Source: Sphingorhabdus pulchriflava (GTDB lineage: Bacteria > Pseudomonadota > Alphaproteobacteria > Sphingomonadales > Sphingomonadaceae). Taken from it: 64,000 nucleotides of DNA. Position numbers and translations under genes: made by a program. The number at the start of each line of letters is the position of its first letter. The first letter of the stretch is position 1. Positions 1-64,000 of this stretch are shown here, piece after piece. The stretch lies in contig NZ_QRGP01000001.1 of assembly GCF_003367235.1 (NCBI RefSeq), positions 1,736,001 to 1,800,000 of the forward strand, read 5' to 3'. Below the pieces are notes generated by a model, which was not told the origin of the DNA, searched no databases, and worked only from the letters and a program-made list of their open reading frames with translations.

Positions 1-627
1 GGCAAGCTGTGCCTGTTGCTGCGCACGTTGCTGCTGAAGGCTTACCTTCTCGCCCTCATATTCGGCAATCGCCGTACGCACATAGTTCGCCTGCGTCTCG
101 GCGATTTCTGCAGGCGTTCCTGCTGGTGCCACAAAGCGCGCGGGGCGCCCTTGCAGATGCGTGAGCAGTGCAGCGTTGCGTGCAGCGATCACCTCTGCCG
201 ATAGCAGGCTTTGTTCTGCCTGCTCCGCTTCCGCGCCCGCCAAAGTCGGATCAAGCTCAACCAACAGCTGTCCCGTCTCAACGCGCTGCCCATTCTTCAC
301 ATGGATCGCGCGGACATAGCCGATCTCGATTGGCTGAATCACCTTCACATTGCCGCTGGGGATCACCTTGCCACTGGCCGTTGCCACCACATCGACCTTG
401 CCGACAAAAGACCAGATCAGCGTGATGGCAAATAGCGCACACAGGGCGAGCATCAGATATCGCAAACCGGGGCTTGGCGGTTTCTCCATGATCTCCAGCG
501 CTGCGGGCAAAAACTCATGGTCACTGCGCGGTTTGGCAATGGCCTCGCGCTCGTCCTGCTGTTTCCAGCTGGTCTTAAGGACCGCCCAATGATGCGCCAA
601 AGCAGGAAAACGGTCAGCAAAGCTCAT
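1..627 (-). CDS. HlyD-family type I secretion adaptor, 3' end cut by window
   Basis: Membrane fusion protein that would link the neighbouring HlyB-like ATPase to a TolC-type outer membrane channel. About 209 N-terminal codons are visible. A cytoplasmic N-terminus of about 55 residues is followed by one hydrophobic membrane segment (around residues 56-75), then the start of the lipoyl/barrel-sandwich region (motifs ASGKVIPSG and QPIEIGYV, then VKNGQRVETGQLLVELDP) and a Gln/Glu-rich helical stretch running into the window edge, as expected for the coiled-coil hairpin. The ATG at 625-627 overlaps the TGA of the upstream ABC gene (ATGA), so the two are translationally coupled. The secreted substrate, probably an RTX-like protein, is not in view. 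Confidence 0.9.
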   Translation of the reverse strand, partial: MSFADRFPALAHHWAVLKTSWKQQDEREAIAKPRSDHEFLPAALEIMEKPPSPGLRYLMLALCALFAITLIWSFVGKVDVVATASGKVIPSGNVKVIQPIEIGYVRAIHVKNGQRVETGQLLVELDPTLAGAEAEQAEQSLLSAEVIAARNAALLTHLQGRPARFVAPAGTPAEIAETQANYVRTAIAEYEGEKVSLQQQRAQQQAQLA

Positions 628-2819
628 AGCTTAGTTCCCATCTGCTTGGCATAAAGCTGCGCATAACGGCCACCGGCCTTGATAAGCTCTTCATGGCTCC
701 CCATCTCAGTCACCTCTCCGCCTTCAACCGTAATGATGCGGTTACATTGGCGGACTGCGGACAAACGGTGCGCGATGATTATGACTGTGCGGCCCTGCGC
801 AATGCTCGCAAGGTTGTTCTGGATGATTTCCTCGCTCTCGGCATCGAGCGCACTGGTGGCTTCATCAAGGATCAGGATGCGCGGATCGTTGATGAGTGCG
901 CGGGCAATCGCCATGCGTTGGCGCTGTCCGCCCGAAAGATTGCCTCCGCGCTCGTCAATCACCGTGTCATAGCCATGCGTCAGCTGCAGGATGAACTCAT
1001 GCGCGCCTGCCAATTGCGCAGCCGCGATCACCGCTTCCATCGGTCGTGTTGGATCGCCGAGCGCGATATTCTCGCGCACCGTGCGGTTGAACAATATATT
1101 TTCCTGCAAGACCACGCCGATCTGTCTACGCAGCCAAGCCGGATCAACGAGCGACAGGTCGACACCATCAACCAGCACACGGCCCTGCTCGGGAACATAG
1201 AGCCGCTGGACCAGTTTGGTCAGTGTGGATTTGCCTGAACCCGATGGCCCGACAATGCCGAGCATCTCGCCGCCTTCGATCTGCAGGGATATTCCGCGCA
1301 GTGCCTCGGGGGCATCGGGGCGATAGCGAAAGCGGACCTTGTCAAACTCCACCGCGCCTGCAATCGGCGGCAGGCTTGCACGACTTGGATTGTATTCAGG
1401 CTCGGCAGGCGCGTTAAGTACGTCGCCCAAACGGTCCACTGATATCCGCACCTGCTGAAAATCCTGCCACAGTTGCGACAGGCGCAGGATCGGTGCCGAC
1501 ACGCGGCCCGCGAGCATGTTGAAGGCAACTAGGCTGCCCACGCTGAGGTCACCTGCAATCACCGATTTTGCACCAAAGTAGAGGATGGCAACCGTGGTCA
1601 GCTTTGAGACCAGCTGGATGAGATGGCTGCCGGTATTGGCAAGCTTGGCTACATCGAAGCCGATATTGGTATAGCCGGAAAACAGCTTCTCCCACCGGTC
1701 GCGCATCTGTGGCTCGACCGCCATCGCTTTCAAGGTGCCGATTCCGGTGACGCTTTCAACCAGGAAGGACTGGTTCTCCGCCCCCCGGCGGAACTTCTCT
1801 TCGAGCATGTCGCGCAAGGGCGGTGAGATGAACAGCGAGATTGCCACATAAAGCGGGATCGAGAGCAGCACGACCAGCGTCAACAACGGCGAATACATGA
1901 ACATTACCGCAAAGAACACGATGGTGAAAAACAGATCGATCACGACAGTCACCGCATTGGAAGTCAGGAACTCTCGTATTCTCTCCAGCTCACGCACCCT
2001 GGCCACGCTGTCGCCTACACGGCGGGCTTCGAAATAGCTGAGCGGTAGGTTCAGCAAGTGTCGGAACATCCGGCTACTAAGTTCACTGTCGACCCGGTTG
2101 GTAGTGTGGGCAAACAACCAGTTCCTCAAACCCGACATGGCTGTTTCAAATATTAGCACCACTGCTAGGCCGAAGGCCAATACGTCCAATGTGGTAAGCG
2201 ACTGGTGCACCAGTACCTTGTCGATCACCAGTTGGAAGAAGATCGGGGAAACCAAACCCATTAGTTGCAGGAAGAAAGACGCGATCAGAACATCGCGTAA
2301 GGGTTTGCGATATTTAACCAGCGCCGGAATGAACCAGCTGATGTCAAAGGGTCGCTTCTCGCCTGCCATCGCTTCGCGACTGGTGAGCAGCAGCAGGCGG
2401 CGAGCAAAACGCTCCTCCAGCTGCGCAGCGCTCCACACCTCGGGCCGCTCGGCATCGCCGCGCTGGATGAGATAGCGCGGATTGATGCTGTCTTCCTCGA
2501 TCTTGAGCAGGATGGCCGCATTGCCGTCAGTGCTATCCATCAGCGCAGGCAGCGGGACCTTGCGCAGTTCTTCAACATTGGCATTTCTGAGCCTCGCTAT
2601 CAGTCCCAGTTTCCTGGCAATCCGCGACAGGTCTTCAAGACTATAGGGATCATCTCCCCGCCCGCGATCATGCGCAATCTGCTCAGGATCAGCAGGTGTT
2701 CCCAAAAACTTGGCCAACAGTATGAAACAGGCAAGTGACGGATGTAAAAAAGCTTGCGTAGAGGCAATACTCCCCTGCGCAGGACTTGCAGGTCCTGTGT
2801 CTTCATTTTCCAACCGCAC
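624..2819 (-). CDS. HlyB-like type I secretion ABC transporter/ATPase
   Basis: A 731-residue exporter with the HlyB layout. It has an N-terminal C39-like domain (about residues 25-150) that lacks the usual catalytic Cys motif and so should be a substrate-docking domain rather than a peptidase. A conserved linker (DISWFIPALVKYRKP) leads into a six-helix ABC membrane domain (about 165-450). The nucleotide-binding domain has Walker A GPSGSGKST, signature LSGGQRQR, Walker B ILILDEATSALD and a switch His (IIIIAHRLS). It pumps an unfolded substrate through the HlyD/TolC conduit. It is the first gene of the pair with hlyD; a 14-bp palindrome lies 110 bp upstream. Family assignment is firm; the substrate is unknown. 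Confidence 0.95.
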   Translation of the reverse strand: MRLENEDTGPASPAQGSIASTQAFLHPSLACFILLAKFLGTPADPEQIAHDRGRGDDPYSLEDLSRIARKLGLIARLRNANVEELRKVPLPALMDSTDGNAAILLKIEEDSINPRYLIQRGDAERPEVWSAAQLEERFARRLLLLTSREAMAGEKRPFDISWFIPALVKYRKPLRDVLIASFFLQLMGLVSPIFFQLVIDKVLVHQSLTTLDVLAFGLAVVLIFETAMSGLRNWLFAHTTNRVDSELSSRMFRHLLNLPLSYFEARRVGDSVARVRELERIREFLTSNAVTVVIDLFFTIVFFAVMFMYSPLLTLVVLLSIPLYVAISLFISPPLRDMLEEKFRRGAENQSFLVESVTGIGTLKAMAVEPQMRDRWEKLFSGYTNIGFDVAKLANTGSHLIQLVSKLTTVAILYFGAKSVIAGDLSVGSLVAFNMLAGRVSAPILRLSQLWQDFQQVRISVDRLGDVLNAPAEPEYNPSRASLPPIAGAVEFDKVRFRYRPDAPEALRGISLQIEGGEMLGIVGPSGSGKSTLTKLVQRLYVPEQGRVLVDGVDLSLVDPAWLRRQIGVVLQENILFNRTVRENIALGDPTRPMEAVIAAAQLAGAHEFILQLTHGYDTVIDERGGNLSGGQRQRMAIARALINDPRILILDEATSALDAESEEIIQNNLASIAQGRTVIIIAHRLSAVRQCNRIITVEGGEVTEMGSHEELIKAGGRYAQLYAKQMGTKL

Positions 2820-2929
2820 GGATGTTCGACCCCGAATCTCTTCTTGAGGTGTCGCATCTAGCAGAAAAGTATAGGAAACAAAATAGCTATACGACGAGTT
2901 GCAACTGTTTCAGAAGTTCACGACTTGGA

Positions 2930-2943
2930 TTTGTTCGAACAAA
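2930..2943. promoter_or_regulatory. 14-bp perfect palindrome upstream of the type I exporter
   Basis: TTTGTTCGAACAAA is a perfect palindrome in an AT-rich stretch (2860-3050) between the exporter start at 2819 and the insertion sequence. Its position suits an operator for the minus-strand exporter genes. No cognate regulator is identified, and the LexA-like look of the TTGTTCGAACAA core is only suggestive. Confidence 0.4.
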
Positions 2944-3054
2944 GTCATATGTTAAAAAAGCGATTTAACCAGCGAAACTAAAGCTTTATTTAGGTACCAT
3001 GCGACGTCTATACAAGCGCCTTATGTTCACTTCAGAGTCGAAAGCAAAAAGGCT

Positions 3055-3909
3055 CCTAGGCGGCGTGGACAAATTGGTTGACGCGAGACTCGGTGGTTGA
3101 TTCAAGGCTTCCTTTTGGAGGCAGGGTTGAGCCGGGGCGATCTGAGCGAAGCGGAATGGCGCGTTTTGAGGGACTTGCTGCCGATTGACGGTGCAAATCG
3201 AGGGGCTGGGCGGCCGCTCGAAGAGAACCGGTCCATCATCAACGGCATTCTCTGGCGGCTTCGCTGCGGCACGCCGTGGCGCGATGTGCCGCCCAAATAT
3301 GGCAACTGGAACACGATCTACCGGCGCTTTCGGCGTTGGAGCGAGGCCGGGGTCTGGGAGGCCGTGTCGGTCACCCTGGCCGAGATCATGGCGGACAGCG
3401 GCCACTACAGCATCGACAGCACCACCGTTCGCGCCCACGTCTCGGCAGCGGGCGGAAAAGGGGGGCTCATCGACGCGCTCTTGGCCGCTCGCGGGGCGGG
3501 TTCACCAGTAAGCTTCACTGTCTGGCAGATGCCAGAGGACGACCGGTCGCCTTCCACCTGACGGTCGGCGAAGCAGCCGATTGCAAGGCCTATGACACGT
3601 TGATCGCCCTGCCGGAGCGGGCACCAAAGGCGCTACTGGCGGACAAGGGATATGATGCCGATGCCATCCGAACCGATCTTGCGCATCGTAACATCCAGGC
3701 CGTCATCCCGGGCCGTTCAAACCGCCGGATCAAGATCGAACATGACCGGGCACTCTACAGGGAACGTAATCACATCGAACGCTTCTTCGGACGCCTGAAA
3801 ATCAACCGCGCCATCGCAACCCGCTACGATCAACTCGCCGAAAGCTTCCTAAGCATGGTTCATATCGCCGCCGCCAGATACTGGCTCAAATTTGTCCACG
3901 CCGCCTAGG
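3055..3909 (+). mobile_element. IS5-family (IS427-group) insertion sequence
   Basis: A complete element of about 850 bp. Perfect 21-bp inverted repeats lie at 3055-3075 and 3889-3909 (CCTAGGCGGCGTGGACAAATT and its complement). Each outer end contains CTAG, so the target duplication may be TA or CTAG within a CTAG target; the palindrome makes the exact boundary ambiguous. It carries one transposase split over two frames. It sits between the type I exporter and the AlpA-like gene and does not visibly break an open reading frame. Confidence 0.9.
3127..3908 (+). CDS. IS427-group transposase, two frames joined by -1 frameshift
   Basis: DDE transposase in two overlapping frames. Frame A begins at TTG 3127 (MSRGDLSEAEW), with GGAGG at 3117-3121 five bases upstream; it would end at 3561 without shifting. 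Frame B ends at 3908. The switch is probably at the run AAAAGGGGGG (3456-3465), where a -1 slip joins AAGGKG to the GGFTSKLH frame. Catalytic candidates are D in HYSIDSTTVRAH (frame A), D in LLADKGYDAD and E in RNHIERFFGRLKINRAIATRY (frame B). Both halves look intact, so the element may be active. An upstream TTG at 3097 is possible but less well supported. Confidence 0.88.
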
Positions 3910-4085
3910 GCGTGCATTTCGGACACGCGATCGTCGAGCGCGCTAGGTATTCACCATCAAGGTCTTGCGGAATAATTGCGTAGCAATCTGTCTATAAAAA
4001 CTAAATGTGATTTATCTATATTATAATGATATGCCATTGTTATCATTGTATATACTATTGTCATTTTATATTGGAACGATAATTA

Positions 4086-4355
4086 TTAAATTTTATTTGT
4101 ATTTGGATCTACGCCAATATTTGAGATTTCAGCTATCCAAATATCAATCTCTGCTTGCACCCAAACAGCACATTTCGGACTCAGTGATCTTGATCGAGGA
4201 AAACTTCCTTCCGCCATCCGCTTATATATCGCCGAACGACTCAACCCAACGCGCTTCATGACCTCAGGGAGGCGGATGAGGCGGGACGGATTCGGTTCTG
4301 AACTATCAGCGAAACCACGGGTCACACTTTGGCAAGAGACTTGGTCTATTTTCAT
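4086..4355 (-). CDS. AlpA-family helix-turn-helix regulator
   Basis: 89-residue protein with the AlpA/MerR-like winged HTH: RLIRLPEVMKRVGLSRSAIYKRMAEGSFPR, then a tryptophan-containing strand (AVWVQAEIDIWI) as in AlpA and excisionase-like regulators of mobile elements. The ATG at 4353-4355 is chosen because the family domain starts soon after it; longer in-frame starts reach 4409 but overlap the upstream gene. It lies just downstream of an unknown gene on the same strand and is divergent from the tra operon, so it may control element genes. The AT-rich tail and downstream stretch (3970-4110) hold nothing recognisable. Confidence 0.75.
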   Translation of the reverse strand: MKIDQVSCQSVTRGFADSSEPNPSRLIRLPEVMKRVGLSRSAIYKRMAEGSFPRSRSLSPKCAVWVQAEIDIWIAEISNIGVDPNTNKI

Positions 4356-4368
4356 GATAAATACCCAT

Positions 4369-4821
4369 CTAACGCATTGAAAATTCTCGGCTAATGACAT
4401 CACGCACATGCTCAGCGAGCAATTTAGCTACGAGCCGCGACGTGCCGACAGCCCAGCGGGGCCGGATTTCCTGCAGATCTTCACCCAACGCCTCCGCCAG
4501 CGTTGTGGGCAGCGCCCGGAACAGCTCGTCCCAAAACCGCCCTATGTCCTGGTGCATCCATTCGGAAGCCAAGTCTTCGTGGCCAGCAAGCGCCAGCGCC
4601 AATATACCTTTGGGTGGCACGCCAGAAGCACTAAACAGTCGAAGCGCTTCATCGGTCGTGACTGCCCTGGTACCACGGATGACGCCCAATAGCGCATCCT
4701 TGTGAAGACCTGTCTCCCGCGCAATAGTGCGGCGGGGCTTGGATGATCCATCGATGGCTTTTGCCAACGTTCGCGCCAGCACCGGATCGACGCCGGGTCG
4801 CTCGGCTATTTCCATCTGCAT
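4369..4821 (-). CDS. Hypothetical DNA-binding-like protein
   Basis: 150-residue soluble protein that I do not recognise by name. Residues about 15-70 (LARTLAKAIDGSS, RRTIARETGLHKDALLGVIRGTRAVTTDEALRLF) look like a helix-turn-helix of the Cro/XRE kind. The C-terminal half is helical (FWDELFRALPTTLAEAL). The start ATG 4819-4821 has AAGAAAGGA upstream. It is divergent from traA across a 350-bp gap, so a role in controlling transfer genes is possible but unproved. Confidence 0.6.
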   Translation of the reverse strand: MQMEIAERPGVDPVLARTLAKAIDGSSKPRRTIARETGLHKDALLGVIRGTRAVTTDEALRLFSASGVPPKGILALALAGHEDLASEWMHQDIGRFWDELFRALPTTLAEALGEDLQEIRPRWAVGTSRLVAKLLAEHVRDVISREFSMR

Positions 4822-5171
4822 GGATGAATGTCCTTTCTTGGTTAAAGCTATCGATTCGAATCAATATGGCGAGACTCGTGCTGTAGGAAAGCAGAAAGAA
4901 CATTAGCAGAACATATAGGATTTCCTATTTTGAGACGATTCGGGCGAGTGGCCAAATCCCCTCCCCGTAATGGCCGATTCTCCGGTCTCTTGTTGACGCC
5001 TGATTGACGGCTTTTGGCGCTTCTCCAGTCGGCGTTTGCCGCACTTCCGGAAAACGAGCTCCCCATCGATCACTCCGAGCGCATTCCGCTTTCCTATCGC
5101 TCTCCTAGCGCGCCATTGAGAACAGACAGCGAACGATATCGCTGCCCACCCTCTCGATGGAGAATGCATCA
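4822..5171. promoter_or_regulatory. Divergent intergenic region upstream of the tra operon
   Basis: 350 bp between the minus-strand HTH-like gene and traA must hold the tra promoter. An inverted repeat ATAGGA-TT-TCCTAT lies at 4915-4928, and a short TTCGAA-centred repeat near 4850. No gene was found: the open frames here have no ribosome site and no recognisable product. Promoter boxes could not be assigned with confidence. Confidence 0.45.
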
Positions 5172-5486
5172 ATGACCACAATGTCCCTCAAACCCCGCCT
5201 CGGCAAAATGACGGGCCTGGCGCTGCCGATTGCGGTCGCAGCCCTTGCGGCAACGGCGGCTTATGCCGGTGCCGACACGACCTTCACTCCGGCGCTCACC
5301 AAGTTCACCGACTTTCTCGAAGGTTCGGGCGGCAAGATCATCACCGTGCTGAGCCTTGCAGGCGGCCTCATCGGTCTTGCCTCGGGTCGCTTCACGCTGA
5401 GCCAGATCGCTGTGCCCGTTGCCGTCGGCATTGGTGTTGGCACCGGTGTGCCGATCGTCACCTCGACCATCACCGCGGTCATCTGA
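5172..5486 (+). CDS. traA: TraA-like conjugative pilin precursor
   Basis: 104-residue pilin candidate. A basic N-terminus and long leader end in AYA-like cleavage (AATAAYAGADTTF). Two hydrophobic segments follow (IITVLSLAGGLIGLASG and IAVPVAVGIGVGTGVPIV) separated by a short polar loop, the VirB2/TraA topology. The start at ATG 5172-5174 is preferred over 5157 because GGAGA at 5159-5163 lies eight bases upstream. It is the first gene of the transfer operon, 26 bp ahead of traL. It would be processed and assembled into the pilus at the inner membrane. Confidence 0.82.
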   Translation: MTTMSLKPRLGKMTGLALPIAVAALAATAAYAGADTTFTPALTKFTDFLEGSGGKIITVLSLAGGLIGLASGRFTLSQIAVPVAVGIGVGTGVPIVTSTITAVI

Positions 5487-5512
5487 GCGGTACGCGAAAG
5501 GAGGGTGGCGTC

Positions 5513-5800
5513 ATGACGGACAGATATCTTGTTCCCAAGCGGCTCGATGATCCGGAGCTTATCGGCTTCTGGACGCTCGACGAGTTTGCCGGGATCATCA
5601 TCCCCTTCACCTGGGGAATCCTCAGCCAGCATATCTTCATCGGCATTATCGTGTCAGCCGGAGCCTGGTTCACCTTGCGGAAGGCAAAAGCAGGGCGTGC
5701 CAGTTCATGGGTACTCCATGCCGCTTATTGGTATCTGCCTTCGGGGTTTACCGGTCTTGTCGCAACGCCGCCCTCCCATTGCCGGCTTCTGGCCGGGTGA
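5513..5800 (+). CDS. traL: TraL, F-type pilus assembly protein
   Basis: 95-residue inner-membrane protein. The N-terminal signature (YLVPKRLDDPELIGFWTLDE) is typical of TraL, followed by hydrophobic segments (FAGIIIPFTWGIL, FIGIIVSAGAWFTL). A strong ribosome site, AAAGGAGG, precedes ATG 5513. It lies between traA and traE as in F. TraL is a VirB3-like partner of the TraC ATPase in pilus assembly. The end beyond YWYLPSG is a little longer than usual. Confidence 0.88.
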   Translation: MTDRYLVPKRLDDPELIGFWTLDEFAGIIIPFTWGILSQHIFIGIIVSAGAWFTLRKAKAGRASSWVLHAAYWYLPSGFTGLVATPPSHCRLLAG

Positions 5801-5810
5801 GGGAACTATC

Positions 5811-6392
5811 ATGCTGACCCATATTTCGCACGAGCGCAGCCAGTCGCTCCTTCGCCAGAGAAACCTGCTTGCGCTGACGAGCGTCGCGCTGGGCTTGGCA
5901 CTGGTTGTCACCGGCGGCCTGGCCGCCACCCGCGACCGTGAGGTCATATTGGTGCCGACGGTTTCCAAGCCCTTGAGCATATCCAAGACCGGGGTGAGCG
6001 CCGACTATCTAGAACTGGTGACGCGCGATGCATCACTGATGCTGCTCAACCGCAGCCCCGAAGGGCTCGACTATTGGATGACGCAGATATTGGAGCTCGC
6101 CTCTCCTGCCCATCATGGCAGGTTGAAGGCCGAATTGCTGCGGATCGTCGAGGAGCAGCGCGGCTCGGACGTCACCCAAGCCTTTGTCATCAAGGGGCTC
6201 TCGGTCAATCCGCATAAATTGACCTCGGAAGTGCACGGCAACCTCAAAACCTTTGTTGGAGCACAGGTTATTGCAAGCGACGAGCGCCGCTTCCGTTTCG
6301 ACTGGAGCTACCAGGGCCTGCGCCTCGGGCTCGCAGGCTTCACCCAGATCAACACCGAAAACAATCCAGAGGAGAACATAGATGCGGAATAA
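5811..6392 (+). CDS. traE: TraE, F-type transfer core protein
   Basis: 193-residue VirB5/VirB8-like inner-membrane protein. A cytoplasmic start (SHERSQSLLRQRNLLALTS) is followed by one membrane helix (VALGLALVVTGGLAA) and a periplasmic domain ending in RFDWSYQGLRLGLAGF. The ATG at 5811 is the first that gives a TraE-like N-terminus; a longer frame upstream only shadows traL. It overlaps traK by 11 bp. It is a scaffold component linking the inner-membrane complex to the channel. Confidence 0.9.
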   Translation: MLTHISHERSQSLLRQRNLLALTSVALGLALVVTGGLAATRDREVILVPTVSKPLSISKTGVSADYLELVTRDASLMLLNRSPEGLDYWMTQILELASPAHHGRLKAELLRIVEEQRGSDVTQAFVIKGLSVNPHKLTSEVHGNLKTFVGAQVIASDERRFRFDWSYQGLRLGLAGFTQINTENNPEENIDAE

Positions 6393-7119
6393 AGCCGCCA
6401 TTTGCACCTTCATGGCCACAGCCAGCCTGCTGCCCAGTCCAGCATTTGCTGACCAGTATAAGCAGGCCGCCGACAATGCGCGCATCGAATGCGTTGTGTC
6501 GAAGCAGGAGCTTAGCCGCATCGCGCTCGTCGGCGACCAGTTTGCGAGTGTTTCCAAAATCTCGAGCGGCACGCCCTATAATGATTTTGCAGTGACCAAC
6601 GAGCCGGTGCGCGGCGACATCTATATCTCGGTTCCCGTAACTTATGCAGCGGGCTCAATCAGCTTCTTTGCCACGACCAAAAAGGGCTTCGTCTACAAAT
6701 TTGCCTGCAAGGCAGAGATGATCGAAGCCCAGCAGCTGTTCATCAGCAACCCGGCGCTCGCCAAAAGCGATGCCGCCAATTGGGAAAATCAGACGCGGCC
6801 CGACCAAAGCGCAGTGCGTCTGATCCAGGCGATGGCGACCGACAAGACCATCGACGGTTTCGAAATCCGCCAGTCGGCGAGCCCTGCGGCCCGCGTCGGC
6901 AATCTCGAAATCCAGCTGATCGCTGAATATCGCGGAGCGTCACTTCTTGGAAAAGTCCTGCGCCTCACCAATCGCGGCAAAAAGCCGCTGCCGCTCGCCG
7001 AACGCGATCTCGCGCCCAAGGACACACTCGCGATCAGCATTGGTGAGCCGAGCCTTGCGCCAGGTGCGAGCACTACGGCGCTGATCGTCGGAGCCAACGG
7101 AGACTATGATCATGACTGA
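6382..7119 (+). CDS. traK: TraK, secretin-like channel protein
   Basis: 245-residue periplasmic protein with a cleavable signal peptide (residues 1-23, ending in PAFA). The mature part is beta-rich as in TraK/VirB9-type proteins (YISVPVTYAAGSISFFATTK, then repeated short strands to the C-terminus). With lipoprotein TraV and TraB it forms the outer-membrane core complex. It overlaps traE by 11 bp and traB by 8 bp. Confidence 0.88.
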   Translation: MRNKAAICTFMATASLLPSPAFADQYKQAADNARIECVVSKQELSRIALVGDQFASVSKISSGTPYNDFAVTNEPVRGDIYISVPVTYAAGSISFFATTKKGFVYKFACKAEMIEAQQLFISNPALAKSDAANWENQTRPDQSAVRLIQAMATDKTIDGFEIRQSASPAARVGNLEIQLIAEYRGASLLGKVLRLTNRGKKPLPLAERDLAPKDTLAISIGEPSLAPGASTTALIVGANGDYDHD

Positions 7120-8434
7120 AACTGGCACCGCAACACCAAATGCCGACAAGCCGCCTTTGTCGCTGGCGACGCTCAATGCCCGGACGGCCAAACGCCAGCA
7201 ATTGCTTCTGGCAAGCGTCGGAGCCCTTCTGCTTGCTGGTGGAAGCTGGTTCATCTTGGGATCGGATGATGAAGCTGCCGACAGCAACACGGCCTCCGCG
7301 CAGGAAATCGACACGACAGGGCTGGTCAATCGCAACCTGTCACAAAAGGAATTTGTCGCGAGCTATGGCAACCGGCTCGATGCGATTGCGCGCGAGCAAA
7401 AGGCACTCAAAGAAGCAGCACTCCCCCGTGCTGATATTGAAGCACAGATGGCAGCGTTGAAGGCTGAAAATCAGGCAATGCGCATCGACGGACAAGCAGC
7501 GATCGATGCGGTGTCGGCCGAAAATGCGCAATTGAAAGGCCAACTCGCCGCACAAGCGGCAGCGCCCCCTCCCCCGCCGGTCCCTGCTTACGGACCGCAG
7601 GCAGGTGGATATGATGCCCGCGGGCGCGGTGGCAGTGGCACGGGTGCTGGCGGCCAATCCTTGGCCGGACCCGATGCTGGCATGTTGCCGCCGGGCGAGG
7701 TCAAGCTTTTGAGCTTCGGCAGTGACAAGGCAGCAGGCGGTCCCAAAGCCGCGCGGCCCGATCTGCCTCCACTTCTTGTTGAAGATTCCCCCGACTATCT
7801 GCCGCCCAACAGCTATGCGCCTGCAACGGTGATCGTTGGTGTCGATGCCTCGGCGGGTGTCTCGAGCCAGACCGATCCGTTGCCGGTGGTCTTGAGGATT
7901 ACAGGTCCTGCCCGTTCGGTCGTGCAAAATGGCAGGGTGCTGACGACAAGGCTCACCGGCTGTGTAGTCAATGGCTCGGCGCGCGGCGATCTCTCTTCGG
8001 AAAAGGTCTATGTTAAACTTGCGAAAATGACCTGTGATCAGCCTGGAGGCCGGGTCGCAGTCTCAGAGGTCAAGGGCTTTATCAGCTTTGCCGGTAAATC
8101 GGGTGTGCGCGGCCGTGTCGTCAGCCGCGAAGGCAGCCTGGTTTCCCAAGCGCTGCTCGCCGGGATCATCGGCGGGTTCGGGCGCGGCTTTTCGGCCAAT
8201 GCCAACAGCGTCTTCACAGGCACCACCACCGACAGCGACGGCAACCGCTCAAAGCTGTCCCCCGGCGACATTTTGGGTGGCGGGCTAGGCCAGGGTGCAG
8301 GCGATGCCGCCGATACGGTGAGCAAATATCTCATCGAGCGCGCCGAACAATATCAACCCGTCGTCGAAATGCCCACCGGCATCACCGTCGACATCGTCTT
8401 TCTCGACGGCGTTTATGTGAGGAACAGCCAATGA
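7112..8434 (+). CDS. traB: TraB, VirB10-like core complex protein
   Basis: 440-residue protein spanning the periplasm. A short cytoplasmic part and one membrane helix (about residues 35-50, ASVGALLLAGGSWFILG) are followed by a coiled-coil stretch (about 75-145), a Pro-rich hinge (APPPPPVPAYGP), and a C-terminal TrbI/VirB10 beta-barrel domain (from about 230, including AKMTCDQPGGRVAVSEVKGF). ATG 7112 is preferred to ATG 7106 because GGAG at 7099-7102 is nine bases before it. It overlaps traK and the DsbC-like gene. Confidence 0.9.
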   Translation: MTETGTATPNADKPPLSLATLNARTAKRQQLLLASVGALLLAGGSWFILGSDDEAADSNTASAQEIDTTGLVNRNLSQKEFVASYGNRLDAIAREQKALKEAALPRADIEAQMAALKAENQAMRIDGQAAIDAVSAENAQLKGQLAAQAAAPPPPPVPAYGPQAGGYDARGRGGSGTGAGGQSLAGPDAGMLPPGEVKLLSFGSDKAAGGPKAARPDLPPLLVEDSPDYLPPNSYAPATVIVGVDASAGVSSQTDPLPVVLRITGPARSVVQNGRVLTTRLTGCVVNGSARGDLSSEKVYVKLAKMTCDQPGGRVAVSEVKGFISFAGKSGVRGRVVSREGSLVSQALLAGIIGGFGRGFSANANSVFTGTTTDSDGNRSKLSPGDILGGGLGQGAGDAADTVSKYLIERAEQYQPVVEMPTGITVDIVFLDGVYVRNSQ

Positions 8435-9294
8435 GCCAACCAACCAAAACATCCCGCTTCTGGCTGAAGGCAGGCGGGCTCGGTCTTGCGCTTGTCGCGC
8501 TGTCCGCCGCCACGGGCTGGAGTGTCGCACACTATGGCAGTGCTGCAATCACCGCGCCCGATATCGCCAAGGTACGCGAGGCATTGAAGCTGCGGCTTCC
8601 CAAGACACCGATTGACGCGATTGATTGCAAAGGCCTAGCAGGGCTGTGCGAAGTCGCCTCCAAAACCACGCTATTCTATGTCGATACCAAGGCCAAATAT
8701 CTGGTGATCGGCCGCGTCTACGACATGGAAGCGCGGCAGGATCTGACCGCCGCGCGGCTGCTTGCGCTCAATCCCGACCTGCTGGCGGCAGGGGCTGCGC
8801 GCCGCACCGATGGCGAAAATGCTGGCCTGCCCCAACAGCCCACGGTGCCCAAGAAGGTACCGCTTACCGGGCTCGATCCCAAAGGTGCGATACATTGGGG
8901 GCCTGCAAACGGGCCCAAGGCAATCGTCTTTTCGGATTTCAACTGCAGCTATTGCAAGAAGCTCGAAAGCGAGCTCATCGCAATCGGCGCGCGTGTTGAA
9001 GAGCGCCCGATCTCGATCCTAGCCAAAGAAAGCCGTAGAATCGCAGAAGCTGTGATCTGTGCTGACAATCCGTCAGCAGCACTGCGCAAAGCCTATGCCG
9101 GTGAAACGCTCGGTCCTTCCAAAGCCTGCGACACCAAAGGGCTCGATACCAATGAAGGCTTTGCCAAGGCGCATGGCTTTGGCGGCACACCGGTCATTGT
9201 GCGGCCTTCCGATGGCGCAGTGCTCGAAGGCTACCGCGCGGGACCCGAACTCAAAGCCTTTCTCGCAAACTCACCCACCAAATCCAAAGGATGA
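8431..9294 (+). CDS. DsbC/DsbG-like thiol:disulfide isomerase
   Basis: 287-residue exported protein. One N-terminal hydrophobic segment (GLGLALVALSAATGWSVA) is followed by a DsbC-type dimerisation-like part (about 45-120) and a thioredoxin fold with active site CSYC (VFSDFNCSYCKKLES) and cis-Pro region GGTPVIV. In MPF-F systems such proteins repair disulfides in Cys-rich periplasmic partners; TraU and TraN here have many cysteines. It starts in an ATGA overlap with traB. It occupies the general position of the extra redox proteins in F-like clusters but is not a TrbB orthologue on sequence alone. Confidence 0.88.
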   Translation: MSQPTKTSRFWLKAGGLGLALVALSAATGWSVAHYGSAAITAPDIAKVREALKLRLPKTPIDAIDCKGLAGLCEVASKTTLFYVDTKAKYLVIGRVYDMEARQDLTAARLLALNPDLLAAGAARRTDGENAGLPQQPTVPKKVPLTGLDPKGAIHWGPANGPKAIVFSDFNCSYCKKLESELIAIGARVEERPISILAKESRRIAEAVICADNPSAALRKAYAGETLGPSKACDTKGLDTNEGFAKAHGFGGTPVIVRPSDGAVLEGYRAGPELKAFLANSPTKSKG

Positions 9295-9299
9295 TCGCG

Positions 9300-10007
9300 A
9301 TGCGTAGCCTTTCTCTTATGCTCCTTTCTGCCCCGCTTCTCTTTACAACCAGCGGCTGTGCCACCTTTGCGACCAATATCGCAGGCGACTTTGAATGCCG
9401 TGCCAAGGGCAAAAGCACATCTGCAGACTGCTTGCCTGCAAGCCGGATCGACGCCGATGCAACCGCGATGCTCGCAAAGGGCTATCCCCGAACGCACCCC
9501 ACGCCGCGCGCTGGCGTAGCGGGCGGCGATACCGGACGCAGCCGCGAACGCACGATACGGATCGTCTTTCCCGCCCATGTCGATGACACCGGCATCCTTC
9601 ACGAGGAATCTGTCGCCTGGGCGATCGCGGAACAGCCCGATTGGACCGCACGGCTGCGACGGAAATCGGACAATGGTGCAAGCGGTTTTGTCCGTTCGGT
9701 CGCGCGCGCAATGAAGGCAGCGCAGCAGCGGCCCGAAACAGCGTCGCCGCATACCGAAGATGGCACAGCCGAAACCGCCGATAACCCAATTTCCGATGAT
9801 CCCTTTGTCATAGCCTCGCCGCTGGCTCTCCCCTCCACGGCGCGCGAGGCTGTTGCCGGTGCCTCTGCACCGGCGGTCGAGGGGTTCGACATGTCAGCCC
9901 CCCTCCCGCATGTTCGGACCCCTCGACACCCTGAAACACAAGACGCGCCCGTCTTTCCGAGTGCCGAGGCCATAGACGCCGCCAAGACGCCGAAGGAGCC
10001 CGAATAA
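9300..10007 (+). CDS. traV: TraV, outer membrane lipoprotein
   Basis: 235-residue lipoprotein of the core complex. The signal peptide ends in a lipobox (TTSGC, Cys about residue 17), followed by the TraV-typical ATFATNIAGDFECRAK and a second conserved Cys pair. The C-terminal two thirds are low-complexity and Pro/Ala-rich. ATG 9300 is chosen over ATG 9291 because AAGGA at 9287-9291 has an eight-base gap to it. The stop overlaps the start of traC. Confidence 0.85.
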   Translation: MRSLSLMLLSAPLLFTTSGCATFATNIAGDFECRAKGKSTSADCLPASRIDADATAMLAKGYPRTHPTPRAGVAGGDTGRSRERTIRIVFPAHVDDTGILHEESVAWAIAEQPDWTARLRRKSDNGASGFVRSVARAMKAAQQRPETASPHTEDGTAETADNPISDDPFVIASPLALPSTAREAVAGASAPAVEGFDMSAPLPHVRTPRHPETQDAPVFPSAEAIDAAKTPKEPE

Positions 10008-12553
10008 TGACAATGGGCTTCACTTCGCTAAAATCGCGGATTTTGGAAGGTCTTTTGGGTGACGCCGAAGAGGTTGAGCCGCCACGCGGCGGCTTGCTTC
10101 TCGAAATGCTCTCCGACTGGCTGCCTTACCGCGTCTTCGATGCGCGCAGCCGACTCTATCTCAACGCGCGCTCGAAGGGCTTTGTTCTCGGCGTCACACC
10201 GCTGATCGGTGCCGATGAGCGGACCGCCGAGATATTGGGGCAGTTTTTCTCCGAAGGCCTGCCGCCAGGAGCCTGTCTGCAGATATTGCACCATGCGAGC
10301 CCCCGGATCAGCCGCATCGTCGCTCCCTGGTTTGCACCGCGTTATGCGCAAGGCGGCGTCTATGAAGCGATCGCGCGGCACCGCGCCAACCGGATGTATG
10401 ACCTTGTCTGGAATTCGGGATCCAGGGACGCGCCCTTCCATACGCGCCACCATCAGCTGTTCCTCTCCTTGGGCGTTCCTTCACAAGCGGATATCAGCAA
10501 CGAAGAACTGGTCCAGTGTCGTGAAGGGCTGATGGCGATGCTGCGCTCGTTGAACCTGGGCGTCCAGGAAATTGAACCGCAGGCCTTGATCGCGCTGATC
10601 GATGATCTGACTTCGCCGACGACAGCACCACAGGACGATGCCTGCCCCTATAATCCGCTCGACCCGATTGCAGCGCAAGCCTTGCGCCGCGATATCGAGC
10701 TTCTGGTCGAAGAAGACCGGATGCTGCTCAGGACCGAGCGTTTCCGTGCGACCGGCGAGGAGAATGAGGGCGTCCCCGAAATCGGCACCGTCTATCCTGA
10801 TTGCTTCGATATCCGCCATTATGGCGTGCGCAACATGCCGCTACGCTGGGCACCTTGGGAATGTTCGCGGCTGATAGGCGATCTTTTCACCGACAAGCTC
10901 CGCTTCCCCTGCCCGACCGCGACCATGCTCTGCCTCATTTACCCTTCGCAGGAAGCAGCGGCGGCCCGGGCGGGGTACAAGTTCATGAGGACGACAAGCC
11001 TTGCCGGAACCAAAAGCGCTCGTTTCTTGCCCAAGATCGCCGAGCAGTCTGCCGAATGGCAGCATGTACAGGCCGAGCTGCAGGAAGGCCGCAAGCTCGC
11101 CAAGGTGTTTTACGGGGTCACCGCTTATTCGCCGCTCGGCGATGGTGACCGCAACGAACGCGCGATCAAGTCGATCTACAAGGCCGCAGGCTGGGACCTC
11201 ATCGACGAGCGCTTCCTGCAAATTCAAGGGTTGCTCGCCGCAATGCCCCTGACGCTCGCCGACGGGCTCGCCAAGGACATGGAAAGGTTGAAACGCATGA
11301 AGACCTTGTTGTCGACGACGGCCGCCAATATCGCACCGATGCAGGGCGAATATCTGGGTGGGCCACTCCCCCATCTGCTGTTTGTCGGACGGCGCGGCCA
11401 ACCCTTTTTTTGGTCGCCCTTCGAAAATGAGGCGGGCAACCACAATATCGCGATCTGCGGCAAATCGGGTTCGGGCAAATCGGTGCTCCTTCAGGAAATG
11501 TGCGCAGCACTCCGAGGCGCAGGCGCACAGGTTGTGGTCATCGACGATGGCCGCAGCTTTGAACATTCGGTCAAACTGCAGGGCGGCCGCTTTGTCGAGT
11601 TCACGCTTGCGTCGGGTTTCTGTCTCAACCCCTTTTCGATGATCGATGCGGAGCGTGCCGAACAAAATGAAGATTATCGTCTCGACTGTTTCGGGATGGT
11701 GAAAGCCATTATTGGCCAGATGGCGCGGCACAGCGAGACTTTGAGCGATGCCGAACGCGGCTTTGTCGATTCCGCTGTCATGAAGGTCTGGAGCGAGGGA
11801 GGCACCAAGGGCTCGATCGACGGCATTGCCCGCGCGCTCGTCGCCACCGCCAACCCGATTGCGGAAAATCTCGCGGTCTCGATTGCGCCTTATATGGCGG
11901 GTGGCAGCTATGGTGCCTTCTTTACAGGCCAGGCGAGCATCGACTTGGATGCTGATTTCACCGTCTTCGAGATGTCCGACCTTGCCACCCGCGAGGATCT
12001 GCGCAGCGTCGTCCTGTCGGCGATCATGTTCATGACCAGCCAGGCAATGACGCGGAGCCCGCGCTCGGTGCGCAAATTGCTCCTGATCGACGAAGCCTGG
12101 AGCATGCTCAAGGGCGGCTCGATGGGCGAATTTGTCGAAACCTATGCCCGCACCTGCCGCAAATATGGCGGTGCGCTCGCAACCGCTACCCAGTCGCTCA
12201 ATGACTATTACAAATCCGATGGCGCTACCGCCGCGCTCGAAAATAGCGACTGGATGCTCATCCTGCAGCAAAAGCCCGAGACGATCGCCGATTTCAAGCG
12301 CGCAAGCCGGCTTGATATGGATGACCGCACCGAAACGCTCATTCGGAGCCTCAAACGCTCGGGCGCTGACTATAGCGAGGTCTTCATCAAGGGCCCCGAG
12401 GTAGAAAGCATCGGGCGTCTGGTGCTCGATGATTATTCAGCGACGCTCTTTTCAAGCTCGCCCGACACCTTCGCCAAAATCGACGCCGAACTGGCGCGCG
12501 GCATGCAGCTCGCTGACGCCATCGAGCGCATCGCCTTTCCACAAACATTCTAA
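10007..12553 (+). CDS. traC: TraC, VirB4-like pilus assembly ATPase
   Basis: 848-residue ATPase that powers pilus assembly and transfer at the inner membrane. The N-terminal TraC domain (about 30-450) is followed by a RecA-like motor with Walker A GKSGSGKS (about residue 484) and Walker B LLLIDEAW (about 690), and the VirB4 motifs ATATQSLNDYY and ENSDWMLILQQKPE. AAGGAG at 9993-9998 fixes the ATG at 10007. A 476-codon open frame on the opposite strand (10841-12271) is a shadow of this gene. Confidence 0.95.
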   Translation: MTMGFTSLKSRILEGLLGDAEEVEPPRGGLLLEMLSDWLPYRVFDARSRLYLNARSKGFVLGVTPLIGADERTAEILGQFFSEGLPPGACLQILHHASPRISRIVAPWFAPRYAQGGVYEAIARHRANRMYDLVWNSGSRDAPFHTRHHQLFLSLGVPSQADISNEELVQCREGLMAMLRSLNLGVQEIEPQALIALIDDLTSPTTAPQDDACPYNPLDPIAAQALRRDIELLVEEDRMLLRTERFRATGEENEGVPEIGTVYPDCFDIRHYGVRNMPLRWAPWECSRLIGDLFTDKLRFPCPTATMLCLIYPSQEAAAARAGYKFMRTTSLAGTKSARFLPKIAEQSAEWQHVQAELQEGRKLAKVFYGVTAYSPLGDGDRNERAIKSIYKAAGWDLIDERFLQIQGLLAAMPLTLADGLAKDMERLKRMKTLLSTTAANIAPMQGEYLGGPLPHLLFVGRRGQPFFWSPFENEAGNHNIAICGKSGSGKSVLLQEMCAALRGAGAQVVVIDDGRSFEHSVKLQGGRFVEFTLASGFCLNPFSMIDAERAEQNEDYRLDCFGMVKAIIGQMARHSETLSDAERGFVDSAVMKVWSEGGTKGSIDGIARALVATANPIAENLAVSIAPYMAGGSYGAFFTGQASIDLDADFTVFEMSDLATREDLRSVVLSAIMFMTSQAMTRSPRSVRKLLLIDEAWSMLKGGSMGEFVETYARTCRKYGGALATATQSLNDYYKSDGATAALENSDWMLILQQKPETIADFKRASRLDMDDRTETLIRSLKRSGADYSEVFIKGPEVESIGRLVLDDYSATLFSSSPDTFAKIDAELARGMQLADAIERIAFPQTF

Positions 12554-12579
12554 AGACTAACTTCCAAGGAACTGAATAT

Positions 12580-12969
12580 ATGACATTTGATTTTACCACA
12601 CCGATGGACCGGGCTGCAGAAGCGAGTAAGCAAAGCCGACAAGCGCCACTCTTCCCATGGCGGCGTTTCCTCGGCGACGGCTGCTATATCTTTCTGCGCA
12701 GCAGCGCCTTTGCGGTCACCACCTTTCTGATGACATTGGGACTGCCGCTCTTCTTCTTCCTTCTCATTTCGGGCTGGAACATGGACCTGCTGTTCCTCCA
12801 GCTCGACAATATTACAAACCGCTATCTAGGCGCCGACAGCGCGCGCCAGCTTGCCTTTTCGGGTGAACTCCAGGGCGGCTTCTTCCTGTTCGTGTTGCTG
12901 ATCGCGATCTGGCGCACCCCGCGCTTTGTCGCCGACCTGATGCGCACACTCGACGAAGGCAAAAAATGA
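12580..12969 (+). CDS. Unknown membrane protein inside the tra operon
   Basis: 129-residue protein between traC and trbI that I do not match to a named F transfer protein. Two hydrophobic segments are visible: SSAFAVTTFLMTLGLPLFFFLLISG (about residues 46-70) and FFLFVLLIAIW (about 102-112). AAGGAA precedes ATG 12580, and its TGA overlaps the trbI start. Its fixed place and tight spacing argue that it is a transfer component of this MPF-F lineage, perhaps membrane-anchoring. Confidence 0.7.
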   Translation: MTFDFTTPMDRAAEASKQSRQAPLFPWRRFLGDGCYIFLRSSAFAVTTFLMTLGLPLFFFLLISGWNMDLLFLQLDNITNRYLGADSARQLAFSGELQGGFFLFVLLIAIWRTPRFVADLMRTLDEGKK

Positions 12970-13385
12970 TGGAGAACATTTTAGCAACATCTGATCAGCA
13001 AGTGCCGCAGCGTCGCTTTGCAGGCTATTCACTCGCCACCCTCGCCAATTTTGCTGGCATCATGGTGGCAGGCCTATGGGCAAGCTGGGCCACGACCGCA
13101 CTGGTTGAAGTCAAAGAGCGCGAAGTCGTGACCGTCGAGCTGGCCGGCATGATGGGCGCCTTTGTCGAAGCTGAAGCGAGAAGCGGCAATCCCCCCGAAA
13201 TCATGAAAGCGCGGGTCGAGCGCTATCTGAAGGCCGTCGAAGCCTCGGTCAATTCATTGAGCGCAGACGGACGTACCGTGCTCGTGGCCGAAGCCGTGAT
13301 TGCAGGTTCGGCTCCCGATTTCACCGAAACCGTGCGCAAGGATGTCGCACGGCGTCTCGAGGACGAGGCCCATGTGCGTAAATAA
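12966..13385 (+). CDS. trbI: TrbI, F-type conjugative transfer protein
   Basis: 139-residue protein with one membrane helix (about residues 22-42, LATLANFAGIMVAGLWASWA) and a periplasmic helical tail, matching F-type TrbI (unrelated to VirB10-like TrbI of RP4). F TrbI influences pilus length or retraction. Two ATGs (12966 and 12969) are possible. It sits in the TrbI position between traC and traW and overlaps the next gene by 14 bp. Confidence 0.8.
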   Translation: MMENILATSDQQVPQRRFAGYSLATLANFAGIMVAGLWASWATTALVEVKEREVVTVELAGMMGAFVEAEARSGNPPEIMKARVERYLKAVEASVNSLSADGRTVLVAEAVIAGSAPDFTETVRKDVARRLEDEAHVRK

Positions 13386-13896
13386 AATCGGCGCTGCTCC
13401 ACGCCTACCCAAAAGGCTGCTCATTTGGAGCGGTCTGGCTGCGGTTGCGATAAGCCTCTCCAGTCTTGCAGCCTTTGCCCGCGACCATGCATTGATGATC
13501 AATATAAGCCCAAGCCTGCCTTATTGGGCGATCTGGCTTGAGCGTGGGGTCATGCCGGCGCACGGCGAGATCATTGTCTTCGATCCGCCACCGTCCGCGC
13601 TTTTGACCGCGCATTTTGGCGACGAACCTAAGCCCTTCACCAAAAAGGTCTTGGGCGTCGCTGGCGACCGGGTCACGCGCAAGGGACGCACCTATTTCGT
13701 CAACGGACGTGTAGTCGCCACCGCCAAACGCAAGAGTATGAGAGGCGAACCGCTTGATCTGGGACCAACCGGGCTGATCCCGCATGGCTGCTATTTTGCA
13801 GGAACTGACCACAAAGACGGCTTTGACAGCCGCTATGCCGCGATTGGCTGGATCTGCCGCCCGCGCGTCCTCGGGGTCGGGAGGCCGATATTGTGA
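13372..13896 (+). CDS. S26-family signal peptidase of the transfer operon
   Basis: 174-residue membrane peptidase like TraF of RP4. An N-terminal membrane helix (LLIWSGLAAVAISLSSLAAFA) precedes the Ser box (NISPSLPYW) and the Lys box (FTKKVLGVAGD), then the C-terminal box YFAGTDHKDGFDSR. It probably matures the pilin or another exported transfer protein. ATG 13372 gives a normal leader; longer frames run into trbI. Its stop overlaps the GTG of traW. S26 peptidases are common in sphingomonad and other MPF-F clusters but absent from F itself. Confidence 0.88.
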   Translation: MCVNKIGAAPRLPKRLLIWSGLAAVAISLSSLAAFARDHALMINISPSLPYWAIWLERGVMPAHGEIIVFDPPPSALLTAHFGDEPKPFTKKVLGVAGDRVTRKGRTYFVNGRVVATAKRKSMRGEPLDLGPTGLIPHGCYFAGTDHKDGFDSRYAAIGWICRPRVLGVGRPIL

Positions 13897-14543
13897 GACA
13901 TATTTGCGCGCTCTTTATCGCTATGCTTTTGTCGATGACATTTGGCGCATCACAAGTGTCAGCAAAAGATTATGGCCAGCAAGGTGCGGTCTTTCCTATT
14001 GCCGAGCCCGATCTACTCGAACAGATCCGCGCCAAATTGCAGCGCCTCGAAGCGAGCGGCGAAACCGCGCGGTTGAATGCGGATTTGAAGCGCCGAACAA
14101 TAGCCCGGGTCAACCGGCCCGAGCCTGTTGCTGGCTTAAGCGTTACGCAAGTTATGCGGCAATGGCGCTTTGATCCGACGATCCGGGTCGAACAGGATAT
14201 AAGCGACGACAAAGGTCGGCTGATCATTGCTGCTGGCACGCGGGTCAATCCACTCGATACAGTAGGCTTGCGGCAAAGACTGGTCTTCATCGACGGCGAC
14301 GATCCCGCACAGCTCGCCTGGGCAACGAGGCGCTACAAAGCGACGGATGCCAAACTCATTCTTGTGCGCGGCGCTCCGCTCGAGCTGATGCGCGCACGCC
14401 AGCGGCGCTTTTATTTCGACCAGGGCGGCGCCCTGGTGAAGCATTTCGGTATCCGCGCGGTCCCGGCGACAGTTGAACAGCAAGGGCGCTTCCTGATCAT
14501 CAGCGAGGTTCCGCTTCGCAAACGAGCGGATGCACAATCATGA
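13893..14543 (+). CDS. traW: TraW, pilus assembly protein
   Basis: 216-residue periplasmic protein that starts at GTG 13893 in a GTGA overlap. The signal peptide ends in VSA, then KDYGQQGAVFPIAEPDLLEQI, the hallmark TraW N-terminus. The C-terminal half (FDQGGALVKHFGIRAVPATVEQQG) carries the thioredoxin-like cap shared by TraW and TrbC. It works with TrbC and TraU in pilus assembly. Confidence 0.9.
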   Translation: MRHICALFIAMLLSMTFGASQVSAKDYGQQGAVFPIAEPDLLEQIRAKLQRLEASGETARLNADLKRRTIARVNRPEPVAGLSVTQVMRQWRFDPTIRVEQDISDDKGRLIIAAGTRVNPLDTVGLRQRLVFIDGDDPAQLAWATRRYKATDAKLILVRGAPLELMRARQRRFYFDQGGALVKHFGIRAVPATVEQQGRFLIISEVPLRKRADAQS

Positions 14544-15559
14544 ATTTGAAATCAAGGATTTGCAGCGCATTTGTGGCAATGCTTCTCGCAATTGGTACGA
14601 GCGTAACACCTGCCTTTGCCGATACGGGACCTGGTCGCTGCACGGGCAAATTCGTCAACCCGATCACCGATATCTGCTGGTCGTGCCTCTTTCCGATCTC
14701 GGTCGGTGGCCTCAAAATCTGGCCGTCAAACCGCCCCGATCCCGACAATCCGGATTCGCCCCTATGCCTTTGCGGAATCCGCCCCGGCATCGCCATGGGC
14801 TTTTGGGAGCCCGTGCGGCTTGCTGACGTCTCGATGAAGCCATGGTGTTTCGTCAATCTGGGCGGATTGAAATTCGATCCCGGGTTCGACATCGGCTTCA
14901 AGACGATTGCAGGTCCCTCGGCAGTCGGGGGTGCCACGCAGTATAACTCGCAGTGGCATATCCACTGGTATGCCTATCCGCTGATCTACTGGATGGAACT
15001 GGTCGCAGACTTTCTCTGTCTAGAAGCGGCTTCGGTCGACATTCTCTACATCAGCGAGATCGACCCGCTTTGGCAGGATTCCGAACTGACCGCGATCATC
15101 AACCCCGAAGCGGTGCTGTTTGCAAATCCGCTGGCGCTCGCCGCCTGTGCCGCCGATTGTGTGCTGGCAACCCGCAGACTCCCTTCCGACAAGCTCTTCT
15201 GGTGCGCGGGCTGTCAGGGATCGATGTATCCGATGAACGGCAATGTCTCGGCAACCATCGGCCATGTCCAGGCCTCAAGGCTCGCACTGTCGCGTTTTGC
15301 CTACAAGCTCCACCGCCAGCTCGTCTCCTGGGGGACGATGGGTTCCAAAGGCCTTTGCGGAAAATATCTGATGCCGGTGATGAGGAAGCAACAATATCGC
15401 TTCCAACCCACCAACCCCAACCCGCTCACCAAGGGCCGCTATGCCTGTGCGCCGATCGGGGCGTCGACCACGTTCAATTCGGCAGGCCAGGTCTATCCCG
15501 CAATCGGCGAGGATATGGGCTATCTGGTCTGGCGCAAACGGAATTGCTGCGCTTTATGA
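14540..15559 (+). CDS. traU: TraU, conjugal DNA transfer protein
   Basis: 339-residue exported, Cys-rich protein. The signal peptide ends in PAFA, followed by the strongly conserved RCTGKFVNPITDICWSCLFP and many further cysteines (CLCG, CAGCQGSMYP). TraU is needed mainly for DNA transfer and partly for pilus formation. It overlaps traW and trbC by four bases each. Its disulfides are likely clients of the DsbC-like protein. Confidence 0.93.
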   Translation: MNLKSRICSAFVAMLLAIGTSVTPAFADTGPGRCTGKFVNPITDICWSCLFPISVGGLKIWPSNRPDPDNPDSPLCLCGIRPGIAMGFWEPVRLADVSMKPWCFVNLGGLKFDPGFDIGFKTIAGPSAVGGATQYNSQWHIHWYAYPLIYWMELVADFLCLEAASVDILYISEIDPLWQDSELTAIINPEAVLFANPLALAACAADCVLATRRLPSDKLFWCAGCQGSMYPMNGNVSATIGHVQASRLALSRFAYKLHRQLVSWGTMGSKGLCGKYLMPVMRKQQYRFQPTNPNPLTKGRYACAPIGASTTFNSAGQVYPAIGEDMGYLVWRKRNCCAL

Positions 15560-16320
15560 AATACTCACTCCTTTTCGCTGGTTTTGCCCTTTGCATCGGG
15601 ACGGCTGCGGTCGCGGGACTGGCCGCACAAAGTGGCGAGACCGAGCTCGATCTTGCCGCAATCCGCGCTCGCGCTGCGGAAGCCGAAGCTGATGCGGTCG
15701 CCTTGAGCGCCACCGCGCGCGCACGCGCCGAACAATTGCACGAGAGCGCCAAAGAAAGTGCACAGGCAGGCCAAGCCAATGGCAAACTTTATGCAGCTTC
15801 GGCGCAACCTATTACCCGGCCACCGCTTGATCAGGCCTTCGACTTTGACCGGCTGGTTGCCGACACTGCAGGTTTTGATGAAGCCCGCATGGGTGCCGCA
15901 CCGCGTTTCATCGCCTTTGCCAGTGTGTCGATGCCGGCACCCGCGCTCAAACAGATGATCGGCGATGTCTCGCAAGCAGGCGGGGTGATTGTTTTCCGTG
16001 GATTTCCTCAGGGAAGCGCCAAAGCGCTTACCACCGCACTGTTGAAAGTATCCGGAAACAGGGGCCTTCCCGAAAATGTCGGGATCGATCCGCGCCTCTT
16101 TCGCGCGTTCAGGATCGATACCGTCCCTGCTTATGTCGTAACCGCGAGCGACTTTGATGTGTGCGACGGGTTCGATTGCGTCTCGAACGTCCCGCCGCAC
16201 GACCGCATGACGGGCAATGTCAGCGCCGAATACGCCCTGTCGACCTTTGCCAAAGGTGCAGGTCCTGGCGGGCCGCTTGCCCAGCTTCATCTCGAGGCTT
16301 TGCGAAAGGCAAAGCCATGA
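15556..16320 (+). CDS. trbC: TrbC, F-type pilus assembly protein
   Basis: 254-residue periplasmic protein. A signal peptide is followed by an Ala/Glu-rich coiled-coil (about residues 30-80) and a C-terminal thioredoxin-like TrbC domain (FIAFASVSMPAPALKQMI, VIVFRGFPQGS, IDTVPAYVVT). ATG 15556 lies in the ATGA overlap with traU; longer in-frame extensions only shadow traU. It partners with TraW. Confidence 0.88.
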   Translation: MKYSLLFAGFALCIGTAAVAGLAAQSGETELDLAAIRARAAEAEADAVALSATARARAEQLHESAKESAQAGQANGKLYAASAQPITRPPLDQAFDFDRLVADTAGFDEARMGAAPRFIAFASVSMPAPALKQMIGDVSQAGGVIVFRGFPQGSAKALTTALLKVSGNRGLPENVGIDPRLFRAFRIDTVPAYVVTASDFDVCDGFDCVSNVPPHDRMTGNVSAEYALSTFAKGAGPGGPLAQLHLEALRKAKP

Positions 16321-18056
16321 CCGGCAAAACACTTATCCGGCTTGGCGCGCTGTTCCTGATCGCAGGATCGCTGCCCATGACGAGCGCATCTGCGCAAACA
16401 TCGACGGCTGCGGCCAAGGCTGATGGCAAGGCCTTTGGCCGCGAAAAGGCCGCAACAGCGCAAACGGCGGCCAGCACCGATCCCGATGCCGAGCGCATTC
16501 CCAATTTCAACGATAGCCCTTCCCAATCGGGCTATTTCGACAATCCCGATGCCATGGCGGGTGCAGCAGCTAGCCAGACAAGCGCGCATGAAGGCTACCG
16601 CGCGATACGCTCGTCGATCGACCAGCGGGTGCGCTTTGCGCTGGTTGATCTGGATGCGACGATCGCGCGCAGCAAGGCGATCAGCGAGGACCCGCTAAGC
16701 TATACAAGCGGCATGAGCGTGAGCGGAACGCAGGGGCGCTGCGTTCCCCTGCCTTCGGCTACGGCAAGTTCAACCCGCTATTTTGCTACCTGCAATTCTG
16801 GCTTCTCAGCTAGCGAAGAACAGAAGAGCTGCAACATCCCGCTTATCGTCACCGCAGCCCCCAGCACGCGCTACACCTATTGGTGCAGCGCCTTAGGCAC
16901 CAACAGGTTCAACCGGGTCGATGATTGCGCACTCTTTGACAATGCCCAATGCACCTATGCGGGCGAAATGCCGGGTATCTGCCTCGAATGGGAGACGCGT
17001 CCCAACAACCAGCGCTACTGCATTGAGCCCGGCGAGCCCATTACCATATTAAGCTGTCCGTCGCAGGTCGCAGGCGGCACGGTCCGTGGTACCACCAACG
17101 AGAACAGCATTATTGCAACCCGCGATGGAAGCCAATGCGCGCCGTTCGCAACCGACCCCGACTGCGCCCAGAACAGCGAGACCTGTACCGACAGCGATCC
17201 GGTCACCCGCATCGTCAACGGCATAGCGGTCACCCAGCCCTGCTGGACCTGGACGAGAAGCTATGCCTGCCGGACCTTCACTGCGGCCGAGGATTGTCAG
17301 ATGCTAGCACAAACCCCCGGCTGTAATCTGGTGCGCGAGGATTGTCTGACCGACGAGCCGTGCCGGACATGGGAGCGGGTCTATGATTGCCCTGTCCCCG
17401 ATCAGCCAGCGTCGGCGAACCAGTTCATCTGCGACGGTGATGTCTATTGCATCGACGGGGCGTGCGAGACCATCGAGCGCGAAGCCAATGACGAGTTCAA
17501 GGATGCCGTCGTTGCACTGAATGCGCTTGATCAGGCCCGCCGCGAATTTGATCCCAATTCGCTCACCTTGTTCCGGGGCACGCGCAACACTTGTTCATCG
17601 AAGGTGTTCGGTGTCCTCAATTGCTGCAAAGGCAAGGGCTTTCCGCTCATCCCCGGCATCAGCCTGCTCGTCGCACTGGGCTGCAATACGCAAGAGCTGC
17701 TTTTGCACGAACGCGATGCCCAAGGGCTGTGCGCCTATGTCGGAACCTATTGTTCGGACAGCTTCCTCGGTGTCTGCCTCACCAAGAAGAAGGTCTATTG
17801 CTGCTTTGAATCGAAGCTTTCGCGTATCCTCCAGGAACAAGGGCGCCAGCAACTGCCAAAGCCCTGGGGCAAGCCCAAGACCGAAACTTGTGCCGGCTTC
17901 ACCATCGACGAATTTGCCCGGCTCGATCTTTCCCGCATGGATTTCTCCGAAGTCTATGCCGAGTTCACCCAAGCCGCACGCCTTCCCGACGAGCTCGAGG
18001 CTGCCACCCAGATCCAGCAGAAAATCGAGGACTATTATGCCAATGCCCAGATTTGA
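16317..18056 (+). CDS. traN: TraN, mating-pair stabilisation protein
   Basis: 579-residue exported outer-membrane protein with a signal peptide ending in ASA and more than 30 cysteines, many in CxxC or CC patterns (LNCCKGKGF, KVYCCFESKLSRILQEQ). That last segment and the WGKPKTETCAGFT motif near the C-terminus are TraN hallmarks. F TraN contacts recipient surface proteins. Size is close to F TraN (602). It begins in an ATGA overlap with trbC. Confidence 0.9.
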   Translation: MTGKTLIRLGALFLIAGSLPMTSASAQTSTAAAKADGKAFGREKAATAQTAASTDPDAERIPNFNDSPSQSGYFDNPDAMAGAAASQTSAHEGYRAIRSSIDQRVRFALVDLDATIARSKAISEDPLSYTSGMSVSGTQGRCVPLPSATASSTRYFATCNSGFSASEEQKSCNIPLIVTAAPSTRYTYWCSALGTNRFNRVDDCALFDNAQCTYAGEMPGICLEWETRPNNQRYCIEPGEPITILSCPSQVAGGTVRGTTNENSIIATRDGSQCAPFATDPDCAQNSETCTDSDPVTRIVNGIAVTQPCWTWTRSYACRTFTAAEDCQMLAQTPGCNLVREDCLTDEPCRTWERVYDCPVPDQPASANQFICDGDVYCIDGACETIEREANDEFKDAVVALNALDQARREFDPNSLTLFRGTRNTCSSKVFGVLNCCKGKGFPLIPGISLLVALGCNTQELLLHERDAQGLCAYVGTYCSDSFLGVCLTKKKVYCCFESKLSRILQEQGRQQLPKPWGKPKTETCAGFTIDEFARLDLSRMDFSEVYAEFTQAARLPDELEAATQIQQKIEDYYANAQI

Positions 18057-18864
18057 CCGTCGCGCGATTACGCCTGTGCTCGCACTGATATGTGCTGCTG
18101 CCCATCCGGCATCTGCAAGCGCGCAGACCAGCGAAACCAATGCACCTGCGGAAAACGATGCATTCTACTGCGAGGAGAGGAAGCTCGGCTACTGGTTCTA
18201 CTGCACGAAGCCCAAGCCTGCACCCAAGACAGAAGCGGCAGCACCCGCACCAGTGCCCGATGCCGTGACACGCATGGATGCGATCACGGCAGAACTGCGC
18301 GAGCTGAAAGCACGTGCAATTCTCGAGCCGACGCCCGCCAATGTTACCGCCTATATTCGTTTCCAGCGCGAGCAACTCGATCGCGCCTCCTTGTTCAGCG
18401 ACGTCTGGCAACGCGCGATCTGGCAGGATCCTGATCTCGATTATACACTGCAGCGCCCGGTCTCGACGCTCGCCAAACGGCAATGGCAGGGCAGCCGCGC
18501 CAGCGAACGCAATGGGGTGATGGCCGGATTGTCGGCGCGCTACGGGCTCTTCTATTTCTTCGCCCAAAGCTGCGGTGCCTGCGAGGTCATGTCGCCAATT
18601 GTCCGTTCGGTTACATCGAACTGGGGCATTACTGTGCGCGCGATCTCGACCGATGGCGGCCCCTCGCGCCATTTCCCCAATTACATCGTCGAGACCAACC
18701 AGCGCAGCAAAATGGGGCTCGAGCCCAAGGTCACGCCCGCAGTGGTGCTTTGGGATGCCTTGAAAGGCCGCCCCATTCCCATCGGATACGGCGTGATGTC
18801 CGCCGATGAACTGCAGGACCGCATCTATCTTCTCACACAAAAGGAAGCCGGCCATGACTATTAG
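18037..18864 (+). CDS. traF: TraF, thioredoxin-like pilus assembly protein
   Basis: 275-residue exported protein, F-TraF family. A signal peptide is followed by FYCEERKLGYWFYC, a helical linker, and a thioredoxin fold whose motif is CGAC (FFAQSCGACEVMSPIV), unlike F TraF, which has lost the cysteines. ATG 18037 has GAGG at 18027-18030; ATG 18043 is a near alternative. It overlaps traN by 20 bp and traH by 11 bp. The intact CxxC implies real redox activity, giving two thiol enzymes in this operon. Confidence 0.88.
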   Translation: MPMPRFDRRAITPVLALICAAAHPASASAQTSETNAPAENDAFYCEERKLGYWFYCTKPKPAPKTEAAAPAPVPDAVTRMDAITAELRELKARAILEPTPANVTAYIRFQREQLDRASLFSDVWQRAIWQDPDLDYTLQRPVSTLAKRQWQGSRASERNGVMAGLSARYGLFYFFAQSCGACEVMSPIVRSVTSNWGITVRAISTDGGPSRHFPNYIVETNQRSKMGLEPKVTPAVVLWDALKGRPIPIGYGVMSADELQDRIYLLTQKEAGHDY

Positions 18865-20290
18865 ACCGAAAACAGCAATTGCCGCCCTCCTCGCCTGCTC
18901 GCTGCCGCTAACTGCGGCGCAAGCCGATGTTGGCAGTTCGATGGATTCCTTTTTGACTGATGTCGGCGGTGCCGCCAATGTGTCGGGACCAACCGCGTAT
19001 GAAGGCCAGTCCGCAGGCTATTACAGCCTCGGCAATGTCTGGACGCGCTTCCCCCAGAAGACGACCAACATCGCCAATCTTCAACTTCCCCGCGCCCGCG
19101 CGGGCTGCGGCGGCATCGATATTTTTGCTGGCAGTTTCAGCTTCATCAATGCAAGCGAGATTGTGGCGATGCTCAAGGCCGTCGCCAACAATGCGGTTGG
19201 TTTTGCCTTCAGCCTCGCGATCGACACGGTATGCCCTGAATGCTCGAAGATCATGCAGGAGTTTTCGCAAAAAGCGCAGCTGATGAACAATCTCAACATC
19301 AACAGCTGCGAAATGGCGCAAGGTCTGGTCGGCGGCATCTGGCCCAAGGGCGACCTTGCCGACAAGGCGATTTGCGAGGCGATCGGCAATAGCGAAGGTA
19401 TCTTCACCGATTATGCCGCCGCCAAGCATGGCTGCGGCACCCGCGGGCAGCGCGCGAGCACGACGGCGCAAGGGGCAGGCAAATATGATGATGTGAACAC
19501 AGGGGTTCCGCGCAATTACACTTGGACCATCCTCAAAAAATCGGCCTTCTTTTCGCCAAGTGGGACATTCGACCGCGAGCTTGCCGAATATGCCATGACG
19601 CTCATTGGCACGATCATCTACGTGCCGCCCAAGGACGATGAGGAGGGCAAGTTCGTTCCCTTTGCGGGCGACGCCTCTTCGACGCTCGTAACTGCCTTGC
19701 TCGATGGCACCCAAGGAGCACCCGTTAAAATCTTCGACTGCGACGAGCCTGACAAATGCCTCAACCCCACCTTCAAGACGCTGAGCCTTCCAACATCCAA
19801 GGCGCTGCGCCCACGTGTGGCAGCGCTCATCGAAGGCATGGTGCAGGCAATCCGCGACGATACGCCTATCACCGAAGCGCAAAAGGAACTGCTGCAAGTA
19901 GCGTCGGTGCCGCTCTACAAAATCCTGACCGTGCAGGCAGCTTATGGCCGCGGTATGCCGACCGATGACCGCGAGACATTGGCCGAGATTGCGAGCGTCG
20001 ACCTGCTCTTTGCGATTCTCGAGCGGATCACCGGCGAAGCCGGCCGGTCAATGTCGAGCTTCATTGGCGCTGATGAGGCCAAGATCGCGATGTGGCAGGG
20101 ACAGGTGAATGCGGTCCGCCAGAGCCTCGCTGACCGGCAATCGAACACACATCTGCGCGTCAATGCAATCATGCAGATTATCGAGAAAACCGCCTTCCTC
20201 GAAAATGTGCTCGCAGCCTCGATGTCGCCGGGCATGGCGGCATCGCTCGACTGGTCGCGCGCGGTCCAGACCCGCAGCCTCGCCCACTGA
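18854..20290 (+). CDS. traH: TraH, pilus assembly protein
   Basis: 478-residue exported protein. The signal peptide ends in AQA, followed by DVGSSMDSFLTDVGGAANV and the TraH signature RARAGCGGIDIFAGSFSFIN; the C-terminal third is helical. TraH joins TraF, TraW, TraU and TrbC in the outer-membrane pilus assembly group. ATG 18854 is chosen because the extended frame upstream only shadows traF. Confidence 0.93.
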   Translation: MTIRPKTAIAALLACSLPLTAAQADVGSSMDSFLTDVGGAANVSGPTAYEGQSAGYYSLGNVWTRFPQKTTNIANLQLPRARAGCGGIDIFAGSFSFINASEIVAMLKAVANNAVGFAFSLAIDTVCPECSKIMQEFSQKAQLMNNLNINSCEMAQGLVGGIWPKGDLADKAICEAIGNSEGIFTDYAAAKHGCGTRGQRASTTAQGAGKYDDVNTGVPRNYTWTILKKSAFFSPSGTFDRELAEYAMTLIGTIIYVPPKDDEEGKFVPFAGDASSTLVTALLDGTQGAPVKIFDCDEPDKCLNPTFKTLSLPTSKALRPRVAALIEGMVQAIRDDTPITEAQKELLQVASVPLYKILTVQAAYGRGMPTDDRETLAEIASVDLLFAILERITGEAGRSMSSFIGADEAKIAMWQGQVNAVRQSLADRQSNTHLRVNAIMQIIEKTAFLENVLAASMSPGMAASLDWSRAVQTRSLAH

Positions 20291-20309
20291 CGAACAAGGA
20301 AAATCGAAA

Positions 20310-23018
20310 ATGGTCGAGGTCTTCACGGTCGGTGGCGGCGACTATCTGGTCAATGTCTTTAACGCGGTCGCGGCCTGGACCGGCAATGGCGGCTATAAGG
20401 GCCTGCTCCAGGTCGTGATGGTCATGGGGCTCGGGTTTTCCGCGCTCATGCTCGCATTCAACCAGGACTGGCGCGCTTGGATCAACTGGTTCCTGGGCGC
20501 GACGCTGATGTACAGCTGCCTGATGGTCCCGCGCCTCGACGTACAGGTGACCGACCGGCTCAATCCTTCGCTCGCACCGTCGCAGGTGGCAAATGTTCCG
20601 TTGGGACTCGCGCTCATGGCGAGTTTTACCAGCCAGATCGGCGACTATCTGACTGGCTCGGCTGAAGTCGTGTTCGGGCTTCCGGGCGACCTCAATTATT
20701 CCAAGAACGGCATGATCTACGGCGCGCGACTTTACGATGCGACACGTTCGTTGCGCATCTCTGATCCCGAATTCGCCGCCAATCTCGACGAACATTTCCG
20801 GCAGTGCGTCTTCTACGATGTTTTGCTCGGGCGCTATTCGATGAAGCAACTCGCCGAAAGCACCGACATCTGGACGACAATCGCTCCGGGCAGTCAGGCC
20901 CGCGCGCAACGCTTCCTGACCCGCGACACATCAACCGGCGAAGTTACCGCCAATATCATCACCTGCAGGGATGCTTATACCAGCCTCAACGGCCAATGGA
21001 CGCAGCTCATTGACAGCATGGGCAATGTGTTCGGTCGCCAGCTGTATCCCAACCAGACCGTCGCCCTCGCCAAGGCTAAGCTCTTTGCTGATCTGCCGAT
21101 AGCCTACCAATATCTGACCGGGGTTTCCTTCAATGCGACCGCGATCTTCAAACAGGCACTCACCATCAACGCGATGAGCCAGGCGATGCATGCGATGGGT
21201 AGTGCCAGCGGGGCTGGCAATGTCGATGTCTATGCCCAGACCCGGGCCGACATCCAGACCGAACGCACCTATAGCTCGATCGCAAGCAATGCCATGAAAT
21301 GGGTGCCGCTCCTGAATGTCGTGCTCACCGTCCTGTTCTACGCGCTCTTCCCTGTCCTCTTTCCGCTGTTCCTGATGCCCAAAACCGGACCGCTCGCGCT
21401 CAAAGGTTATGTGACAGGCTTCTTCTATCTAGCCGCCTGGGGGCCGCTGTTCGTGATCCTCCATATGATGCTGATGTTCAAAGGGGCAGCAGACATGACC
21501 GCTGCGAGCAATGGCGGCATAACGCTCGCAAGCTTTACCGGCATGGCAGACGTCAACAGCGATATTGGGATATTGGCTGGCTATCTGATCGCCTCGGTGC
21601 CATTTTTGGCGGGCGGGGTAGCCAAGGGGGCTATGGCGATCTCGCACCATGCGACCTCCTACCTCAATCCCAGCCAGAACGCGGCCGAAGAAGCTGCGCG
21701 CGAAGCGAGCACCGGCAATGTCTCGCTTGGCAATACCAGCTTCGAAACCTCGAATGTGCTGACCCGGCAGTTCGCGCAAGGCAATGTCGCCCCATCGTTC
21801 AACTATGGTGCCGCTCAGACGCGCGGCTATAGCGAGAGCGGCACGATGACGACGAGTTTTGCCGAAGGCAGCTATGACCAGCTCCCGAATTCGAGTTATC
21901 CTTTCACACCCACGCTTGGTCAGGAGTTCACCTCGCGTTTGTCGACGATGGCGAGCCAGTCCAAATCAAACAGTGAGACATTCTCGAACCTCGCGCAGCA
22001 ATCAACCGCCAACGCCGTCACGCATTTCCGCGAACTCAGAAACCAGGTTAGCAAAGGCAGCAGCTTCGAAACCGCAACCGGCCAGAGCAACTCCGACAGC
22101 GTCAACACGGCGTTCAACGAGGTCGATCAGGCTTCGAAAGCTCTTCAGCGCCAATATAGCCTCAGCCGCCGTGCATCCGACGACATTACCACCAGCTGGT
22201 TTCTCAATGGCGAGGGTTCAGCCGGGCTTGGCGGAAGCCTCGGGCCCGCAAATCTAGGCGTTGGTGTCAAAGGAGGTCGCAACCAAAGCTGGACGGACAG
22301 CGATATCGGGATCGCGTCCGAAGATCGCTCACGCATCATGGGCAGCCTCAAACAGATATCGGACAGCCGCAACTGGTCGAGCGCACGCGATAGCTTTGTT
22401 CGAACAGTCAGCACTTCAACCAGTTCGTCAATCTCGACTAGCGCGAACGGGATGAACGCTTCGCTGACGGAGGCACAAAGCTTTACCCAAGAGGCGCGGC
22501 GTTCCGAAGAGATCGCCAATCGACTGGAGCAGCAAGCTTCAATGTTCGAAGGGAGCAGCGCGTCGGGCAGTCTCAATCTATCGCAGGCATATCGCGAATG
22601 GGGGCTGGGCGAGATGGAACGCAATCGTGACTTTTACGGTAATGAACGTTTTGACGATATTGGCTTCCAGCTCAGCGCAGAGGGACAGGCCCTTCAAGCA
22701 CGCTTTATAGATGGCTATGCCGACACGTTACGGGACAATATCGAAGATAAGCTCGTACTTGCCGCCGGCAAGCCAATTTCCAAGCCAAGTGTATCGTCCG
22801 CAGCAAATGTCAAAGCTAACTCGAAGGTGGGATCGAGCAGCAGCGATCGACCTTCAATCGGTAAGATGTCCCCTGACTCGATCGGCGCAGAAGTTGACCG
22901 CGCTCAAAAATCTGGCCGACAACGCATCGACACTATTCGCGATTATCTTGAAGGCGCCACCAGGGATGCAAAAGGGGCAAGTGAAAACGCGGCGGACGAA
23001 GTAAAAAAGTGGAAATAG
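20310..23018 (+). CDS. traG: TraG, mating-pair stabilisation and pilus assembly protein
   Basis: 902-residue inner-membrane protein, similar in length to F TraG (938). The N-terminal half (about 1-450) has several membrane segments (LLQVVMVMGLGFSALMLAF, WFLGATLMYSCLMV, VVLTVLFYALFPVLFPLFLM, GFFYLAAWGPLFVILHMML). The Ser/Asn-rich C-terminal half is a long periplasmic tail resembling TraG*, including DDITTSWFLNGEGSAGLGGS. AAGGAA precedes ATG 20310. It is the last gene of the tra operon; a small minus-strand gene ends two bases beyond. Confidence 0.92.
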   Translation: MVEVFTVGGGDYLVNVFNAVAAWTGNGGYKGLLQVVMVMGLGFSALMLAFNQDWRAWINWFLGATLMYSCLMVPRLDVQVTDRLNPSLAPSQVANVPLGLALMASFTSQIGDYLTGSAEVVFGLPGDLNYSKNGMIYGARLYDATRSLRISDPEFAANLDEHFRQCVFYDVLLGRYSMKQLAESTDIWTTIAPGSQARAQRFLTRDTSTGEVTANIITCRDAYTSLNGQWTQLIDSMGNVFGRQLYPNQTVALAKAKLFADLPIAYQYLTGVSFNATAIFKQALTINAMSQAMHAMGSASGAGNVDVYAQTRADIQTERTYSSIASNAMKWVPLLNVVLTVLFYALFPVLFPLFLMPKTGPLALKGYVTGFFYLAAWGPLFVILHMMLMFKGAADMTAASNGGITLASFTGMADVNSDIGILAGYLIASVPFLAGGVAKGAMAISHHATSYLNPSQNAAEEAAREASTGNVSLGNTSFETSNVLTRQFAQGNVAPSFNYGAAQTRGYSESGTMTTSFAEGSYDQLPNSSYPFTPTLGQEFTSRLSTMASQSKSNSETFSNLAQQSTANAVTHFRELRNQVSKGSSFETATGQSNSDSVNTAFNEVDQASKALQRQYSLSRRASDDITTSWFLNGEGSAGLGGSLGPANLGVGVKGGRNQSWTDSDIGIASEDRSRIMGSLKQISDSRNWSSARDSFVRTVSTSTSSSISTSANGMNASLTEAQSFTQEARRSEEIANRLEQQASMFEGSSASGSLNLSQAYREWGLGEMERNRDFYGNERFDDIGFQLSAEGQALQARFIDGYADTLRDNIEDKLVLAAGKPISKPSVSSAANVKANSKVGSSSSDRPSIGKMSPDSIGAEVDRAQKSGRQRIDTIRDYLEGATRDAKGASENAADEVKKWK

Positions 23019-23019
23019 T

Positions 23020-23244
23020 CTACCCAGCAAACTCACTGACGAACACAAAGGCAAAAAACGCCAGAATCACACAGCAGACTACAATGATGCCGATCCGGCT
23101 AAGCGGGTCCGCCCACGCCTTCATCAAACGATATTCGGTCAGGCGGTTCTCGACAATCGCTTGATCAACCTCAGTGAAACCAGACCATTTCCGGCCCTCG
23201 CCGCCAAGTTCGCGATCTTCCAATGTGTCGGGTTTGTTGTCCAT
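23020..23244 (-). CDS. Small single-span membrane protein
   Basis: 74-residue protein with an acidic, charged N-terminus and a C-terminal membrane helix (IGIIVVCCVILAFFAFVFV). AAAGGAA lies seven bases before ATG 23242-23244, which supports a real gene. It converges on traG with a one-base gap. I do not recognise a family; entry exclusion is a possible role by position next to traG, but sequence gives no proof. Confidence 0.6.
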   Translation of the reverse strand: MDNKPDTLEDRELGGEGRKWSGFTEVDQAIVENRLTEYRLMKAWADPLSRIGIIVVCCVILAFFAFVFVSEFAG

Positions 23245-23907
23245 TGAGCCAATTCCTTTCTGACTGCTCGCTGGCCACCTCAACTCTGCAGTGTGAGGTT
23301 TGATAATAGCCGAACGACGCGGTGAAGTCAGCAAATTCAGCAGAGTGCAGGCAATTTTCTGAGAAGCTACCAAGCATTTCGCGGAGTACTTCGGCAGTTA
23401 TCCTTAACCAGTTTTCGCGTTCCCGGCTCGCTGCGCGAGCCACAAGAACGACACCCTTGCAACGGTGCGACGAAGATGGACGTCCTGCGCGCGGGCGTGT
23501 GCGCCTGCGGACGTCCAGCAAGGAGAGAGGCAAGAGTGTCAGCGGGTCAGCCAAAAGTGCCGCACCCTGGCCGAACCTGAGAGGCCAGAGAGCGACCTTA
23601 ACAACTCCCGCTCATTTGCAGGCGGATTTCTAATAAATCCGCCAAATCTCAATGTCTGCATTGTTGGACAGTCCGGACTGTCCGCTATCGAGCGCCCAAA
23701 GGATAGAGTCTGCCGTTCCTTCACCACCCGTTCGAGTTAACAACGACTGCCATCGGAACGTTGTCATCAGCCTGGAACCAGCCACACACAATTTGTGGAA
23801 ATGCGCTTTGATCGTCGATGAGCGCTAGCGATTGTCGACATCATGACAGCGACGCTAGAACTCATCCACGAACATAGGGTCATTGACGCGCCGGGGGATG
23901 AAACTGG
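23245..23907. other. Gene-poor junction with two strong palindromes
   Basis: About 660 bp without a supported gene. A perfect hairpin, GGCGGATTT-ctaat-AAATCCGCC, lies at 23621-23643, and a perfect 18-bp palindrome, GGACAGTCCGGACTGTCC, at 23666-23683. The hairpin has no U-run, so a factor-independent terminator is not clear. The rest looks like junction DNA between the transfer operon and the cargo genes. Confidence 0.5.
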
Positions 23908-24507
23908 CTAATTGGGTGCTCGACATTTACCGATGCTATTTGAAATGTTCGAAAGCAACACACTCGATCTCATAGTCGAGTATCGCAAAAATGGCTGCCA
24001 CGAGGTCGTATTTAGCGGCATTTGCGCCACACCTAGGATTTCGTTTCTGGCAGATGCAATGAAAACCTCATTTTCGCGCTGCTTGAACAAAGTGATTGCA
24101 TCCGGTCGTTTTCCAAGCTTGCAACGTTTTGGACGCGATTGGACCGGAGCGTTGGTGCCAACGACCTCGATCACCCGAATCCGTTCTTCATAAGCCGCCG
24201 CTAAACATGCCCTGTGTTCGACTTGCATCGCACACATGCTGCGTCGTTTAAACCAAGCTGGCTGCGCTTCGTAGAAATCTGAACCGCTGCGCTGAGCCAG
24301 CATTGGCTTGTTTTTAAGTAAGAGTGCCAATCTGTCGTCGAGCGATCGCAATTCGGCATCGCTGCAAACTAACTGATCGGACGCATACACCGGGCGCGCG
24401 CAGTCGGCTGTATACTGCTCGACGGGCGGCGGAACAGCGAACGCCGCTGGCTCGGTTTGTGCCGTTGCGAGCGATGCCAGGATACTCAAAAGAATAAAGC
24501 CGTTCAT
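23908..24507 (-). CDS. LprI/DUF1311-like exported protein
   Basis: 199-residue protein with a signal peptide (FILLSILASLATAQ) and an LprI-like segment DCARPVYASDQLVCSDAELRSLDDRLALLL, followed by a second Cys-containing stretch (CAMQVEHRACLAAAYEERI). This pattern is common in small periplasmic proteins grouped with lysozyme inhibitor LprI. The C-terminal 70 residues are not recognised. GGAGG precedes the ATG within a short hairpin, CTCCCG...CGGGAG (24513-24532). Function is uncertain. Confidence 0.65.
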   Translation of the reverse strand: MNGFILLSILASLATAQTEPAAFAVPPPVEQYTADCARPVYASDQLVCSDAELRSLDDRLALLLKNKPMLAQRSGSDFYEAQPAWFKRRSMCAMQVEHRACLAAAYEERIRVIEVVGTNAPVQSRPKRCKLGKRPDAITLFKQRENEVFIASARNEILGVAQMPLNTTSWQPFLRYSTMRSSVLLSNISNSIGKCRAPN

Positions 24508-24661
24508 ATTGCCTCCCGCTTTTTGCCGGGAGCACTAAAGCCTAGGCCACTTGCAGCCAAAAGAGCTGTCAAACCGATAATTATTGGTTTCAATTCATCG
24601 CCCCCTTTGACAAATTTATCCACATCGCCCGACACAAATCGATCCCGCCGTTGCCGCTCGC

Positions 24662-25795
24662 TCAATCAGTCCGCCAAAGCCGTGCCTGGCCGGGAGTCAT
24701 GCCGTACCATTGGCGGAACGACCGCCCGAAACTCGACATGTCGGTGAAGCCCAATGCTCTGGCGATTTCGGCAAGGCTGATGGATGTATTGCCGATCAGC
24801 TCGGAAGCGATCAGTCGCCGTTCTTCCTCCACAATCTTGTGAAAGCTTGTGCCGTGGGCCGCCAAGGTTCGCACCAATGTCCGTTCCGAAACGCGTTCGC
24901 TGGCAGCGACCTGTTTCAACCGTGGAACCCGGTTTTCTGTCTCCATCGCCTTGCAGATGACGGCGCGGATTCTGTCTACGACTTCAGATTGATTACAATC
25001 TCGTTCCATTAGCGCGACGCGTTCAAGGGCGAAATTCCAGAATGCTGGATCGGTTTGTGAGTTTCTAGCTTTAAGCCAATCTGGATCCCCCGCCATTGCG
25101 TAGATTCCGGCGTCGAACTGCTTGGTGCCGGGCAAACTATCCAGAAAGGCCGATATTCTCCCCTGCCTTTTTGCTGCAAAGCTGAATTTTATTTGCTCGA
25201 CTACATCTGGGCGGAAAAAATCTATGAATCGCTGAAAGCTGCATAGATAGGCTGTGGAGGCAAATTCCAGCAACGGCCCGTGTTCAATTTCACTTTCAAT
25301 AGCTATTGAAAACTGACGTTCATCGACCTGAAGCCTCATCTTCACATAAGGCGTCGTCACTTCCGTTGATCTTTTGGCGAGCAACAGCGCGTCGTGCAGG
25401 CTAGGCGCGTTATACAGCGCTGGTGCAACAACGGGCGCGCCTGTGATCTTGGAATCCCCTGACAGCCGCAACAGCATTTCCACAGCGGCGCCGTGATCGA
25501 CAATGTTGGCTATGACAATAAGGTCGTCGGCAACGCTGATCCGGTCGGGAAAACCTGGCCCTTGAACCAATGTGGTGCCATTTTTGAACCATTCAGGCCA
25601 GCCTAGCCATTCCCCAAATTGCACCAGAGCGACTGGAGGAATTTGCTGTCGCGATTTCGGTCCCAAAGCTTCAATTACGGCATAGGCATTTGTCAGCGCC
25701 TCGATTGACGGACGATAGCCGACAAAATTGCCCGGGGGGACAAAACTGTCCGCACGTCCGGTTGCAAAATCGGCTGTATTTTGTCGCAGACCCAT
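24662..25795 (-). CDS. AraC-family transcriptional regulator
   Basis: 377-residue regulator. Residues about 20-215 resemble the N-terminal domain found in OruR/ArgR-like AraC members (PSLHDALLLAKRS). The C-terminal 90 residues hold the double HTH, with ERTLVRTLAAHGTSFHKIVEEERRLIA, ISLAEIARALGFTDMSSFGRSFRQWYGMTPGQ. ATG 25793-25795 with AGGGG upstream is preferred over a TTG at 25840. It is divergent from the lipoprotein gene at 26069 and is a candidate regulator of the envelope genes that follow. Confidence 0.88.
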   Translation of the reverse strand: MGLRQNTADFATGRADSFVPPGNFVGYRPSIEALTNAYAVIEALGPKSRQQIPPVALVQFGEWLGWPEWFKNGTTLVQGPGFPDRISVADDLIVIANIVDHGAAVEMLLRLSGDSKITGAPVVAPALYNAPSLHDALLLAKRSTEVTTPYVKMRLQVDERQFSIAIESEIEHGPLLEFASTAYLCSFQRFIDFFRPDVVEQIKFSFAAKRQGRISAFLDSLPGTKQFDAGIYAMAGDPDWLKARNSQTDPAFWNFALERVALMERDCNQSEVVDRIRAVICKAMETENRVPRLKQVAASERVSERTLVRTLAAHGTSFHKIVEEERRLIASELIGNTSISLAEIARALGFTDMSSFGRSFRQWYGMTPGQARLWRTD

Positions 25796-26068
25796 GCGCG
25801 CCCCTAAATTTTCCTGCCCTGCACAGGCATGAATTTCCAATCGAACGCGACCTTGTTGTTTTTACATTTGTTAAACTGCGGCAGTCGGATGGACAAGGAA
25901 ATTGCCGAAACTGCACATGCACAGACTTGACCTTTTCGGCCAGACCTTGGCCTCGAATGTCCAAAGGATGGCATCATTTGTCGATGTCCTGCGATTTTAC
26001 AATCGGGCAAGTTACGGGTGCATCGTTTGCCGCTGCAAGATTGCAGCGCGAAATCGGAGGATGATAAA

Positions 26069-26740
26069 ATGAAGCTTCGCATAATATCAACTTTGCCAGC
26101 AATGGCCGCATTATGCCTGGTGAGCGCATGCCAGCAAGGCGGGGAAAACCCTGCAGCCGCTGACGCGACCGTAGCGAGCTGGCCCGCCAGCTTGAACGTG
26201 ATGGGCGATGGATTTCCGAACCCCGGCGATACCTGCCGCAAAATCGGCGAAACCGCAGCGACGGTGAATTATCTGGATGACAGCGCGACGCTGGCAGGAT
26301 GCCTTTCGGCGGATGCTGCCGCCAAGCTGGGTGGCAAGATTGTCGGCACGGTTGACGGCGTAACGCTCGTCTCGGTTCCAAACTCCGCAACTCAGGCGGG
26401 CGATGGCGATAGCAAGGGCGACGCTAAGGTGGCTGGCACCAATTACAACGCGACCGCGCAGATTAAATGCGCAGGCTACAAAGGCGCGGCGGCAGGCATG
26501 TGTGACGCTGGCGTTGTGCGCAACGGTGAAACAGGTACCTATATCGACGTGATCCTGCCAGGTGGTGGCAAACGCACCATATTGTTCAACAAAGATGGCA
26601 GCTTCCTGACTTTCTCAACCGCTGAAGCCGACGGCACAGCCGCGATGAAAGTAGGCTCCAAGCGTGACGGCGACACGACGATCGCGACCCTCGGCGCCGA
26701 ACGGTACGAAATTCCTGACGTCTTTGTGCAGGGCGACTGA
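26069..26740 (+). CDS. Putative lipoprotein, unknown function
   Basis: 223-residue exported protein with a lipobox-like signal (ALCLVSAC, Cys about residue 21). The mature part has scattered cysteines (DTCRKIG, AGCLSADAA, IKCAGYKGAAAGMC) and Gly-rich beta-strand-like sequence. A strong GGAGG lies before ATG 26069. No family recognised. It heads a run of four plus-strand envelope genes spaced 20-50 bp apart, probably one operon. Confidence 0.72.
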   Translation: MKLRIISTLPAMAALCLVSACQQGGENPAAADATVASWPASLNVMGDGFPNPGDTCRKIGETAATVNYLDDSATLAGCLSADAAAKLGGKIVGTVDGVTLVSVPNSATQAGDGDSKGDAKVAGTNYNATAQIKCAGYKGAAAGMCDAGVVRNGETGTYIDVILPGGGKRTILFNKDGSFLTFSTAEADGTAAMKVGSKRDGDTTIATLGAERYEIPDVFVQGD

Positions 26741-26786
26741 GCCGGAGATCCGAAGCTTCGACCGCAATTTTTGAAGGGGAACCAGC

Positions 26787-27452
26787 ATGGACTTTATGAA
26801 GCTCCTCAAATCGCTTGAGGAACTGCTGTATGAAGTCATGGTCATGCTGGTTTTCTATCCGAAGACCTTGTGGCTGACCTTCCGCTATCCGCAGCGGATG
26901 ATGGACTATGCCGACACCGAATTGGGCGATGTCCAGTCCGAGCAATATAATGACACGCTCAGTCCGCCGCTGTTTTTGATGATCTGTCTGGCAATCAGCC
27001 ACATGATCGAAATCACCACATTGGGTAATAACGCAACAGCGGCTTTACCCTCTTTTCTTAAAACGACGGAAAATCTGCTGGCATTCCGGGTGTTGGTGTT
27101 CAGCGTCTTTCCGCTGATGATGGCGTTGCGGCTTTTGTACGGGTTGAAGGAGCCATTGAACCGGGAGACCCTGCGCGCGCCTTTTTATGCCCAATGTTTT
27201 GTGACGGCACCGCTCGCGATGGCCTTCGGCATTTCACAGTCGCTGCGCCATACAACCATTCCTTATGTCGATCAGGCGGCGACGGCCCTGACTGTAGTGG
27301 CCTTGGCCTGGTATATTCGGCAGCAAGCGCATTGGTTCAAAGCCAAGCTGAATGTCAGCACGTTGCGCAGCTGGACAATGTCCGTGGTGATTTTTGTTTT
27401 GACCATCATCCTGCTGATTTTGGCCGCAGCGCCACTCATTCTATCGACCTGA
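26787..27452 (+). CDS. Multispan membrane protein, Yip1/permease-like
   Basis: 221-residue integral membrane protein with about five hydrophobic helices (PPLFLMICLAISHMI, FRVLVFSVFPLMMALRLLYG, FVTAPLAMAFGISQSL, ALTVVALAWYI, VVIFVLTIILLILAAAPLI). An amphipathic N-terminus contains the motif FYPKTLWLTFRYP. Such proteins are usually annotated as permeases or Yip1-like; no substrate can be named. The gene sits 46 bp after the lipoprotein gene and 20 bp before the CPBP protease gene. Confidence 0.68.
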   Translation: MDFMKLLKSLEELLYEVMVMLVFYPKTLWLTFRYPQRMMDYADTELGDVQSEQYNDTLSPPLFLMICLAISHMIEITTLGNNATAALPSFLKTTENLLAFRVLVFSVFPLMMALRLLYGLKEPLNRETLRAPFYAQCFVTAPLAMAFGISQSLRHTTIPYVDQAATALTVVALAWYIRQQAHWFKAKLNVSTLRSWTMSVVIFVLTIILLILAAAPLILST

Positions 27453-27472
27453 ACTTTTTAAGGGAGGACACC

Positions 27473-28270
27473 ATGCCTGATACGACCAAGCGGCTCTTAA
27501 TCGCAATCGGTGCGGTTGCCATCTGGGTTGCCATCACCATGGGGGTGGGGTTGATTCAGGTCGCTCCCGGAACGCCGCTCGACAAATTTGCTTCCGAGCA
27601 GATTGTTTGGGGGACCCCCATGGCGGCAGCATTCATGCTGCTGGTTGCGTGGATGATGGGCTGGCGCGATCTGGGTTTCAACAATGCCCGACCGCTGCGG
27701 TCATGGCGCCTGATCTGGCTGCCTATGCTCCTGATAATCGGCTTTGTCGGCGTGGCAATACTGTTGGACAGGCCCGTTCCCGTATCGGTTGTGCTGATCG
27801 TGGCCATCAACACTATGGTGGTCGGATTTAGTGAGGAACTCGCGTTCCGCGGCGTTCTGTGGGGTGCTGCGCGCAAAGCGATGTCGTTCTGGCCAGCCTT
27901 TTTTCTGGTCTGCTTTCTGTTTGGAATTGTTCACGTGCTGAATGCCCTGATGACAGGGCAGTTCGCTGCGGCCGGGGTGCAGGCATTCAACGCCATGTTG
28001 AGCGGCGCAGCATTCCTGGCCATCCGCATTCGCACCCATTCGATCATCCCGGTGATGATCGTTCACTGGTTGTGGGATCTTGCCGTGTTCGTTCTTGCGG
28101 CAGGCCGTGATGGCCCTTCGCCGGTTATCGATCCGATGGACCAGTTAACGGGAGCACTGATGATAGTTGGGCCAATGGCGCTTTATGGCCTGTTCCTTAT
28201 CCGCAACGCCAAGGTCCGCGAAGGTTGGGATGATGACCTTGTTGGCGAGCAAGGCGTGCAAAAATTTTGA
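27473..28270 (+). CDS. CPBP-family intramembrane metalloprotease
   Basis: 265-residue membrane protein of the CAAX-protease/bacteriocin-processing family. Several helices surround the motif SEELAFRGVLWG (paired Glu followed by Arg), the first metal-site His in FGIVHVLNAL and the second in IVHWLWDLAVF. GGGAGG precedes ATG 27473. Members cleave proteins within membranes or give bacteriocin self-immunity; the substrate here is unknown. Confidence 0.88.
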   Translation: MPDTTKRLLIAIGAVAIWVAITMGVGLIQVAPGTPLDKFASEQIVWGTPMAAAFMLLVAWMMGWRDLGFNNARPLRSWRLIWLPMLLIIGFVGVAILLDRPVPVSVVLIVAINTMVVGFSEELAFRGVLWGAARKAMSFWPAFFLVCFLFGIVHVLNALMTGQFAAAGVQAFNAMLSGAAFLAIRIRTHSIIPVMIVHWLWDLAVFVLAAGRDGPSPVIDPMDQLTGALMIVGPMALYGLFLIRNAKVREGWDDDLVGEQGVQKF

Positions 28271-28284
28271 AGAGGAGAAAGTTC

Positions 28285-28704
28285 ATGAAAATCAGGCATA
28301 TTTTGGCGACTGCAGTTGTGCTGGGTGGTGTCATGCTGGTGCAACCTGCTGCCCTCCAAGCACAAGGTGCAGCAGCACCGATCAGGGTTCAATTCGCAAA
28401 AGGAACCAGCTCAAAGACAATCAAGACTTCAATCCGCGGCGACCAGTCCAAGCTCTATGTCGTGAACGTCCGCGCTGGCCAAAAGCTGACGGTAAAGCTG
28501 ACCCCTAGCAATGCCTCCAACTATTTTAACATCACGGCCCCCGGCGCGCAGCAGGCGCTGTTTATCGGCTCGACCGAAGGCAACAGCTATACAGGCGTCG
28601 TGCCGTCATCGGGTGACTATAAGATCGATGTGTATTTGATGCGCAATGCGGCACGACGCAATGAAACGTCAAACTACACGCTGGTGATAGGTGCGCGCAA
28701 TTAG
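28285..28704 (+). CDS. PliI/PliG-like periplasmic lysozyme-inhibitor homologue
   Basis: 139-residue exported protein. A signal peptide ending in LQA precedes a compact beta-sandwich: VQFAKGTSSKTIKTSI, LYVVNVRAGQKLTVKL, NYFNITAPG, then GDYKIDVYLMRNAARRNE. That last motif is the typical core of proteins annotated as lysozyme inhibitors (PliI/PliG-like) or, in older records, DNA breaking-rejoining protein. Inhibition of lysozyme is inferred from family resemblance only. AGAGGAG lies before ATG 28285. Confidence 0.65.
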   Translation: MKIRHILATAVVLGGVMLVQPAALQAQGAAAPIRVQFAKGTSSKTIKTSIRGDQSKLYVVNVRAGQKLTVKLTPSNASNYFNITAPGAQQALFIGSTEGNSYTGVVPSSGDYKIDVYLMRNAARRNETSNYTLVIGARN

Positions 28705-28853
28705 TCGTTTTGTAACACGCATTGGCAGTCTGGCAATCGAAAATGGCGCAGAATGTCTATCGCATGTCATCAAATGTAAATTGTAGCGCCGGACGGTTCG
28801 GCCCATCCTGCGGGCAAGAAGACTTTTTCGACTCAATGAATGAGGGCTAATTT

Positions 28854-29657
28854 ATGAAGAAGACGGGGAAATTGGCAGCAACAATGTTGGCATCGGCTGC
28901 GATGCTGGCGCAATCAACGGTGGCCTTGGCCGAAACGCCGGGTTCGGTTCGCGATCTGGTCGGTGCTCGGGCGGCAGGTGGCGAGTCCACTTTGGCAGAG
29001 CGCGGCTTCACCATGCATCATGGAACTACCAAGAATGACAGCAAGATTGGATATTGGTGGAATCCGAACACCAAGGAATGCGTCAGCGTCACGACCTATG
29101 ACGGCAAATTTGAAGCGATCAAAAAAGTATCAGCTTCCGATTGCGGTCAAAAATCAAGTAACAATGATGCTGGTGTTGCGGTTGCGGTCGGCGCTGCGGC
29201 TATATTGGGCGCCATCGCGCTGTCGCACAAATCCGACCACCACAATGATAGCAACCACTACAACGATTCCCAGCGTGAGGCCGACTACGAACGCGGCTAT
29301 CGTGATGGTCTGTATAACCAAGCCTATCACAATTATGGCCGATCGGACGCTTACTCTGACGGTTATTCGTCGGGCGTTGAACAGCGTGGCCATGAAACCA
29401 GCTATCGCAACAATAACCACCATAGCGGTGGCTATGTCGCGAATGTCTATGTCGGCGATCTGAACGGCCAGTCACGCGACAATGCGACATCGCAATTGAT
29501 GAGCCGCGGCTTTGTGATGCGCGATGACAAACGCACCGACGATGGCCGGTATCGCACTTTCTGGAATGCCAGCTCCAAGCAGTGCCTCGTGATGGTGTCG
29601 CGCAACGGATATGTCAGTTCTCTCGATCATGTATCGAAAAGTACATGCCGCGATTGA
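28854..29657 (+). CDS. Exported protein with a duplicated domain
   Basis: 267-residue protein with a signal peptide ending in ALA. Two copies of the same roughly 65-residue domain flank a His/Asn/Tyr-rich middle. Copy 1 (about 30-98) has VRDLVGARAAGGESTLAERGF, YWWNPNTKECV and SASDC. Copy 2 (about 198-265) has VGDLNGQSRDNATSQLMSRGF, FWNASSKQCLVMV and SKSTC. Between them are a short hydrophobic Ala-rich segment (GVAVAVGAAAILGAIAL) and a polar repeat-like linker (YERGYRDGLYNQAYH). Each copy keeps two cysteines. Function unknown. Confidence 0.75.
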   Translation: MKKTGKLAATMLASAAMLAQSTVALAETPGSVRDLVGARAAGGESTLAERGFTMHHGTTKNDSKIGYWWNPNTKECVSVTTYDGKFEAIKKVSASDCGQKSSNNDAGVAVAVGAAAILGAIALSHKSDHHNDSNHYNDSQREADYERGYRDGLYNQAYHNYGRSDAYSDGYSSGVEQRGHETSYRNNNHHSGGYVANVYVGDLNGQSRDNATSQLMSRGFVMRDDKRTDDGRYRTFWNASSKQCLVMVSRNGYVSSLDHVSKSTCRD

Positions 29658-29694
29658 CCCCGTGGAAACCCTAAGTACCCGAGAGAAGTAGACT

Positions 29695-31278
29695 GTGGCG
29701 AAGCTGCGAGGCACACACCCCTTGAAGCTTCGCCATTTTTTTGTACCGGGCGTCATCTCGGCTATTGCCGCTATGGGCTCTGCGGCGGCAGCTGCACCAT
29801 TAGGACAGAAGCAGCAATCTGAAGTTGAGATGGCCTCGCACGCTGTTGTCAGCGGCGTTACCGTTTATGACCCAGAACAGCTGCTCAAATTTGCCTCCGC
29901 CCACAGTCGAGCAGAAGATGCGACAGTCAGTGCCGAAAAAATTGCTGAAGCCATTGAACTCATCTACCGCGAAGACGGCTATGCGCTGGCCGAGGTCACG
30001 CTGGCTTATAGTCAGGATGGAAATCCAGTCTTACGCGTCGATGAAGGACAGCTGAAAGCCGTCTCTATAACCGGCTTGCAACCCCGGACCGAGAGCCGGG
30101 TCCGGAGCTATGCGGAGAAACTCCTGGTCAAAACTCCGCTGCAACTGCGCGATCTTGAACGGGCCTTGATGTTATCGTCTGATTTGGCAGGCGTCGCCAT
30201 TGCTAACCAGATTTCGCCCGACTCGTCCGGACGCGGGTCGGTGCTCGCGATACATGGCGCTGAAAACACAACGTCGGGGGCTGCAGGTATCGAAGTTGTT
30301 CCGATCCGCCCAGGCTCTGCCGTCAGGGGCTATGTTGTTCAGGAATTTTATGGCGCGATCACCGGTGGCGATATGGTGAGGATTTTGGGCCAAGCAACGC
30401 TCGATCGGGGCGATGACTGGTCAGTTTCGGGTATGGCTTATTATCGCACGCCGGTTGGTTCGAATGGCACATATATTGAGGCTATGGGCGGTAACACTGT
30501 TGCCCGCAGGGATTTTGCCAACATCACACAGGACAGCCGCCTGACGGGCTGGAATGCAGCATTTGTCATCGGGCATCCGATCGAGCGAAGCCTGACCGAT
30601 TTCACCTATTTGCTCGCCGAATATGAATTTGTCGATGCACGCTCCCGGTTTCTTGGCCAAAAACTGCGGAGCAGCACGCATGCCCTGCGGCTGCGGGCAT
30701 TGAAAGGCACCGATCTAGCGGATGGCAGCCTGTTTCGCGCGGCGGCAACGCTCAGCGGCGGAACCCGGCCAGATGCGGTCCCCGGCAGACTGCCCGACGG
30801 TGCCAAGTCCTTTGCCCACTTTCGCAGTGAAATCGGCTTGGCGGTTCCGCTCGACAAGAAACAGCTGACCAGCCTCAGGGTTGAATTTCGCGGCCAATGG
30901 GCGTCGACACGCCTGCCCGAGGTGGAACGCATCTCGATGGGGCACGCTCCGTTTCTGCGTGGCTATGCGCCTGCAGAGGTAGCGGGCGATCGGGGATATG
31001 GAGCAACCGTTGAAATAGCGCGTAGTGCTGCAACCGGTAACGGTTCGGTTCCTGCGATCACGCCATTCGCCTTTGGCGCACTTGGCTATACCGATATCAT
31101 CAAGCCTCGGCTTGGCGAACGGACGTTGAACACGGTCACCTCGATCGGCTTCGGCAGCAGTTTTCATATCAAGGGCGGCATTCACCTTTCCGGTTGGGCC
31201 GCCGTTCCATTGCGCGATGGGCCACAATCCCGCTCAGGCAATCCTGCTTTCCATGCCAGTGTAACGGTTGGGTGGTGA
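29695..31278 (+). CDS. ShlB/FhaC/HecB-family outer membrane translocator
   Basis: 527-residue protein starting at GTG 29695 (GAGAGAAG upstream) with a signal peptide. A POTRA_2-like part (about 55-160, including YREDGYALAEVTLAYSQDG and VDEGQLKAVSI) precedes a 16-strand-type barrel ending in aromatic VGW. The TpsB hallmark FLRGYAPAEVAGDRGY is present. TpsB proteins thread a large partner across the outer membrane. The next gene starts two bases later and is the obvious partner, but it lacks a TpsA secretion domain. Confidence 0.85.
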   Translation: MAKLRGTHPLKLRHFFVPGVISAIAAMGSAAAAAPLGQKQQSEVEMASHAVVSGVTVYDPEQLLKFASAHSRAEDATVSAEKIAEAIELIYREDGYALAEVTLAYSQDGNPVLRVDEGQLKAVSITGLQPRTESRVRSYAEKLLVKTPLQLRDLERALMLSSDLAGVAIANQISPDSSGRGSVLAIHGAENTTSGAAGIEVVPIRPGSAVRGYVVQEFYGAITGGDMVRILGQATLDRGDDWSVSGMAYYRTPVGSNGTYIEAMGGNTVARRDFANITQDSRLTGWNAAFVIGHPIERSLTDFTYLLAEYEFVDARSRFLGQKLRSSTHALRLRALKGTDLADGSLFRAAATLSGGTRPDAVPGRLPDGAKSFAHFRSEIGLAVPLDKKQLTSLRVEFRGQWASTRLPEVERISMGHAPFLRGYAPAEVAGDRGYGATVEIARSAATGNGSVPAITPFAFGALGYTDIIKPRLGERTLNTVTSIGFGSSFHIKGGIHLSGWAAVPLRDGPQSRSGNPAFHASVTVGW

Positions 31279-31279
31279 G

Positions 31280-32851
31280 ATGACGGTGAATCGCAGACAT
31301 CTCTATTGGTCCTTGGCAACAACTATTGCCCTTGGCGCGGCGGTCACCCTTCAGGCGAACCCGCATCGTGGATGGTGCATTGGCGTGGGAAATCCACATC
31401 GCAGCACCAGCTGCTCGTCAACAACCCCGGTCGTCACCCCTCCGGACGTACAGCCCCCGCAGGTAACGCAACTGCCCCCGCAGCCGAACTTGATCGTTCA
31501 AACCCCGCCACAAGTCACTGTGCCGTCAATACCTTACATTCCCAAGCGGCCGCCGAACAGCAGGCATCCTGTTACGATTGTGCAACCCCCGATCGCACAA
31601 CCGCCGTTGCCGCAACCGCAAACTCCGCAGCAAGGCCCGACGGTGACGCCGCCGCTTCAGCAGCCACCGGTGATGCAGCCCATCGCACAACCACCCATGC
31701 CGCAACCGCAAACACCGCAGCAGGTCCCGGTTGCTATCCCGACACCCCGGCAACCTCCGGTGGTCGCGCCGATGTTGCAACCACCGCTCGTGCAGCCTCC
31801 AACGCCGCAGCAAGGTCCGATGGTGCAGCCGCCACTGGTGCAACAGCCGCCGGTACTCCAGCCGGTGCTGCAACCGCCCCTGCCGCAACCGCAAACACCG
31901 CAGCAAAGCCCAGCGGTGATGCCACCCCTTCAGCAACCACCGTCGCTGCAACCGGTTCTGCAACCACCGCTGGTGCAACCACAGATACCGCAGCAGGTCC
32001 CGGTTGCTATCCCGACACCGCAGCAACCTCCGGTGGTCGCGCCGATGTTGCAACCACCGCTCGTGCAGCCTCCAACGCCGCAGCAAGGTCCGATGGTGCA
32101 GCCGCCACTGGTGCAACCACCGACGACCCGGCCGATAGTGCAACCACCCTTACCGCAGCCGCAAGTGCAGCAACAGGTTCCGATCGCGGTGCCGCCGCTT
32201 CAGCAGCCTCCCGTTATGCAGCCCGTGCTCCAACCACCGCTGACGCCCAATGGTAGCACTGCAGTCGTCATTCTAACGCCCTTACCGGATCCGGGTTTTT
32301 CGGTTTTGGGCGGGGGGCAGGTTCCGGCCAAGGCTGAGACGGGTATTTCGGTGACGCTCCAGCCGACTGCTGGCCAGATACAGAACCCGGTCGTCCATCG
32401 CCCTCGGCCGTACACTAAGCCGGTCGATAGCCCTACGGTCACGCAACCGCCTGTTGTTCTCAAACCGCTCGATCAGCTGGATTATGTTACGCCCGGCGGA
32501 GGCCAGCGACCGATAACTTCTGGCAACAACCAGACTACGATTTACCAACCCGTTGGTGATCCGAAACTTAACCAGCTCGATCCATTGTTGCACGTAGCAA
32601 CTGAGGCAGGTCGTCATCCTGCGCATAATCTGCCTGCCTTCGAAACGCCCAGCGGAGCGGCGCAATGCCTGTTGAGCGGCTTTGGCCGACGTTATTGGAT
32701 TGATGACAAGGGCGTTCGTCACGAAACCGGCATACCCGCTTCGCTGCGCGGTTTTGGACCAATCATGCGCGATGTGCCTGCATTCACCCATCATTCGGCT
32801 GGCTGTGTTCTTCTGGTTTACCGCCGGGAGGATCGTCAGGAACGGAATTAG
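31280..32851 (+). CDS. Repeat-built Pro/Gln-rich exported protein
   Basis: 523-residue protein starting two bases after the translocator stop. A signal-like N-terminus (WSLATTIALGAAVTL) is followed by two cysteines and a roughly 280-residue region of degenerate PQ/PP repeats (units like QPPLPQPQTPQQ). The C-terminus is less repetitive, with two copies of a PGGGQ motif (YVTPGGGQRPITSGNN and the earlier VLGGGQVP) and two cysteines (QCLLSGFGRRYW, GCVLLVYRRE). It does not resemble TpsA haemagglutinins. The strongly biased composition keeps other frames open too (for example 31306-32256), which are shadows. Confidence 0.7.
   Translation: MTVNRRHLYWSLATTIALGAAVTLQANPHRGWCIGVGNPHRSTSCSSTTPVVTPPDVQPPQVTQLPPQPNLIVQTPPQVTVPSIPYIPKRPPNSRHPVTIVQPPIAQPPLPQPQTPQQGPTVTPPLQQPPVMQPIAQPPMPQPQTPQQVPVAIPTPRQPPVVAPMLQPPLVQPPTPQQGPMVQPPLVQQPPVLQPVLQPPLPQPQTPQQSPAVMPPLQQPPSLQPVLQPPLVQPQIPQQVPVAIPTPQQPPVVAPMLQPPLVQPPTPQQGPMVQPPLVQPPTTRPIVQPPLPQPQVQQQVPIAVPPLQQPPVMQPVLQPPLTPNGSTAVVILTPLPDPGFSVLGGGQVPAKAETGISVTLQPTAGQIQNPVVHRPRPYTKPVDSPTVTQPPVVLKPLDQLDYVTPGGGQRPITSGNNQTTIYQPVGDPKLNQLDPLLHVATEAGRHPAHNLPAFETPSGAAQCLLSGFGRRYWIDDKGVRHETGIPASLRGFGPIMRDVPAFTHHSAGCVLLVYRREDRQERN
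31718..32123 (+). repeat. Direct repeat of 273-bp period in the Pro-rich gene
   Basis: The segment beginning CAGCAGGTCCCGGTTGCTAT at 31718 recurs at 31991, an exact 273-base (91-codon) offset, with about 130 bases nearly identical (one visible difference near 31746/32019). The period keeps the reading frame, so the gene can expand or contract by whole units. Shorter PQ-coding repeats fill the rest of 31600-32230. Confidence 0.85.
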
Positions 32852-32894
32852 CTAGGATACCAATTTATTCGTCCTCGATCGAAGGGAGCAAGAA

Positions 32895-34949
32895 ATGAAA
32901 ATTAGCCTCAAATCAGGGTTCTGCCTCACCGCAGCCATTTGTACCCTGGTGATATCCTCCCCTCTTGCGGCACAGCAGACCACGGAAAAGGCAGCGATTG
33001 GGACATGGGGCGTCGACACGACCAACATGTCCAAAACGGTAAGCGCCGGTGATGATTTCTATCGCTATGTCAACGAAGGCTGGCTGAAAACGGCAAAAGC
33101 CCCAACTGGCATTCCGTATATCGACGCCTTCGTTGAAGTGTATCTCTCCACAGAACAGCGTGTCGGCGGAATTATTGCTGAAGCGCGGGAAACTACCGAT
33201 GCACCGGGCAGTCCAGAACAGATGATTGGCGATTTTCATCGATCAGCTTCTGATATGGAACGCCGAAACGCGCTTGGCATTACACCTATCGCGAGCACCT
33301 TATCGATTGTGGCAGGCACGACTGACCGCAACGACATCGCGCGAATCATGGCCTATCCTTGGATTGACGGGTTCATGGGCGGCGGCGTTCTCGCCAATGC
33401 GAACGATCCCACCAAACAAATGGCGGCTGTAGGTGTGGGCGGGTTAACGATGCCGTCGCGCGATTATTACCTCGCCGATGCCGAGCCCTATATTGGTCAT
33501 AGAAAGGCATTGCTCGAATACATCGCTTCAAGTCTACGTCGTGCCGGGATCGACAATCCGGACGCGCGCGCTGAAAAAATCATGGCACTGGAATTGGAAA
33601 TAGCAAAGCGCCAGTGGAGTCTGGGCCAACAGCGCGATGTCGTCGCAATGAACAATGTGATGACGCCCGCTCAATTGAAGGCGTACGCACCTGGTTTCCC
33701 ATGGGATGTCTTTCTCGCCGAGATGCAGTTCGACACACAGTCACAAATCAAGGTTACGACCGACACCGCAACCCGCGACATCGCAAAATTGTTCGCAGAG
33801 ACCCCTGTGGCCGATCTTCAATCGTTCCTGACCTACAAAACACTCGACGCATGGGCAGATTCATTGTCCGAACCCTGGGTGCAGGCGCATTTCGAGTTTC
33901 ATGGAAAAAGAATGCAGGATACCTCCGAACGTCGTCCTGCGGAACTCGAAGCCATTGCATCGGTCAATGCAGCGCTAGGTGAAGAAATCGGCAAGGCATA
34001 TGTAGCCGAATATTTCGGAGCGTCTGACCGCGCCAAGGTTCAAGAAATGGTCGGCTATCTGCGCGACACCTATCGCGCCCGTATCCAGAAACTCGAATGG
34101 ATGGATGAGCCGACCCGTGCTGAAGCATTGGTCAAGCTCGAAAAGGTCGCGAGCTATATTGGCTATCCTGAAAAATGGCATGACCGATCTAACGTTCGAA
34201 TTACCGCGGACGACTATGTCGGCAACCAAAACCGCCTGATTAATTGGGTGCGCGCTGACAATCTGAAGAAGCTGACCGAACCAACGCGCAGCTGGGAATT
34301 CCCATATAGCCCGCAGGAAATCAATGCAGGTTACAGCCAGTCGAAAAACTCGATAACGTTCCCTGCCGGTGTCCTCCAACCTCCATTTTTTGACCCCAAG
34401 GCTGATGCAGCGGTAAACTTCGGTTCAATTGCCGCAGTAATAGGCCATGAATTTGGACATGGCTTCGACGATCAAGGCAGCCGTTCCGACGGCGAGGGCA
34501 AAATACGCGACTGGTGGACCAAGGCTTCGCGCGCCGAGTTCGAAAAGCGGACGGCTGGTCTGGTCGACCAGTTCAACCAATATGATGCGCTACCCGGTCT
34601 AAAGATCAATGGACGCCAAAATCTGGGCGAGAATATTGGCGATCTCGGGGGGCTCTCGGTTGCTTACGCCGCCTACCAAACTTACGTCAAAGAGAAGCAA
34701 GGCGGCAAGGCACCTGTCATTGGTGGTTTTACAGGTGATCAACGCTTCTTCCTTGCTTGGGCGCAACTCTGGCGCAATATCACAAGCGAAGGCGAGACGC
34801 GTCGACGCACCTTATCCGACCCACACAGCCCCGGCGAATTCCGTGTAAACGGCATCGTGCGCAATGTTGATGCCTGGTATAAGGCGTTCAATGTGAAGCC
34901 GGGCGACAAGCTTTACCTGCCGCCGGAACGGCGCGTGCGCATCTGGTGA
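32895..34949 (+). CDS. M13-family zinc metallopeptidase (neprilysin-like)
   Basis: 684-residue exported peptidase with a signal peptide ending in LAA. It has the M13 N-terminal domain (DDFYRYVNEGWLK) and the zinc site HEFGH (about residue 519, IGHEFGHGFDDQGS). The downstream Glu motif is GENIGDLGG (about 579), and FPAGVLQPPFF and the C-terminal PGDKLYLPPERRVRIW are also typical. It cleaves peptides in the periplasm or outside. AAGGGAG lies before ATG 32895. Catalytic residues look complete. Confidence 0.95.
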   Translation: MKISLKSGFCLTAAICTLVISSPLAAQQTTEKAAIGTWGVDTTNMSKTVSAGDDFYRYVNEGWLKTAKAPTGIPYIDAFVEVYLSTEQRVGGIIAEARETTDAPGSPEQMIGDFHRSASDMERRNALGITPIASTLSIVAGTTDRNDIARIMAYPWIDGFMGGGVLANANDPTKQMAAVGVGGLTMPSRDYYLADAEPYIGHRKALLEYIASSLRRAGIDNPDARAEKIMALELEIAKRQWSLGQQRDVVAMNNVMTPAQLKAYAPGFPWDVFLAEMQFDTQSQIKVTTDTATRDIAKLFAETPVADLQSFLTYKTLDAWADSLSEPWVQAHFEFHGKRMQDTSERRPAELEAIASVNAALGEEIGKAYVAEYFGASDRAKVQEMVGYLRDTYRARIQKLEWMDEPTRAEALVKLEKVASYIGYPEKWHDRSNVRITADDYVGNQNRLINWVRADNLKKLTEPTRSWEFPYSPQEINAGYSQSKNSITFPAGVLQPPFFDPKADAAVNFGSIAAVIGHEFGHGFDDQGSRSDGEGKIRDWWTKASRAEFEKRTAGLVDQFNQYDALPGLKINGRQNLGENIGDLGGLSVAYAAYQTYVKEKQGGKAPVIGGFTGDQRFFLAWAQLWRNITSEGETRRRTLSDPHSPGEFRVNGIVRNVDAWYKAFNVKPGDKLYLPPERRVRIW

Positions 34950-35164
34950 GTTCATAGACTGGGGTTTTCATGTCTGAGTTTTGATGTCGACGACGCCTTC
35001 ACTTTGATGGGGATCCGTCTTGTTACGTCATGAACGAAGGGCCGGAAGCGAGGAACCGCAGTGTATTGCCGAATGGCAGTTAAGTTAGCGGCTTCTGAAT
35101 GTTACCGCAGTCCGACGATGCGGAATGACGGGACTTGAGAGAAATTTGCTGTGAGCTCTCCTTG
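34950..35164. other. Intergenic gap between the M13 gene and the nitrate operon
   Basis: About 215 bp between convergent genes with no recognised gene. I did not find a clear factor-independent terminator for either side. Confidence 0.5.
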
Positions 35165-35374
35165 CTACCACAAATATCGCATAACCTTCGAAATGCATTT
35201 TTCGACGACTTGAGATGATTGAGCAAATCTGTCCGTGGTTTGGCGGCTTTGCTTTACCTCTAAGTAACCGCACCATGAGCATCTTGCCGCAGGATTGCTC
35301 TCAATATTCGCATTGCCTTCAATATGTCCGCATAATGGGCAGGTTTTGGTGTTTAGAAAGCGGAATATTCTCAT
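35165..35374 (-). CDS. Small zinc-ribbon-like protein coupled to cobA
   Basis: 69-codon frame whose ATG (35372-35374) overlaps the cobA stop as ATGA. It encodes two CxxC knuckles about 17 residues apart, CPLCGHIEGN and CSWCGYLEV, as in small zinc ribbons. There is no strong ribosome site, but the overlap suits translational coupling. The C-terminus is unremarkable. It could be chance; conservation at this locus would decide. Confidence 0.4.
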   Translation of the reverse strand: MRIFRFLNTKTCPLCGHIEGNANIESNPAARCSWCGYLEVKQSRQTTDRFAQSSQVVEKCISKVMRYLW

Positions 35375-36156
35375 GTGACTGCCGCTGTCTTCGCAGTGTC
35401 GTACGCCGTCGATAATGATGGCGGGAGTGGACGTACTGCCTCGCCGATTATCAAAACTGCTGGCCCATCTGTGACTGAGGCGCTTGTTGCTATAGCCAGT
35501 AGATCTAACCGAGTCCGAACCTTTCGTTCGTTCGGTAAGCTGGCGTTTTCGACAATCAAGGCCGGTGTATTCCGATTGAGCCCAGCTTGCATCAGTTCAT
35601 CAGCAGCATCTTTGGCTGCGGCTTTTCCCATATAAATGACGAGCGTCGATGCCGGATCCGCCAAAGCTGCCCAATCGGTTGCGTTGCAATCTTCTGCACT
35701 TAAATGAGCTGTGACAAAGGTAAGCTTTCTAGCGCTCCCTCTCAAAGTCAGCGATGCACCAGCAGACGCGACAGCAGCGCTGGCTGCTGTTATTCCAGGG
35801 CAAATCCGGACAGGTACGCCCTGCAAAGACAAGTGTTCGATTTCCTCGGATGTACGAGCGAAAATTGCAGGGTCGCCACCTTTCAACCGAACCACTCGTT
35901 TCCCTGATCGGGCAGCAGAGAGGAGCAGATCGTTGATGCTTTTCTGATCTTTCGAATGTCGACCGGATCGTTTGCCGACACTTACCCTCTCAACATGTTG
36001 GGGTATGATTTCCAAAACGCCCTTGCCGACCAGCGCATCGTAGAAGACAATATTTGCGGCAGTGATCAGCTTTTCCGCCTTGCGGGTCAGCAGGTCGGGG
36101 TCACCGGGGCCGGCACCTACCAGCCAGACGGTTCCGGGTTCGATTGTGTCAGGCAT
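35371..36156 (-). CDS. cobA: Uroporphyrinogen-III C-methyltransferase
   Basis: 261-residue SAM-dependent enzyme making precorrin-2, the precursor of the siroheme needed by NirB. Seen are VWLVGAGPGDPDLLTRKA, YDALVGKGVLEI, RLKGGDPAIFART and the PGITAASAA region. The start ATG at 36154-36156 overlaps the nasA stop, with AAAGGAGC ahead of it; upstream in-frame extensions lie inside nasA. No precorrin-2 dehydrogenase/ferrochelatase is fused, so that step must come from elsewhere. It is the last clear gene of the nitrate operon. Confidence 0.93.
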   Translation of the reverse strand: MPDTIEPGTVWLVGAGPGDPDLLTRKAEKLITAANIVFYDALVGKGVLEIIPQHVERVSVGKRSGRHSKDQKSINDLLLSAARSGKRVVRLKGGDPAIFARTSEEIEHLSLQGVPVRICPGITAASAAVASAGASLTLRGSARKLTFVTAHLSAEDCNATDWAALADPASTLVIYMGKAAAKDAADELMQAGLNRNTPALIVENASLPNERKVRTRLDLLAIATSASVTDGPAVLIIGEAVRPLPPSLSTAYDTAKTAAVT

Positions 36157-38734
36157 AGGCCGGGCTCCTTTCGGTTTCGAGCATGCGGGCGATGGCAGGG
36201 CGGCACGAACCGCAATTGGTGCCTGCGTTAAGGGCAGCGCCAACGGCTTCGACGCTGGTGAGCGTTTCAGCGCGGATGGTTTCAAGGATCGTTTTCATGC
36301 CCACATCGAAGCAGACACAGACTATGGGCCCTTGATCGGCCTGTGGTGTAACAGGCCGACCGGCGAGTAATTCGAGGGAAGAAGCTTTCTCGCCGCCCAA
36401 TTGATCGACCAACCAGTCGCGCGGCGGCAGCCCGCCATCGCGGGCGACGAAGAGCGCACCCTGCAACTGCCCGCCGGCAACTACCGCCGCGCGCATGATG
36501 CCGCGCTTGGAATCGCTTACCTCGGCGCGGTCGCCGGCTGGCAGCAGCGAAAGCAGCGCATCGGGCTCGCTATCCCCAGCCAGTTCAACCAGCCAGCCAT
36601 GTGCGGTGCGCACCCGGGTCCAATAGGTGCAGGCCGGAATGGCGGGCATTGCCCTGCTGACCAGAAACCCGGTCCAGCGGGGTAACCATGTGCGGACGGT
36701 TGCAGGCGTGTTCTTGAAGCCGGGCTGTCCCGAAACCGGATCGCGATCCTGCGCGGGCAACAGGCCGGTGCGACCGCCTCCGCTGGTCTGGTCGGTCCAG
36801 TGCATCGGAACGAACAGGTCGCGCCGTCGCTGATTGTCGGTTGATGCCACGCGGAACACGCTTTTGCCCTGTCCGGTTTCAACCATCGCCAACCCGCCAT
36901 CGTCGAGACCAAAGCGCGCGACCATATCGGGATGCACCTCGACCAGCGGCTCGCGACGGTGCTGTGACAATTTGGGCGACAGGCCGGTGCGCGTCATCGT
37001 GTGCCACTGGTCACGATAGCGACCTGTATTGAGCCGCAGTGGATAGTCCAGCGCGCCATCATCGCGCGCCTGATAACGGACCGGCACAAGCCGTGCCTTC
37101 CCGTCAGGGGTCGAAAAGCGTCCCGATGCCAGCGGCGAAGTGCCGCCCCACAAAAAGGGCTGCATCGCATCATAGTCCGCATCGCTGATGCCGTCCTTGT
37201 CCGAAATATCGAGCAGACGCGCGCCACCATTTTCAAAGCCGGTTTGCGCGGCATATTCGCGGAAGATCGCGGCGGCATTCGGATAGCTAAACCCATCGAC
37301 CCAACCCATGCGCTTGGCCACCTCAGACACAATCCACCAATCAGGCTTGGCATCGCCGGGAGCCTCCAGAAAACCGCGCTGGCGCGAGATGCGCCGCTCG
37401 CTGTTGGTGACTGTCCCGTCCTTTTCACCCCAGCCCAAGGCAGGTAATTTGATATGGGCGAAGGCGGTGGTGTCGGTGTCGCCGATACAATCGGAAACCA
37501 CCACCAGCGGACAGGCAGCCAGTGCTGCGCGCACCGCATTGGCATCGGGCATCGATACCGCAGGGTTGGTCGCCATCACCCAGATCGCCTTGATCCGGCC
37601 ATCGGCGACCGCATTGAACATGTCGACCGCCTTCAGCCCGGGGCCGGGGCAGATTGTGGGCGATTGCCAGAAGCGTTGCGCGCAGTCGCGCTCGGCATCG
37701 CTGAAACCCATATGCGCGGCGAGCATCGAGGCGAGCCCGCCAACCTCTCGCCCGCCCATGGCATTGGGCTGACCGGTGATGCTGAACGGTCCGGCACCCG
37801 GCTTGCCAATGCGTCCGGTCGCCAGATGCAGGTTGATGATCGCATTGCCCTTGTCGGTGCCCGAAACCGACTGGTTCGCGCCCTGGCTGAACAGCGTGAC
37901 CGTGCGCGGCGTTTCGGCAAAGAGATCGTAAAAGGCATCTAGCTGCGCCTGCGACAGTTCGCATACCTTGGCGACATCCACTGTCTCCAATTCCCAAAAA
38001 CCCTCCGGCACAGACACATGCTGCGCTAGATAGGCACCGTCTAGCTGCCAGCGGGATTTCATCTCGCGCAGCAGCCCGTTGAACAGCGCGACATCGCTGT
38101 CGGGCGCAATGGGCAGATGCAGGTCGGCCCGCTCCGCCGTTTCGGTGCGGCGGGGGTCTATCACAACCAGCTTGGTTCCGCGCTGCTCGCGCGCGGCCTC
38201 GATCCTTTGCCAAATCACCGGATGGCACCAAGCGGTGTTTGAACCGAGCAGCAGGATCAGATCGGCCTCTTCCAGATCGCTGTAGGAACAGGGAACCACA
38301 TCCTCGCCAAAGGCGCGGTTGTGCGCGGCCACCGCGCTTGCCATGCATAGTCGGCTGTTGGTGTCGATATTGCCTGAGCCGATAAAGCCTTTCATCAGCT
38401 TGTTGGCGACATAATAATCTTCGGTCAGCAGCTGGCCAGATACGTAAAAGGCAACGCTATCTGGCCCATGCTGGGCTATGGTTGCCTTGAAGCCATCGGC
38501 CACAGCCTGCAGCGCCGCGTCCCAGCCGACTTGCCGGCTACCGACTTCAGGATGAAGCAGCCTCCCTTCGAGCGCTATGGTCTCGCCCAGATGGGTACCT
38601 TTGGAACAGAGTCGCCCGAAATTGGCGGGATGGCTTTCATCGCCGCGGATTTTTGCGCTGCGTTCTCCGGTGGGCGTTGTGACGATGCCGCAGCCGACGC
38701 CGCAATAGGCGCAGGTGGTTTTTACCCGCCTCAC
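36149..38734 (-). CDS. nasA: Assimilatory nitrate reductase catalytic subunit
   Basis: 861-residue cytoplasmic molybdopterin enzyme reducing nitrate to nitrite. The N-terminal [4Fe-4S] motif TCAYCGVGCGI leads to CSKG; the Mo-bisMGD body shows SNTAWCHPV and ATNPAVSMPDANAVR; a molydopterin-dinucleotide domain (RDQWHTMTRTG) follows. A C-terminal BFD-like [2Fe-2S] domain (VCVCFDVGMK, GTNCGSCRPAIARML) gives the long NasA form. It starts at GTG in a GTGA overlap with nirD. No Tat signal is seen, which argues for assimilation. Confidence 0.95.
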   Translation of the reverse strand: MRRVKTTCAYCGVGCGIVTTPTGERSAKIRGDESHPANFGRLCSKGTHLGETIALEGRLLHPEVGSRQVGWDAALQAVADGFKATIAQHGPDSVAFYVSGQLLTEDYYVANKLMKGFIGSGNIDTNSRLCMASAVAAHNRAFGEDVVPCSYSDLEEADLILLLGSNTAWCHPVIWQRIEAAREQRGTKLVVIDPRRTETAERADLHLPIAPDSDVALFNGLLREMKSRWQLDGAYLAQHVSVPEGFWELETVDVAKVCELSQAQLDAFYDLFAETPRTVTLFSQGANQSVSGTDKGNAIINLHLATGRIGKPGAGPFSITGQPNAMGGREVGGLASMLAAHMGFSDAERDCAQRFWQSPTICPGPGLKAVDMFNAVADGRIKAIWVMATNPAVSMPDANAVRAALAACPLVVVSDCIGDTDTTAFAHIKLPALGWGEKDGTVTNSERRISRQRGFLEAPGDAKPDWWIVSEVAKRMGWVDGFSYPNAAAIFREYAAQTGFENGGARLLDISDKDGISDADYDAMQPFLWGGTSPLASGRFSTPDGKARLVPVRYQARDDGALDYPLRLNTGRYRDQWHTMTRTGLSPKLSQHRREPLVEVHPDMVARFGLDDGGLAMVETGQGKSVFRVASTDNQRRRDLFVPMHWTDQTSGGGRTGLLPAQDRDPVSGQPGFKNTPATVRTWLPRWTGFLVSRAMPAIPACTYWTRVRTAHGWLVELAGDSEPDALLSLLPAGDRAEVSDSKRGIMRAAVVAGGQLQGALFVARDGGLPPRDWLVDQLGGEKASSLELLAGRPVTPQADQGPIVCVCFDVGMKTILETIRAETLTSVEAVGAALNAGTNCGSCRPAIARMLETERSPAYA

Positions 38735-39120
38735 GCCATCCCCTGCAACGCCTCGCGTCGCCCGATCAGTATGCTGCCACCGTCAATCTTGACGGGGATG
38801 ACGGGGACGCATCCCTTGTCTTCGCCCAGCGCCTCGCCGGTCAACAGGCTGATCCGCCAATTGTGCAGCGGGCAGGTGACCGTCGTGTCGTGCACGATGC
38901 CCTGCGACAGCGGCCCGTGCTTGTGCGGACATTTGTTGATCAGCGCATAGACCTGTCCATTGGCGGTGCGGAAAATGGCAATTTCCTCACCCCCCTGCAC
39001 CGGCAGGGTGCGTGCACCCAAGGCAGGCAACTGGTCCACGGGGCCGATGTCGAGCCATTCTGCGATCATGCTGGTTTCCGTCGGTTTCGGTTCTTCGATA
39101 AGGACGAGCGCAGCACTCAT
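38731..39120 (-). CDS. nirD: Nitrite reductase small subunit (Rieske type)
   Basis: 129-residue small subunit of NADH nitrite reductase. The Rieske [2Fe-2S] ligands are intact: CPHKHGPLS and CPLHNWRI. It overlaps nirB (ATGA) and nasA. The first 15 or so residues before MIAEWLDIG are extra, so an internal start at that Met is possible. Confidence 0.93.
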   Translation of the reverse strand: MSAALVLIEEPKPTETSMIAEWLDIGPVDQLPALGARTLPVQGGEEIAIFRTANGQVYALINKCPHKHGPLSQGIVHDTTVTCPLHNWRISLLTGEALGEDKGCVPVIPVKIDGGSILIGRREALQGMA

Positions 39121-41573
39121 GCCGCACCGCCCACCACCGCAAAGGGACGGATTTCGGCTATATGCTGGTGCAGATGTGCCTCACTGCCTGCGGCGCGTTC
39201 GGCCCAGGGGTCTTTTTGCAGGAAGCTTTGCGCATGATGGAAACGCCGCGCCAGTTCGGCCCGTCCTTCGCCATCGTCGACGATTCGCGTCTTCACATAT
39301 TCAAGGCCCACCCGTTCGACCCAGGGCGCGGTGCGGTCGAGATAGCGGGCTTCCTCGCGGTAAAGCTGGATGAAGGCGGCGCAATAATCGAGCGCCTCCT
39401 GTTCGGTTGCCACCTTGCACAACAGGTCGGTGCCGCGCAGATGGATGCCGCCATTGCCGCCGATGTGCAGCTCATAGCCGCTGTCAACGCAGATCACGCC
39501 GAAATCCTTGATCGTGGCTTCGGCACAATTGCGCGGGCAGCCAGAGACGGCGATCTTGAACTTGTGCGGCATCCAGCTGCCCCAGGTCATCTGTTCGGTC
39601 TTGATGCCAAGGCCGGTAGAATCCTGCGTGCCAAAGCGGCACCATTCGGAACCGACACAGGTTTTCACCGTGCGCAGCGCCTTGCCATAGGCATGGCCGC
39701 TGACCATTCCGGCCGCATTGAGGTCTGCCCAGATGGCGGGCAAATCCTCTTTCTTGATTCCAAAAATATCGAGCCGCTGGCCGCCGGTCACCTTCACCAT
39801 GCGCGCCTTATATTTATCGCAGGCATCGGCAATCGCGCGCAATTCGTCGGGCGTGGTAACCCCGCCCCACATGCGCGGAACGACCGAATAGGTGCCATCC
39901 TTCTGGATATTGGCGTGCATCCGTTCGTTGACGAAGCGGCTCTGCATATCGTCGACATGGCTTTCGGGCCAGGCGCAGAGCAGATAATAATTGAGCGCCG
40001 GGCGACAGGAGGAACAGCCGTCGGGTGTGCTCCAGCTTAGCGCCTGCATCACCTGCGGAATGACCCTCAATTCCTTTTCGACAATCGCTTTGCGCACATC
40101 TTCATGCGTGAAACTGGTGCATTTGCACATCGGCTTGACCGGCCGTTCCTCGTCATGCCCGGCCAGCTTCAGCAGGTTTTCGACAAGGCCGGTGCAGCTG
40201 CCGCAGCTGGCCGATGCCTTGCAGCCAGATCGCACCGCATCAAGCGAACCCGCTCCACCCGATATGCAGGCCATGACCTGCCCCTTGGATACGCCGTTGC
40301 AGCCGCAAATCTCGGCATCGTCCGAAAGCGCTGCAACGGCATCAATAGGGTTTGCAGAAGCGCCGCCCCCAGCAAAAGCCTGCCCGAAAATCAGCGCATC
40401 GCGAATGTCGCTGACATCTTCCTGTTTCTTCAGCAGGTCGAAATACCAGTTGCCGTCCGCGGTGTCGCCGTAGAGCACTGCGCCGACGACCTTGTCGCCC
40501 TTTACGATCACCCGCTTGTACACACCGCGGGTTGCATCGCGCAGCACGATGTCTTCGCAGCCTTCGCCACCTGAAAAGTCGCCTGCGGAAAAAACGTCGA
40601 GGCCTGCCACCTTCAGCTTGGTCGAGGTTACCGAGCCTCGATAGCCCTTGGGTTCGGCGACCAGCCCGTCGGCAAGGCTACGGCACATGTCCCACAGCGG
40701 CGCGACAAGGCCGTACACATTGCCATCATGTTCGACGCATTCGCCAACCGCGAGAATATCGGGATCGCTGGTCACCATATTGTCATCGACATGGATACCG
40801 CGTCCGATGGCCAGCCCAGCCTCCTTTGCCAGCGCGGTTGCAGGGCGGATACCAACCGCCATGACCACGATCGAGGCAGGGATTTCGCGCCCGTCTTTCA
40901 ACCGGATGCCTTCGACCTTGCCCTCGCCATAAATTTCCGCTGTGTCAGCGCCGGTCAGGATCGTCTGGCCGCGCCCTTCTAGCGCGTCTTTCAACAGCCA
41001 GCCTGCCGCTTCGTCCAACTGCCGTTCCATCAGCGTCGGCATGAGGTGGATGACGGTGACTTTCATGTTCCTGAGGCTGAGGCCATGTGCGGCCTCCAGC
41101 CCCAGGAGCCCTCCCCCGATAACAACCGCATCGCCACCCCGGTTGGCGGCCTCCAGCATCGCCCCCACATCGTCCATGTCGCGGAAGCTGATGACACCCG
41201 GCAAGTCCTTACCTGGAACCGGTATGATGAACGGGTCGGAACCCGTTGCGATCAACAGCTTGTCATAGCTTTCGATGCGTCCGGATTTGGCGGCGATAGT
41301 TTTGGCGACCCGGTCGATTGCCGTAACCGAGTCGCCTGCGACCAGTTCGATACCATTTTTATCGTACCAGTCATGGCCGTTGATCACTATGTCTTCGAAC
41401 GACTTTTCGCCCGCGAGCAGCGGCGACAGCATGATGCGATTATAATTGACGCGTGGTTCCGCGCCGAAAATGGTGATGCGGAACTTGCCTGCATCGCGCG
41501 CCAATATTTCCTCCACCGCGCGACACCCGGCCATGCCGTTGCCGATCACTACAAGATGCGGTCGTTCGCTCAT
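39117..41573 (-). CDS. nirB: NAD(P)H nitrite reductase large subunit
   Basis: 818-residue siroheme enzyme taking nitrite to ammonium. An FAD/NAD(P) module (VVIGNGMAGCRAVEEIL, VVIGGGLLGLEAA) is followed by two BFD-like [2Fe-2S] regions (EICGCNGVSKGQ with CGSCTG; PMCKCTSFTHEDV with GCSSCRPAL). The ferredoxin-reductase half and the siroheme/[4Fe-4S] ligands come next (TCVGSEWCRFG, SGCPRNCAEA). Length and order are normal for NirB. It lies 11 bp after the porin gene. Confidence 0.96.
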   Translation of the reverse strand: MSERPHLVVIGNGMAGCRAVEEILARDAGKFRITIFGAEPRVNYNRIMLSPLLAGEKSFEDIVINGHDWYDKNGIELVAGDSVTAIDRVAKTIAAKSGRIESYDKLLIATGSDPFIIPVPGKDLPGVISFRDMDDVGAMLEAANRGGDAVVIGGGLLGLEAAHGLSLRNMKVTVIHLMPTLMERQLDEAAGWLLKDALEGRGQTILTGADTAEIYGEGKVEGIRLKDGREIPASIVVMAVGIRPATALAKEAGLAIGRGIHVDDNMVTSDPDILAVGECVEHDGNVYGLVAPLWDMCRSLADGLVAEPKGYRGSVTSTKLKVAGLDVFSAGDFSGGEGCEDIVLRDATRGVYKRVIVKGDKVVGAVLYGDTADGNWYFDLLKKQEDVSDIRDALIFGQAFAGGGASANPIDAVAALSDDAEICGCNGVSKGQVMACISGGAGSLDAVRSGCKASASCGSCTGLVENLLKLAGHDEERPVKPMCKCTSFTHEDVRKAIVEKELRVIPQVMQALSWSTPDGCSSCRPALNYYLLCAWPESHVDDMQSRFVNERMHANIQKDGTYSVVPRMWGGVTTPDELRAIADACDKYKARMVKVTGGQRLDIFGIKKEDLPAIWADLNAAGMVSGHAYGKALRTVKTCVGSEWCRFGTQDSTGLGIKTEQMTWGSWMPHKFKIAVSGCPRNCAEATIKDFGVICVDSGYELHIGGNGGIHLRGTDLLCKVATEQEALDYCAAFIQLYREEARYLDRTAPWVERVGLEYVKTRIVDDGEGRAELARRFHHAQSFLQKDPWAERAAGSEAHLHQHIAEIRPFAVVGGAA

Positions 41574-41584
41574 TCGATTGTCCT

Positions 41585-42808
41585 TCAGAATATATATTCG
41601 AGCTGCAGCCAGAATTTCTCAGTGTCTACGTCACCCGCGAAATCGGCAGCACCGGTCCGGTCGTAAAATGCAGCCTTGGCGAGAAAGCTGACCTTCTTGC
41701 CGATTTTCCAGCCCAACTGCGCGTCCCATTCATCGCCATAATCGAGCCCAAGCCGATCCGATGTGAAGCGGTGCCAAGTGACTGCCGCATTCAATCCGGG
41801 AAGCGATTTTGCCTTGGGAAAGACCTTCGACAGACCGACATACAGGTCGCGCAAGCCGTTGGCCGGGGTGGTAAGGAATTTGTCTGCCGTGCCATTGAAC
41901 TTGTGCAGCGTCGCCAACGGGGTCTGGAAACTTGTAAGCGCCACGCCAGTATCAGCGCCCAATATTTCATAGCCACCGGTCAGCTTGAACCCTGCAACAT
42001 CCAGAGCGGCTTCGCCCAGCCAATAGTCGGCCGAATAGTTATTGGGATTATTGTGATAATCGCTTTGCCGCGCATAGCTGCCGACTAGACCGAGCTTGGC
42101 CTTGCCAAAGTGGAGGGTAGCCGTTGCGCGCACGCCATAGGTCTGGCTCGAAAGGCGGAAGGCCTGCACGACCGCCTCATCCTGATCGACCAGATAGGCA
42201 AAACCGGTCAATCCGAAATTCTTGCCCTTGTAGCCAAGGTTCGCGAAAACATTGTCGCCCCCGATTGATTGCTGGCGCGCGCCAAAGCCGTCAACACCCC
42301 AGATGGCGCGGTCGCTCCACGCATAGGTGACATCGGCTTTCACGCCCTTGATGCCCGACCATTCAACCCGCGCTGCATCGAATGTCTGCTCGTTCTGGCG
42401 CCAGCCGACCGAACCGACAAAGCGCTGGTCGTCAAGGTTGATGCGCTGGCGCCCTAAGGTAACAACTGTCTTGGGCAGGCCAGTGAATTGCAGTTGCAGC
42501 CGGTTGAGCTCCACATTTTGCGGATCGGCCACGATCGGATAAGTACCAAGGCCGTTAAGGCCGCTGTTATAGCGTTCCGAAATTGCTAGCGTCGCTTCGG
42601 TTTCGGCGAAAATGGCGAATGGGCCCTTTTTTGCCTCCACCCCTGCACGCACGCGCAGGGTGATGGCATCGGCTTCATTCAGCACACCCGTCTGATCGAC
42701 ATTTTCATAGCGCAGCCGCGCCTCGATTGTGGATTTGAGCGTAACCTCTTCCGCCAGCGCAGGGCTCGAAACCGAGACCAGAAACAAAGTGATTGCTGTC
42801 TTTTTCAT
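41585..42808 (-). CDS. Outer membrane porin, alginate_export-like
   Basis: 407-residue barrel protein with a signal peptide ending in ALA, alternating strands through the body and a terminal aromatic (WLQLEYIF). It resembles porins of the alginate_export/OprD-like group (RLRYENVDQTG, LGRQRINLDDQRFVGSVGWRQNEQTFDA). Its place between the nitrate ABC transporter and nirB suggests that it lets nitrate or nitrite across the outer membrane; this is inferred from context. Confidence 0.88.
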   Translation of the reverse strand: MKKTAITLFLVSVSSPALAEEVTLKSTIEARLRYENVDQTGVLNEADAITLRVRAGVEAKKGPFAIFAETEATLAISERYNSGLNGLGTYPIVADPQNVELNRLQLQFTGLPKTVVTLGRQRINLDDQRFVGSVGWRQNEQTFDAARVEWSGIKGVKADVTYAWSDRAIWGVDGFGARQQSIGGDNVFANLGYKGKNFGLTGFAYLVDQDEAVVQAFRLSSQTYGVRATATLHFGKAKLGLVGSYARQSDYHNNPNNYSADYWLGEAALDVAGFKLTGGYEILGADTGVALTSFQTPLATLHKFNGTADKFLTTPANGLRDLYVGLSKVFPKAKSLPGLNAAVTWHRFTSDRLGLDYGDEWDAQLGWKIGKKVSFLAKAAFYDRTGAADFAGDVDTEKFWLQLEYIF

Positions 42809-42853
42809 ATCATTCTCCCTGAAGTTGGCCTTCAGGCATTCTCACCCAATGAT

Positions 42854-44512
42854 TCATGCGGCTTCAGCATGTGCACCATGTTCATAGTCGGTGAGGAATT
42901 GCAGGACTTCCTCACGGTATCCGTAGAATTTCGGGTGTTCGAGCAACGCCTTGCGGTCGCGCGGGCGCGGCAGGTCGACTTCCAATATCCTGCCGATCGT
43001 GGCGTTTGGGCCATTGGTCATCATCACCACACGGTCGGCAAGCAGGATCGCTTCGTCGACATCATGGGTCACGCAGATCGCGGTGACCTTGGTGCGTTCC
43101 CACACCTCCATCAGCACATCCTGCAAATCCCAGCGGGTAAGGCTGTCTAGCATGCCAAATGGCTCGTCGAGCAGCAGTAGTTTGGGCGAAAGCGCAAAGG
43201 CGCGCGCGATACCGACACGCTGGCGCATCCCGTTCGACATTTCGGCTGCCAGCTTATCGAGGCTATCAGCCAATCCGACACGCTCGAGATAATAGTCAAC
43301 AATCTCGCGCCGTTCTAACCGGCTTGCATGCGGGTAAACCCGGGAAACCCCCGCCATCACATTCTCGCGCGCACTCAACCAGGGCATCAGGCTGGGTGAC
43401 TGGAAGACGACTCCCTTGTCCGGGCCAGCGCTGTCAATTTCGCGCCCGTCGAGCACGATGCCCCCGCCCGAAATGCTGTTGAGCCCGGCCGCCATGGTCA
43501 GCGCGGTCGATTTGCCGCAGCCCGAATGGCCGATCAGCGACACAAATTCTCCCTTGTCCATCAGCAGGTTGAAATTTTCGAGGACAGTCAGCGGACCTTT
43601 GGGCGTCGGATAGACCTTTTTCAGGTTGAAAAATTCCAGATAACGCCGCTCGATCCCGGACTTGGCCGCATCTAGATAAGCCTTGGGCGGCTGCATTGCC
43701 GTGATCGGGGTGACTTCGGGCAACGACTTGCTGGCATTGGCCAGCGCCGCCTTGGCATCATTTAATCCGCCTAGATAGTTGGCGATACGATTGCGCAATG
43801 CCTTATACGCAGCATCGTGATTGAGTGCAGTGCGCTCCCTAGGGCGAGCGATGCTGACTGGAAAAATCTCGCCAAACGTTCCCGTTGGCTCAAGCACAAC
43901 CACGCGGTCTGCAAGCAAAAGCGCCTCGTCAACATCATTTGTGATGAGGATGATGGTACGCTTTTCCTGTTCGCGGATGCGGTCGATTTCGGCCTGCAAC
44001 TTGGCACGTGTAAGTGCATCAAGCGCCGACAGCGGTTCGTCGAGCAGCAATATTTCTGGCGTCATGGCAAGTGCACGGGCAACCGCGACGCGCTGCCGCA
44101 TTCCGCCTGAAAGTTCCGAGGGCTTGCGGTCGGTGGCATGCGACAGGCCGACAAGCGCAACCTTCTCCTGCACCAGCGCCGCACGTTCCGCCTTGGACTT
44201 GTCCCTGTGGACGGCATCGACCGCAAGCGCGACATTCCCTTCCACGGTCAGCCAGGGGAACAGCGAATAGCTTTGGAAGACAAGGCTGGTTTCGCTGCCC
44301 GGCCCAGTCACTGCCTTTCCGTGGATGGCAACCTCGCCATTATCCGGTTCCTGCAACCCTGCGATCAGCGAAATCAAAGTGGACTTGCCGGTGCCGGAAA
44401 AGCCGAGGATGGCGATGAACTCGCCTTCGGATACTTCAAGGTTGATATCCTTGAGAACGGGCGTTCCGGGATAGCCTTTGGAGACATTTTTGAGCGTGAG
44501 GATCGGTTCCAT
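42854..44512 (-). CDS. Nitrate ABC transporter ATPase with two fused domains
   Basis: 552-residue tandem ATPase for the NrtAB transporter. Domain 1 has Walker A GFSGTGKST, signature LSGGMRQR, Walker B ILLLDEPLSALD, and Asn in place of the switch His (LITNDVDEA). Domain 2 has Walker A GHSGCGKST, an altered signature MSNGMRQR, Walker B LLLLDEPFGMLD, and a normal His (VTHDVDEA). ATG 44510-44512 with GAGGA upstream is chosen over a TTG at 44521. Domain 1 ends in an extra linker (about 245-300). Closest in role to NrtC/NrtD, without a NrtA-like sensor domain. Confidence 0.92.
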   Translation of the reverse strand: MEPILTLKNVSKGYPGTPVLKDINLEVSEGEFIAILGFSGTGKSTLISLIAGLQEPDNGEVAIHGKAVTGPGSETSLVFQSYSLFPWLTVEGNVALAVDAVHRDKSKAERAALVQEKVALVGLSHATDRKPSELSGGMRQRVAVARALAMTPEILLLDEPLSALDALTRAKLQAEIDRIREQEKRTIILITNDVDEALLLADRVVVLEPTGTFGEIFPVSIARPRERTALNHDAAYKALRNRIANYLGGLNDAKAALANASKSLPEVTPITAMQPPKAYLDAAKSGIERRYLEFFNLKKVYPTPKGPLTVLENFNLLMDKGEFVSLIGHSGCGKSTALTMAAGLNSISGGGIVLDGREIDSAGPDKGVVFQSPSLMPWLSARENVMAGVSRVYPHASRLERREIVDYYLERVGLADSLDKLAAEMSNGMRQRVGIARAFALSPKLLLLDEPFGMLDSLTRWDLQDVLMEVWERTKVTAICVTHDVDEAILLADRVVMMTNGPNATIGRILEVDLPRPRDRKALLEHPKFYGYREEVLQFLTDYEHGAHAEAA

Positions 44513-44524
44513 GATGGCCAATCC

Positions 44525-45520
44525 TCAGCGCGCTGCGTGGCGGGACGCATAGGCCTGGACGGCACCCATGATCCGATCGAGAACGAAGCCGATCAGGCCA
44601 ATGACAACCACGGCAACCATGATGCGCGCCAGCGACTTTTCGCTGCCATTCTGAAATTCATCCCAGACGAATTTGCCAAGGCCCGGGTTCTGCGCGAGCA
44701 TTTCGGCGGCAATCAGCACCATCCAGCCCACGCCCAGCGACAGGCGCATGCCGGTGAAGATATAGGGCACGGCAGAGGGCAGCACGAGCTTGGTAAGCTT
44801 TGCGGTCCAGCTGAGCCTCAGCACGCGACCGACGTTAAGCAGGTCTTTGTCGATGTTGACAACGCCAACCGCAGTGTTGATCAGCGTCGGCCACAGCGAA
44901 CATAGCATCACTGTAATCGCGGAAATCACAAAGCTTTTGGCAAGCAGAGGATCTGCGCTAGTTATGCTGGCCGAAATGACCATCGTAACGATTGGTAGCC
45001 AGGCCAACGGGCTGACGGGCTTCATGATCTGGACGATCGGGTTGATCGCGGCGTTAAAGGTCTTGGATAGACCAGCGACCAATCCCACAGGAACTGCAAC
45101 AATCGAAGCCAGAATAAAGCCGAAGGCCACGGTTTTCAGCGATGTGAAAATCTGGTCGACAAAGGTTGGCGTACCCGTCCAGACGCCGCCCGCAGCCTCA
45201 ACCGCAGCAGCATCGGCGCGTGTTGCTGCATGTTCGATCATCAGCGCTTGAAACTGCGCAAACACTTCCCCGGGGCCGGGTAGCGCCCCCAGTGAAGTCT
45301 GCACCATCGGTGCGCACAGCGCCCAAAGCAGTAGGAACCCGCTTATGCCGACCAGCGGCGGCCAGCTGGCCGCGAACACAGCCTGCGCGTCAGGCAGTTT
45401 CAACCTGGAAAGAACGGCAGTGGCGGGCTTTTCTGCAGCCTGGGTGGCGGGCTGTTCGATTGCAGCGAGCATGTTTTCTTCCAAATCGTTTTCAACGACC
45501 TTTAGCGCAGGCTGTGCCAT
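44525..45520 (-). CDS. nrtB: Nitrate ABC transporter permease
   Basis: 331-residue inner-membrane permease. A long polar N-terminus (about 50 residues) precedes membrane helices (LVGISGFLLLWALCAPM, VAFGFILASIVAVPVGLVAGL) and the cytoplasmic coupling region (KLVLPSAVPYIFTGMRLSLGVGWMVLIAAEML). It lies one base after nrtA and 12 bp before the ATPase gene. Confidence 0.93.
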   Translation of the reverse strand: MAQPALKVVENDLEENMLAAIEQPATQAAEKPATAVLSRLKLPDAQAVFAASWPPLVGISGFLLLWALCAPMVQTSLGALPGPGEVFAQFQALMIEHAATRADAAAVEAAGGVWTGTPTFVDQIFTSLKTVAFGFILASIVAVPVGLVAGLSKTFNAAINPIVQIMKPVSPLAWLPIVTMVISASITSADPLLAKSFVISAITVMLCSLWPTLINTAVGVVNIDKDLLNVGRVLRLSWTAKLTKLVLPSAVPYIFTGMRLSLGVGWMVLIAAEMLAQNPGLGKFVWDEFQNGSEKSLARIMVAVVVIGLIGFVLDRIMGAVQAYASRHAAR

Positions 45521-45521
45521 G

Positions 45522-46913
45522 TCATTTCACTCCTGCAGGGGTAACTTTTTGCGCGCCCTTCAGACCGATGGCGAAGCTGGCGAGATAGGCGTTGGGCTTG
45601 GTGGCGTCATAAGTGACGCCGTCGATAAATTTGCCCTGTTCCTTGCGAATGCCACTGTCGTCAGCAGGAAAGGCATCGGCCGGGGCTTTGCCCTCGTCCA
45701 CCAGCGATTTGGCGGCGGACATGTACAGGTCAGGGCGATAGACATTTTTGGCCGTCGACAGATACCAGCTGTCATCCTTCCCCTCCGGGATTTGCCCCCA
45801 GCGGCGCATCTGCGTCAGATACCAAATGGCGTCCGAATAGAAGGGATAGCCGGCATAATGGCCAAAGAAGATGTTGAAATCGGGTGCAGGGCGGGTGTCG
45901 CCCGGGGCAAAGGTGAACTGGCCTGTCATTGATGCTGCGATCACCTTGGCATCGGCGCCGACATAGTTGGGCTGCGACAGGATCGTCACAGCTTCTGCGC
46001 GGTTCTTGCCATTGTCGGCATCGAGCCACATCTGCGCCTTGATGATCGCGCGAACCAGCGCCTTCACGGTCTTCGGGTTCTTTTCGACAAAGTCCTTTTT
46101 CAACCCGAAGACCTTTTCCGGATTGAAATTGGCAATGTCATGATCGGTGATGACGGGCACGCCAATCTTCTTGGTCACGGCGGCCTGGTTCCAAGGCTCC
46201 CCGACCGAATAGCCGTCGATAGTGCCAGCCTCCAGCGTGGCGGGCATTTGGGGCGGCGGTGTGACCGACAGCTGGACATCGGCACCGGTGGTACCGGCAA
46301 CATCGCCCGGCAGATAGAAGCCGGGATTAAGCCCGCCCGCTGCCAGCCAGTAGCGAAGCTCGTAATTGTGCGGGCTAACAGGGAAGACCATGCCCATTTT
46401 CAACGGCTTACCTTCGGCCTTCAACTTGGCCGCGACCGGCTTCAGCGAAGCGGCGGAAATCGGATGGGTCGGCTTTCCGTCCGCCCCCTTGGGCAGGGTG
46501 GGTTCGATCATCGCATAGACTTTGTTCGACAGCGTGATCGCATTGCCGTTCAGGTCAAGGCTGATCGGCGCAACCAGATCACCCTTCACGCCCAGCCCGA
46601 TCGACGCTGCAATCGGCTGGCCGGCCAGCATATGCGCGCCGTCCAGCTGCCCGCCGATCACGCCGTCGAGCAGCACCTTCCAATTGGCCTGCGGCTCAAG
46701 TGTGACAGTCAGGCCTTCCTCGGCAAAGAAACCCTTTTCCTTGGCAATTGCCAGTGGGGCCATGTCGGTAAGCTTGATGAAGCCCAGCTTGAGGATGGGC
46801 TTTTCAACATCGGTCTTTGCCGTCTGCTGCGTCGGTGCGGTTTCGCTGCCGCCGCATGCAGCAAGCGCGGTGGTCAGGGCGAGTGCGATGGCAAGTCCGA
46901 AATGTTTACGCAT
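45522..46913 (-). CDS. nrtA: Nitrate-binding ABC transporter lipoprotein
   Basis: 463-residue periplasmic solute-binding protein. The lipobox LAAC anchors it (Cys about residue 19). The body is CmpA/NrtA type: LGFIKLTDMAPLAIAKEKGFFAEEGL, LNGNAITLSNKVY, PHNYELRYWLAAGG and GEPWNQAAV. The start ATG at 46911-46913 follows GAAGGGGA. Unlike NasS next door, it has a signal peptide. It lies directly after the ANTAR-type leader, so its expression should depend on NasT. Confidence 0.95.
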   Translation of the reverse strand: MRKHFGLAIALALTTALAACGGSETAPTQQTAKTDVEKPILKLGFIKLTDMAPLAIAKEKGFFAEEGLTVTLEPQANWKVLLDGVIGGQLDGAHMLAGQPIAASIGLGVKGDLVAPISLDLNGNAITLSNKVYAMIEPTLPKGADGKPTHPISAASLKPVAAKLKAEGKPLKMGMVFPVSPHNYELRYWLAAGGLNPGFYLPGDVAGTTGADVQLSVTPPPQMPATLEAGTIDGYSVGEPWNQAAVTKKIGVPVITDHDIANFNPEKVFGLKKDFVEKNPKTVKALVRAIIKAQMWLDADNGKNRAEAVTILSQPNYVGADAKVIAASMTGQFTFAPGDTRPAPDFNIFFGHYAGYPFYSDAIWYLTQMRRWGQIPEGKDDSWYLSTAKNVYRPDLYMSAAKSLVDEGKAPADAFPADDSGIRKEQGKFIDGVTYDATKPNAYLASFAIGLKGAQKVTPAGVK

Positions 46914-46955
46914 GAAATTCCCCTTCGTTCGATGCTGATTGCCTCGGCACAAACC

Positions 46956-46995
46956 AAAAAGGCCGCGAGCATCGGGTTGTTCCCGATACCGCGGC
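46956..46995 (-). terminator. Intrinsic terminator in the nrtA leader
   Basis: Read on the minus strand: GCCGCG-G-TATCGGG, loop AACAA, CCCGATG-CT-CGCGGC, then CTTTTT, a 13-bp stem followed by a U-run, ending 43 bases before the nrtA start. With the hairpins at 47033-47081 it forms an attenuator that NasT should overcome. Confidence 0.82.
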
Positions 46996-47032
46996 GCCAT
47001 TGCCATATGCCATTGGAAGCTGGCCGCTAAAC

Positions 47033-47081
47033 GGGATACGCCTTTGCATCCCCGGCCATGTGTAATGGGCTGCCTTAGCCC
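47033..47081 (-). promoter_or_regulatory. ANTAR-type two-hairpin antitermination leader
   Basis: On the minus strand, hairpin P1 (47067-47081) is GGGCT-AAGGC-AGCCC. Hairpin P2 (47033-47052) is GGGATGC with hexaloop AAAGGC and GTATCCC. P2 has the A1/G4 hexaloop pattern known for ANTAR protein targets; P1 fits less exactly (five-base loop, or AAGGCA if the T-A pair opens). Known NasT-type regulators bind such pairs and prevent terminator formation. A possible promoter, TTGCCA (minus strand, near 47115), lies upstream. Confidence 0.65.
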
Positions 47082-47155
47082 TTGCGTCTCAATTTGATGC
47101 GAATCTGCCTAAATGGCAAGCACTTTTTTGCAGTGCACAAATTTTGAGCAATTGC

Positions 47156-48358
47156 CTATTCTGGCAGCATCTCAGCGAACACGTCCGGATCAAAACTTTG
47201 CCCGTCGAAAAAGCTGTCTGCCGTCAGGATCAGGCGACCCTGAATGCTGCCTACCCCGGTGGGCGTGCTGATCCCGCCTTCCAGTTTCGAGCTGGCGCCC
47301 GGAAGAGTCGCGCCAATCGGCCCTAATGCTGATCGATAGATGTCGGGCCGAAAGACAGCCTGTGCGCGCTGGTAATCGGCATGGTGGGGCGGCGCATGCC
47401 CCGCCTCGACCATTTGCGCATATAGCCATGCAGCCTGGCTGACCCATGGGAAATTGGCGGCCTCACGATGCTGGAACATGAAGTCGGGAATGTGCACCGG
47501 ATCAAAGCCGTCGGCGAACAGGACCAGATCCTGCACGACCCGCCTGATCGCGTCGGCTGAACCGTCCAGATATTCGGGCCGCGCCATGATCGAGGTGATC
47601 TGTTCAAGCCTGTCCGGATCGACAAAGGCCTCACCCGCGCGATAGAGCGCGCGTAGCAGCGGATCGAAGCGTTCACGCTCCTGCTCGAGCCGCTCCTGTT
47701 TCACCGCCAGCACCTTTTCGACCCCGCGTCGCCAGATTTGCGAGGTAGTCGCGATCACTACGCCAGCGCCGCGCTCGACCGCAACGCTGTTCCACGGCGC
47801 ACCGACGCAAATGCCGTCAACCTCGCCATTGGTCAGTGCATCGGCGGCATAGGGCGGTGCTATAGTGACAATCTCCACATCCGCATTGGGATCGGTCCCG
47901 GTACCGCGCAGCCAGTAACGCAGCATGTAATTGTGGCTCGAATAGCGATGGACTACGCCAAGGCGCAATTTTGTGCCCGCTGCCTTTTGTGCCATCGCGA
48001 CCCGGGCAAAACTTGCCCCAATCGCGCTCACATCGCCCGGGCCACCAACCTGCGTCACTTGTGCCGCCAGATCGGGGCGCAAGGTGATGGCATTGCCGTT
48101 GAGTCCCAGCACAAAGGGCACCGACAGCGGTACCGCAGGCCGCCCCAGCCCCAGCGTCGTCGCAATGGCGAGCGGCGCTACCATATGGGCCGCATCGCTA
48201 TGGCCATAGAGCAGTCGATCCTGCACCGTCGCCCAGCTCATGTCGCGCACCAGATCGAGCGCCAACCCTTCGTCTTCCGCAAAGCCCAGTTCGCGTGCCA
48301 ATATCGGCAGCGCCGCATCAACCAGCGGAAGAAAACCAAGCCGGAATACTGCCGTCAC
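47156..48358 (-). CDS. nasS: NasS, cytoplasmic nitrate sensor
   Basis: 400-residue NrtA-like binding protein with no signal peptide (starts VFRLGFLPLVDAALPILARELGF at GTG 48358). Ligand-site-like motifs are LNGNAITLRPD, SSHNYMLRYWLRG and GAPWNSVAVERG. NasS binds nitrate or nitrite and releases NasT when ligand is present. It begins one base after the nasT stop. Its paralogue NrtA, which has a lipobox, is the transporter subunit. Confidence 0.92.
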   Translation of the reverse strand: MTAVFRLGFLPLVDAALPILARELGFAEDEGLALDLVRDMSWATVQDRLLYGHSDAAHMVAPLAIATTLGLGRPAVPLSVPFVLGLNGNAITLRPDLAAQVTQVGGPGDVSAIGASFARVAMAQKAAGTKLRLGVVHRYSSHNYMLRYWLRGTGTDPNADVEIVTIAPPYAADALTNGEVDGICVGAPWNSVAVERGAGVVIATTSQIWRRGVEKVLAVKQERLEQERERFDPLLRALYRAGEAFVDPDRLEQITSIMARPEYLDGSADAIRRVVQDLVLFADGFDPVHIPDFMFQHREAANFPWVSQAAWLYAQMVEAGHAPPHHADYQRAQAVFRPDIYRSALGPIGATLPGASSKLEGGISTPTGVGSIQGRLILTADSFFDGQSFDPDVFAEMLPE

Positions 48359-48359
48359 G

Positions 48360-48938
48360 CTATAGTCCCCCCATCAATTTGTCGGCGGTCAACAGCGCAT
48401 CTGCCACCTCAGAAATCCGCCTACCGCTATCCATCGCCGCCTTGCGCAGTTGCGCATAGGCAGTTGCTTCGTCCAGCCCGCGCTTCTTCATTAGCAATGC
48501 CTTGGCTGCGTCGACCGCTTTGCGCTCGGCAAGCGCATTGCGCGCTTCATCCAGTTCGGTTTTCAATCGGGCAAAGGCGTTGAAGCGCTTGATGGCGAGT
48601 TCGACGATCGGTCGGATGCGCTCTGCTTTCAGGCCGTCGACAACATAGGCCGATACCCCGGCATCGATTGCCGACTCCATTGCTGTTTCATCGCTCTGGT
48701 CGACAAACATTGCAACCGGTCGCGCCAAAGCGCGCGACACTGCAAACAGCTCTTCCAGTTCATCGCGCTGCGGGTTGGCCAGATCCATCAGAACAACATC
48801 GGGCGCAAAAGCCTCCAGCCGGGCAACCAGCCCCGCACGCTCGGAAAGCACGAGCAGCTCGGCAAGGCCAGTGCCTTCCAAACCTTCGCGGATGACCGCA
48901 GCCCTAGCCGGGCTTTCATCGACAATCGCTATGCGCAT
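48360..48938 (-). CDS. nasT: NasT, ANTAR-domain antiterminator
   Basis: 192-residue response-regulator-like protein. A receiver-like N-terminal domain (IAIVDESPARAAVI, DVVLMDLANPQRDELEEL) and the C-terminal ANTAR domain (about 125-187, AERKAVDAAKALLMKKRGLDEATAYAQLRKAAM) match NasT. It binds leader RNA to allow transcription of nitrate genes and is held inactive by NasS without nitrate. It is first in the operon. Confidence 0.93.
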   Translation of the reverse strand: MRIAIVDESPARAAVIREGLEGTGLAELLVLSERAGLVARLEAFAPDVVLMDLANPQRDELEELFAVSRALARPVAMFVDQSDETAMESAIDAGVSAYVVDGLKAERIRPIVELAIKRFNAFARLKTELDEARNALAERKAVDAAKALLMKKRGLDEATAYAQLRKAAMDSGRRISEVADALLTADKLMGGL

Positions 48939-49178
48939 TTTGTGCGGTGCAGCATATTCGATTGTGATAGACCTTCAAGGGATATATCGCTGTGGCGGTT
49001 AGCAGTGAAATCTACGCCGCCCGAGTTCCAAAGGGCAGAGATGAACTAATGGCTGGTTTCAGAGGCTTGAATTAGAACGATTGGCTTCCGCTTTGTTAGC
49101 GATTTCGGCCGCGAATTGGTTTGAAGCTTCGCCCGATTACATCCATCTACAGTGGGTGAATCGGAGGCAAACCAACTG
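48939..49178. other. Intergenic region upstream of nasT
   Basis: 240 bp that should hold the nasT promoter. I could not assign a convincing sigma-70 or sigma-54 box pair, and no gene is visible. Confidence 0.45.
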
Positions 49179-49355
49179 TCACTTTTCCCGCATATAGGCG
49201 CTCACCCGCTCGAGCGTGCGTCGTCGCGGCGAACGGCCTGACCGCAAATCCTCGACAAATCGCGGATCTTTGACCGCCAGACGCCCAAAGCGCGTCGGCG
49301 AGATCCCGTGCTGTTCAATATATTGCTCGATTTCGCCAAGAAGAGGATGGTTCAT
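49179..49355 (-). CDS. 58-residue conserved-type small protein
   Basis: A short frame, ATG 49353-49355 to TGA 49179-49181. The product reads LLGEIEQYIEQHGISPTRFGRL, AVKDPRFVEDLRSGRSP, then a basic helix ending VSAYMREK. The pattern (helix, FG-R, DP-FV-DLR-GR) resembles small HTH-like proteins common in alphaproteobacteria. It is divergent from the S24 repressor across a 100-bp region with three palindromes, so the pair may be co-regulated. Function unknown. Confidence 0.68.
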   Translation of the reverse strand: MNHPLLGEIEQYIEQHGISPTRFGRLAVKDPRFVEDLRSGRSPRRRTLERVSAYMREK

Positions 49356-49387
49356 GGAATCACTTTGCGTCTTGTGTTCATGTTATG

Positions 49388-49432
49388 TTCCTATTAGGAA
49401 GACTTCCTAGAGTCTAGGATAAATTCCTAGGA
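49388..49432. promoter_or_regulatory. Three palindromic operators between divergent genes
   Basis: TTCCTA-T-TAGGAA at 49388-49400, TCCTAG-AGT-CTAGGA at 49405-49419 and TCCTAGGA at 49425-49432 share the half-site TCCTA. They fill the gap before the S24-type repressor gene, as expected for autoregulation in lambda CI/LexA-like systems, and could also control the 58-residue gene. Confidence 0.75.
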
Positions 49433-49454
49433 GCGAAGCAAAGGACCAAATGCG

Positions 49455-50099
49455 ATGAGTGATCCCCGTGCAGCACTGGACGAGCTGATCCGGAAAAATG
49501 GCGATGATTATTCGACTTTATCGCGCATGCTCGGGCGCAATGCTGCCTATATACAGCAGTTCATCAAACGCGGCTCGCCGCGCATGCTCTCCGAAGGCGA
49601 CCGCAGCATCCTTGCGCGCTATTTCGGGGTCGAGGATAGCTTGCTCGGCGGCCCATCGCGCCGCGGGGGTCCGGTGGTCGAACTTGTCCAGGTGCCTGTA
49701 CTAGATGTATCTGCGTCCGCCGGACATGGCGCAGTTGCCGATATGGAGCAGAAATGCACGCAATTCGGATTTGACGAAAAGTGGCTGCGCAAACTGACCA
49801 CAAGCCGCGGACCCAGCCTATCTATCATCCATGTGCTGGGCGATTCTATGGAACCAACGCTTGCCGACAAAGATGATGTCATGGTCGATCTGGGTGACGG
49901 CCAAGCCCGGCTGCGAGATGGTATTTATGTTTTGCGTATGGACGATACGCTCAGCGTCAAACGGATTGCGCTTGAACCCAAGGGGAGGCTGATTTCTGTA
50001 ATCAGCGATAACCCGGCTTATCCGACTTGGAACGGCCTAGACCGGCGCGCGGTCAATATTGTTGGCAGGGTGCTTTGGTTTGGACGCAAGTTACAGTAA
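49455..50099 (+). CDS. S24-family (LexA/CI-like) repressor
   Basis: 214-residue regulator. The N-terminal HTH (YSTLSRMLGRNAAYIQQFIKRGSPRML) precedes a C-terminal S24 peptidase fold with catalytic Ser in VLGDSMEPTL and Lys in TLSVKRIALEP. The cleavage loop is probably ASAGHGAV (Ala-Gly next to about residue 90). Such proteins self-cleave upon DNA damage or act as prophage-type repressors. The clustered operators just upstream indicate autoregulation. Confidence 0.9.
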   Translation: MSDPRAALDELIRKNGDDYSTLSRMLGRNAAYIQQFIKRGSPRMLSEGDRSILARYFGVEDSLLGGPSRRGGPVVELVQVPVLDVSASAGHGAVADMEQKCTQFGFDEKWLRKLTTSRGPSLSIIHVLGDSMEPTLADKDDVMVDLGDGQARLRDGIYVLRMDDTLSVKRIALEPKGRLISVISDNPAYPTWNGLDRRAVNIVGRVLWFGRKLQ

Positions 50100-50217
50100 A
50101 TCGCATTTGGAATGATGAGTTAAACCGACCGTGCTTAAAGGGTGACATAGTTGAAAATTCGACGATCACTGGCTTGGTGATAATAAATCTGGTTCCGCGA
50201 ATTCCCCCGTTACCGGA

Positions 50218-51489
50218 TTATCCGCCTGCCTTTATCCGCAGTCTTTCGGCTCGGTTAGCAATACCTGCAGCCAGATCTCCGACCTTACGCATGTCTGCGA
50301 GCCCGGGCACTTCGAACCCGCCTGCGATCATGAAGATAATTTTGTCAGCAAGTTCTGCAGCCCGGATCCGCATATAGGGCGCACCCAATTTGGCTTCAGC
50401 CGCGAATAGCGCAAACGTCTCCTTGTCGACTTCTTCCAGAGTAGCTGCCTTGCCAAAGCGCATCGCCAATTTGGGTGCCAGTTCGGGCCAGGCATGGGTT
50501 GCAACCAGATCATAAAGTGGTGCCAGTTGGACATGGCTATCGTCGCTGCACAACAAACTGAAATTCTTGGCGTGCGCATCGGCATTGCCGATGATGAGGT
50601 TGAACAGGGCTGCATCGGCGAGTTTCAGGACTTCGGTGGCAGGGCGTGTTGCGGCACGCCTAAGCAATGCAAAACAATCTGCAAAGACCGGTCCGCCATC
50701 GCCTGCATATTTCCGCTGCGGCGGCACCCCTAATGCCTGAGCAAAATCCTCTTGATGCAAGCGCTCGGTGCTTCCTTCATCGCTGTGCTTGCGGTCATAG
50801 CGCGCCACCAGCAGATAAGGCCGGTCGAGCGCAATCCGCCATTCCGCAATTGCCGCGTCGAGCCCCACCGCACGGGCAAGGGCCAGGCAATAGGCTTCGT
50901 TCGCGGCAAGCCCTGCAAAATGCAGTGGCTCGGGCTTTATCAAATGGGTCGAGATTTCACCGGCACGCGGGATGCGGATGCCGGCGCCGGATAGGATGAC
51001 CGGAAGCTTGCTCTGGGCGCCTGCTAGGCTCAATCTTATGCCCTCTTCGCCCGCCAGCATGGGCGCTCGCGGCAGCCGCTCAAACAGGGCCAGTAAAGCT
51101 GCATCATCAAGCGGATCGGATGGCGGTGTTTTATGATCAAATATTGGGGGCTTCTCGCCTTCTTTCAGGAAGGAAAGCGCCCCTGCAACATCGCCGCCAA
51201 GCGCTGCTAAAAGGCGAAAGGGATTGTCTGGCGATATACCCAGTGCACGCGCGACCGCAATGCGCTGTGCTTCCTCGGGCAGCAGTCCACCAAAGACGGC
51301 TTTACACAAGGCATCGTCATAAGGCTCTGTGTGTTTCGGAAGGGCTTGCGACACAGGCAGTGCCGAAGCATCGGCCAGCCAATCGGCGCCATATGTAAAA
51401 TGCATGGCACCGCCCTTGTCGATCGACAAGACGCCAACGGGCTGCTGACCCCACCATAGCACAAGATAGTCGAGGACAGGCAGGCTCAT
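50218..51489 (-). CDS. hipA: HipA-family serine/threonine kinase toxin
   Basis: 423-residue toxin of a HipBA module. An N-terminal HipA domain (LVLWWGQQPVGVL) is followed by the kinase core: a P-loop-like Ser region (GIRLSLAGAQSKLPVI), STHLIKPEP with the ATP-site Lys, catalytic NADAHAKNFSLL and metal-binding LAPLYDLVAT. In E. coli HipA phosphorylates GltX and causes persistence. Catalytic residues look intact. It overlaps hipB by four bases. Confidence 0.93.
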   Translation of the reverse strand: MSLPVLDYLVLWWGQQPVGVLSIDKGGAMHFTYGADWLADASALPVSQALPKHTEPYDDALCKAVFGGLLPEEAQRIAVARALGISPDNPFRLLAALGGDVAGALSFLKEGEKPPIFDHKTPPSDPLDDAALLALFERLPRAPMLAGEEGIRLSLAGAQSKLPVILSGAGIRIPRAGEISTHLIKPEPLHFAGLAANEAYCLALARAVGLDAAIAEWRIALDRPYLLVARYDRKHSDEGSTERLHQEDFAQALGVPPQRKYAGDGGPVFADCFALLRRAATRPATEVLKLADAALFNLIIGNADAHAKNFSLLCSDDSHVQLAPLYDLVATHAWPELAPKLAMRFGKAATLEEVDKETFALFAAEAKLGAPYMRIRAAELADKIIFMIAGGFEVPGLADMRKVGDLAAGIANRAERLRIKAGG

Positions 51490-51737
51490 GCCCCTTGCCC
51501 GGATTGCGGCGCGACGACTTTCATGGTGGCACCTTCCGGCGTGCGAACTTCAAGGTCGCAGCCCAATGCTTCCAGCACTGCCAGTACTTTGTCGAGCTGG
51601 ACTGTTGGTTTTCCCCGCTCGAGTTCGACCAGAAAACGCAATCCCACGCCGCTTGCCGCAGCAAGCTCGTCCTGTCGCAATCCAAGCAGTTTGCGTTCCT
51701 CGCGGATTATCGCGCCAATATGTGTTGAATGCATCAT
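51486..51737 (-). CDS. hipB: HipB-family antitoxin and repressor
   Basis: 83-residue XRE-type protein: IGAIIREERKLLGLRQDELAAASGVG, FLVELERGKPTVQLDKVLAVLEALG. It neutralises HipA and represses the operon. Two adjacent ATGs (51737 and 51734) are possible. No ribosome site is visible because operator O1 occupies that place. The stop overlaps the hipA start. Confidence 0.92.
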   Translation of the reverse strand: MMHSTHIGAIIREERKLLGLRQDELAAASGVGLRFLVELERGKPTVQLDKVLAVLEALGCDLEVRTPEGATMKVVAPQSGQGA

Positions 51738-51742
51738 GACAA

Positions 51743-51858
51743 TTTACCGTACGGGTAATATTCCATGAAGTTGCCGGAAATGCAAGTCATATTTCCCGAG
51801 CGGGTAATTTATTCGATCAATCAGATTAAAGCAGGCTATATTTCCCGTACGGGATATT
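51743..51858. promoter_or_regulatory. Three evenly spaced hipBA operators
   Basis: Palindromes of the type TTACC/TTCCC-N4-GGG(T/A)AA occur around 51743-51760 (TTACC-GTAC-GGGTAA), 51791-51810 (TTCCC-GAGC-GGGTAA) and 51839-51858 (TTCCC-GTAC-GGGATA). Their centres are 49 bp apart each. They lie between hipB and the relaxase stop and are the likely HipB sites; the first covers the region where a ribosome site would be. Confidence 0.75.
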
Positions 51859-51863
51859 TTCAA

Positions 51864-54794
51864 TCACAACCCGATTTCGAATGGTTTGGCGATGGAACGG
51901 TCGCGTTCGGGCGGTGCGCGACCCTTATCCGTTTCGACCACCTGCCCTTTGGCAAGCCCAGCAGCGGCGGCCTGTTTGAGCATCCCGGTTGCCTCGAGCG
52001 CAGATGTTTTCATTCCCGAATTGCGCTCAACGGCCGCCTGAAGCCTGTCGCGATTGTCGAGGAATAGCGTCAATCCATCACGCAGGCGGGTGATAGTGAC
52101 CAAGAAGGTCTGCTGGTTGGAGAGATTTTTCTCGCGACTGTCCATCACCGCTATCCCGCGATCAGAGGTCAGGCCCTGCGCCATATGGGCATTGAGGGCA
52201 TAGGCAAGATCGAGCCGCTGCAGCATCGGATCGTCTCTGCCAAGCCGCTGTTCGATTCCCGTCGACGTGCGCACGGTCAATCCCTTGGTATTGACCGCCA
52301 AAATCTGCGCTTGATCTGCATTGAGGAGCCCCCGTTTGTGATCGGTATCAGTCCATCGGATACGGTCGCCCTGGTGCAAATCGAGCGGCTTGGGTTCGAA
52401 CAGCCGCAAAGGATCCTGTTCGCCTTGCGGTCGCAACTGGCCGGGCCTAAATACAAATTGCTTTCCGCGCTGGTTTTCAAGAGTGATGCTCCCCTGCCCT
52501 GCATCGACGCTTGCTACTCTGTATCGGCCTTCGTGCAAGCCTTGGGTGCGCTGGCGTCTGGCGACCTCGACCAGCATGCCGGGCGCATAGCTTTTGGCAT
52601 AGCGCAGTTCCTCGCGGGTGACATTGACGCGCGAGAGCGTTTCAACGCTCAGTATTTCCTTCCCCAATTCGCCATTGGCCTTGAGCCCAGTTTGAACCGC
52701 TTCATTGACAGCAGTTCGCAAATTGCGCCCCGAGGCATAGATTGACGTCCGTTCGCGTTCGGCAGGAGATAGCGACAGCCAGGCGCTGGCGGCTGCAAGT
52801 GCTGCATCCTCCTTCACTTCAACGATATGGCGCTTCAGGTGATTGAGCGCTTCGGAGACATTGCCGCCCTGCGCTGCATGTTGTGCAGCGCGCAGGGTCT
52901 TGTCGCGGGCGCGGATGTTGAGGTTCATGATTGCAGTTTCAACGCCCGCTTTCTGCATGACATCGAAGGGTTTCCCCGCATCGACCGCACCCAGCTGCTT
53001 GCGATCGCCGATGCTTGCGAACCGATCGACTTCGAGAAGGTTTGCAAGCCGCACCAGTTTCTCCTTGTCGGCATTTCCGACCATTGAGGCTTCGTCGAGC
53101 AAGAGTACGCTTCCCCGATACTGCGCGCGTGCTTCTGCAAGCTTCAACGGATCGGACGCGACAAGAAGGCACGCATGGCGCTTCAAAAACCGTGCCACCG
53201 TCATCGATGGGATGCCGGTATCGCGTTCGAGCATCTGGACGAGGGTGTTCTGGACAGCGAGACCCACAACCTCGCGGCCTTCTTCGCGCAAAATATCGGC
53301 GACCGGCTTCAAGGCCGTGCTTTTGCCCGCACCAGCGATGCCCTGGATGGCGATGATACGGTTGTGCGAGCTCAGGATCAGCCGTCCCGCGCTCTCCTGG
53401 CCATGGTTGAGGGTCATGCCATATTTGAGTTCGGACAGCGCCTGTAGCCGCTCGCCTGCGACATTTGGAGCAATAATCGGCGAAGTCCTGTTCCGTCCTT
53501 CGTCGACGCCCGCCAATATGCGCTGCTCGAGCGCGAGCGCATCGGCACTGGTCACCATGCCGCGGTCAGCGGCTTTACCGGTAACAAGATGGCCTTGGCG
53601 CAACAGCTGCGCGACGCGTTCCTCGATTTGCGGCAAGGCGGTCGGCAAGCCAAAATCGAGCGCTGCCTTGTAGATCGCATTTTTTGCAAAAGCGGCCTCA
53701 CGTTCGGCCAAATGGCGCACAGCAGACGCAACTGCATGAATGGCTGCGACCTGTTCAGGCGTCCGCTTTCCTAAAGCCCGCGGTATCAACGGATCGCCGC
53801 GCGATAGCCCCAAATTCTCTGCAATACCTGCTGCCCATTCGCGCACATTGGTGGCGGTTGTCACAACCCGGTCGGACAAGGTCGGGATATGCCCGATATC
53901 CGATGCTGCACGCGCATTGGCGCGGGCGATAAGCGCCGAAGGGTCGAAACCGAGCTCATCAGCCTTGGCTGCCCAGCTTCTCGCAAGCGCCGCACGATCT
54001 TCGATCTTGGGCTTGGCGGATCGGGTGATCAATGTTGCGGCATCTTGCACCGATGGCCCTCGACCATCCATGCGCGCCACCTGCGCAAGCACCTCGGCGC
54101 GTCTGCTGCTAAAGGCATCGCGTATTTCTTTGGGCACTCCTTTGGCTTCAAAGTTTCCGTGCTTGCCTTGCTCGCCAACTTCATAGCCGAGTTTTTCAAC
54201 CGACAGCCGGAAACGTGCCATCGTCATCGCGTTCAGGAGCGTATTATGCTCCCATAATTTGCCATTCCACACTGCGCGCCACTTACCGTCCGGGCCCTGG
54301 GTTGCATTGGCAACGACTGCATGAAAATGCGCATTGGGTTCCTGATTTCGGTTGGTATCGTGTCGGAACAGTGCAACGACAAGATTACCGGTTTGCACAG
54401 GACGGATCCGGCCTTTAACCTCCATTCTGGTTTCAGCCAGATGCTTTTCAGCCCAACCGAGCGTCTCCTTCACTGCCTGCGCATAAACATCAATGATGCG
54501 GGTGTCGCCGCCCACCAATGCTATCAAAGACCAGCTTTTGGGCATCGAGAAAGTGAGGTCGGTGCCGGCACGATGGGGACGCAGATCGCTTCCTAATCGC
54601 GTGCCGTCTGGGAGATAGCCTTTCAATATCGCTTCAAACTGTTTGGCCTCGACCCTCCCGTCTAGCCCGAGCCCTTTTGCACCCTGCCCAAACCACTCTC
54701 CCGAACGATCAGCGTCGGCGCGGGTGTAATAATTGTCAGCGGCAAAATAGTTTGCAGCGCCGCCTGCAGTGCGGACATTGGCTACCGACAGCAT
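51864..54794 (-). CDS. traI: MobF-family relaxase/helicase
   Basis: 976-residue conjugative relaxase of the TrwC/TraI type. It nicks oriT, stays bound to the 5' end and unwinds DNA. The N-terminal TrwC domain (about 1-300) has early tyrosines (ADNYYTRADADRSGEWFGQGAKG) and the metal-binding NAHFHAVVANAT. The helicase has Walker A GIAGAGKST (about residue 493), Walker B LLLDEASMV and motif GDRKQLGAV, with a C-terminal UvrD-like part (NAHMAQGLTSDRG). It is shorter than F TraI (1756) and close to TrwC (966). It lies downstream of traD. Confidence 0.93.
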   Translation of the reverse strand: MLSVANVRTAGGAANYFAADNYYTRADADRSGEWFGQGAKGLGLDGRVEAKQFEAILKGYLPDGTRLGSDLRPHRAGTDLTFSMPKSWSLIALVGGDTRIIDVYAQAVKETLGWAEKHLAETRMEVKGRIRPVQTGNLVVALFRHDTNRNQEPNAHFHAVVANATQGPDGKWRAVWNGKLWEHNTLLNAMTMARFRLSVEKLGYEVGEQGKHGNFEAKGVPKEIRDAFSSRRAEVLAQVARMDGRGPSVQDAATLITRSAKPKIEDRAALARSWAAKADELGFDPSALIARANARAASDIGHIPTLSDRVVTTATNVREWAAGIAENLGLSRGDPLIPRALGKRTPEQVAAIHAVASAVRHLAEREAAFAKNAIYKAALDFGLPTALPQIEERVAQLLRQGHLVTGKAADRGMVTSADALALEQRILAGVDEGRNRTSPIIAPNVAGERLQALSELKYGMTLNHGQESAGRLILSSHNRIIAIQGIAGAGKSTALKPVADILREEGREVVGLAVQNTLVQMLERDTGIPSMTVARFLKRHACLLVASDPLKLAEARAQYRGSVLLLDEASMVGNADKEKLVRLANLLEVDRFASIGDRKQLGAVDAGKPFDVMQKAGVETAIMNLNIRARDKTLRAAQHAAQGGNVSEALNHLKRHIVEVKEDAALAAASAWLSLSPAERERTSIYASGRNLRTAVNEAVQTGLKANGELGKEILSVETLSRVNVTREELRYAKSYAPGMLVEVARRQRTQGLHEGRYRVASVDAGQGSITLENQRGKQFVFRPGQLRPQGEQDPLRLFEPKPLDLHQGDRIRWTDTDHKRGLLNADQAQILAVNTKGLTVRTSTGIEQRLGRDDPMLQRLDLAYALNAHMAQGLTSDRGIAVMDSREKNLSNQQTFLVTITRLRDGLTLFLDNRDRLQAAVERNSGMKTSALEATGMLKQAAAAGLAKGQVVETDKGRAPPERDRSIAKPFEIGL

Positions 54795-54831
54795 CGATCA
54801 GACTTTGCGGCCAAGAGAACGCCTATCCGAC

Positions 54832-57180
54832 TCATAGGTCCATATCGAGGTCGCCCAGATCGACGACATCCTTAGCTTCATCCTTCACGCGCATACCATC
54901 TTCGAGCATCAGCCGACGCGCCGCGTCCGCTTTTCCCATGTCACGATCCGTTTTAGATTTTTGTATAAGAAGTGCTGGCCTTGGCGCAGGCAAAGTACCC
55001 TGCGGTGACCATTGCTCTTGCCCTTCTGTTTGAGGTGTACCGACCCGTAAAACCTTATCCATTGGGAGCGCAGGCTGTGTGGTGCCTGACCGGTTTTCTT
55101 GTGGGCGCTCAGGTGGCTTATCCCGATCGTCATTCGGGACTAGATTTGGACTTGGCTGTGATGTGGCTGCGACATCTTGCTCTATAATGCGAGATTGGTC
55201 ACCTGGCATGGCTCGCTCGTTCTCGGTTACTATGTGCGCAGGTTTCAGCGCCAACTCTCCTTGACTAGGAACCACCCCCTTGCCCGCACCATCATCATTA
55301 GAAGATGGATGTTCATCGGCGTTGCTCTGTGCTGCAGGATCCACCAATTGACAAGGAGGAGTTCCGTTGGACGGGCCATCATCGCCCGCACGCCGGATAA
55401 AGGGTTCGGCCCTTTTCTTGCGCGATACCGGGACAAGCTTGACCGGTGCTGCCGGAAAGCCGTCGGGAAATTTGAGATAACCCGAAAGCCTTGGCAGGTT
55501 CATTAGCTGGTCGGGTAATAAGAGCGGTTCGATATTCTTGCGCGGGGTCAGGCTGACGGCGTCACGGGCATTATTATAGCCATAGGTGTAGCCCTCCTCC
55601 ATGTCGCGCACCTGGGTATGGCCGATAAAATCCGAACACCATGTTGCGGTCTCGCGGTCAGCGGTCCCCAGGATTAATTTGGTCCGGGCAAGCGAGGACA
55701 AGGTCATCGCCATATTCTCGCCGTACACCTCTTTGAGTTTGGCATAGGCATGGATGCCGGTCACAATCGCGCCACCAAAATTGCGGGCGGTCTGGAGACC
55801 CTTTTCAAGGGCTGGTAACCTGTGCAGCGCCCCCATTTCATCGATGAAAAACCAGAGCCGCAAGTCGCGCGTGCGCTCCATCGCCATCAACGTATTCATC
55901 GCGGTATCGAGCCAGACTGTCAGCAGCTGTGAACAGACGCTCATGTCGATATAGCGCGCCGAGATGTACAGCATCGAGCCGTCACGAGCGTCGCTTTCTA
56001 CCCAGTCGCGTACCGAGAAGCGAGGTCCAGTTTTGGGGAGCAGCTTCAACGCTTTGGCATTGGCATTGAACACCGCACGGATCGATTCCGCCATACGGGC
56101 AGCCTCGGGAGCGGTGAGTGGATCGGCGATGGTGCCGCGCATCAGCTTGTGGACCTGGGTCAGGTCGGCGGTCATCAACTCGGTTGCAAGGGCCTCATTT
56201 GTGTCGCTGCCTTTTGCTCTGAGTTTGAGGCACATCTCAACAAAAAGAAGGCGTGCCGCCAGCACCCAGAATTGTTCCGAGCCTCCCCCGTCATGGGGAA
56301 CAAGCGCTTCGGCAGCGGCTGAAAATTCAGCCTCATCACGGCATTCGTCGAACACGCTCCATTGCGGGCAACGGGCATCCAATGGGTTCAAGATGATGTC
56401 GCGGTCACTCTCGTAAAAATGCTCGATGAAGGTACCCGTCAGATCGAAGATGACAGCACGCTGGCCGGTAGATCGCGCCTCCTCGATCATATCCGAAAGC
56501 GCCACGGTTTTGCCCATGCCGGTGGTACCAATCAGCATGGCATGGCTCTGTTCGAGCCGCCACGGATAGCTCACTTTTGCAAGATGCGATGGCGCATAAG
56601 GAAAGAGCCGGCGCAGCTCACTGCCAAGCGCAAAGCGCCATTTGATGCCCATGGCCTCGTTCAGCTCGCGTTTCCATTCGCGCGCATTATGCTCGCCGAT
56701 TTCCGCCGTCAGTTCGGGCAGCGTTGCAAGCAGGGCTCCGCGTTCATGCTTGCGCTCTTTCGAACGACTGCCGAAGCGCGCTGCAAACCAGTAAAAGGCG
56801 ATCATGGCGGGCACGAGCGCGAGCGCCGAACGGATCAATGCCTGCTTGAGCAATGCAAGCATATGTGCCCATGCCAAGATGATCGGCGGGTAATCTTCAA
56901 CCACGCCCAAGGGCATCTGGACGGTGCCGCCCAAACCGGTTTCAATGGCGATACTCTTTGCCGGATCAAACTCCATGAAGCCGTAAATTGCAGCGTATAT
57001 CCGCATCCATATGAGATAGGTTTCGTGGGGAGAAAGTCCCTTTGAAAGGTTCCACCAGCACAAGCCGCCAATGACGACTGCGGCGATGATGACCGGACCT
57101 TTAAGCCCGGCTGCAAACATGAACCCGAAATGCCCAAGGAGCTGGCTGCCACGGGTGAAGTTCAATAGATTACGCTTCAT
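54832..57180 (-). CDS. traD: TraD-type coupling protein
   Basis: 782-residue T4CP ATPase that brings the relaxosome to the channel. Two N-terminal membrane segments (GPVIIAAVVIGGLCWW; ALALVPAMIAFYWFAA) are followed by a motor with Walker A IGTTGMGKT and Walker B LWFFIDEMG, and a C-terminal acidic, Pro-rich tail (about 610-782). The ATG at 57178-57180 overlaps the stop of the RHH-like gene; longer frames lie inside that gene. It works with the relaxase gene downstream. Confidence 0.93.
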   Translation of the reverse strand: MKRNLLNFTRGSQLLGHFGFMFAAGLKGPVIIAAVVIGGLCWWNLSKGLSPHETYLIWMRIYAAIYGFMEFDPAKSIAIETGLGGTVQMPLGVVEDYPPIILAWAHMLALLKQALIRSALALVPAMIAFYWFAARFGSRSKERKHERGALLATLPELTAEIGEHNAREWKRELNEAMGIKWRFALGSELRRLFPYAPSHLAKVSYPWRLEQSHAMLIGTTGMGKTVALSDMIEEARSTGQRAVIFDLTGTFIEHFYESDRDIILNPLDARCPQWSVFDECRDEAEFSAAAEALVPHDGGGSEQFWVLAARLLFVEMCLKLRAKGSDTNEALATELMTADLTQVHKLMRGTIADPLTAPEAARMAESIRAVFNANAKALKLLPKTGPRFSVRDWVESDARDGSMLYISARYIDMSVCSQLLTVWLDTAMNTLMAMERTRDLRLWFFIDEMGALHRLPALEKGLQTARNFGGAIVTGIHAYAKLKEVYGENMAMTLSSLARTKLILGTADRETATWCSDFIGHTQVRDMEEGYTYGYNNARDAVSLTPRKNIEPLLLPDQLMNLPRLSGYLKFPDGFPAAPVKLVPVSRKKRAEPFIRRAGDDGPSNGTPPCQLVDPAAQSNADEHPSSNDDGAGKGVVPSQGELALKPAHIVTENERAMPGDQSRIIEQDVAATSQPSPNLVPNDDRDKPPERPQENRSGTTQPALPMDKVLRVGTPQTEGQEQWSPQGTLPAPRPALLIQKSKTDRDMGKADAARRLMLEDGMRVKDEAKDVVDLGDLDMDL

Positions 57181-57503
57181 TTTGAGGCCCCTTCCCCGGC
57201 AGCAGTGGCGATCCCCAATTGCTTGCAGCGGCGGGCATATGCTTCGTGCGCGCGGTCGCGTAATTTGGGATCGGTATGGCCAGCCAGCAGCGCATCGATG
57301 CCCACCATCGCAAAGACGGACTGGCGGTGGATGCGTTCGATTGATGATGCCTGAAGCGATGCTGGATCCTCGCCATCGCACGCGGCCATGAGCAGCAAGC
57401 GCACCCATTCGCTGACGCTCATACCCTTGGCTTTGGCAGCCATACGGACCCGGTGAGCCAGGTCATTCGATACGTAGATTTGCAGTGACAATGGACGTGC
57501 CAT
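57177..57503 (-). CDS. Small ribbon-helix-helix-like transfer protein
   Basis: 108-residue basic protein with an RHH-like start (ARPLSLQIYVSNDLAHRVRMAAKAKGMSVSEWVRLLLM): a strand followed by two helices. It lies between the candidate oriT and traD, where relaxosome accessory proteins usually are, and probably binds oriT. It overlaps traD by four bases. The ribosome site lies in a hairpin (57510-57528). Confidence 0.78.
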   Translation of the reverse strand: MARPLSLQIYVSNDLAHRVRMAAKAKGMSVSEWVRLLLMAACDGEDPASLQASSIERIHRQSVFAMVGIDALLAGHTDPKLRDRAHEAYARRCKQLGIATAAGEGASK

Positions 57504-57509
57504 TGCGAA

Positions 57510-57528
57510 CTCCTTTTCAAAAAAGGAG
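57510..57528 (-). promoter_or_regulatory. Hairpin covering the RHH gene ribosome site
   Basis: On the minus strand, CTCCTTTT-ttg-AAAAGGAG folds so that the AAAAGGAG ribosome site six bases before the ATG is paired. This would limit translation of the RHH-like protein and the coupled traD. Confidence 0.55.
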
Positions 57529-57549
57529 CCGGTTCACACTTGCGGAAGG

Positions 57550-57760
57550 CGATTTGGATTTAAGTCAGTTAGGAGAACATGTCAAGAACATTGAAAAGCG
57601 AGGAATACCGCCATTCCCGACCAGCGCTAATTTGGATTCAAGTCACACTGGCCGGTGATTTGAATATGATTGGAAAGTTGCCACTCCCCGTTTTCGGCGG
57701 AATTCCGCCAGAAACAGCTACAGCTTGCTGTGTAGGGTGTGCTTAGATTTTCCCAGCTGC
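57550..57760 (+). other. Candidate origin of transfer (oriT)
   Basis: Non-coding DNA upstream of the mobilisation genes. It holds direct repeats GATTTGGATTTAAGTCA (57551-57567) and AATTTGGATTCAAGTCA (57629-57645), a perfect palindrome GGCGGAATTCCGCC (57696-57709), a hairpin ACAGC-TT-GCTGT (57720-57731) and then GTAGGGTGTGCTTAG. The last contains GGGTGTGCTT (57735-57744), similar to the F nic GGGTGTGGTGCTT. Hairpin followed by nic is the usual MobF arrangement. Nicking on the plus strand would send 57745 onward first. Confidence 0.6.
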
Positions 57761-57936
57761 GAGGATTGATCCAGCATATAGCTTTTAACGGGATGGTGGC
57801 TTGTGCGCTTATCTTAAAACGGAGTCGGCCTGCGCGTGAAACGCGTGCGTAAAAAGGCTAGCGCCAAGATCACTTTGGCACGCGAGCAAGAAAAAAGAGG
57901 AAGCCCGTGATGGACTTCCCCTTGAGCGTAATTTCT

Positions 57937-58173
57937 TCAAAACTCGTCGAGCATTTGGCTTGGAACCGAGTCCACAATCCGGTCGACCAGATGCTGCGGC
58001 AATGCCCCATAATCGCCTTCGTCGACGACGATATAGCCCCGTTCGAAATCGGTCAGAATATATTGGTTGAAATAGCTGTGAAAGGAGCGTGCATATGCGC
58101 AATGCATCGCAGCCTTCAGCGCCTGCTCATCGGCTTGGCGTTGCGTATATTCGAGTGCTTGTGAACCGTTCAT
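57937..58173 (-). CDS. Small hypothetical protein of the leading region
   Basis: 78-residue soluble protein rich in acidic and aromatic residues (CAYARSFHSYFNQYILTDFERGYIVVDEGDYG), with a strong AGGAGG before the ATG at 58171-58173. Not recognised. It is the first gene past the candidate oriT and has the same orientation as most leading-region genes. Confidence 0.62.
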   Translation of the reverse strand: MNGSQALEYTQRQADEQALKAAMHCAYARSFHSYFNQYILTDFERGYIVVDEGDYGALPQHLVDRIVDSVPSQMLDEF

Positions 58174-58529
58174 GATAACCTCCTGATGTTAAGTTGATGC
58201 TTCGCATCAGGATGCGGACAATGGGTAGGATGGGCCGGGTCAGGGACCGCATGGCACATGCGGCCGCGCCAGCGGCGATGGGGGCAACGATTTTTTGGGG
58301 ATGCAAGAAGGCGAAGCCGAGCTACACCCGGAAAAATGGTGGGGCCCCGTCGTCCTTGACGCGGTCCAAGCCCTGCCCATTAGACTTGGACTTTTGTGAG
58401 AGAGCCCCCTCCTCCACTCCCCGTTAAACCGGTGTGGAGGCTCGACTGCAGATTTCATTTTCCTACAGGCGCCCTGTCCGGATAGCGTCCTGATTTGGAG
58501 GGGACCAATGGCCAGTGAAAGGACATCTT
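58174..58529. other. Structured intergenic region with no gene
   Basis: About 355 bp. Two hairpins are clear: CCGCAT-ggcac-ATGCGG (58247-58263) and CCTCCAC...GTGGAGG (58411-58440). Short open frames on both strands lack ribosome sites and known products. The region separates the divergent genes at 58173 and 58530 and should contain both promoters. Confidence 0.5.
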
Positions 58530-58760
58530 ATGGCCCGGTCCAAAACCAGCGCAGTCGATGCGCTCAAACGCCTGCAAGCCCAAAGAAGCGAACTCGATGC
58601 GCGCGAAACCAAGCTGCGCACCGATGCTGCCAATGAACTGGGGCGGGTGCTGCTTGAATGCGGCGCAGAAACCATCGAGCCTGCAAAATTGCGGCTGCTG
58701 ATGAAACAGACAGCCGCGCTCGGGATCGATGCAGCGCTTGCCAAAGTCGGCAAGGCCTGA
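58530..58760 (+). CDS. Small helical protein of the leading region
   Basis: 76-residue, highly helical protein (TSAVDALKRLQAQRSELDARETKLRTDAANELG, with C-terminal LLMKQTAALGIDAALAKVG). AAAGGA precedes ATG 58530. It resembles a small family found on sphingomonad plasmids (possibly DUF6437; the name is from memory and unverified). It is the only plus-strand gene in the leading region. Confidence 0.65.
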   Translation: MARSKTSAVDALKRLQAQRSELDARETKLRTDAANELGRVLLECGAETIEPAKLRLLMKQTAALGIDAALAKVGKA

Positions 58761-58830
58761 ACGTCATAGGCGGCGGCACGGGGCTCGATGCCCCTGCCGC
58801 CGCCCCTTCCGCACAGACAAAAAGAAAAGA

Positions 58831-58861
58831 CCCCGCCAGCTCGCGCCAGCGGGGCCTTTTT
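58831..58861. terminator. Bidirectional terminator between convergent genes
   Basis: CCCCGC...GCGGGG (58831-58854) is followed by CCTTTTT on the plus strand and by TCTTTTC on the minus strand. It lies between the convergent 58530 gene and ssb and should stop both. Confidence 0.75.
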
Positions 58862-58875
58862 GTGGTGGCAGCCGA

Positions 58876-59268
58876 TCAATCTTCGTCGATCGGCGGCGCG
58901 TCTTCATTCTCGCCCGAACGCGGCTTGGTGTGGAAATCGACCTTGTCCGCGTAGATTTCGCAGCCATAGCGCTTGACGCCTTCCTGATCTTCCCAGGACG
59001 AATAATGGAGCCGTCCTTCAACGCTCACCAGCTGGCCCTTCTTGCAATATTTGGCGACGTTTGCGCCCAAGCCATTGAAGCAGGTCACGCGGTGGAATTC
59101 GGCATCCTTCACGGTGTAGCCGTTTTCGTCCTTGTAGGTCTTGCCTTCCTTGTTGCGGGCGGGCCGGTCGGTGACGACATTGATCGTGGTGATCGAGCTG
59201 CCACCCTGGGCCTGCCGGGTTTCGGGGTCGCGTGAAATGCGGCCGACGAGGATAACGAGATTGGTCAT
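58876..59268 (-). CDS. ssb: Single-stranded DNA-binding protein
   Basis: 130-residue OB-fold protein (LVILVGRISRDPETR, WEDQEGVKRYGCEIYADKVDF) with an acidic C-terminal tip (PPIDED) in place of the usual DDIPF. The ATG at 59266-59268 follows AGGAGAAG; longer frames have no support. Plasmid SSB proteins coat the incoming single strand and dampen SOS. It sits about 1.1 kb past the candidate oriT with a structured leader upstream. Confidence 0.93.
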   Translation of the reverse strand: MTNLVILVGRISRDPETRQAQGGSSITTINVVTDRPARNKEGKTYKDENGYTVKDAEFHRVTCFNGLGANVAKYCKKGQLVSVEGRLHYSSWEDQEGVKRYGCEIYADKVDFHTKPRSGENEDAPPIDED

Positions 59269-59291
59269 GTTACTTCTCCTGAATGCTGCAT

Positions 59292-59307
59292 CCGGGACCA
59301 TCCCCGG
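59292..59307 (-). promoter_or_regulatory. Leader hairpin before ssb
   Basis: CCGGG-ACCATC-CCCGG on the plus strand (loop GATGGT on the transcript), 23 bases before the ssb start and just ahead of GCATTCAGGAG. The same arrangement precedes the genes at 60463 and 63908. Confidence 0.6.
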
Positions 59308-59375
59308 CTGCGAACAGAAAAGGAGAAACAGCGAGCGGGCAGTTGCACCGCGTTCACGCGGGGAACCCGAGAAGC

Positions 59376-59418
59376 GCCGGGTGGTGCGGGCAGCGGCTTT
59401 AGCCGCAACACGGCCGGC
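59376..59418. other. Two-stem structured element, copy A (upstream of ssb)
   Basis: Plus strand: outer stem GCCGG (59376-59380) with CCGGC (59414-59418); inner hairpin GCGGCT-TT-AGCCGC (59393-59406). The 5' internal loop is GTGGTGCGGGCA and the 3' one AACACGG. Copy B at 61660 has the same plan with different stem sequences. Flanking similarity extends from GGGGAACC (about 59360) to CGGGTTGC (about 59432). Confidence 0.72.
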
Positions 59419-59623
59419 AGCGTTCGGGTTGCAACCGACCGCTGGCTGGTTCACCTCGGTTCGCAAAAAGCCGGTATGGTCCCCGGTGCAGGCAGACAAC
59501 AGGAGAGGCAAAGTCGCGATCTCATTGCTCGTTCTGCTATTTTCGCCCCTCCCGGTCCGCCCTCAGGCAAGGCTTGATCTCGCATCCTCATGTCGCCACT
59601 GTCAGCTACGCAGCCGGGAAGCT

Positions 59624-60016
59624 TCAAGCGGCAATCGGAAACGGTGCTGAAGGAACCTCCACCGGCGGCGTGTCATCAAATGGCTGGTCCAACCGGCGCC
59701 CTTTGAGCATCCAGGCCTGAGGTGCGATGAGGCGTCCCCAATCGGCAAAACTGGGAATGAAACCCAGGTCTTCGATCACATGCTGCTCGCCAATCAGCCG
59801 GACAGGGACATGCTTTCCATCGCTGTTAGTGATCGTCGCCCCGAAGAGCGTCTCGAGCATGAAGATACCCTCGGCATGGTGCCGCAACGCCCGGTGGCGC
59901 GGGTCGGCGAAGATCGCTTTCGACTGATCGAACCATTGGTGGAGCGCGAGATAATCATCGGGCGTTCCGCCCCATTTGCGCACCGAAGAAAGCGCGTGAT
60001 AATAGCAATGGGCCAT
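59624..60016 (-). CDS. Conserved-type hypothetical protein
   Basis: 130-residue soluble protein beginning MAHCYYHALSSVRKWGG, with YLALHQWFDQSKAIFADPRHRALRHHAEG and a C-terminal half containing LGFIPSFADWGRLIAPQAWM. The His/Trp-rich pattern matches a family of uncharacterised plasmid proteins (perhaps DUF6915, unverified). It lies 12 bp after the next gene upstream, probably co-transcribed. Function unknown. Confidence 0.72.
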   Translation of the reverse strand: MAHCYYHALSSVRKWGGTPDDYLALHQWFDQSKAIFADPRHRALRHHAEGIFMLETLFGATITNSDGKHVPVRLIGEQHVIEDLGFIPSFADWGRLIAPQAWMLKGRRLDQPFDDTPPVEVPSAPFPIAA

Positions 60017-60028
60017 GATGTGCCTCGC

Positions 60029-60463
60029 TCACAATTCGGTCGAATGGCTGTCATGCGAGATGAAGCGCAAATTGCAGTCGAGCTGGAAGCTGGCGTCTGC
60101 CACATCGATCAGCAATTCACCAAAGGCGCCTTCGTTGATCTCCCATCCGCCATGATGCCGTTCGAGCGCTTCATAAGCTAAATCTTCGAGCAGCGAGGCG
60201 AGTTTGACATCATCCTTGCCCTCGCACGCGACATCGACATCGGGACATTCCATCACCTTGCCGTCGGCGCCAAAAAAGCTTGTCTCTTCGATCACGCCGT
60301 TATCGGCATAGCCATCGAAGCGGATCTCGACGGTGAGTATTCCATGTGCTGCAAGTTGCGGCAGCAACGCCGCTTTCATCGCCGCAATTTCTTGGTCAGC
60401 GATCGCGCTGCGTTCGGCCTGGCCTGCGAGATAGTCAACGGCCAATTGCGAAAAGTCATTCAT
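60029..60463 (-). CDS. Conserved-type hypothetical protein
   Basis: 144-residue acidic protein (AIADQEIAAMKAALLPQLAAHGI, VEIRFDGYADNGVIEE, LEDLAYEALERHHGGWEINEGAFGEL). The ATG at 60461-60463 with AGGAGG upstream replaces a longer frame. It resembles a family seen near ardC and ssb on alphaproteobacterial plasmids (perhaps DUF6878, unverified). Preceded by a leader hairpin. Function unknown. Confidence 0.75.
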   Translation of the reverse strand: MNDFSQLAVDYLAGQAERSAIADQEIAAMKAALLPQLAAHGILTVEIRFDGYADNGVIEETSFFGADGKVMECPDVDVACEGKDDVKLASLLEDLAYEALERHHGGWEINEGAFGELLIDVADASFQLDCNLRFISHDSHSTEL

Positions 60464-60487
60464 GCGTTTGTCCTCCTGTGAGCGAAA

Positions 60488-60574
60488 CCGCTGCGGACCA
60501 TCCACAGCGGCTCAACAGCTCCAAGGACGCCTCCCCTCTGGGCATTCATACGCCAGCGCACGAAGGCGCTGGCG
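60488..60574 (-). promoter_or_regulatory. Leader hairpins before the 60463 gene
   Basis: CCGCTG-cggaccatcca-CAGCGG (60488-60510) lies just before CACAGGAGG and carries the same ACCATC loop sequence as the ssb hairpin. Further up, CGCCAGCG-cacgaagg-CGCTGGCG (60551-60574), inside a longer ATTCAT...GAATGAA pairing, is a strong second hairpin that could act as a terminator or promoter element. Confidence 0.55.
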
Positions 60575-60589
60575 CGAATGAAGGGCGGC

Positions 60590-61546
60590 TCATTGCCTGG
60601 GCGTGGGGGTTCTTGCCTTCGGGCAGGTGCCAAGCGGACCGCGGCGGTCAACGACCGTCACGCGGGCGGCTTTGGCATCGATCACCAGACGTTCGAGGAC
60701 GCCGTTTCCGGGAAAGGCGACGACATAGCGCGGATCGAGCGAAAGCATCTGTTCGTTGCGCTTGAACCCGGCGCGTGCCCCCAGTCGCCGGTCGAGCGCA
60801 AAGGTCAGTTGGGCAATCCCGCGACGTTCGGCCCAGGATGCCGCCAACCGGTCGACACCCTTGGTGTCGCCGCCATGCACCAGCACCATGTCGGGAACCG
60901 TGCCATGCACCTTGTCGAGTGTGGCCCAGACATTGGTGGCGAAGCTTTTGGCTTCATCGTCGGTTGGAAAGCGACAGCGTCCGCCTGCGAATATGACTGG
61001 CGTGCCTTCGGGCATCGCTGCACGTTTCTTGGAAGCGCTGCGGGCGCGCAAGAAGTCGCGCCCCTGCACCACCGCCGAGGTGAGCATCGCGCCATGGTTG
61101 AAGCGCGAACTGGAAACAGGTTTCCAGGACGATCCGAACTCGTTCATGTAGAGGGCTGCTGCAAATTCGCGCATCTCTTCCAGTGCCAACATGCTTGCTT
61201 CGGCACATTGCGCGCGTTCGATCTGGGTCTCGAGTTCATGCGTCAGTATCTCCGAGCCATCGTTCGAAGCAATGAGTGCGCGCACCTCGTCGGTCGCACG
61301 GTCGACACTCGTTGATTTGCGTTCCGCCGCACGGTGAAAGAGATTAACGAGGCCCCAGCCCAGATCCTCGGCATCGGCTTCAAGCGCTGTATCGCTGAAC
61401 AGTGCAAAAAGATCCGACCAGACGCCTTCAAGCGTTTGTGCAACAGCTTCGGCACAGGGAAAGTCGGTCTGAGTGACGGGCGGCGGGCCAATGGTGAAAC
61501 CGGAAAGATCGAGCCCGGCAAGTTGCTCGGCAAAAGTTGTTTGCAT
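60590..61546 (-). CDS. SLOG/DUF2493-domain protein
   Basis: 318-residue protein. The N-terminal 190 residues are helical and unrecognised. The C-terminal domain (about 195-310) is the DUF2493/SLOG Rossmann-like fold: VIFAGGRCRFPTD, MVLVHGGDTKGVDRLAASWAERRGI, GFKRNEQML. SLOG proteins are thought to bind nucleotides or nucleic acids, often in phage defence or plasmid settings. TCAGGAG precedes the ATG at 61544-61546; a structured region lies upstream. Confidence 0.82.
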   Translation of the reverse strand: MQTTFAEQLAGLDLSGFTIGPPPVTQTDFPCAEAVAQTLEGVWSDLFALFSDTALEADAEDLGWGLVNLFHRAAERKSTSVDRATDEVRALIASNDGSEILTHELETQIERAQCAEASMLALEEMREFAAALYMNEFGSSWKPVSSSRFNHGAMLTSAVVQGRDFLRARSASKKRAAMPEGTPVIFAGGRCRFPTDDEAKSFATNVWATLDKVHGTVPDMVLVHGGDTKGVDRLAASWAERRGIAQLTFALDRRLGARAGFKRNEQMLSLDPRYVVAFPGNGVLERLVIDAKAARVTVVDRRGPLGTCPKARTPTPRQ

Positions 61547-61815
61547 TGTGGTTCTCCTGACTATTGGCTGCTAGCGGCCTCTCCGCCAGCGAGAGCCCGT
61601 CAGGGCCAGCTTCAGGCAGGCAAGCGCACCGACGCGCCAGCGGAAGGGGAACCGGCCAAGGGCAGGCTGGCGCGGGCAGCGCTTGTGCAACAAGCGCAAC
61701 ACGGGCCTGCCCGGGCGGGTTGCGCAGGGCTGGCGGCTGGCCCAGGGCCTCTCTCGCTATGGCGATGGCCGCACGCCTCAGGCGTCAGGAATTCATGTAA
61801 GCGCGTCTGCGCCCT
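61547..61815. other. GC-rich structured region upstream of the SLOG gene
   Basis: About 270 bp without a gene. It contains copy B of the two-stem element and GGCCTCTC...GAGAGCC (61577-61597) close to the SLOG ribosome site. The layout parallels the ssb upstream region. Confidence 0.6.
61660..61712. other. Two-stem structured element, copy B (upstream of SLOG gene)
   Basis: Plus strand: outer stem GGGCAGG (61660-61666) with CCTGCCC (61706-61712); inner hairpin GCGCTTG-tgcaa-CAAGCGC (61679-61697). The 5' internal loop CTGGCGCGGGCA and 3' loop AACACGGG match copy A, with the same 12-base and 7-8-base spacing, whereas both stems differ in sequence and stay paired. Confidence 0.75.
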
Positions 61816-62547
61816 TCAGCCGGGACCAACCAATCCGAACCCGGCGGCTGTGAACACCAGCTGATCCTCGGCCGGAAAGGCGGCGAATGCTGTCAAACGA
61901 TCTTCTTCGTAGCGCAAATGCCAGGTTCGCTGCGTCACGGGATCGCGCCCGCCAAAGACGCTTGGCTCCAGGATGACGATGTTGCAGCGCGCCTCGGGAT
62001 CGCGCGCCGATATCGTGCGGATCAAAGCGAGCGATGCCTCACGAGCGGCAGCGGCAAGGTCCTGGCAGGCACCATAGTCGTTGCGGTCGATCCAGCGCGC
62101 TTGCTCAGCATCGAAGGGGGGACAGGTCAGATCGATCGCCTGCTCAGAGCGAACGGCTACCGTGAAGCTTGAATGCTCGCTGGTGGCTGAGGAAGGCTCG
62201 AACCCCGGTGAACGCAAGAAAAAGCGCAAGCGCCAATATGCCGTCTCGGCAATGGCGGTTGCCTCGGCTTCGCTTGCATAGAAAATCCCGGGGCGTTCAT
62301 CGGCACGACGAAATCGGCTAGGAGTGCGATGGCCATAGCGGAAGGGCGAAGCCAGCAGATAATGGAGACCTTGTGCAGCCTTGGGCAAATCCGGTTTGGC
62401 GGCTTCCGCAAGCGCCTCAAGCCGTGCCTGATCGGCAAGCGAAGCGGCCAAGCGGTTGGTCGAGATGCGGTGCTGTGCCTCGACCACCCGCCAGACATGA
62501 CCGTTGTAGGCGCGAACCTCAGACGCGAGCGCGGTGGGCGTCCACAT
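61816..62547 (-). CDS. RES-domain toxin
   Basis: 243-residue RES-family toxin. The domain shows GHVWRVVEAQHRISTNRL, SPFRYGHRTPSRFRRADERPGIFYASEAEATAIAE (the Arg, Tyr and Glu expected in the NAD-binding pocket) and a C-terminal VFTAAGFGLVGPG. RES toxins deplete NAD+. It overlaps its antitoxin gene by 29 bp. It is larger than typical compact RES toxins (about 150-230). Confidence 0.85.
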   Translation of the reverse strand: MWTPTALASEVRAYNGHVWRVVEAQHRISTNRLAASLADQARLEALAEAAKPDLPKAAQGLHYLLASPFRYGHRTPSRFRRADERPGIFYASEAEATAIAETAYWRLRFFLRSPGFEPSSATSEHSSFTVAVRSEQAIDLTCPPFDAEQARWIDRNDYGACQDLAAAAREASLALIRTISARDPEARCNIVILEPSVFGGRDPVTQRTWHLRYEEDRLTAFAAFPAEDQLVFTAAGFGLVGPG

Positions 62548-62896
62548 AGTCGCAAACGGTCAATAGGCCCTTGAAGCTGTCGATGAGATCGAGCGGCCGG
62601 GCATCAAGGTCAAGATTATGCGTCTGGAGCCAGCGGCGCGCCGCCGCGTCGTCGCTTCCCAGAAGCGAATCCAGGCTTCTGAACAAGCGCAGCAGAAATT
62701 GTCCGGCCTCAAAGGACTTGGACGCCGGATCGAGCATAGTGCGCCCGGTGGTCAACCGCGAGGCGGTCGCCTGCGAGAGACCGAGAATGGTCCCCAATTT
62801 GGCGGTGCTCAGACCCCAATAATCTGCTATTTTTGCAATAGCAGAGGTGAGAACGCGGGCATCCTCCTGTGCATCAACCTTGAAGCGCGTAGCCAT
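62519..62896 (-). CDS. Xre/MbcA/ParS-type antitoxin
   Basis: 125-residue partner of the RES toxin. An N-terminal XRE-like HTH (ITKIADYWGL-like helix, then TAKLGTILGLSQATASRLTTGR) and a C-terminal DUF2384-like toxin-binding part (FEAGQFLLRLFRSLDSLLG, RRWLQTHNLDL) are visible. It should bind the inverted repeat directly upstream and autoregulate. Confidence 0.88.
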   Translation of the reverse strand: MATRFKVDAQEDARVLTSAIAKIADYWGLSTAKLGTILGLSQATASRLTTGRTMLDPASKSFEAGQFLLRLFRSLDSLLGSDDAAARRWLQTHNLDLDARPLDLIDSFKGLLTVCDYVDAHRARV

Positions 62897-62906
62897 GGTT
62901 CATCCT

Positions 62907-62944
62907 TTCATTTGAATGTTATTACACAAATTCATTCAAATGAA
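62907..62944. promoter_or_regulatory. 12-bp inverted repeat operator of the RES-Xre pair
   Basis: TTCATTTGAATG (62907-62918) and CATTCAAATGAA (62933-62944) are perfect inverted copies separated by 14 AT-rich bases, ending 11 bases before the antitoxin start. The spacing between half-site centres is 26 bp. Confidence 0.75.
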
Positions 62945-62978
62945 TAGATAAATCTCAATGCCCATGGTTTGGCTCCAT

Positions 62979-63908
62979 TTAGGCTGCCTCTGACAGGGGC
63001 TCGACCTCCCCCATCTCGCATTCGCGGCCACCAAGCTTCAAAAGCAGCGCACTTGCTTCCTCTGCGCGCGCAGCGGCAGTGAGCATCGCACGGTCATCGT
63101 CGCGCAGCAGCTTGAGCCAATGGTCTATATAGCTTGCATGATTGTCGAGATGGGTGACCGGAAGTCCGAGTTCAGCGCCCAATATCGCGCTCGACAATTC
63201 GGCAATCAGTTCTTCGGCGGCATAGGCCGCACTGCCGAAGCGGTTTTTGAGATTACGGTCGAGCCGTGATCCATGCCCGGTCCAGTGCGACAATTCGTGA
63301 CCAAGCGTCGCATAATAATGGTCAAAGCCTGAAAAGAGCTCGGGTGAGGGCATGGTGATCCGGTCGGCCACCGGTTCATAATAGGCTTCAGAACCTGAAT
63401 GTCGGAGCGCTGCCGGGATCTGGCTGAAGAATAGGTCGAGATCGGCTTTGCGCCCCTCGGGTTCGACCAGCGCAAGATCGTGCGACGGGTGGTAGCGTTC
63501 GGGTAATCCGTCGATCTGATCGGCATTGAACACGGCATAGGCACGAAGCACGCGGCGGCTTTCTTCCTGTGTTTCTCCGGTGTCGGAAGCCTCGACCTCC
63601 CTGGAATAGCTTTTGTAGAAGATCGCGATGGTCGACTTCTCGCCCTTGCGCACTTGCGCGCCCATCTTGTTCGCCTGCGCATAGGTCATCCAATAGGGCG
63701 AGGCATAGCCGCACATATCGGCGACCATCCAGAGCCAGAAGACATTCATACCCCGATAGGGCGTGCCGCAACTGCGCAAAGGGCGCGAGACCGGCAGTCC
63801 ACGCCACGGTTTGACCCAGGGTCTGGTTCCAGCCTCGAGCCTCTCGATGATCTGGTTGGTGATACGGGTTGCGGGCGACAGGCCAGCGCGTTTGGAATGA
63901 TAGGCCAT
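62979..63908 (-). CDS. ardC: ArdC-like antirestriction protein
   Basis: 309-residue protein with an N-terminal ssDNA-binding domain (ITNQIIERLEAGTRPWVKPWRG, GTPYRGMNVFWLW, VRKGEKSTIAIFYK) and a C-terminal zincin-like metallopeptidase domain with HELSHWTGH (about residues 221-229) and downstream AEELIAELSSAILGAELG. ArdC protects incoming DNA from host restriction. The ATG at 63906-63908 is chosen; longer frames lack a ribosome site. A leader hairpin lies upstream. Confidence 0.92.
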   Translation of the reverse strand: MAYHSKRAGLSPATRITNQIIERLEAGTRPWVKPWRGLPVSRPLRSCGTPYRGMNVFWLWMVADMCGYASPYWMTYAQANKMGAQVRKGEKSTIAIFYKSYSREVEASDTGETQEESRRVLRAYAVFNADQIDGLPERYHPSHDLALVEPEGRKADLDLFFSQIPAALRHSGSEAYYEPVADRITMPSPELFSGFDHYYATLGHELSHWTGHGSRLDRNLKNRFGSAAYAAEELIAELSSAILGAELGLPVTHLDNHASYIDHWLKLLRDDDRAMLTAAARAEEASALLLKLGGRECEMGEVEPLSEAA

Positions 63909-63929
63909 GTGAGAAACTCCTGAATGTCG

Positions 63930-63945
63930 GCCGGACCAGTCCGGC
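63930..63945 (-). promoter_or_regulatory. Leader hairpin before ardC
   Basis: GCCGGAC-CA-GTCCGGC, a perfect stem 22 bases before the ardC start. On the transcript it is followed by CGACATTCAGGAG, nearly the same as the ssb leader (GCATTCAGGAG). Confidence 0.6.
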
Positions 63946-64000
63946 AATCGACATGGGGCACAGGCTCCCCTCTCCTCTCTTTCCATTTGGCGAAGAGAAG

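Follow-up and report, generated by a model that had tools for sequence, protein, structure and literature searches.

Can a transporter of the TpsB family work with a partner that bears none of the marks of a TpsA protein? The question arises at a locus of Sphingorhabdus pulchriflava, within a window of 64,000 nucleotides (the whole stretch of DNA analysed here), where a TpsB gene is directly followed by a gene for an exported protein rich in proline and glutamine. The accepted model for two-partner secretion (TPS) has the POTRA domains of the transporter recognise a TPS domain of about 250 residues; vectorial folding of a beta-helix outside the cell is believed to provide part of the drive for export without ATP. 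A sequence-only reading of the locus had described the gene order, a one-base gap, a 523-residue Pro/Gln-repeat protein and cysteine pairs at both of its ends, all of which were borne out at the right coordinates (Table 1).

Table 1 Features of the locus, with positions counted along the window
Feature	Position	Strand	Basis
Duplicated block, second copy diverged	24665..34949 (about)	.	Second copy at the starts of C2 and C3
TpsB/ShlB-family outer-membrane transporter, GTG to TGA, 527 aa	29695..31278	+	ORF reading, PF03865, AlphaFold, Foldseek
POTRA1, residues ~51-116, clade motif YREDGY	29845..30042	+	Model secondary structure, clade alignment
POTRA2, residues ~120-190	30052..30264	+	AlphaFold model
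16-stranded beta-barrel, residues ~193-526; loop-6 (L/M)RGY at 421-424	30271..31272	+	Model, alignment
Exported Cys-capped Pro/Gln-repeat partner, ATG to stop, 523 aa	31280..32851	+	ORF reading; pairing in 11 loci
Conserved mature N-terminus NPHRGWCIGVGNPHRSTSC, C33 and C45, Cx11C	31358..31414	+	N-termini comparison
Pro/Gln tandem array, ~30-aa unit	31589..32164	+	TRF, repeat search
C-terminal conserved module: C463, C509; SGxGRR ... R(D)xP ... C ... RR	32570..32848	+	Alignment

The whole gap between the transporter stop and the partner ATG is a single G. Over the repeat, a 316-aa ORF in the +1 frame and a 205-aa antisense ORF are also open, and we discarded both as by-products of stop-poor repeats. 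The named partner frame is taken as real because the ratio pN/pS between two paralogous copies is 0.36 for the N-terminus and 0.24 for the C-terminus; the corresponding value for TpsB is 0.24, and these low ratios indicate that both proteins are under purifying selection.

The paralogues belong to a block of roughly 10 kb and nine genes that is present twice in the genome (24665-34949 and L036/L035), in the order AraC-type regulator (minus strand), lipoprotein-like, Yip1-like, Rce1-like (CPBP) and PPC-like proteins, a Cys-pair protein at 28854-29657, TpsB, the Pro/Gln protein and an M13 peptidase. The second TpsB, 74% identical and with its GTG start kept, lies at the start of contig C2, and the second partner gene is split over the starts of C2 and C3, its pieces being 64% and 58% identical to the ends of the window protein. 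Since the second block copy is divided between the starts of both contigs, C2 and C3 probably adjoin through the partner's repeat. The window genome (G000) has only two ShlB-family genes, each in such a pair. Upstream of the block, genes at 16161-23018 read like an F-type conjugation or type IV secretion region (TraN-, TraH- and TraG-like), and 35371-47006 reads as a nitrate/nitrite assimilation cluster with a uroporphyrin methyltransferase, nitrate and nitrite reductases and an ABC transporter.

We considered the Cys-pair protein at 28854-29657 as a third component. It is exported and carries Trp/Cys-pair segments in duplicate; its copy in the paralogous block is 90% identical, and homologues (G032, G022, G045, G370, G447, G982) show no constant linkage to the pair. 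Outside the window genome a homologue lies near the pair only in L047/L048. The candidate was rejected, as its homologues are unlinked in G447, G370 and G982 and occur in genomes where no pair was found. No flanking gene was constantly beside the pair in other genera.

The sequence-only reading had looked to recurrence across Sphingomonadales as a check on the pair, and the pair does recur there and beyond the order, at 11 loci overall and with a stop-to-start distance of -1 to +16 nt in all of them. These comprise the two paralogous loci of the window genome, the genomes G315, G447, G370, G621 and G982, two uncultured Sphingomonadaceae, a metagenome-assembled genome (MAG) and Falsiroseomonas algicola. 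Searching 397 genomes of the family with the last 93 residues of the partner returned G315, G447 and G370 besides the window's own, and a profile of the C-terminal module gave E-values of 2.3e-44 to 1.3e-38 in G000 and G315. The start of the partner lies one base past the TpsB stop in G315, and the two genes overlap as ATGA in G447; in G370, TpsB is found where contig C1 ends, the break falling inside the partner repeat, and the 3' end of the partner opens contig C3. Three further matches were set aside: one to the partner C-terminus on contig C2 of G370, which is weak, has an internal stop codon and lies on the strand opposite a coding ORF; one in G1039, a chance match antisense to a different gene; and one in G314 at chance level (E = 7e-4 in 259 genomes).

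A scan of the contig collection with the window TpsB alone returned nothing, and with a 4-row TpsB alignment it returned four loci, in the two uncultured Sphingomonadaceae, the MAG (labelled Gammaproteobacteria) and F. algicola; at each, a Cys-motif partner comes next and the contig ends inside its repeat. Among 385 alphaproteobacterial genomes, a DNA pattern written for the N-terminal motif had matches in two, the window genome and G621, a member of another family. A TpsB gene lies directly upstream of the motif in G621, which was found from the partner motif alone and thus confirms the pairing independently. An order-wide search with the TpsB profile added the complete pair of G982. Three independent routes led to the pairing (TpsB profile, partner C-terminus and N-motif DNA pattern). 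Gene order, tight junction, N-terminal Cys motif and, wherever the 3' end was sequenced, the C-terminal Cys pair recur in independent genomes, and the pairing is therefore not due to chance.

The pair is rare, with clade TpsBs in 4 of the 396 genomes of the order-wide sample. TpsBs on plasmids were only distant relatives (~21-25% identical among the matches listed). At six of the 11 loci the contig breaks off within the partner repeat (L036, L035, L045, L047, L048, L049, L050, L057), and because this repeat breaks assemblies, the partner gene is likely to be under-represented in annotated databases.

We also asked which TpsBs keep this company. In a 29-row tree, a branch supported at 100/100 set the ten pair-associated TpsBs apart from the rest, and it was present in 200/200 bootstrap trees. 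Order-wide profile scores were bimodal (pair members 599-762 bits, all others at most 172), and the partner motif was present in none of the 26 next-best TpsB loci inspected. Orthologous translocators beside ordinary TpsA genes, the arrangement that the sequence-only reading had named as counting against it, were not found: a Cys-capped Pro-rich partner stands at 11/11 orthologous TpsB loci, and PF05860 (TPS domain) occurs nowhere in G000, G315, G447, G370 or G621, the last four of which have one TpsB match each, the paired one. Of 15 comparison genomes with other TpsBs, 12 carried PF05860, in most cases beside the TpsB gene. Clade, constant pairing and lack of PF05860 in the five genomes together support the proposal that the two genes form a system of their own, in which the partner is not a TpsA.

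Other TpsBs with non-standard neighbours and no TPS-domain gene in view came up in the same searches. One clade (L014, L015, L018, L022) lies divergently beside genes that read as encoding FecR-like domains, and PF05860 was not found in the genomes G009, G022 and G032. In a further clade, the TpsBs of L012 (after 1992) and L023 (after 2490) are followed by a protein that reads as DUF2341 fused to a MotA/ExbB-like membrane part, and may possibly represent an energised TpsB variant. Both groups resemble the present system in their unusual surroundings but differ from it in falling into separate tree clades and in having neighbours unrelated to a Cys-capped Pro-rich protein.

The transporter itself belongs to the TpsB family by profile, fold and loop-6 motif. 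PF03865 (ShlB) matched the window protein over the cut-off (E = 1.1e-9) and all ten clade members, while its POTRA_2 match was sub-threshold. The AlphaFold model, for which ten clade members were used (mean pLDDT 83.4), has two POTRAs and a 16-strand barrel, with residues 1-42 below 50; Foldseek ranked CdiB (6wil/6wim) and FhaC (4ql0/4qky) at the top, and CdiB and TpsB4 gave the best profile matches among PDB sequences. Loop-6 residues R422 and G423 are invariant in the clade alignment, and all members carry RGY or RGF.

The region ahead of POTRA1 is short in the clade. Signal peptide included, it spans 28-51 residues in eight clade members, compared to 66-112 in the TPS-type TpsBs of relatives, with L016 as the one exception (23 residues, start uncertain). 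For L054 the length is 67, counted from a start codon that is itself uncertain, while L057, truncated by the automatic choice of start, gives no usable length. The region is also short (52-57 residues) in the DUF2341-linked L012 and L023. In FhaC and CdiB it is occupied by helix H1, the pore plug, and a linker (PMC7644211). Judged by its length and by an N-terminus modelled at low confidence, the pair-associated clade seems to lack both H1 and linker.

The partner contains 23.3% Pro and 14.0% Gln, and appears by reading to carry a Sec-type signal peptide; its only cysteines are residues 33, 45, 463 and 509. Its tandem array holds 6.4 copies of a 90-nt unit, with a higher-order unit of 273 nt (TRF). 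The absence of a TPS domain and of beta-helix repeats, as read from the sequence, was upheld: no Pfam or NCBIfam family matched the partner, TPS domain and repeat families included. Directly past the signal peptide, 11 partner N-termini share GWCxGxGNxH and then a second Cys, preceded mostly by NHx, GHHx or NPHx, with 11 residues between the cysteines in ten partners and 10 in Falsiroseomonas. Seven C-termini were sequenced through and read GR, then C..SGxGxR ... R..P ... C....(I/V).RR, with a Cx42-46C pair in 7/7; the stretch from the first Cys onwards measures 54-64 residues.

Between these ends, the length and composition of the linker vary freely (full-length partners span 360-523 aa). It is PQ-rich in most partners and Pro/Thr/Gly-rich in G621, whose whole protein has 15% Pro and 8% Gln. 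Cys spacing is kept while the linker changes, so the alignments identify the two cysteine-bearing ends as the defining parts of the partner and the PQ repeat as one version of a spacer. The description of a PQ-repeat protein with Cys-paired ends is accurate for this locus, but the repeat is not the hallmark of the partner. The C-terminal module was modelled with a pLDDT of 42 and gave chance-level matches only in a profile search against the PDB; a Pfam nuclease-toxin family that came up for one member was discarded (E = 0.21).

Taken together, we consider it probable that the pair is a TPS-like (type Vb-like) system in which this TpsB exports a non-TPS stalk. Both proteins would be made with Sec signal peptides, the transporter being placed in the outer membrane as a modelled 16-strand TpsB barrel with two periplasmic POTRAs, and the partner would be its cargo. 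The short mature N-terminus, HxGWCxGxGNxH...C, may stand in for the TPS domain of some 250 residues in recognition by the POTRAs. The Pro/Gln-rich chain, unlikely to fold compactly, would thread unfolded through the barrel. By analogy with HMW1 and HxuA, the C-terminal Cx42-46C module would fold and form its disulfide in the periplasm, and would lodge the chain in the pore as a surface stalk; the apparent lack of room for H1 and linker would then arise because cargo occupies the pore. Threading could be hampered by disulfide loops at the two partner ends, a point against export. The full account, in which a TpsB without plug helix recognises a disulfide-loop signal of ~20 residues and exports a Pro-rich, intrinsically unfolded chain as a stalk retained in the pore, is one that we hold tentatively and rate a little below even.

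The same two features, a short plug-helix region and Cys pairs at both partner ends that would suit a folded periplasmic element, also fit a partner that acts as a periplasmic accessory (a gate, plug or substrate adaptor) in place of H1, with the true cargo encoded elsewhere. We regard this as unlikely, since five pair-bearing genomes have no TPS-domain protein and the pair has no other constant companion: its surroundings are not the same in the window, L043 and L044, and even the partly conserved 28854-29657 occurs at a distance from the pair as well, and also in genomes that lack it.

TonB spans the periplasm with a Pro-rich linker, and a long extended Pro-rich chain of 360-523 aa between small conserved ends is the design expected of a periplasmic ruler. 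The partner could by this comparison tie the barrel, via the POTRAs, to peptidoglycan or the inner membrane as a structural or sensing device. Past the N-terminal signal peptide, however, neither Pfam nor the sequence revealed a transmembrane anchor, a lipobox or a known peptidoglycan-binding domain, and to our knowledge the characterised TpsBs with the same POTRA-barrel architecture are translocators, which makes such a role still less probable than that of an accessory. An ordinary TPS locus, with the true TpsA elsewhere and the repeat gene as an unrelated neighbour, is conceivable insofar as genomes of relatives often have TPS loci; it is very improbable, being contradicted by pairing that stays constant at 11 loci in differing neighbourhoods and by the lack of a TPS domain in five genomes. 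Open reading in other frames over the repeat could suggest a composition artefact rather than a gene, an idea we dismiss given the signal peptide, Cys ends and frame kept across genera and the pN/pS of 0.24-0.36 at the ends.

Exported as a stalk or not, such a pair was not described in the literature searched, a search with most subscription journals outside its scope. The system is like FhaB/FhaC and CdiA/CdiB (type Vb) in TpsB profile and predicted fold, in the loop-6 RGY, in adjacent genes and in two signal peptides. It differs in that the partner, unlike FhaB and CdiA, is Pro/Gln-rich and Cys-capped and has no TPS domain, NPNG-type motif or beta-helix repeats, and in that the transporter has a short pre-POTRA1 region with no apparent room for the H1 and linker of FhaC and CdiB. 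In HMW1 and HxuA, a C-terminal disulfide-bonded domain kept in the periplasm locks the protein in the TpsB pore (PMC5422565). The partner shares with them a C-terminal Cys-pair segment, here 54-64 residues compared to the 66-residue unresolved anchor of HxuA (PMC5422565), and the proposed retention in the pore; it lacks their TPS domain and beta-helix, and the C-terminal modules are likened without a claim of sequence homology. Because the partner has neither a TPS domain nor a beta-helix, its sequence places the system apart from standard two-partner secretion, as a TPS-like variant whose partner is not a TpsA.

The system is easily overlooked because its repeat breaks assemblies, and it is small, at two genes and ~3.2 kb, which makes it directly testable. 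A TpsB clade whose only constant companion is free of a TPS domain, and too rich in Pro for a beta-helix to be likely, would offer a natural test of which parts of the accepted model are essential. If the full account is true, translocation by TpsB would depend neither on a TPS domain nor on the folding of a beta-helix on the cell surface.
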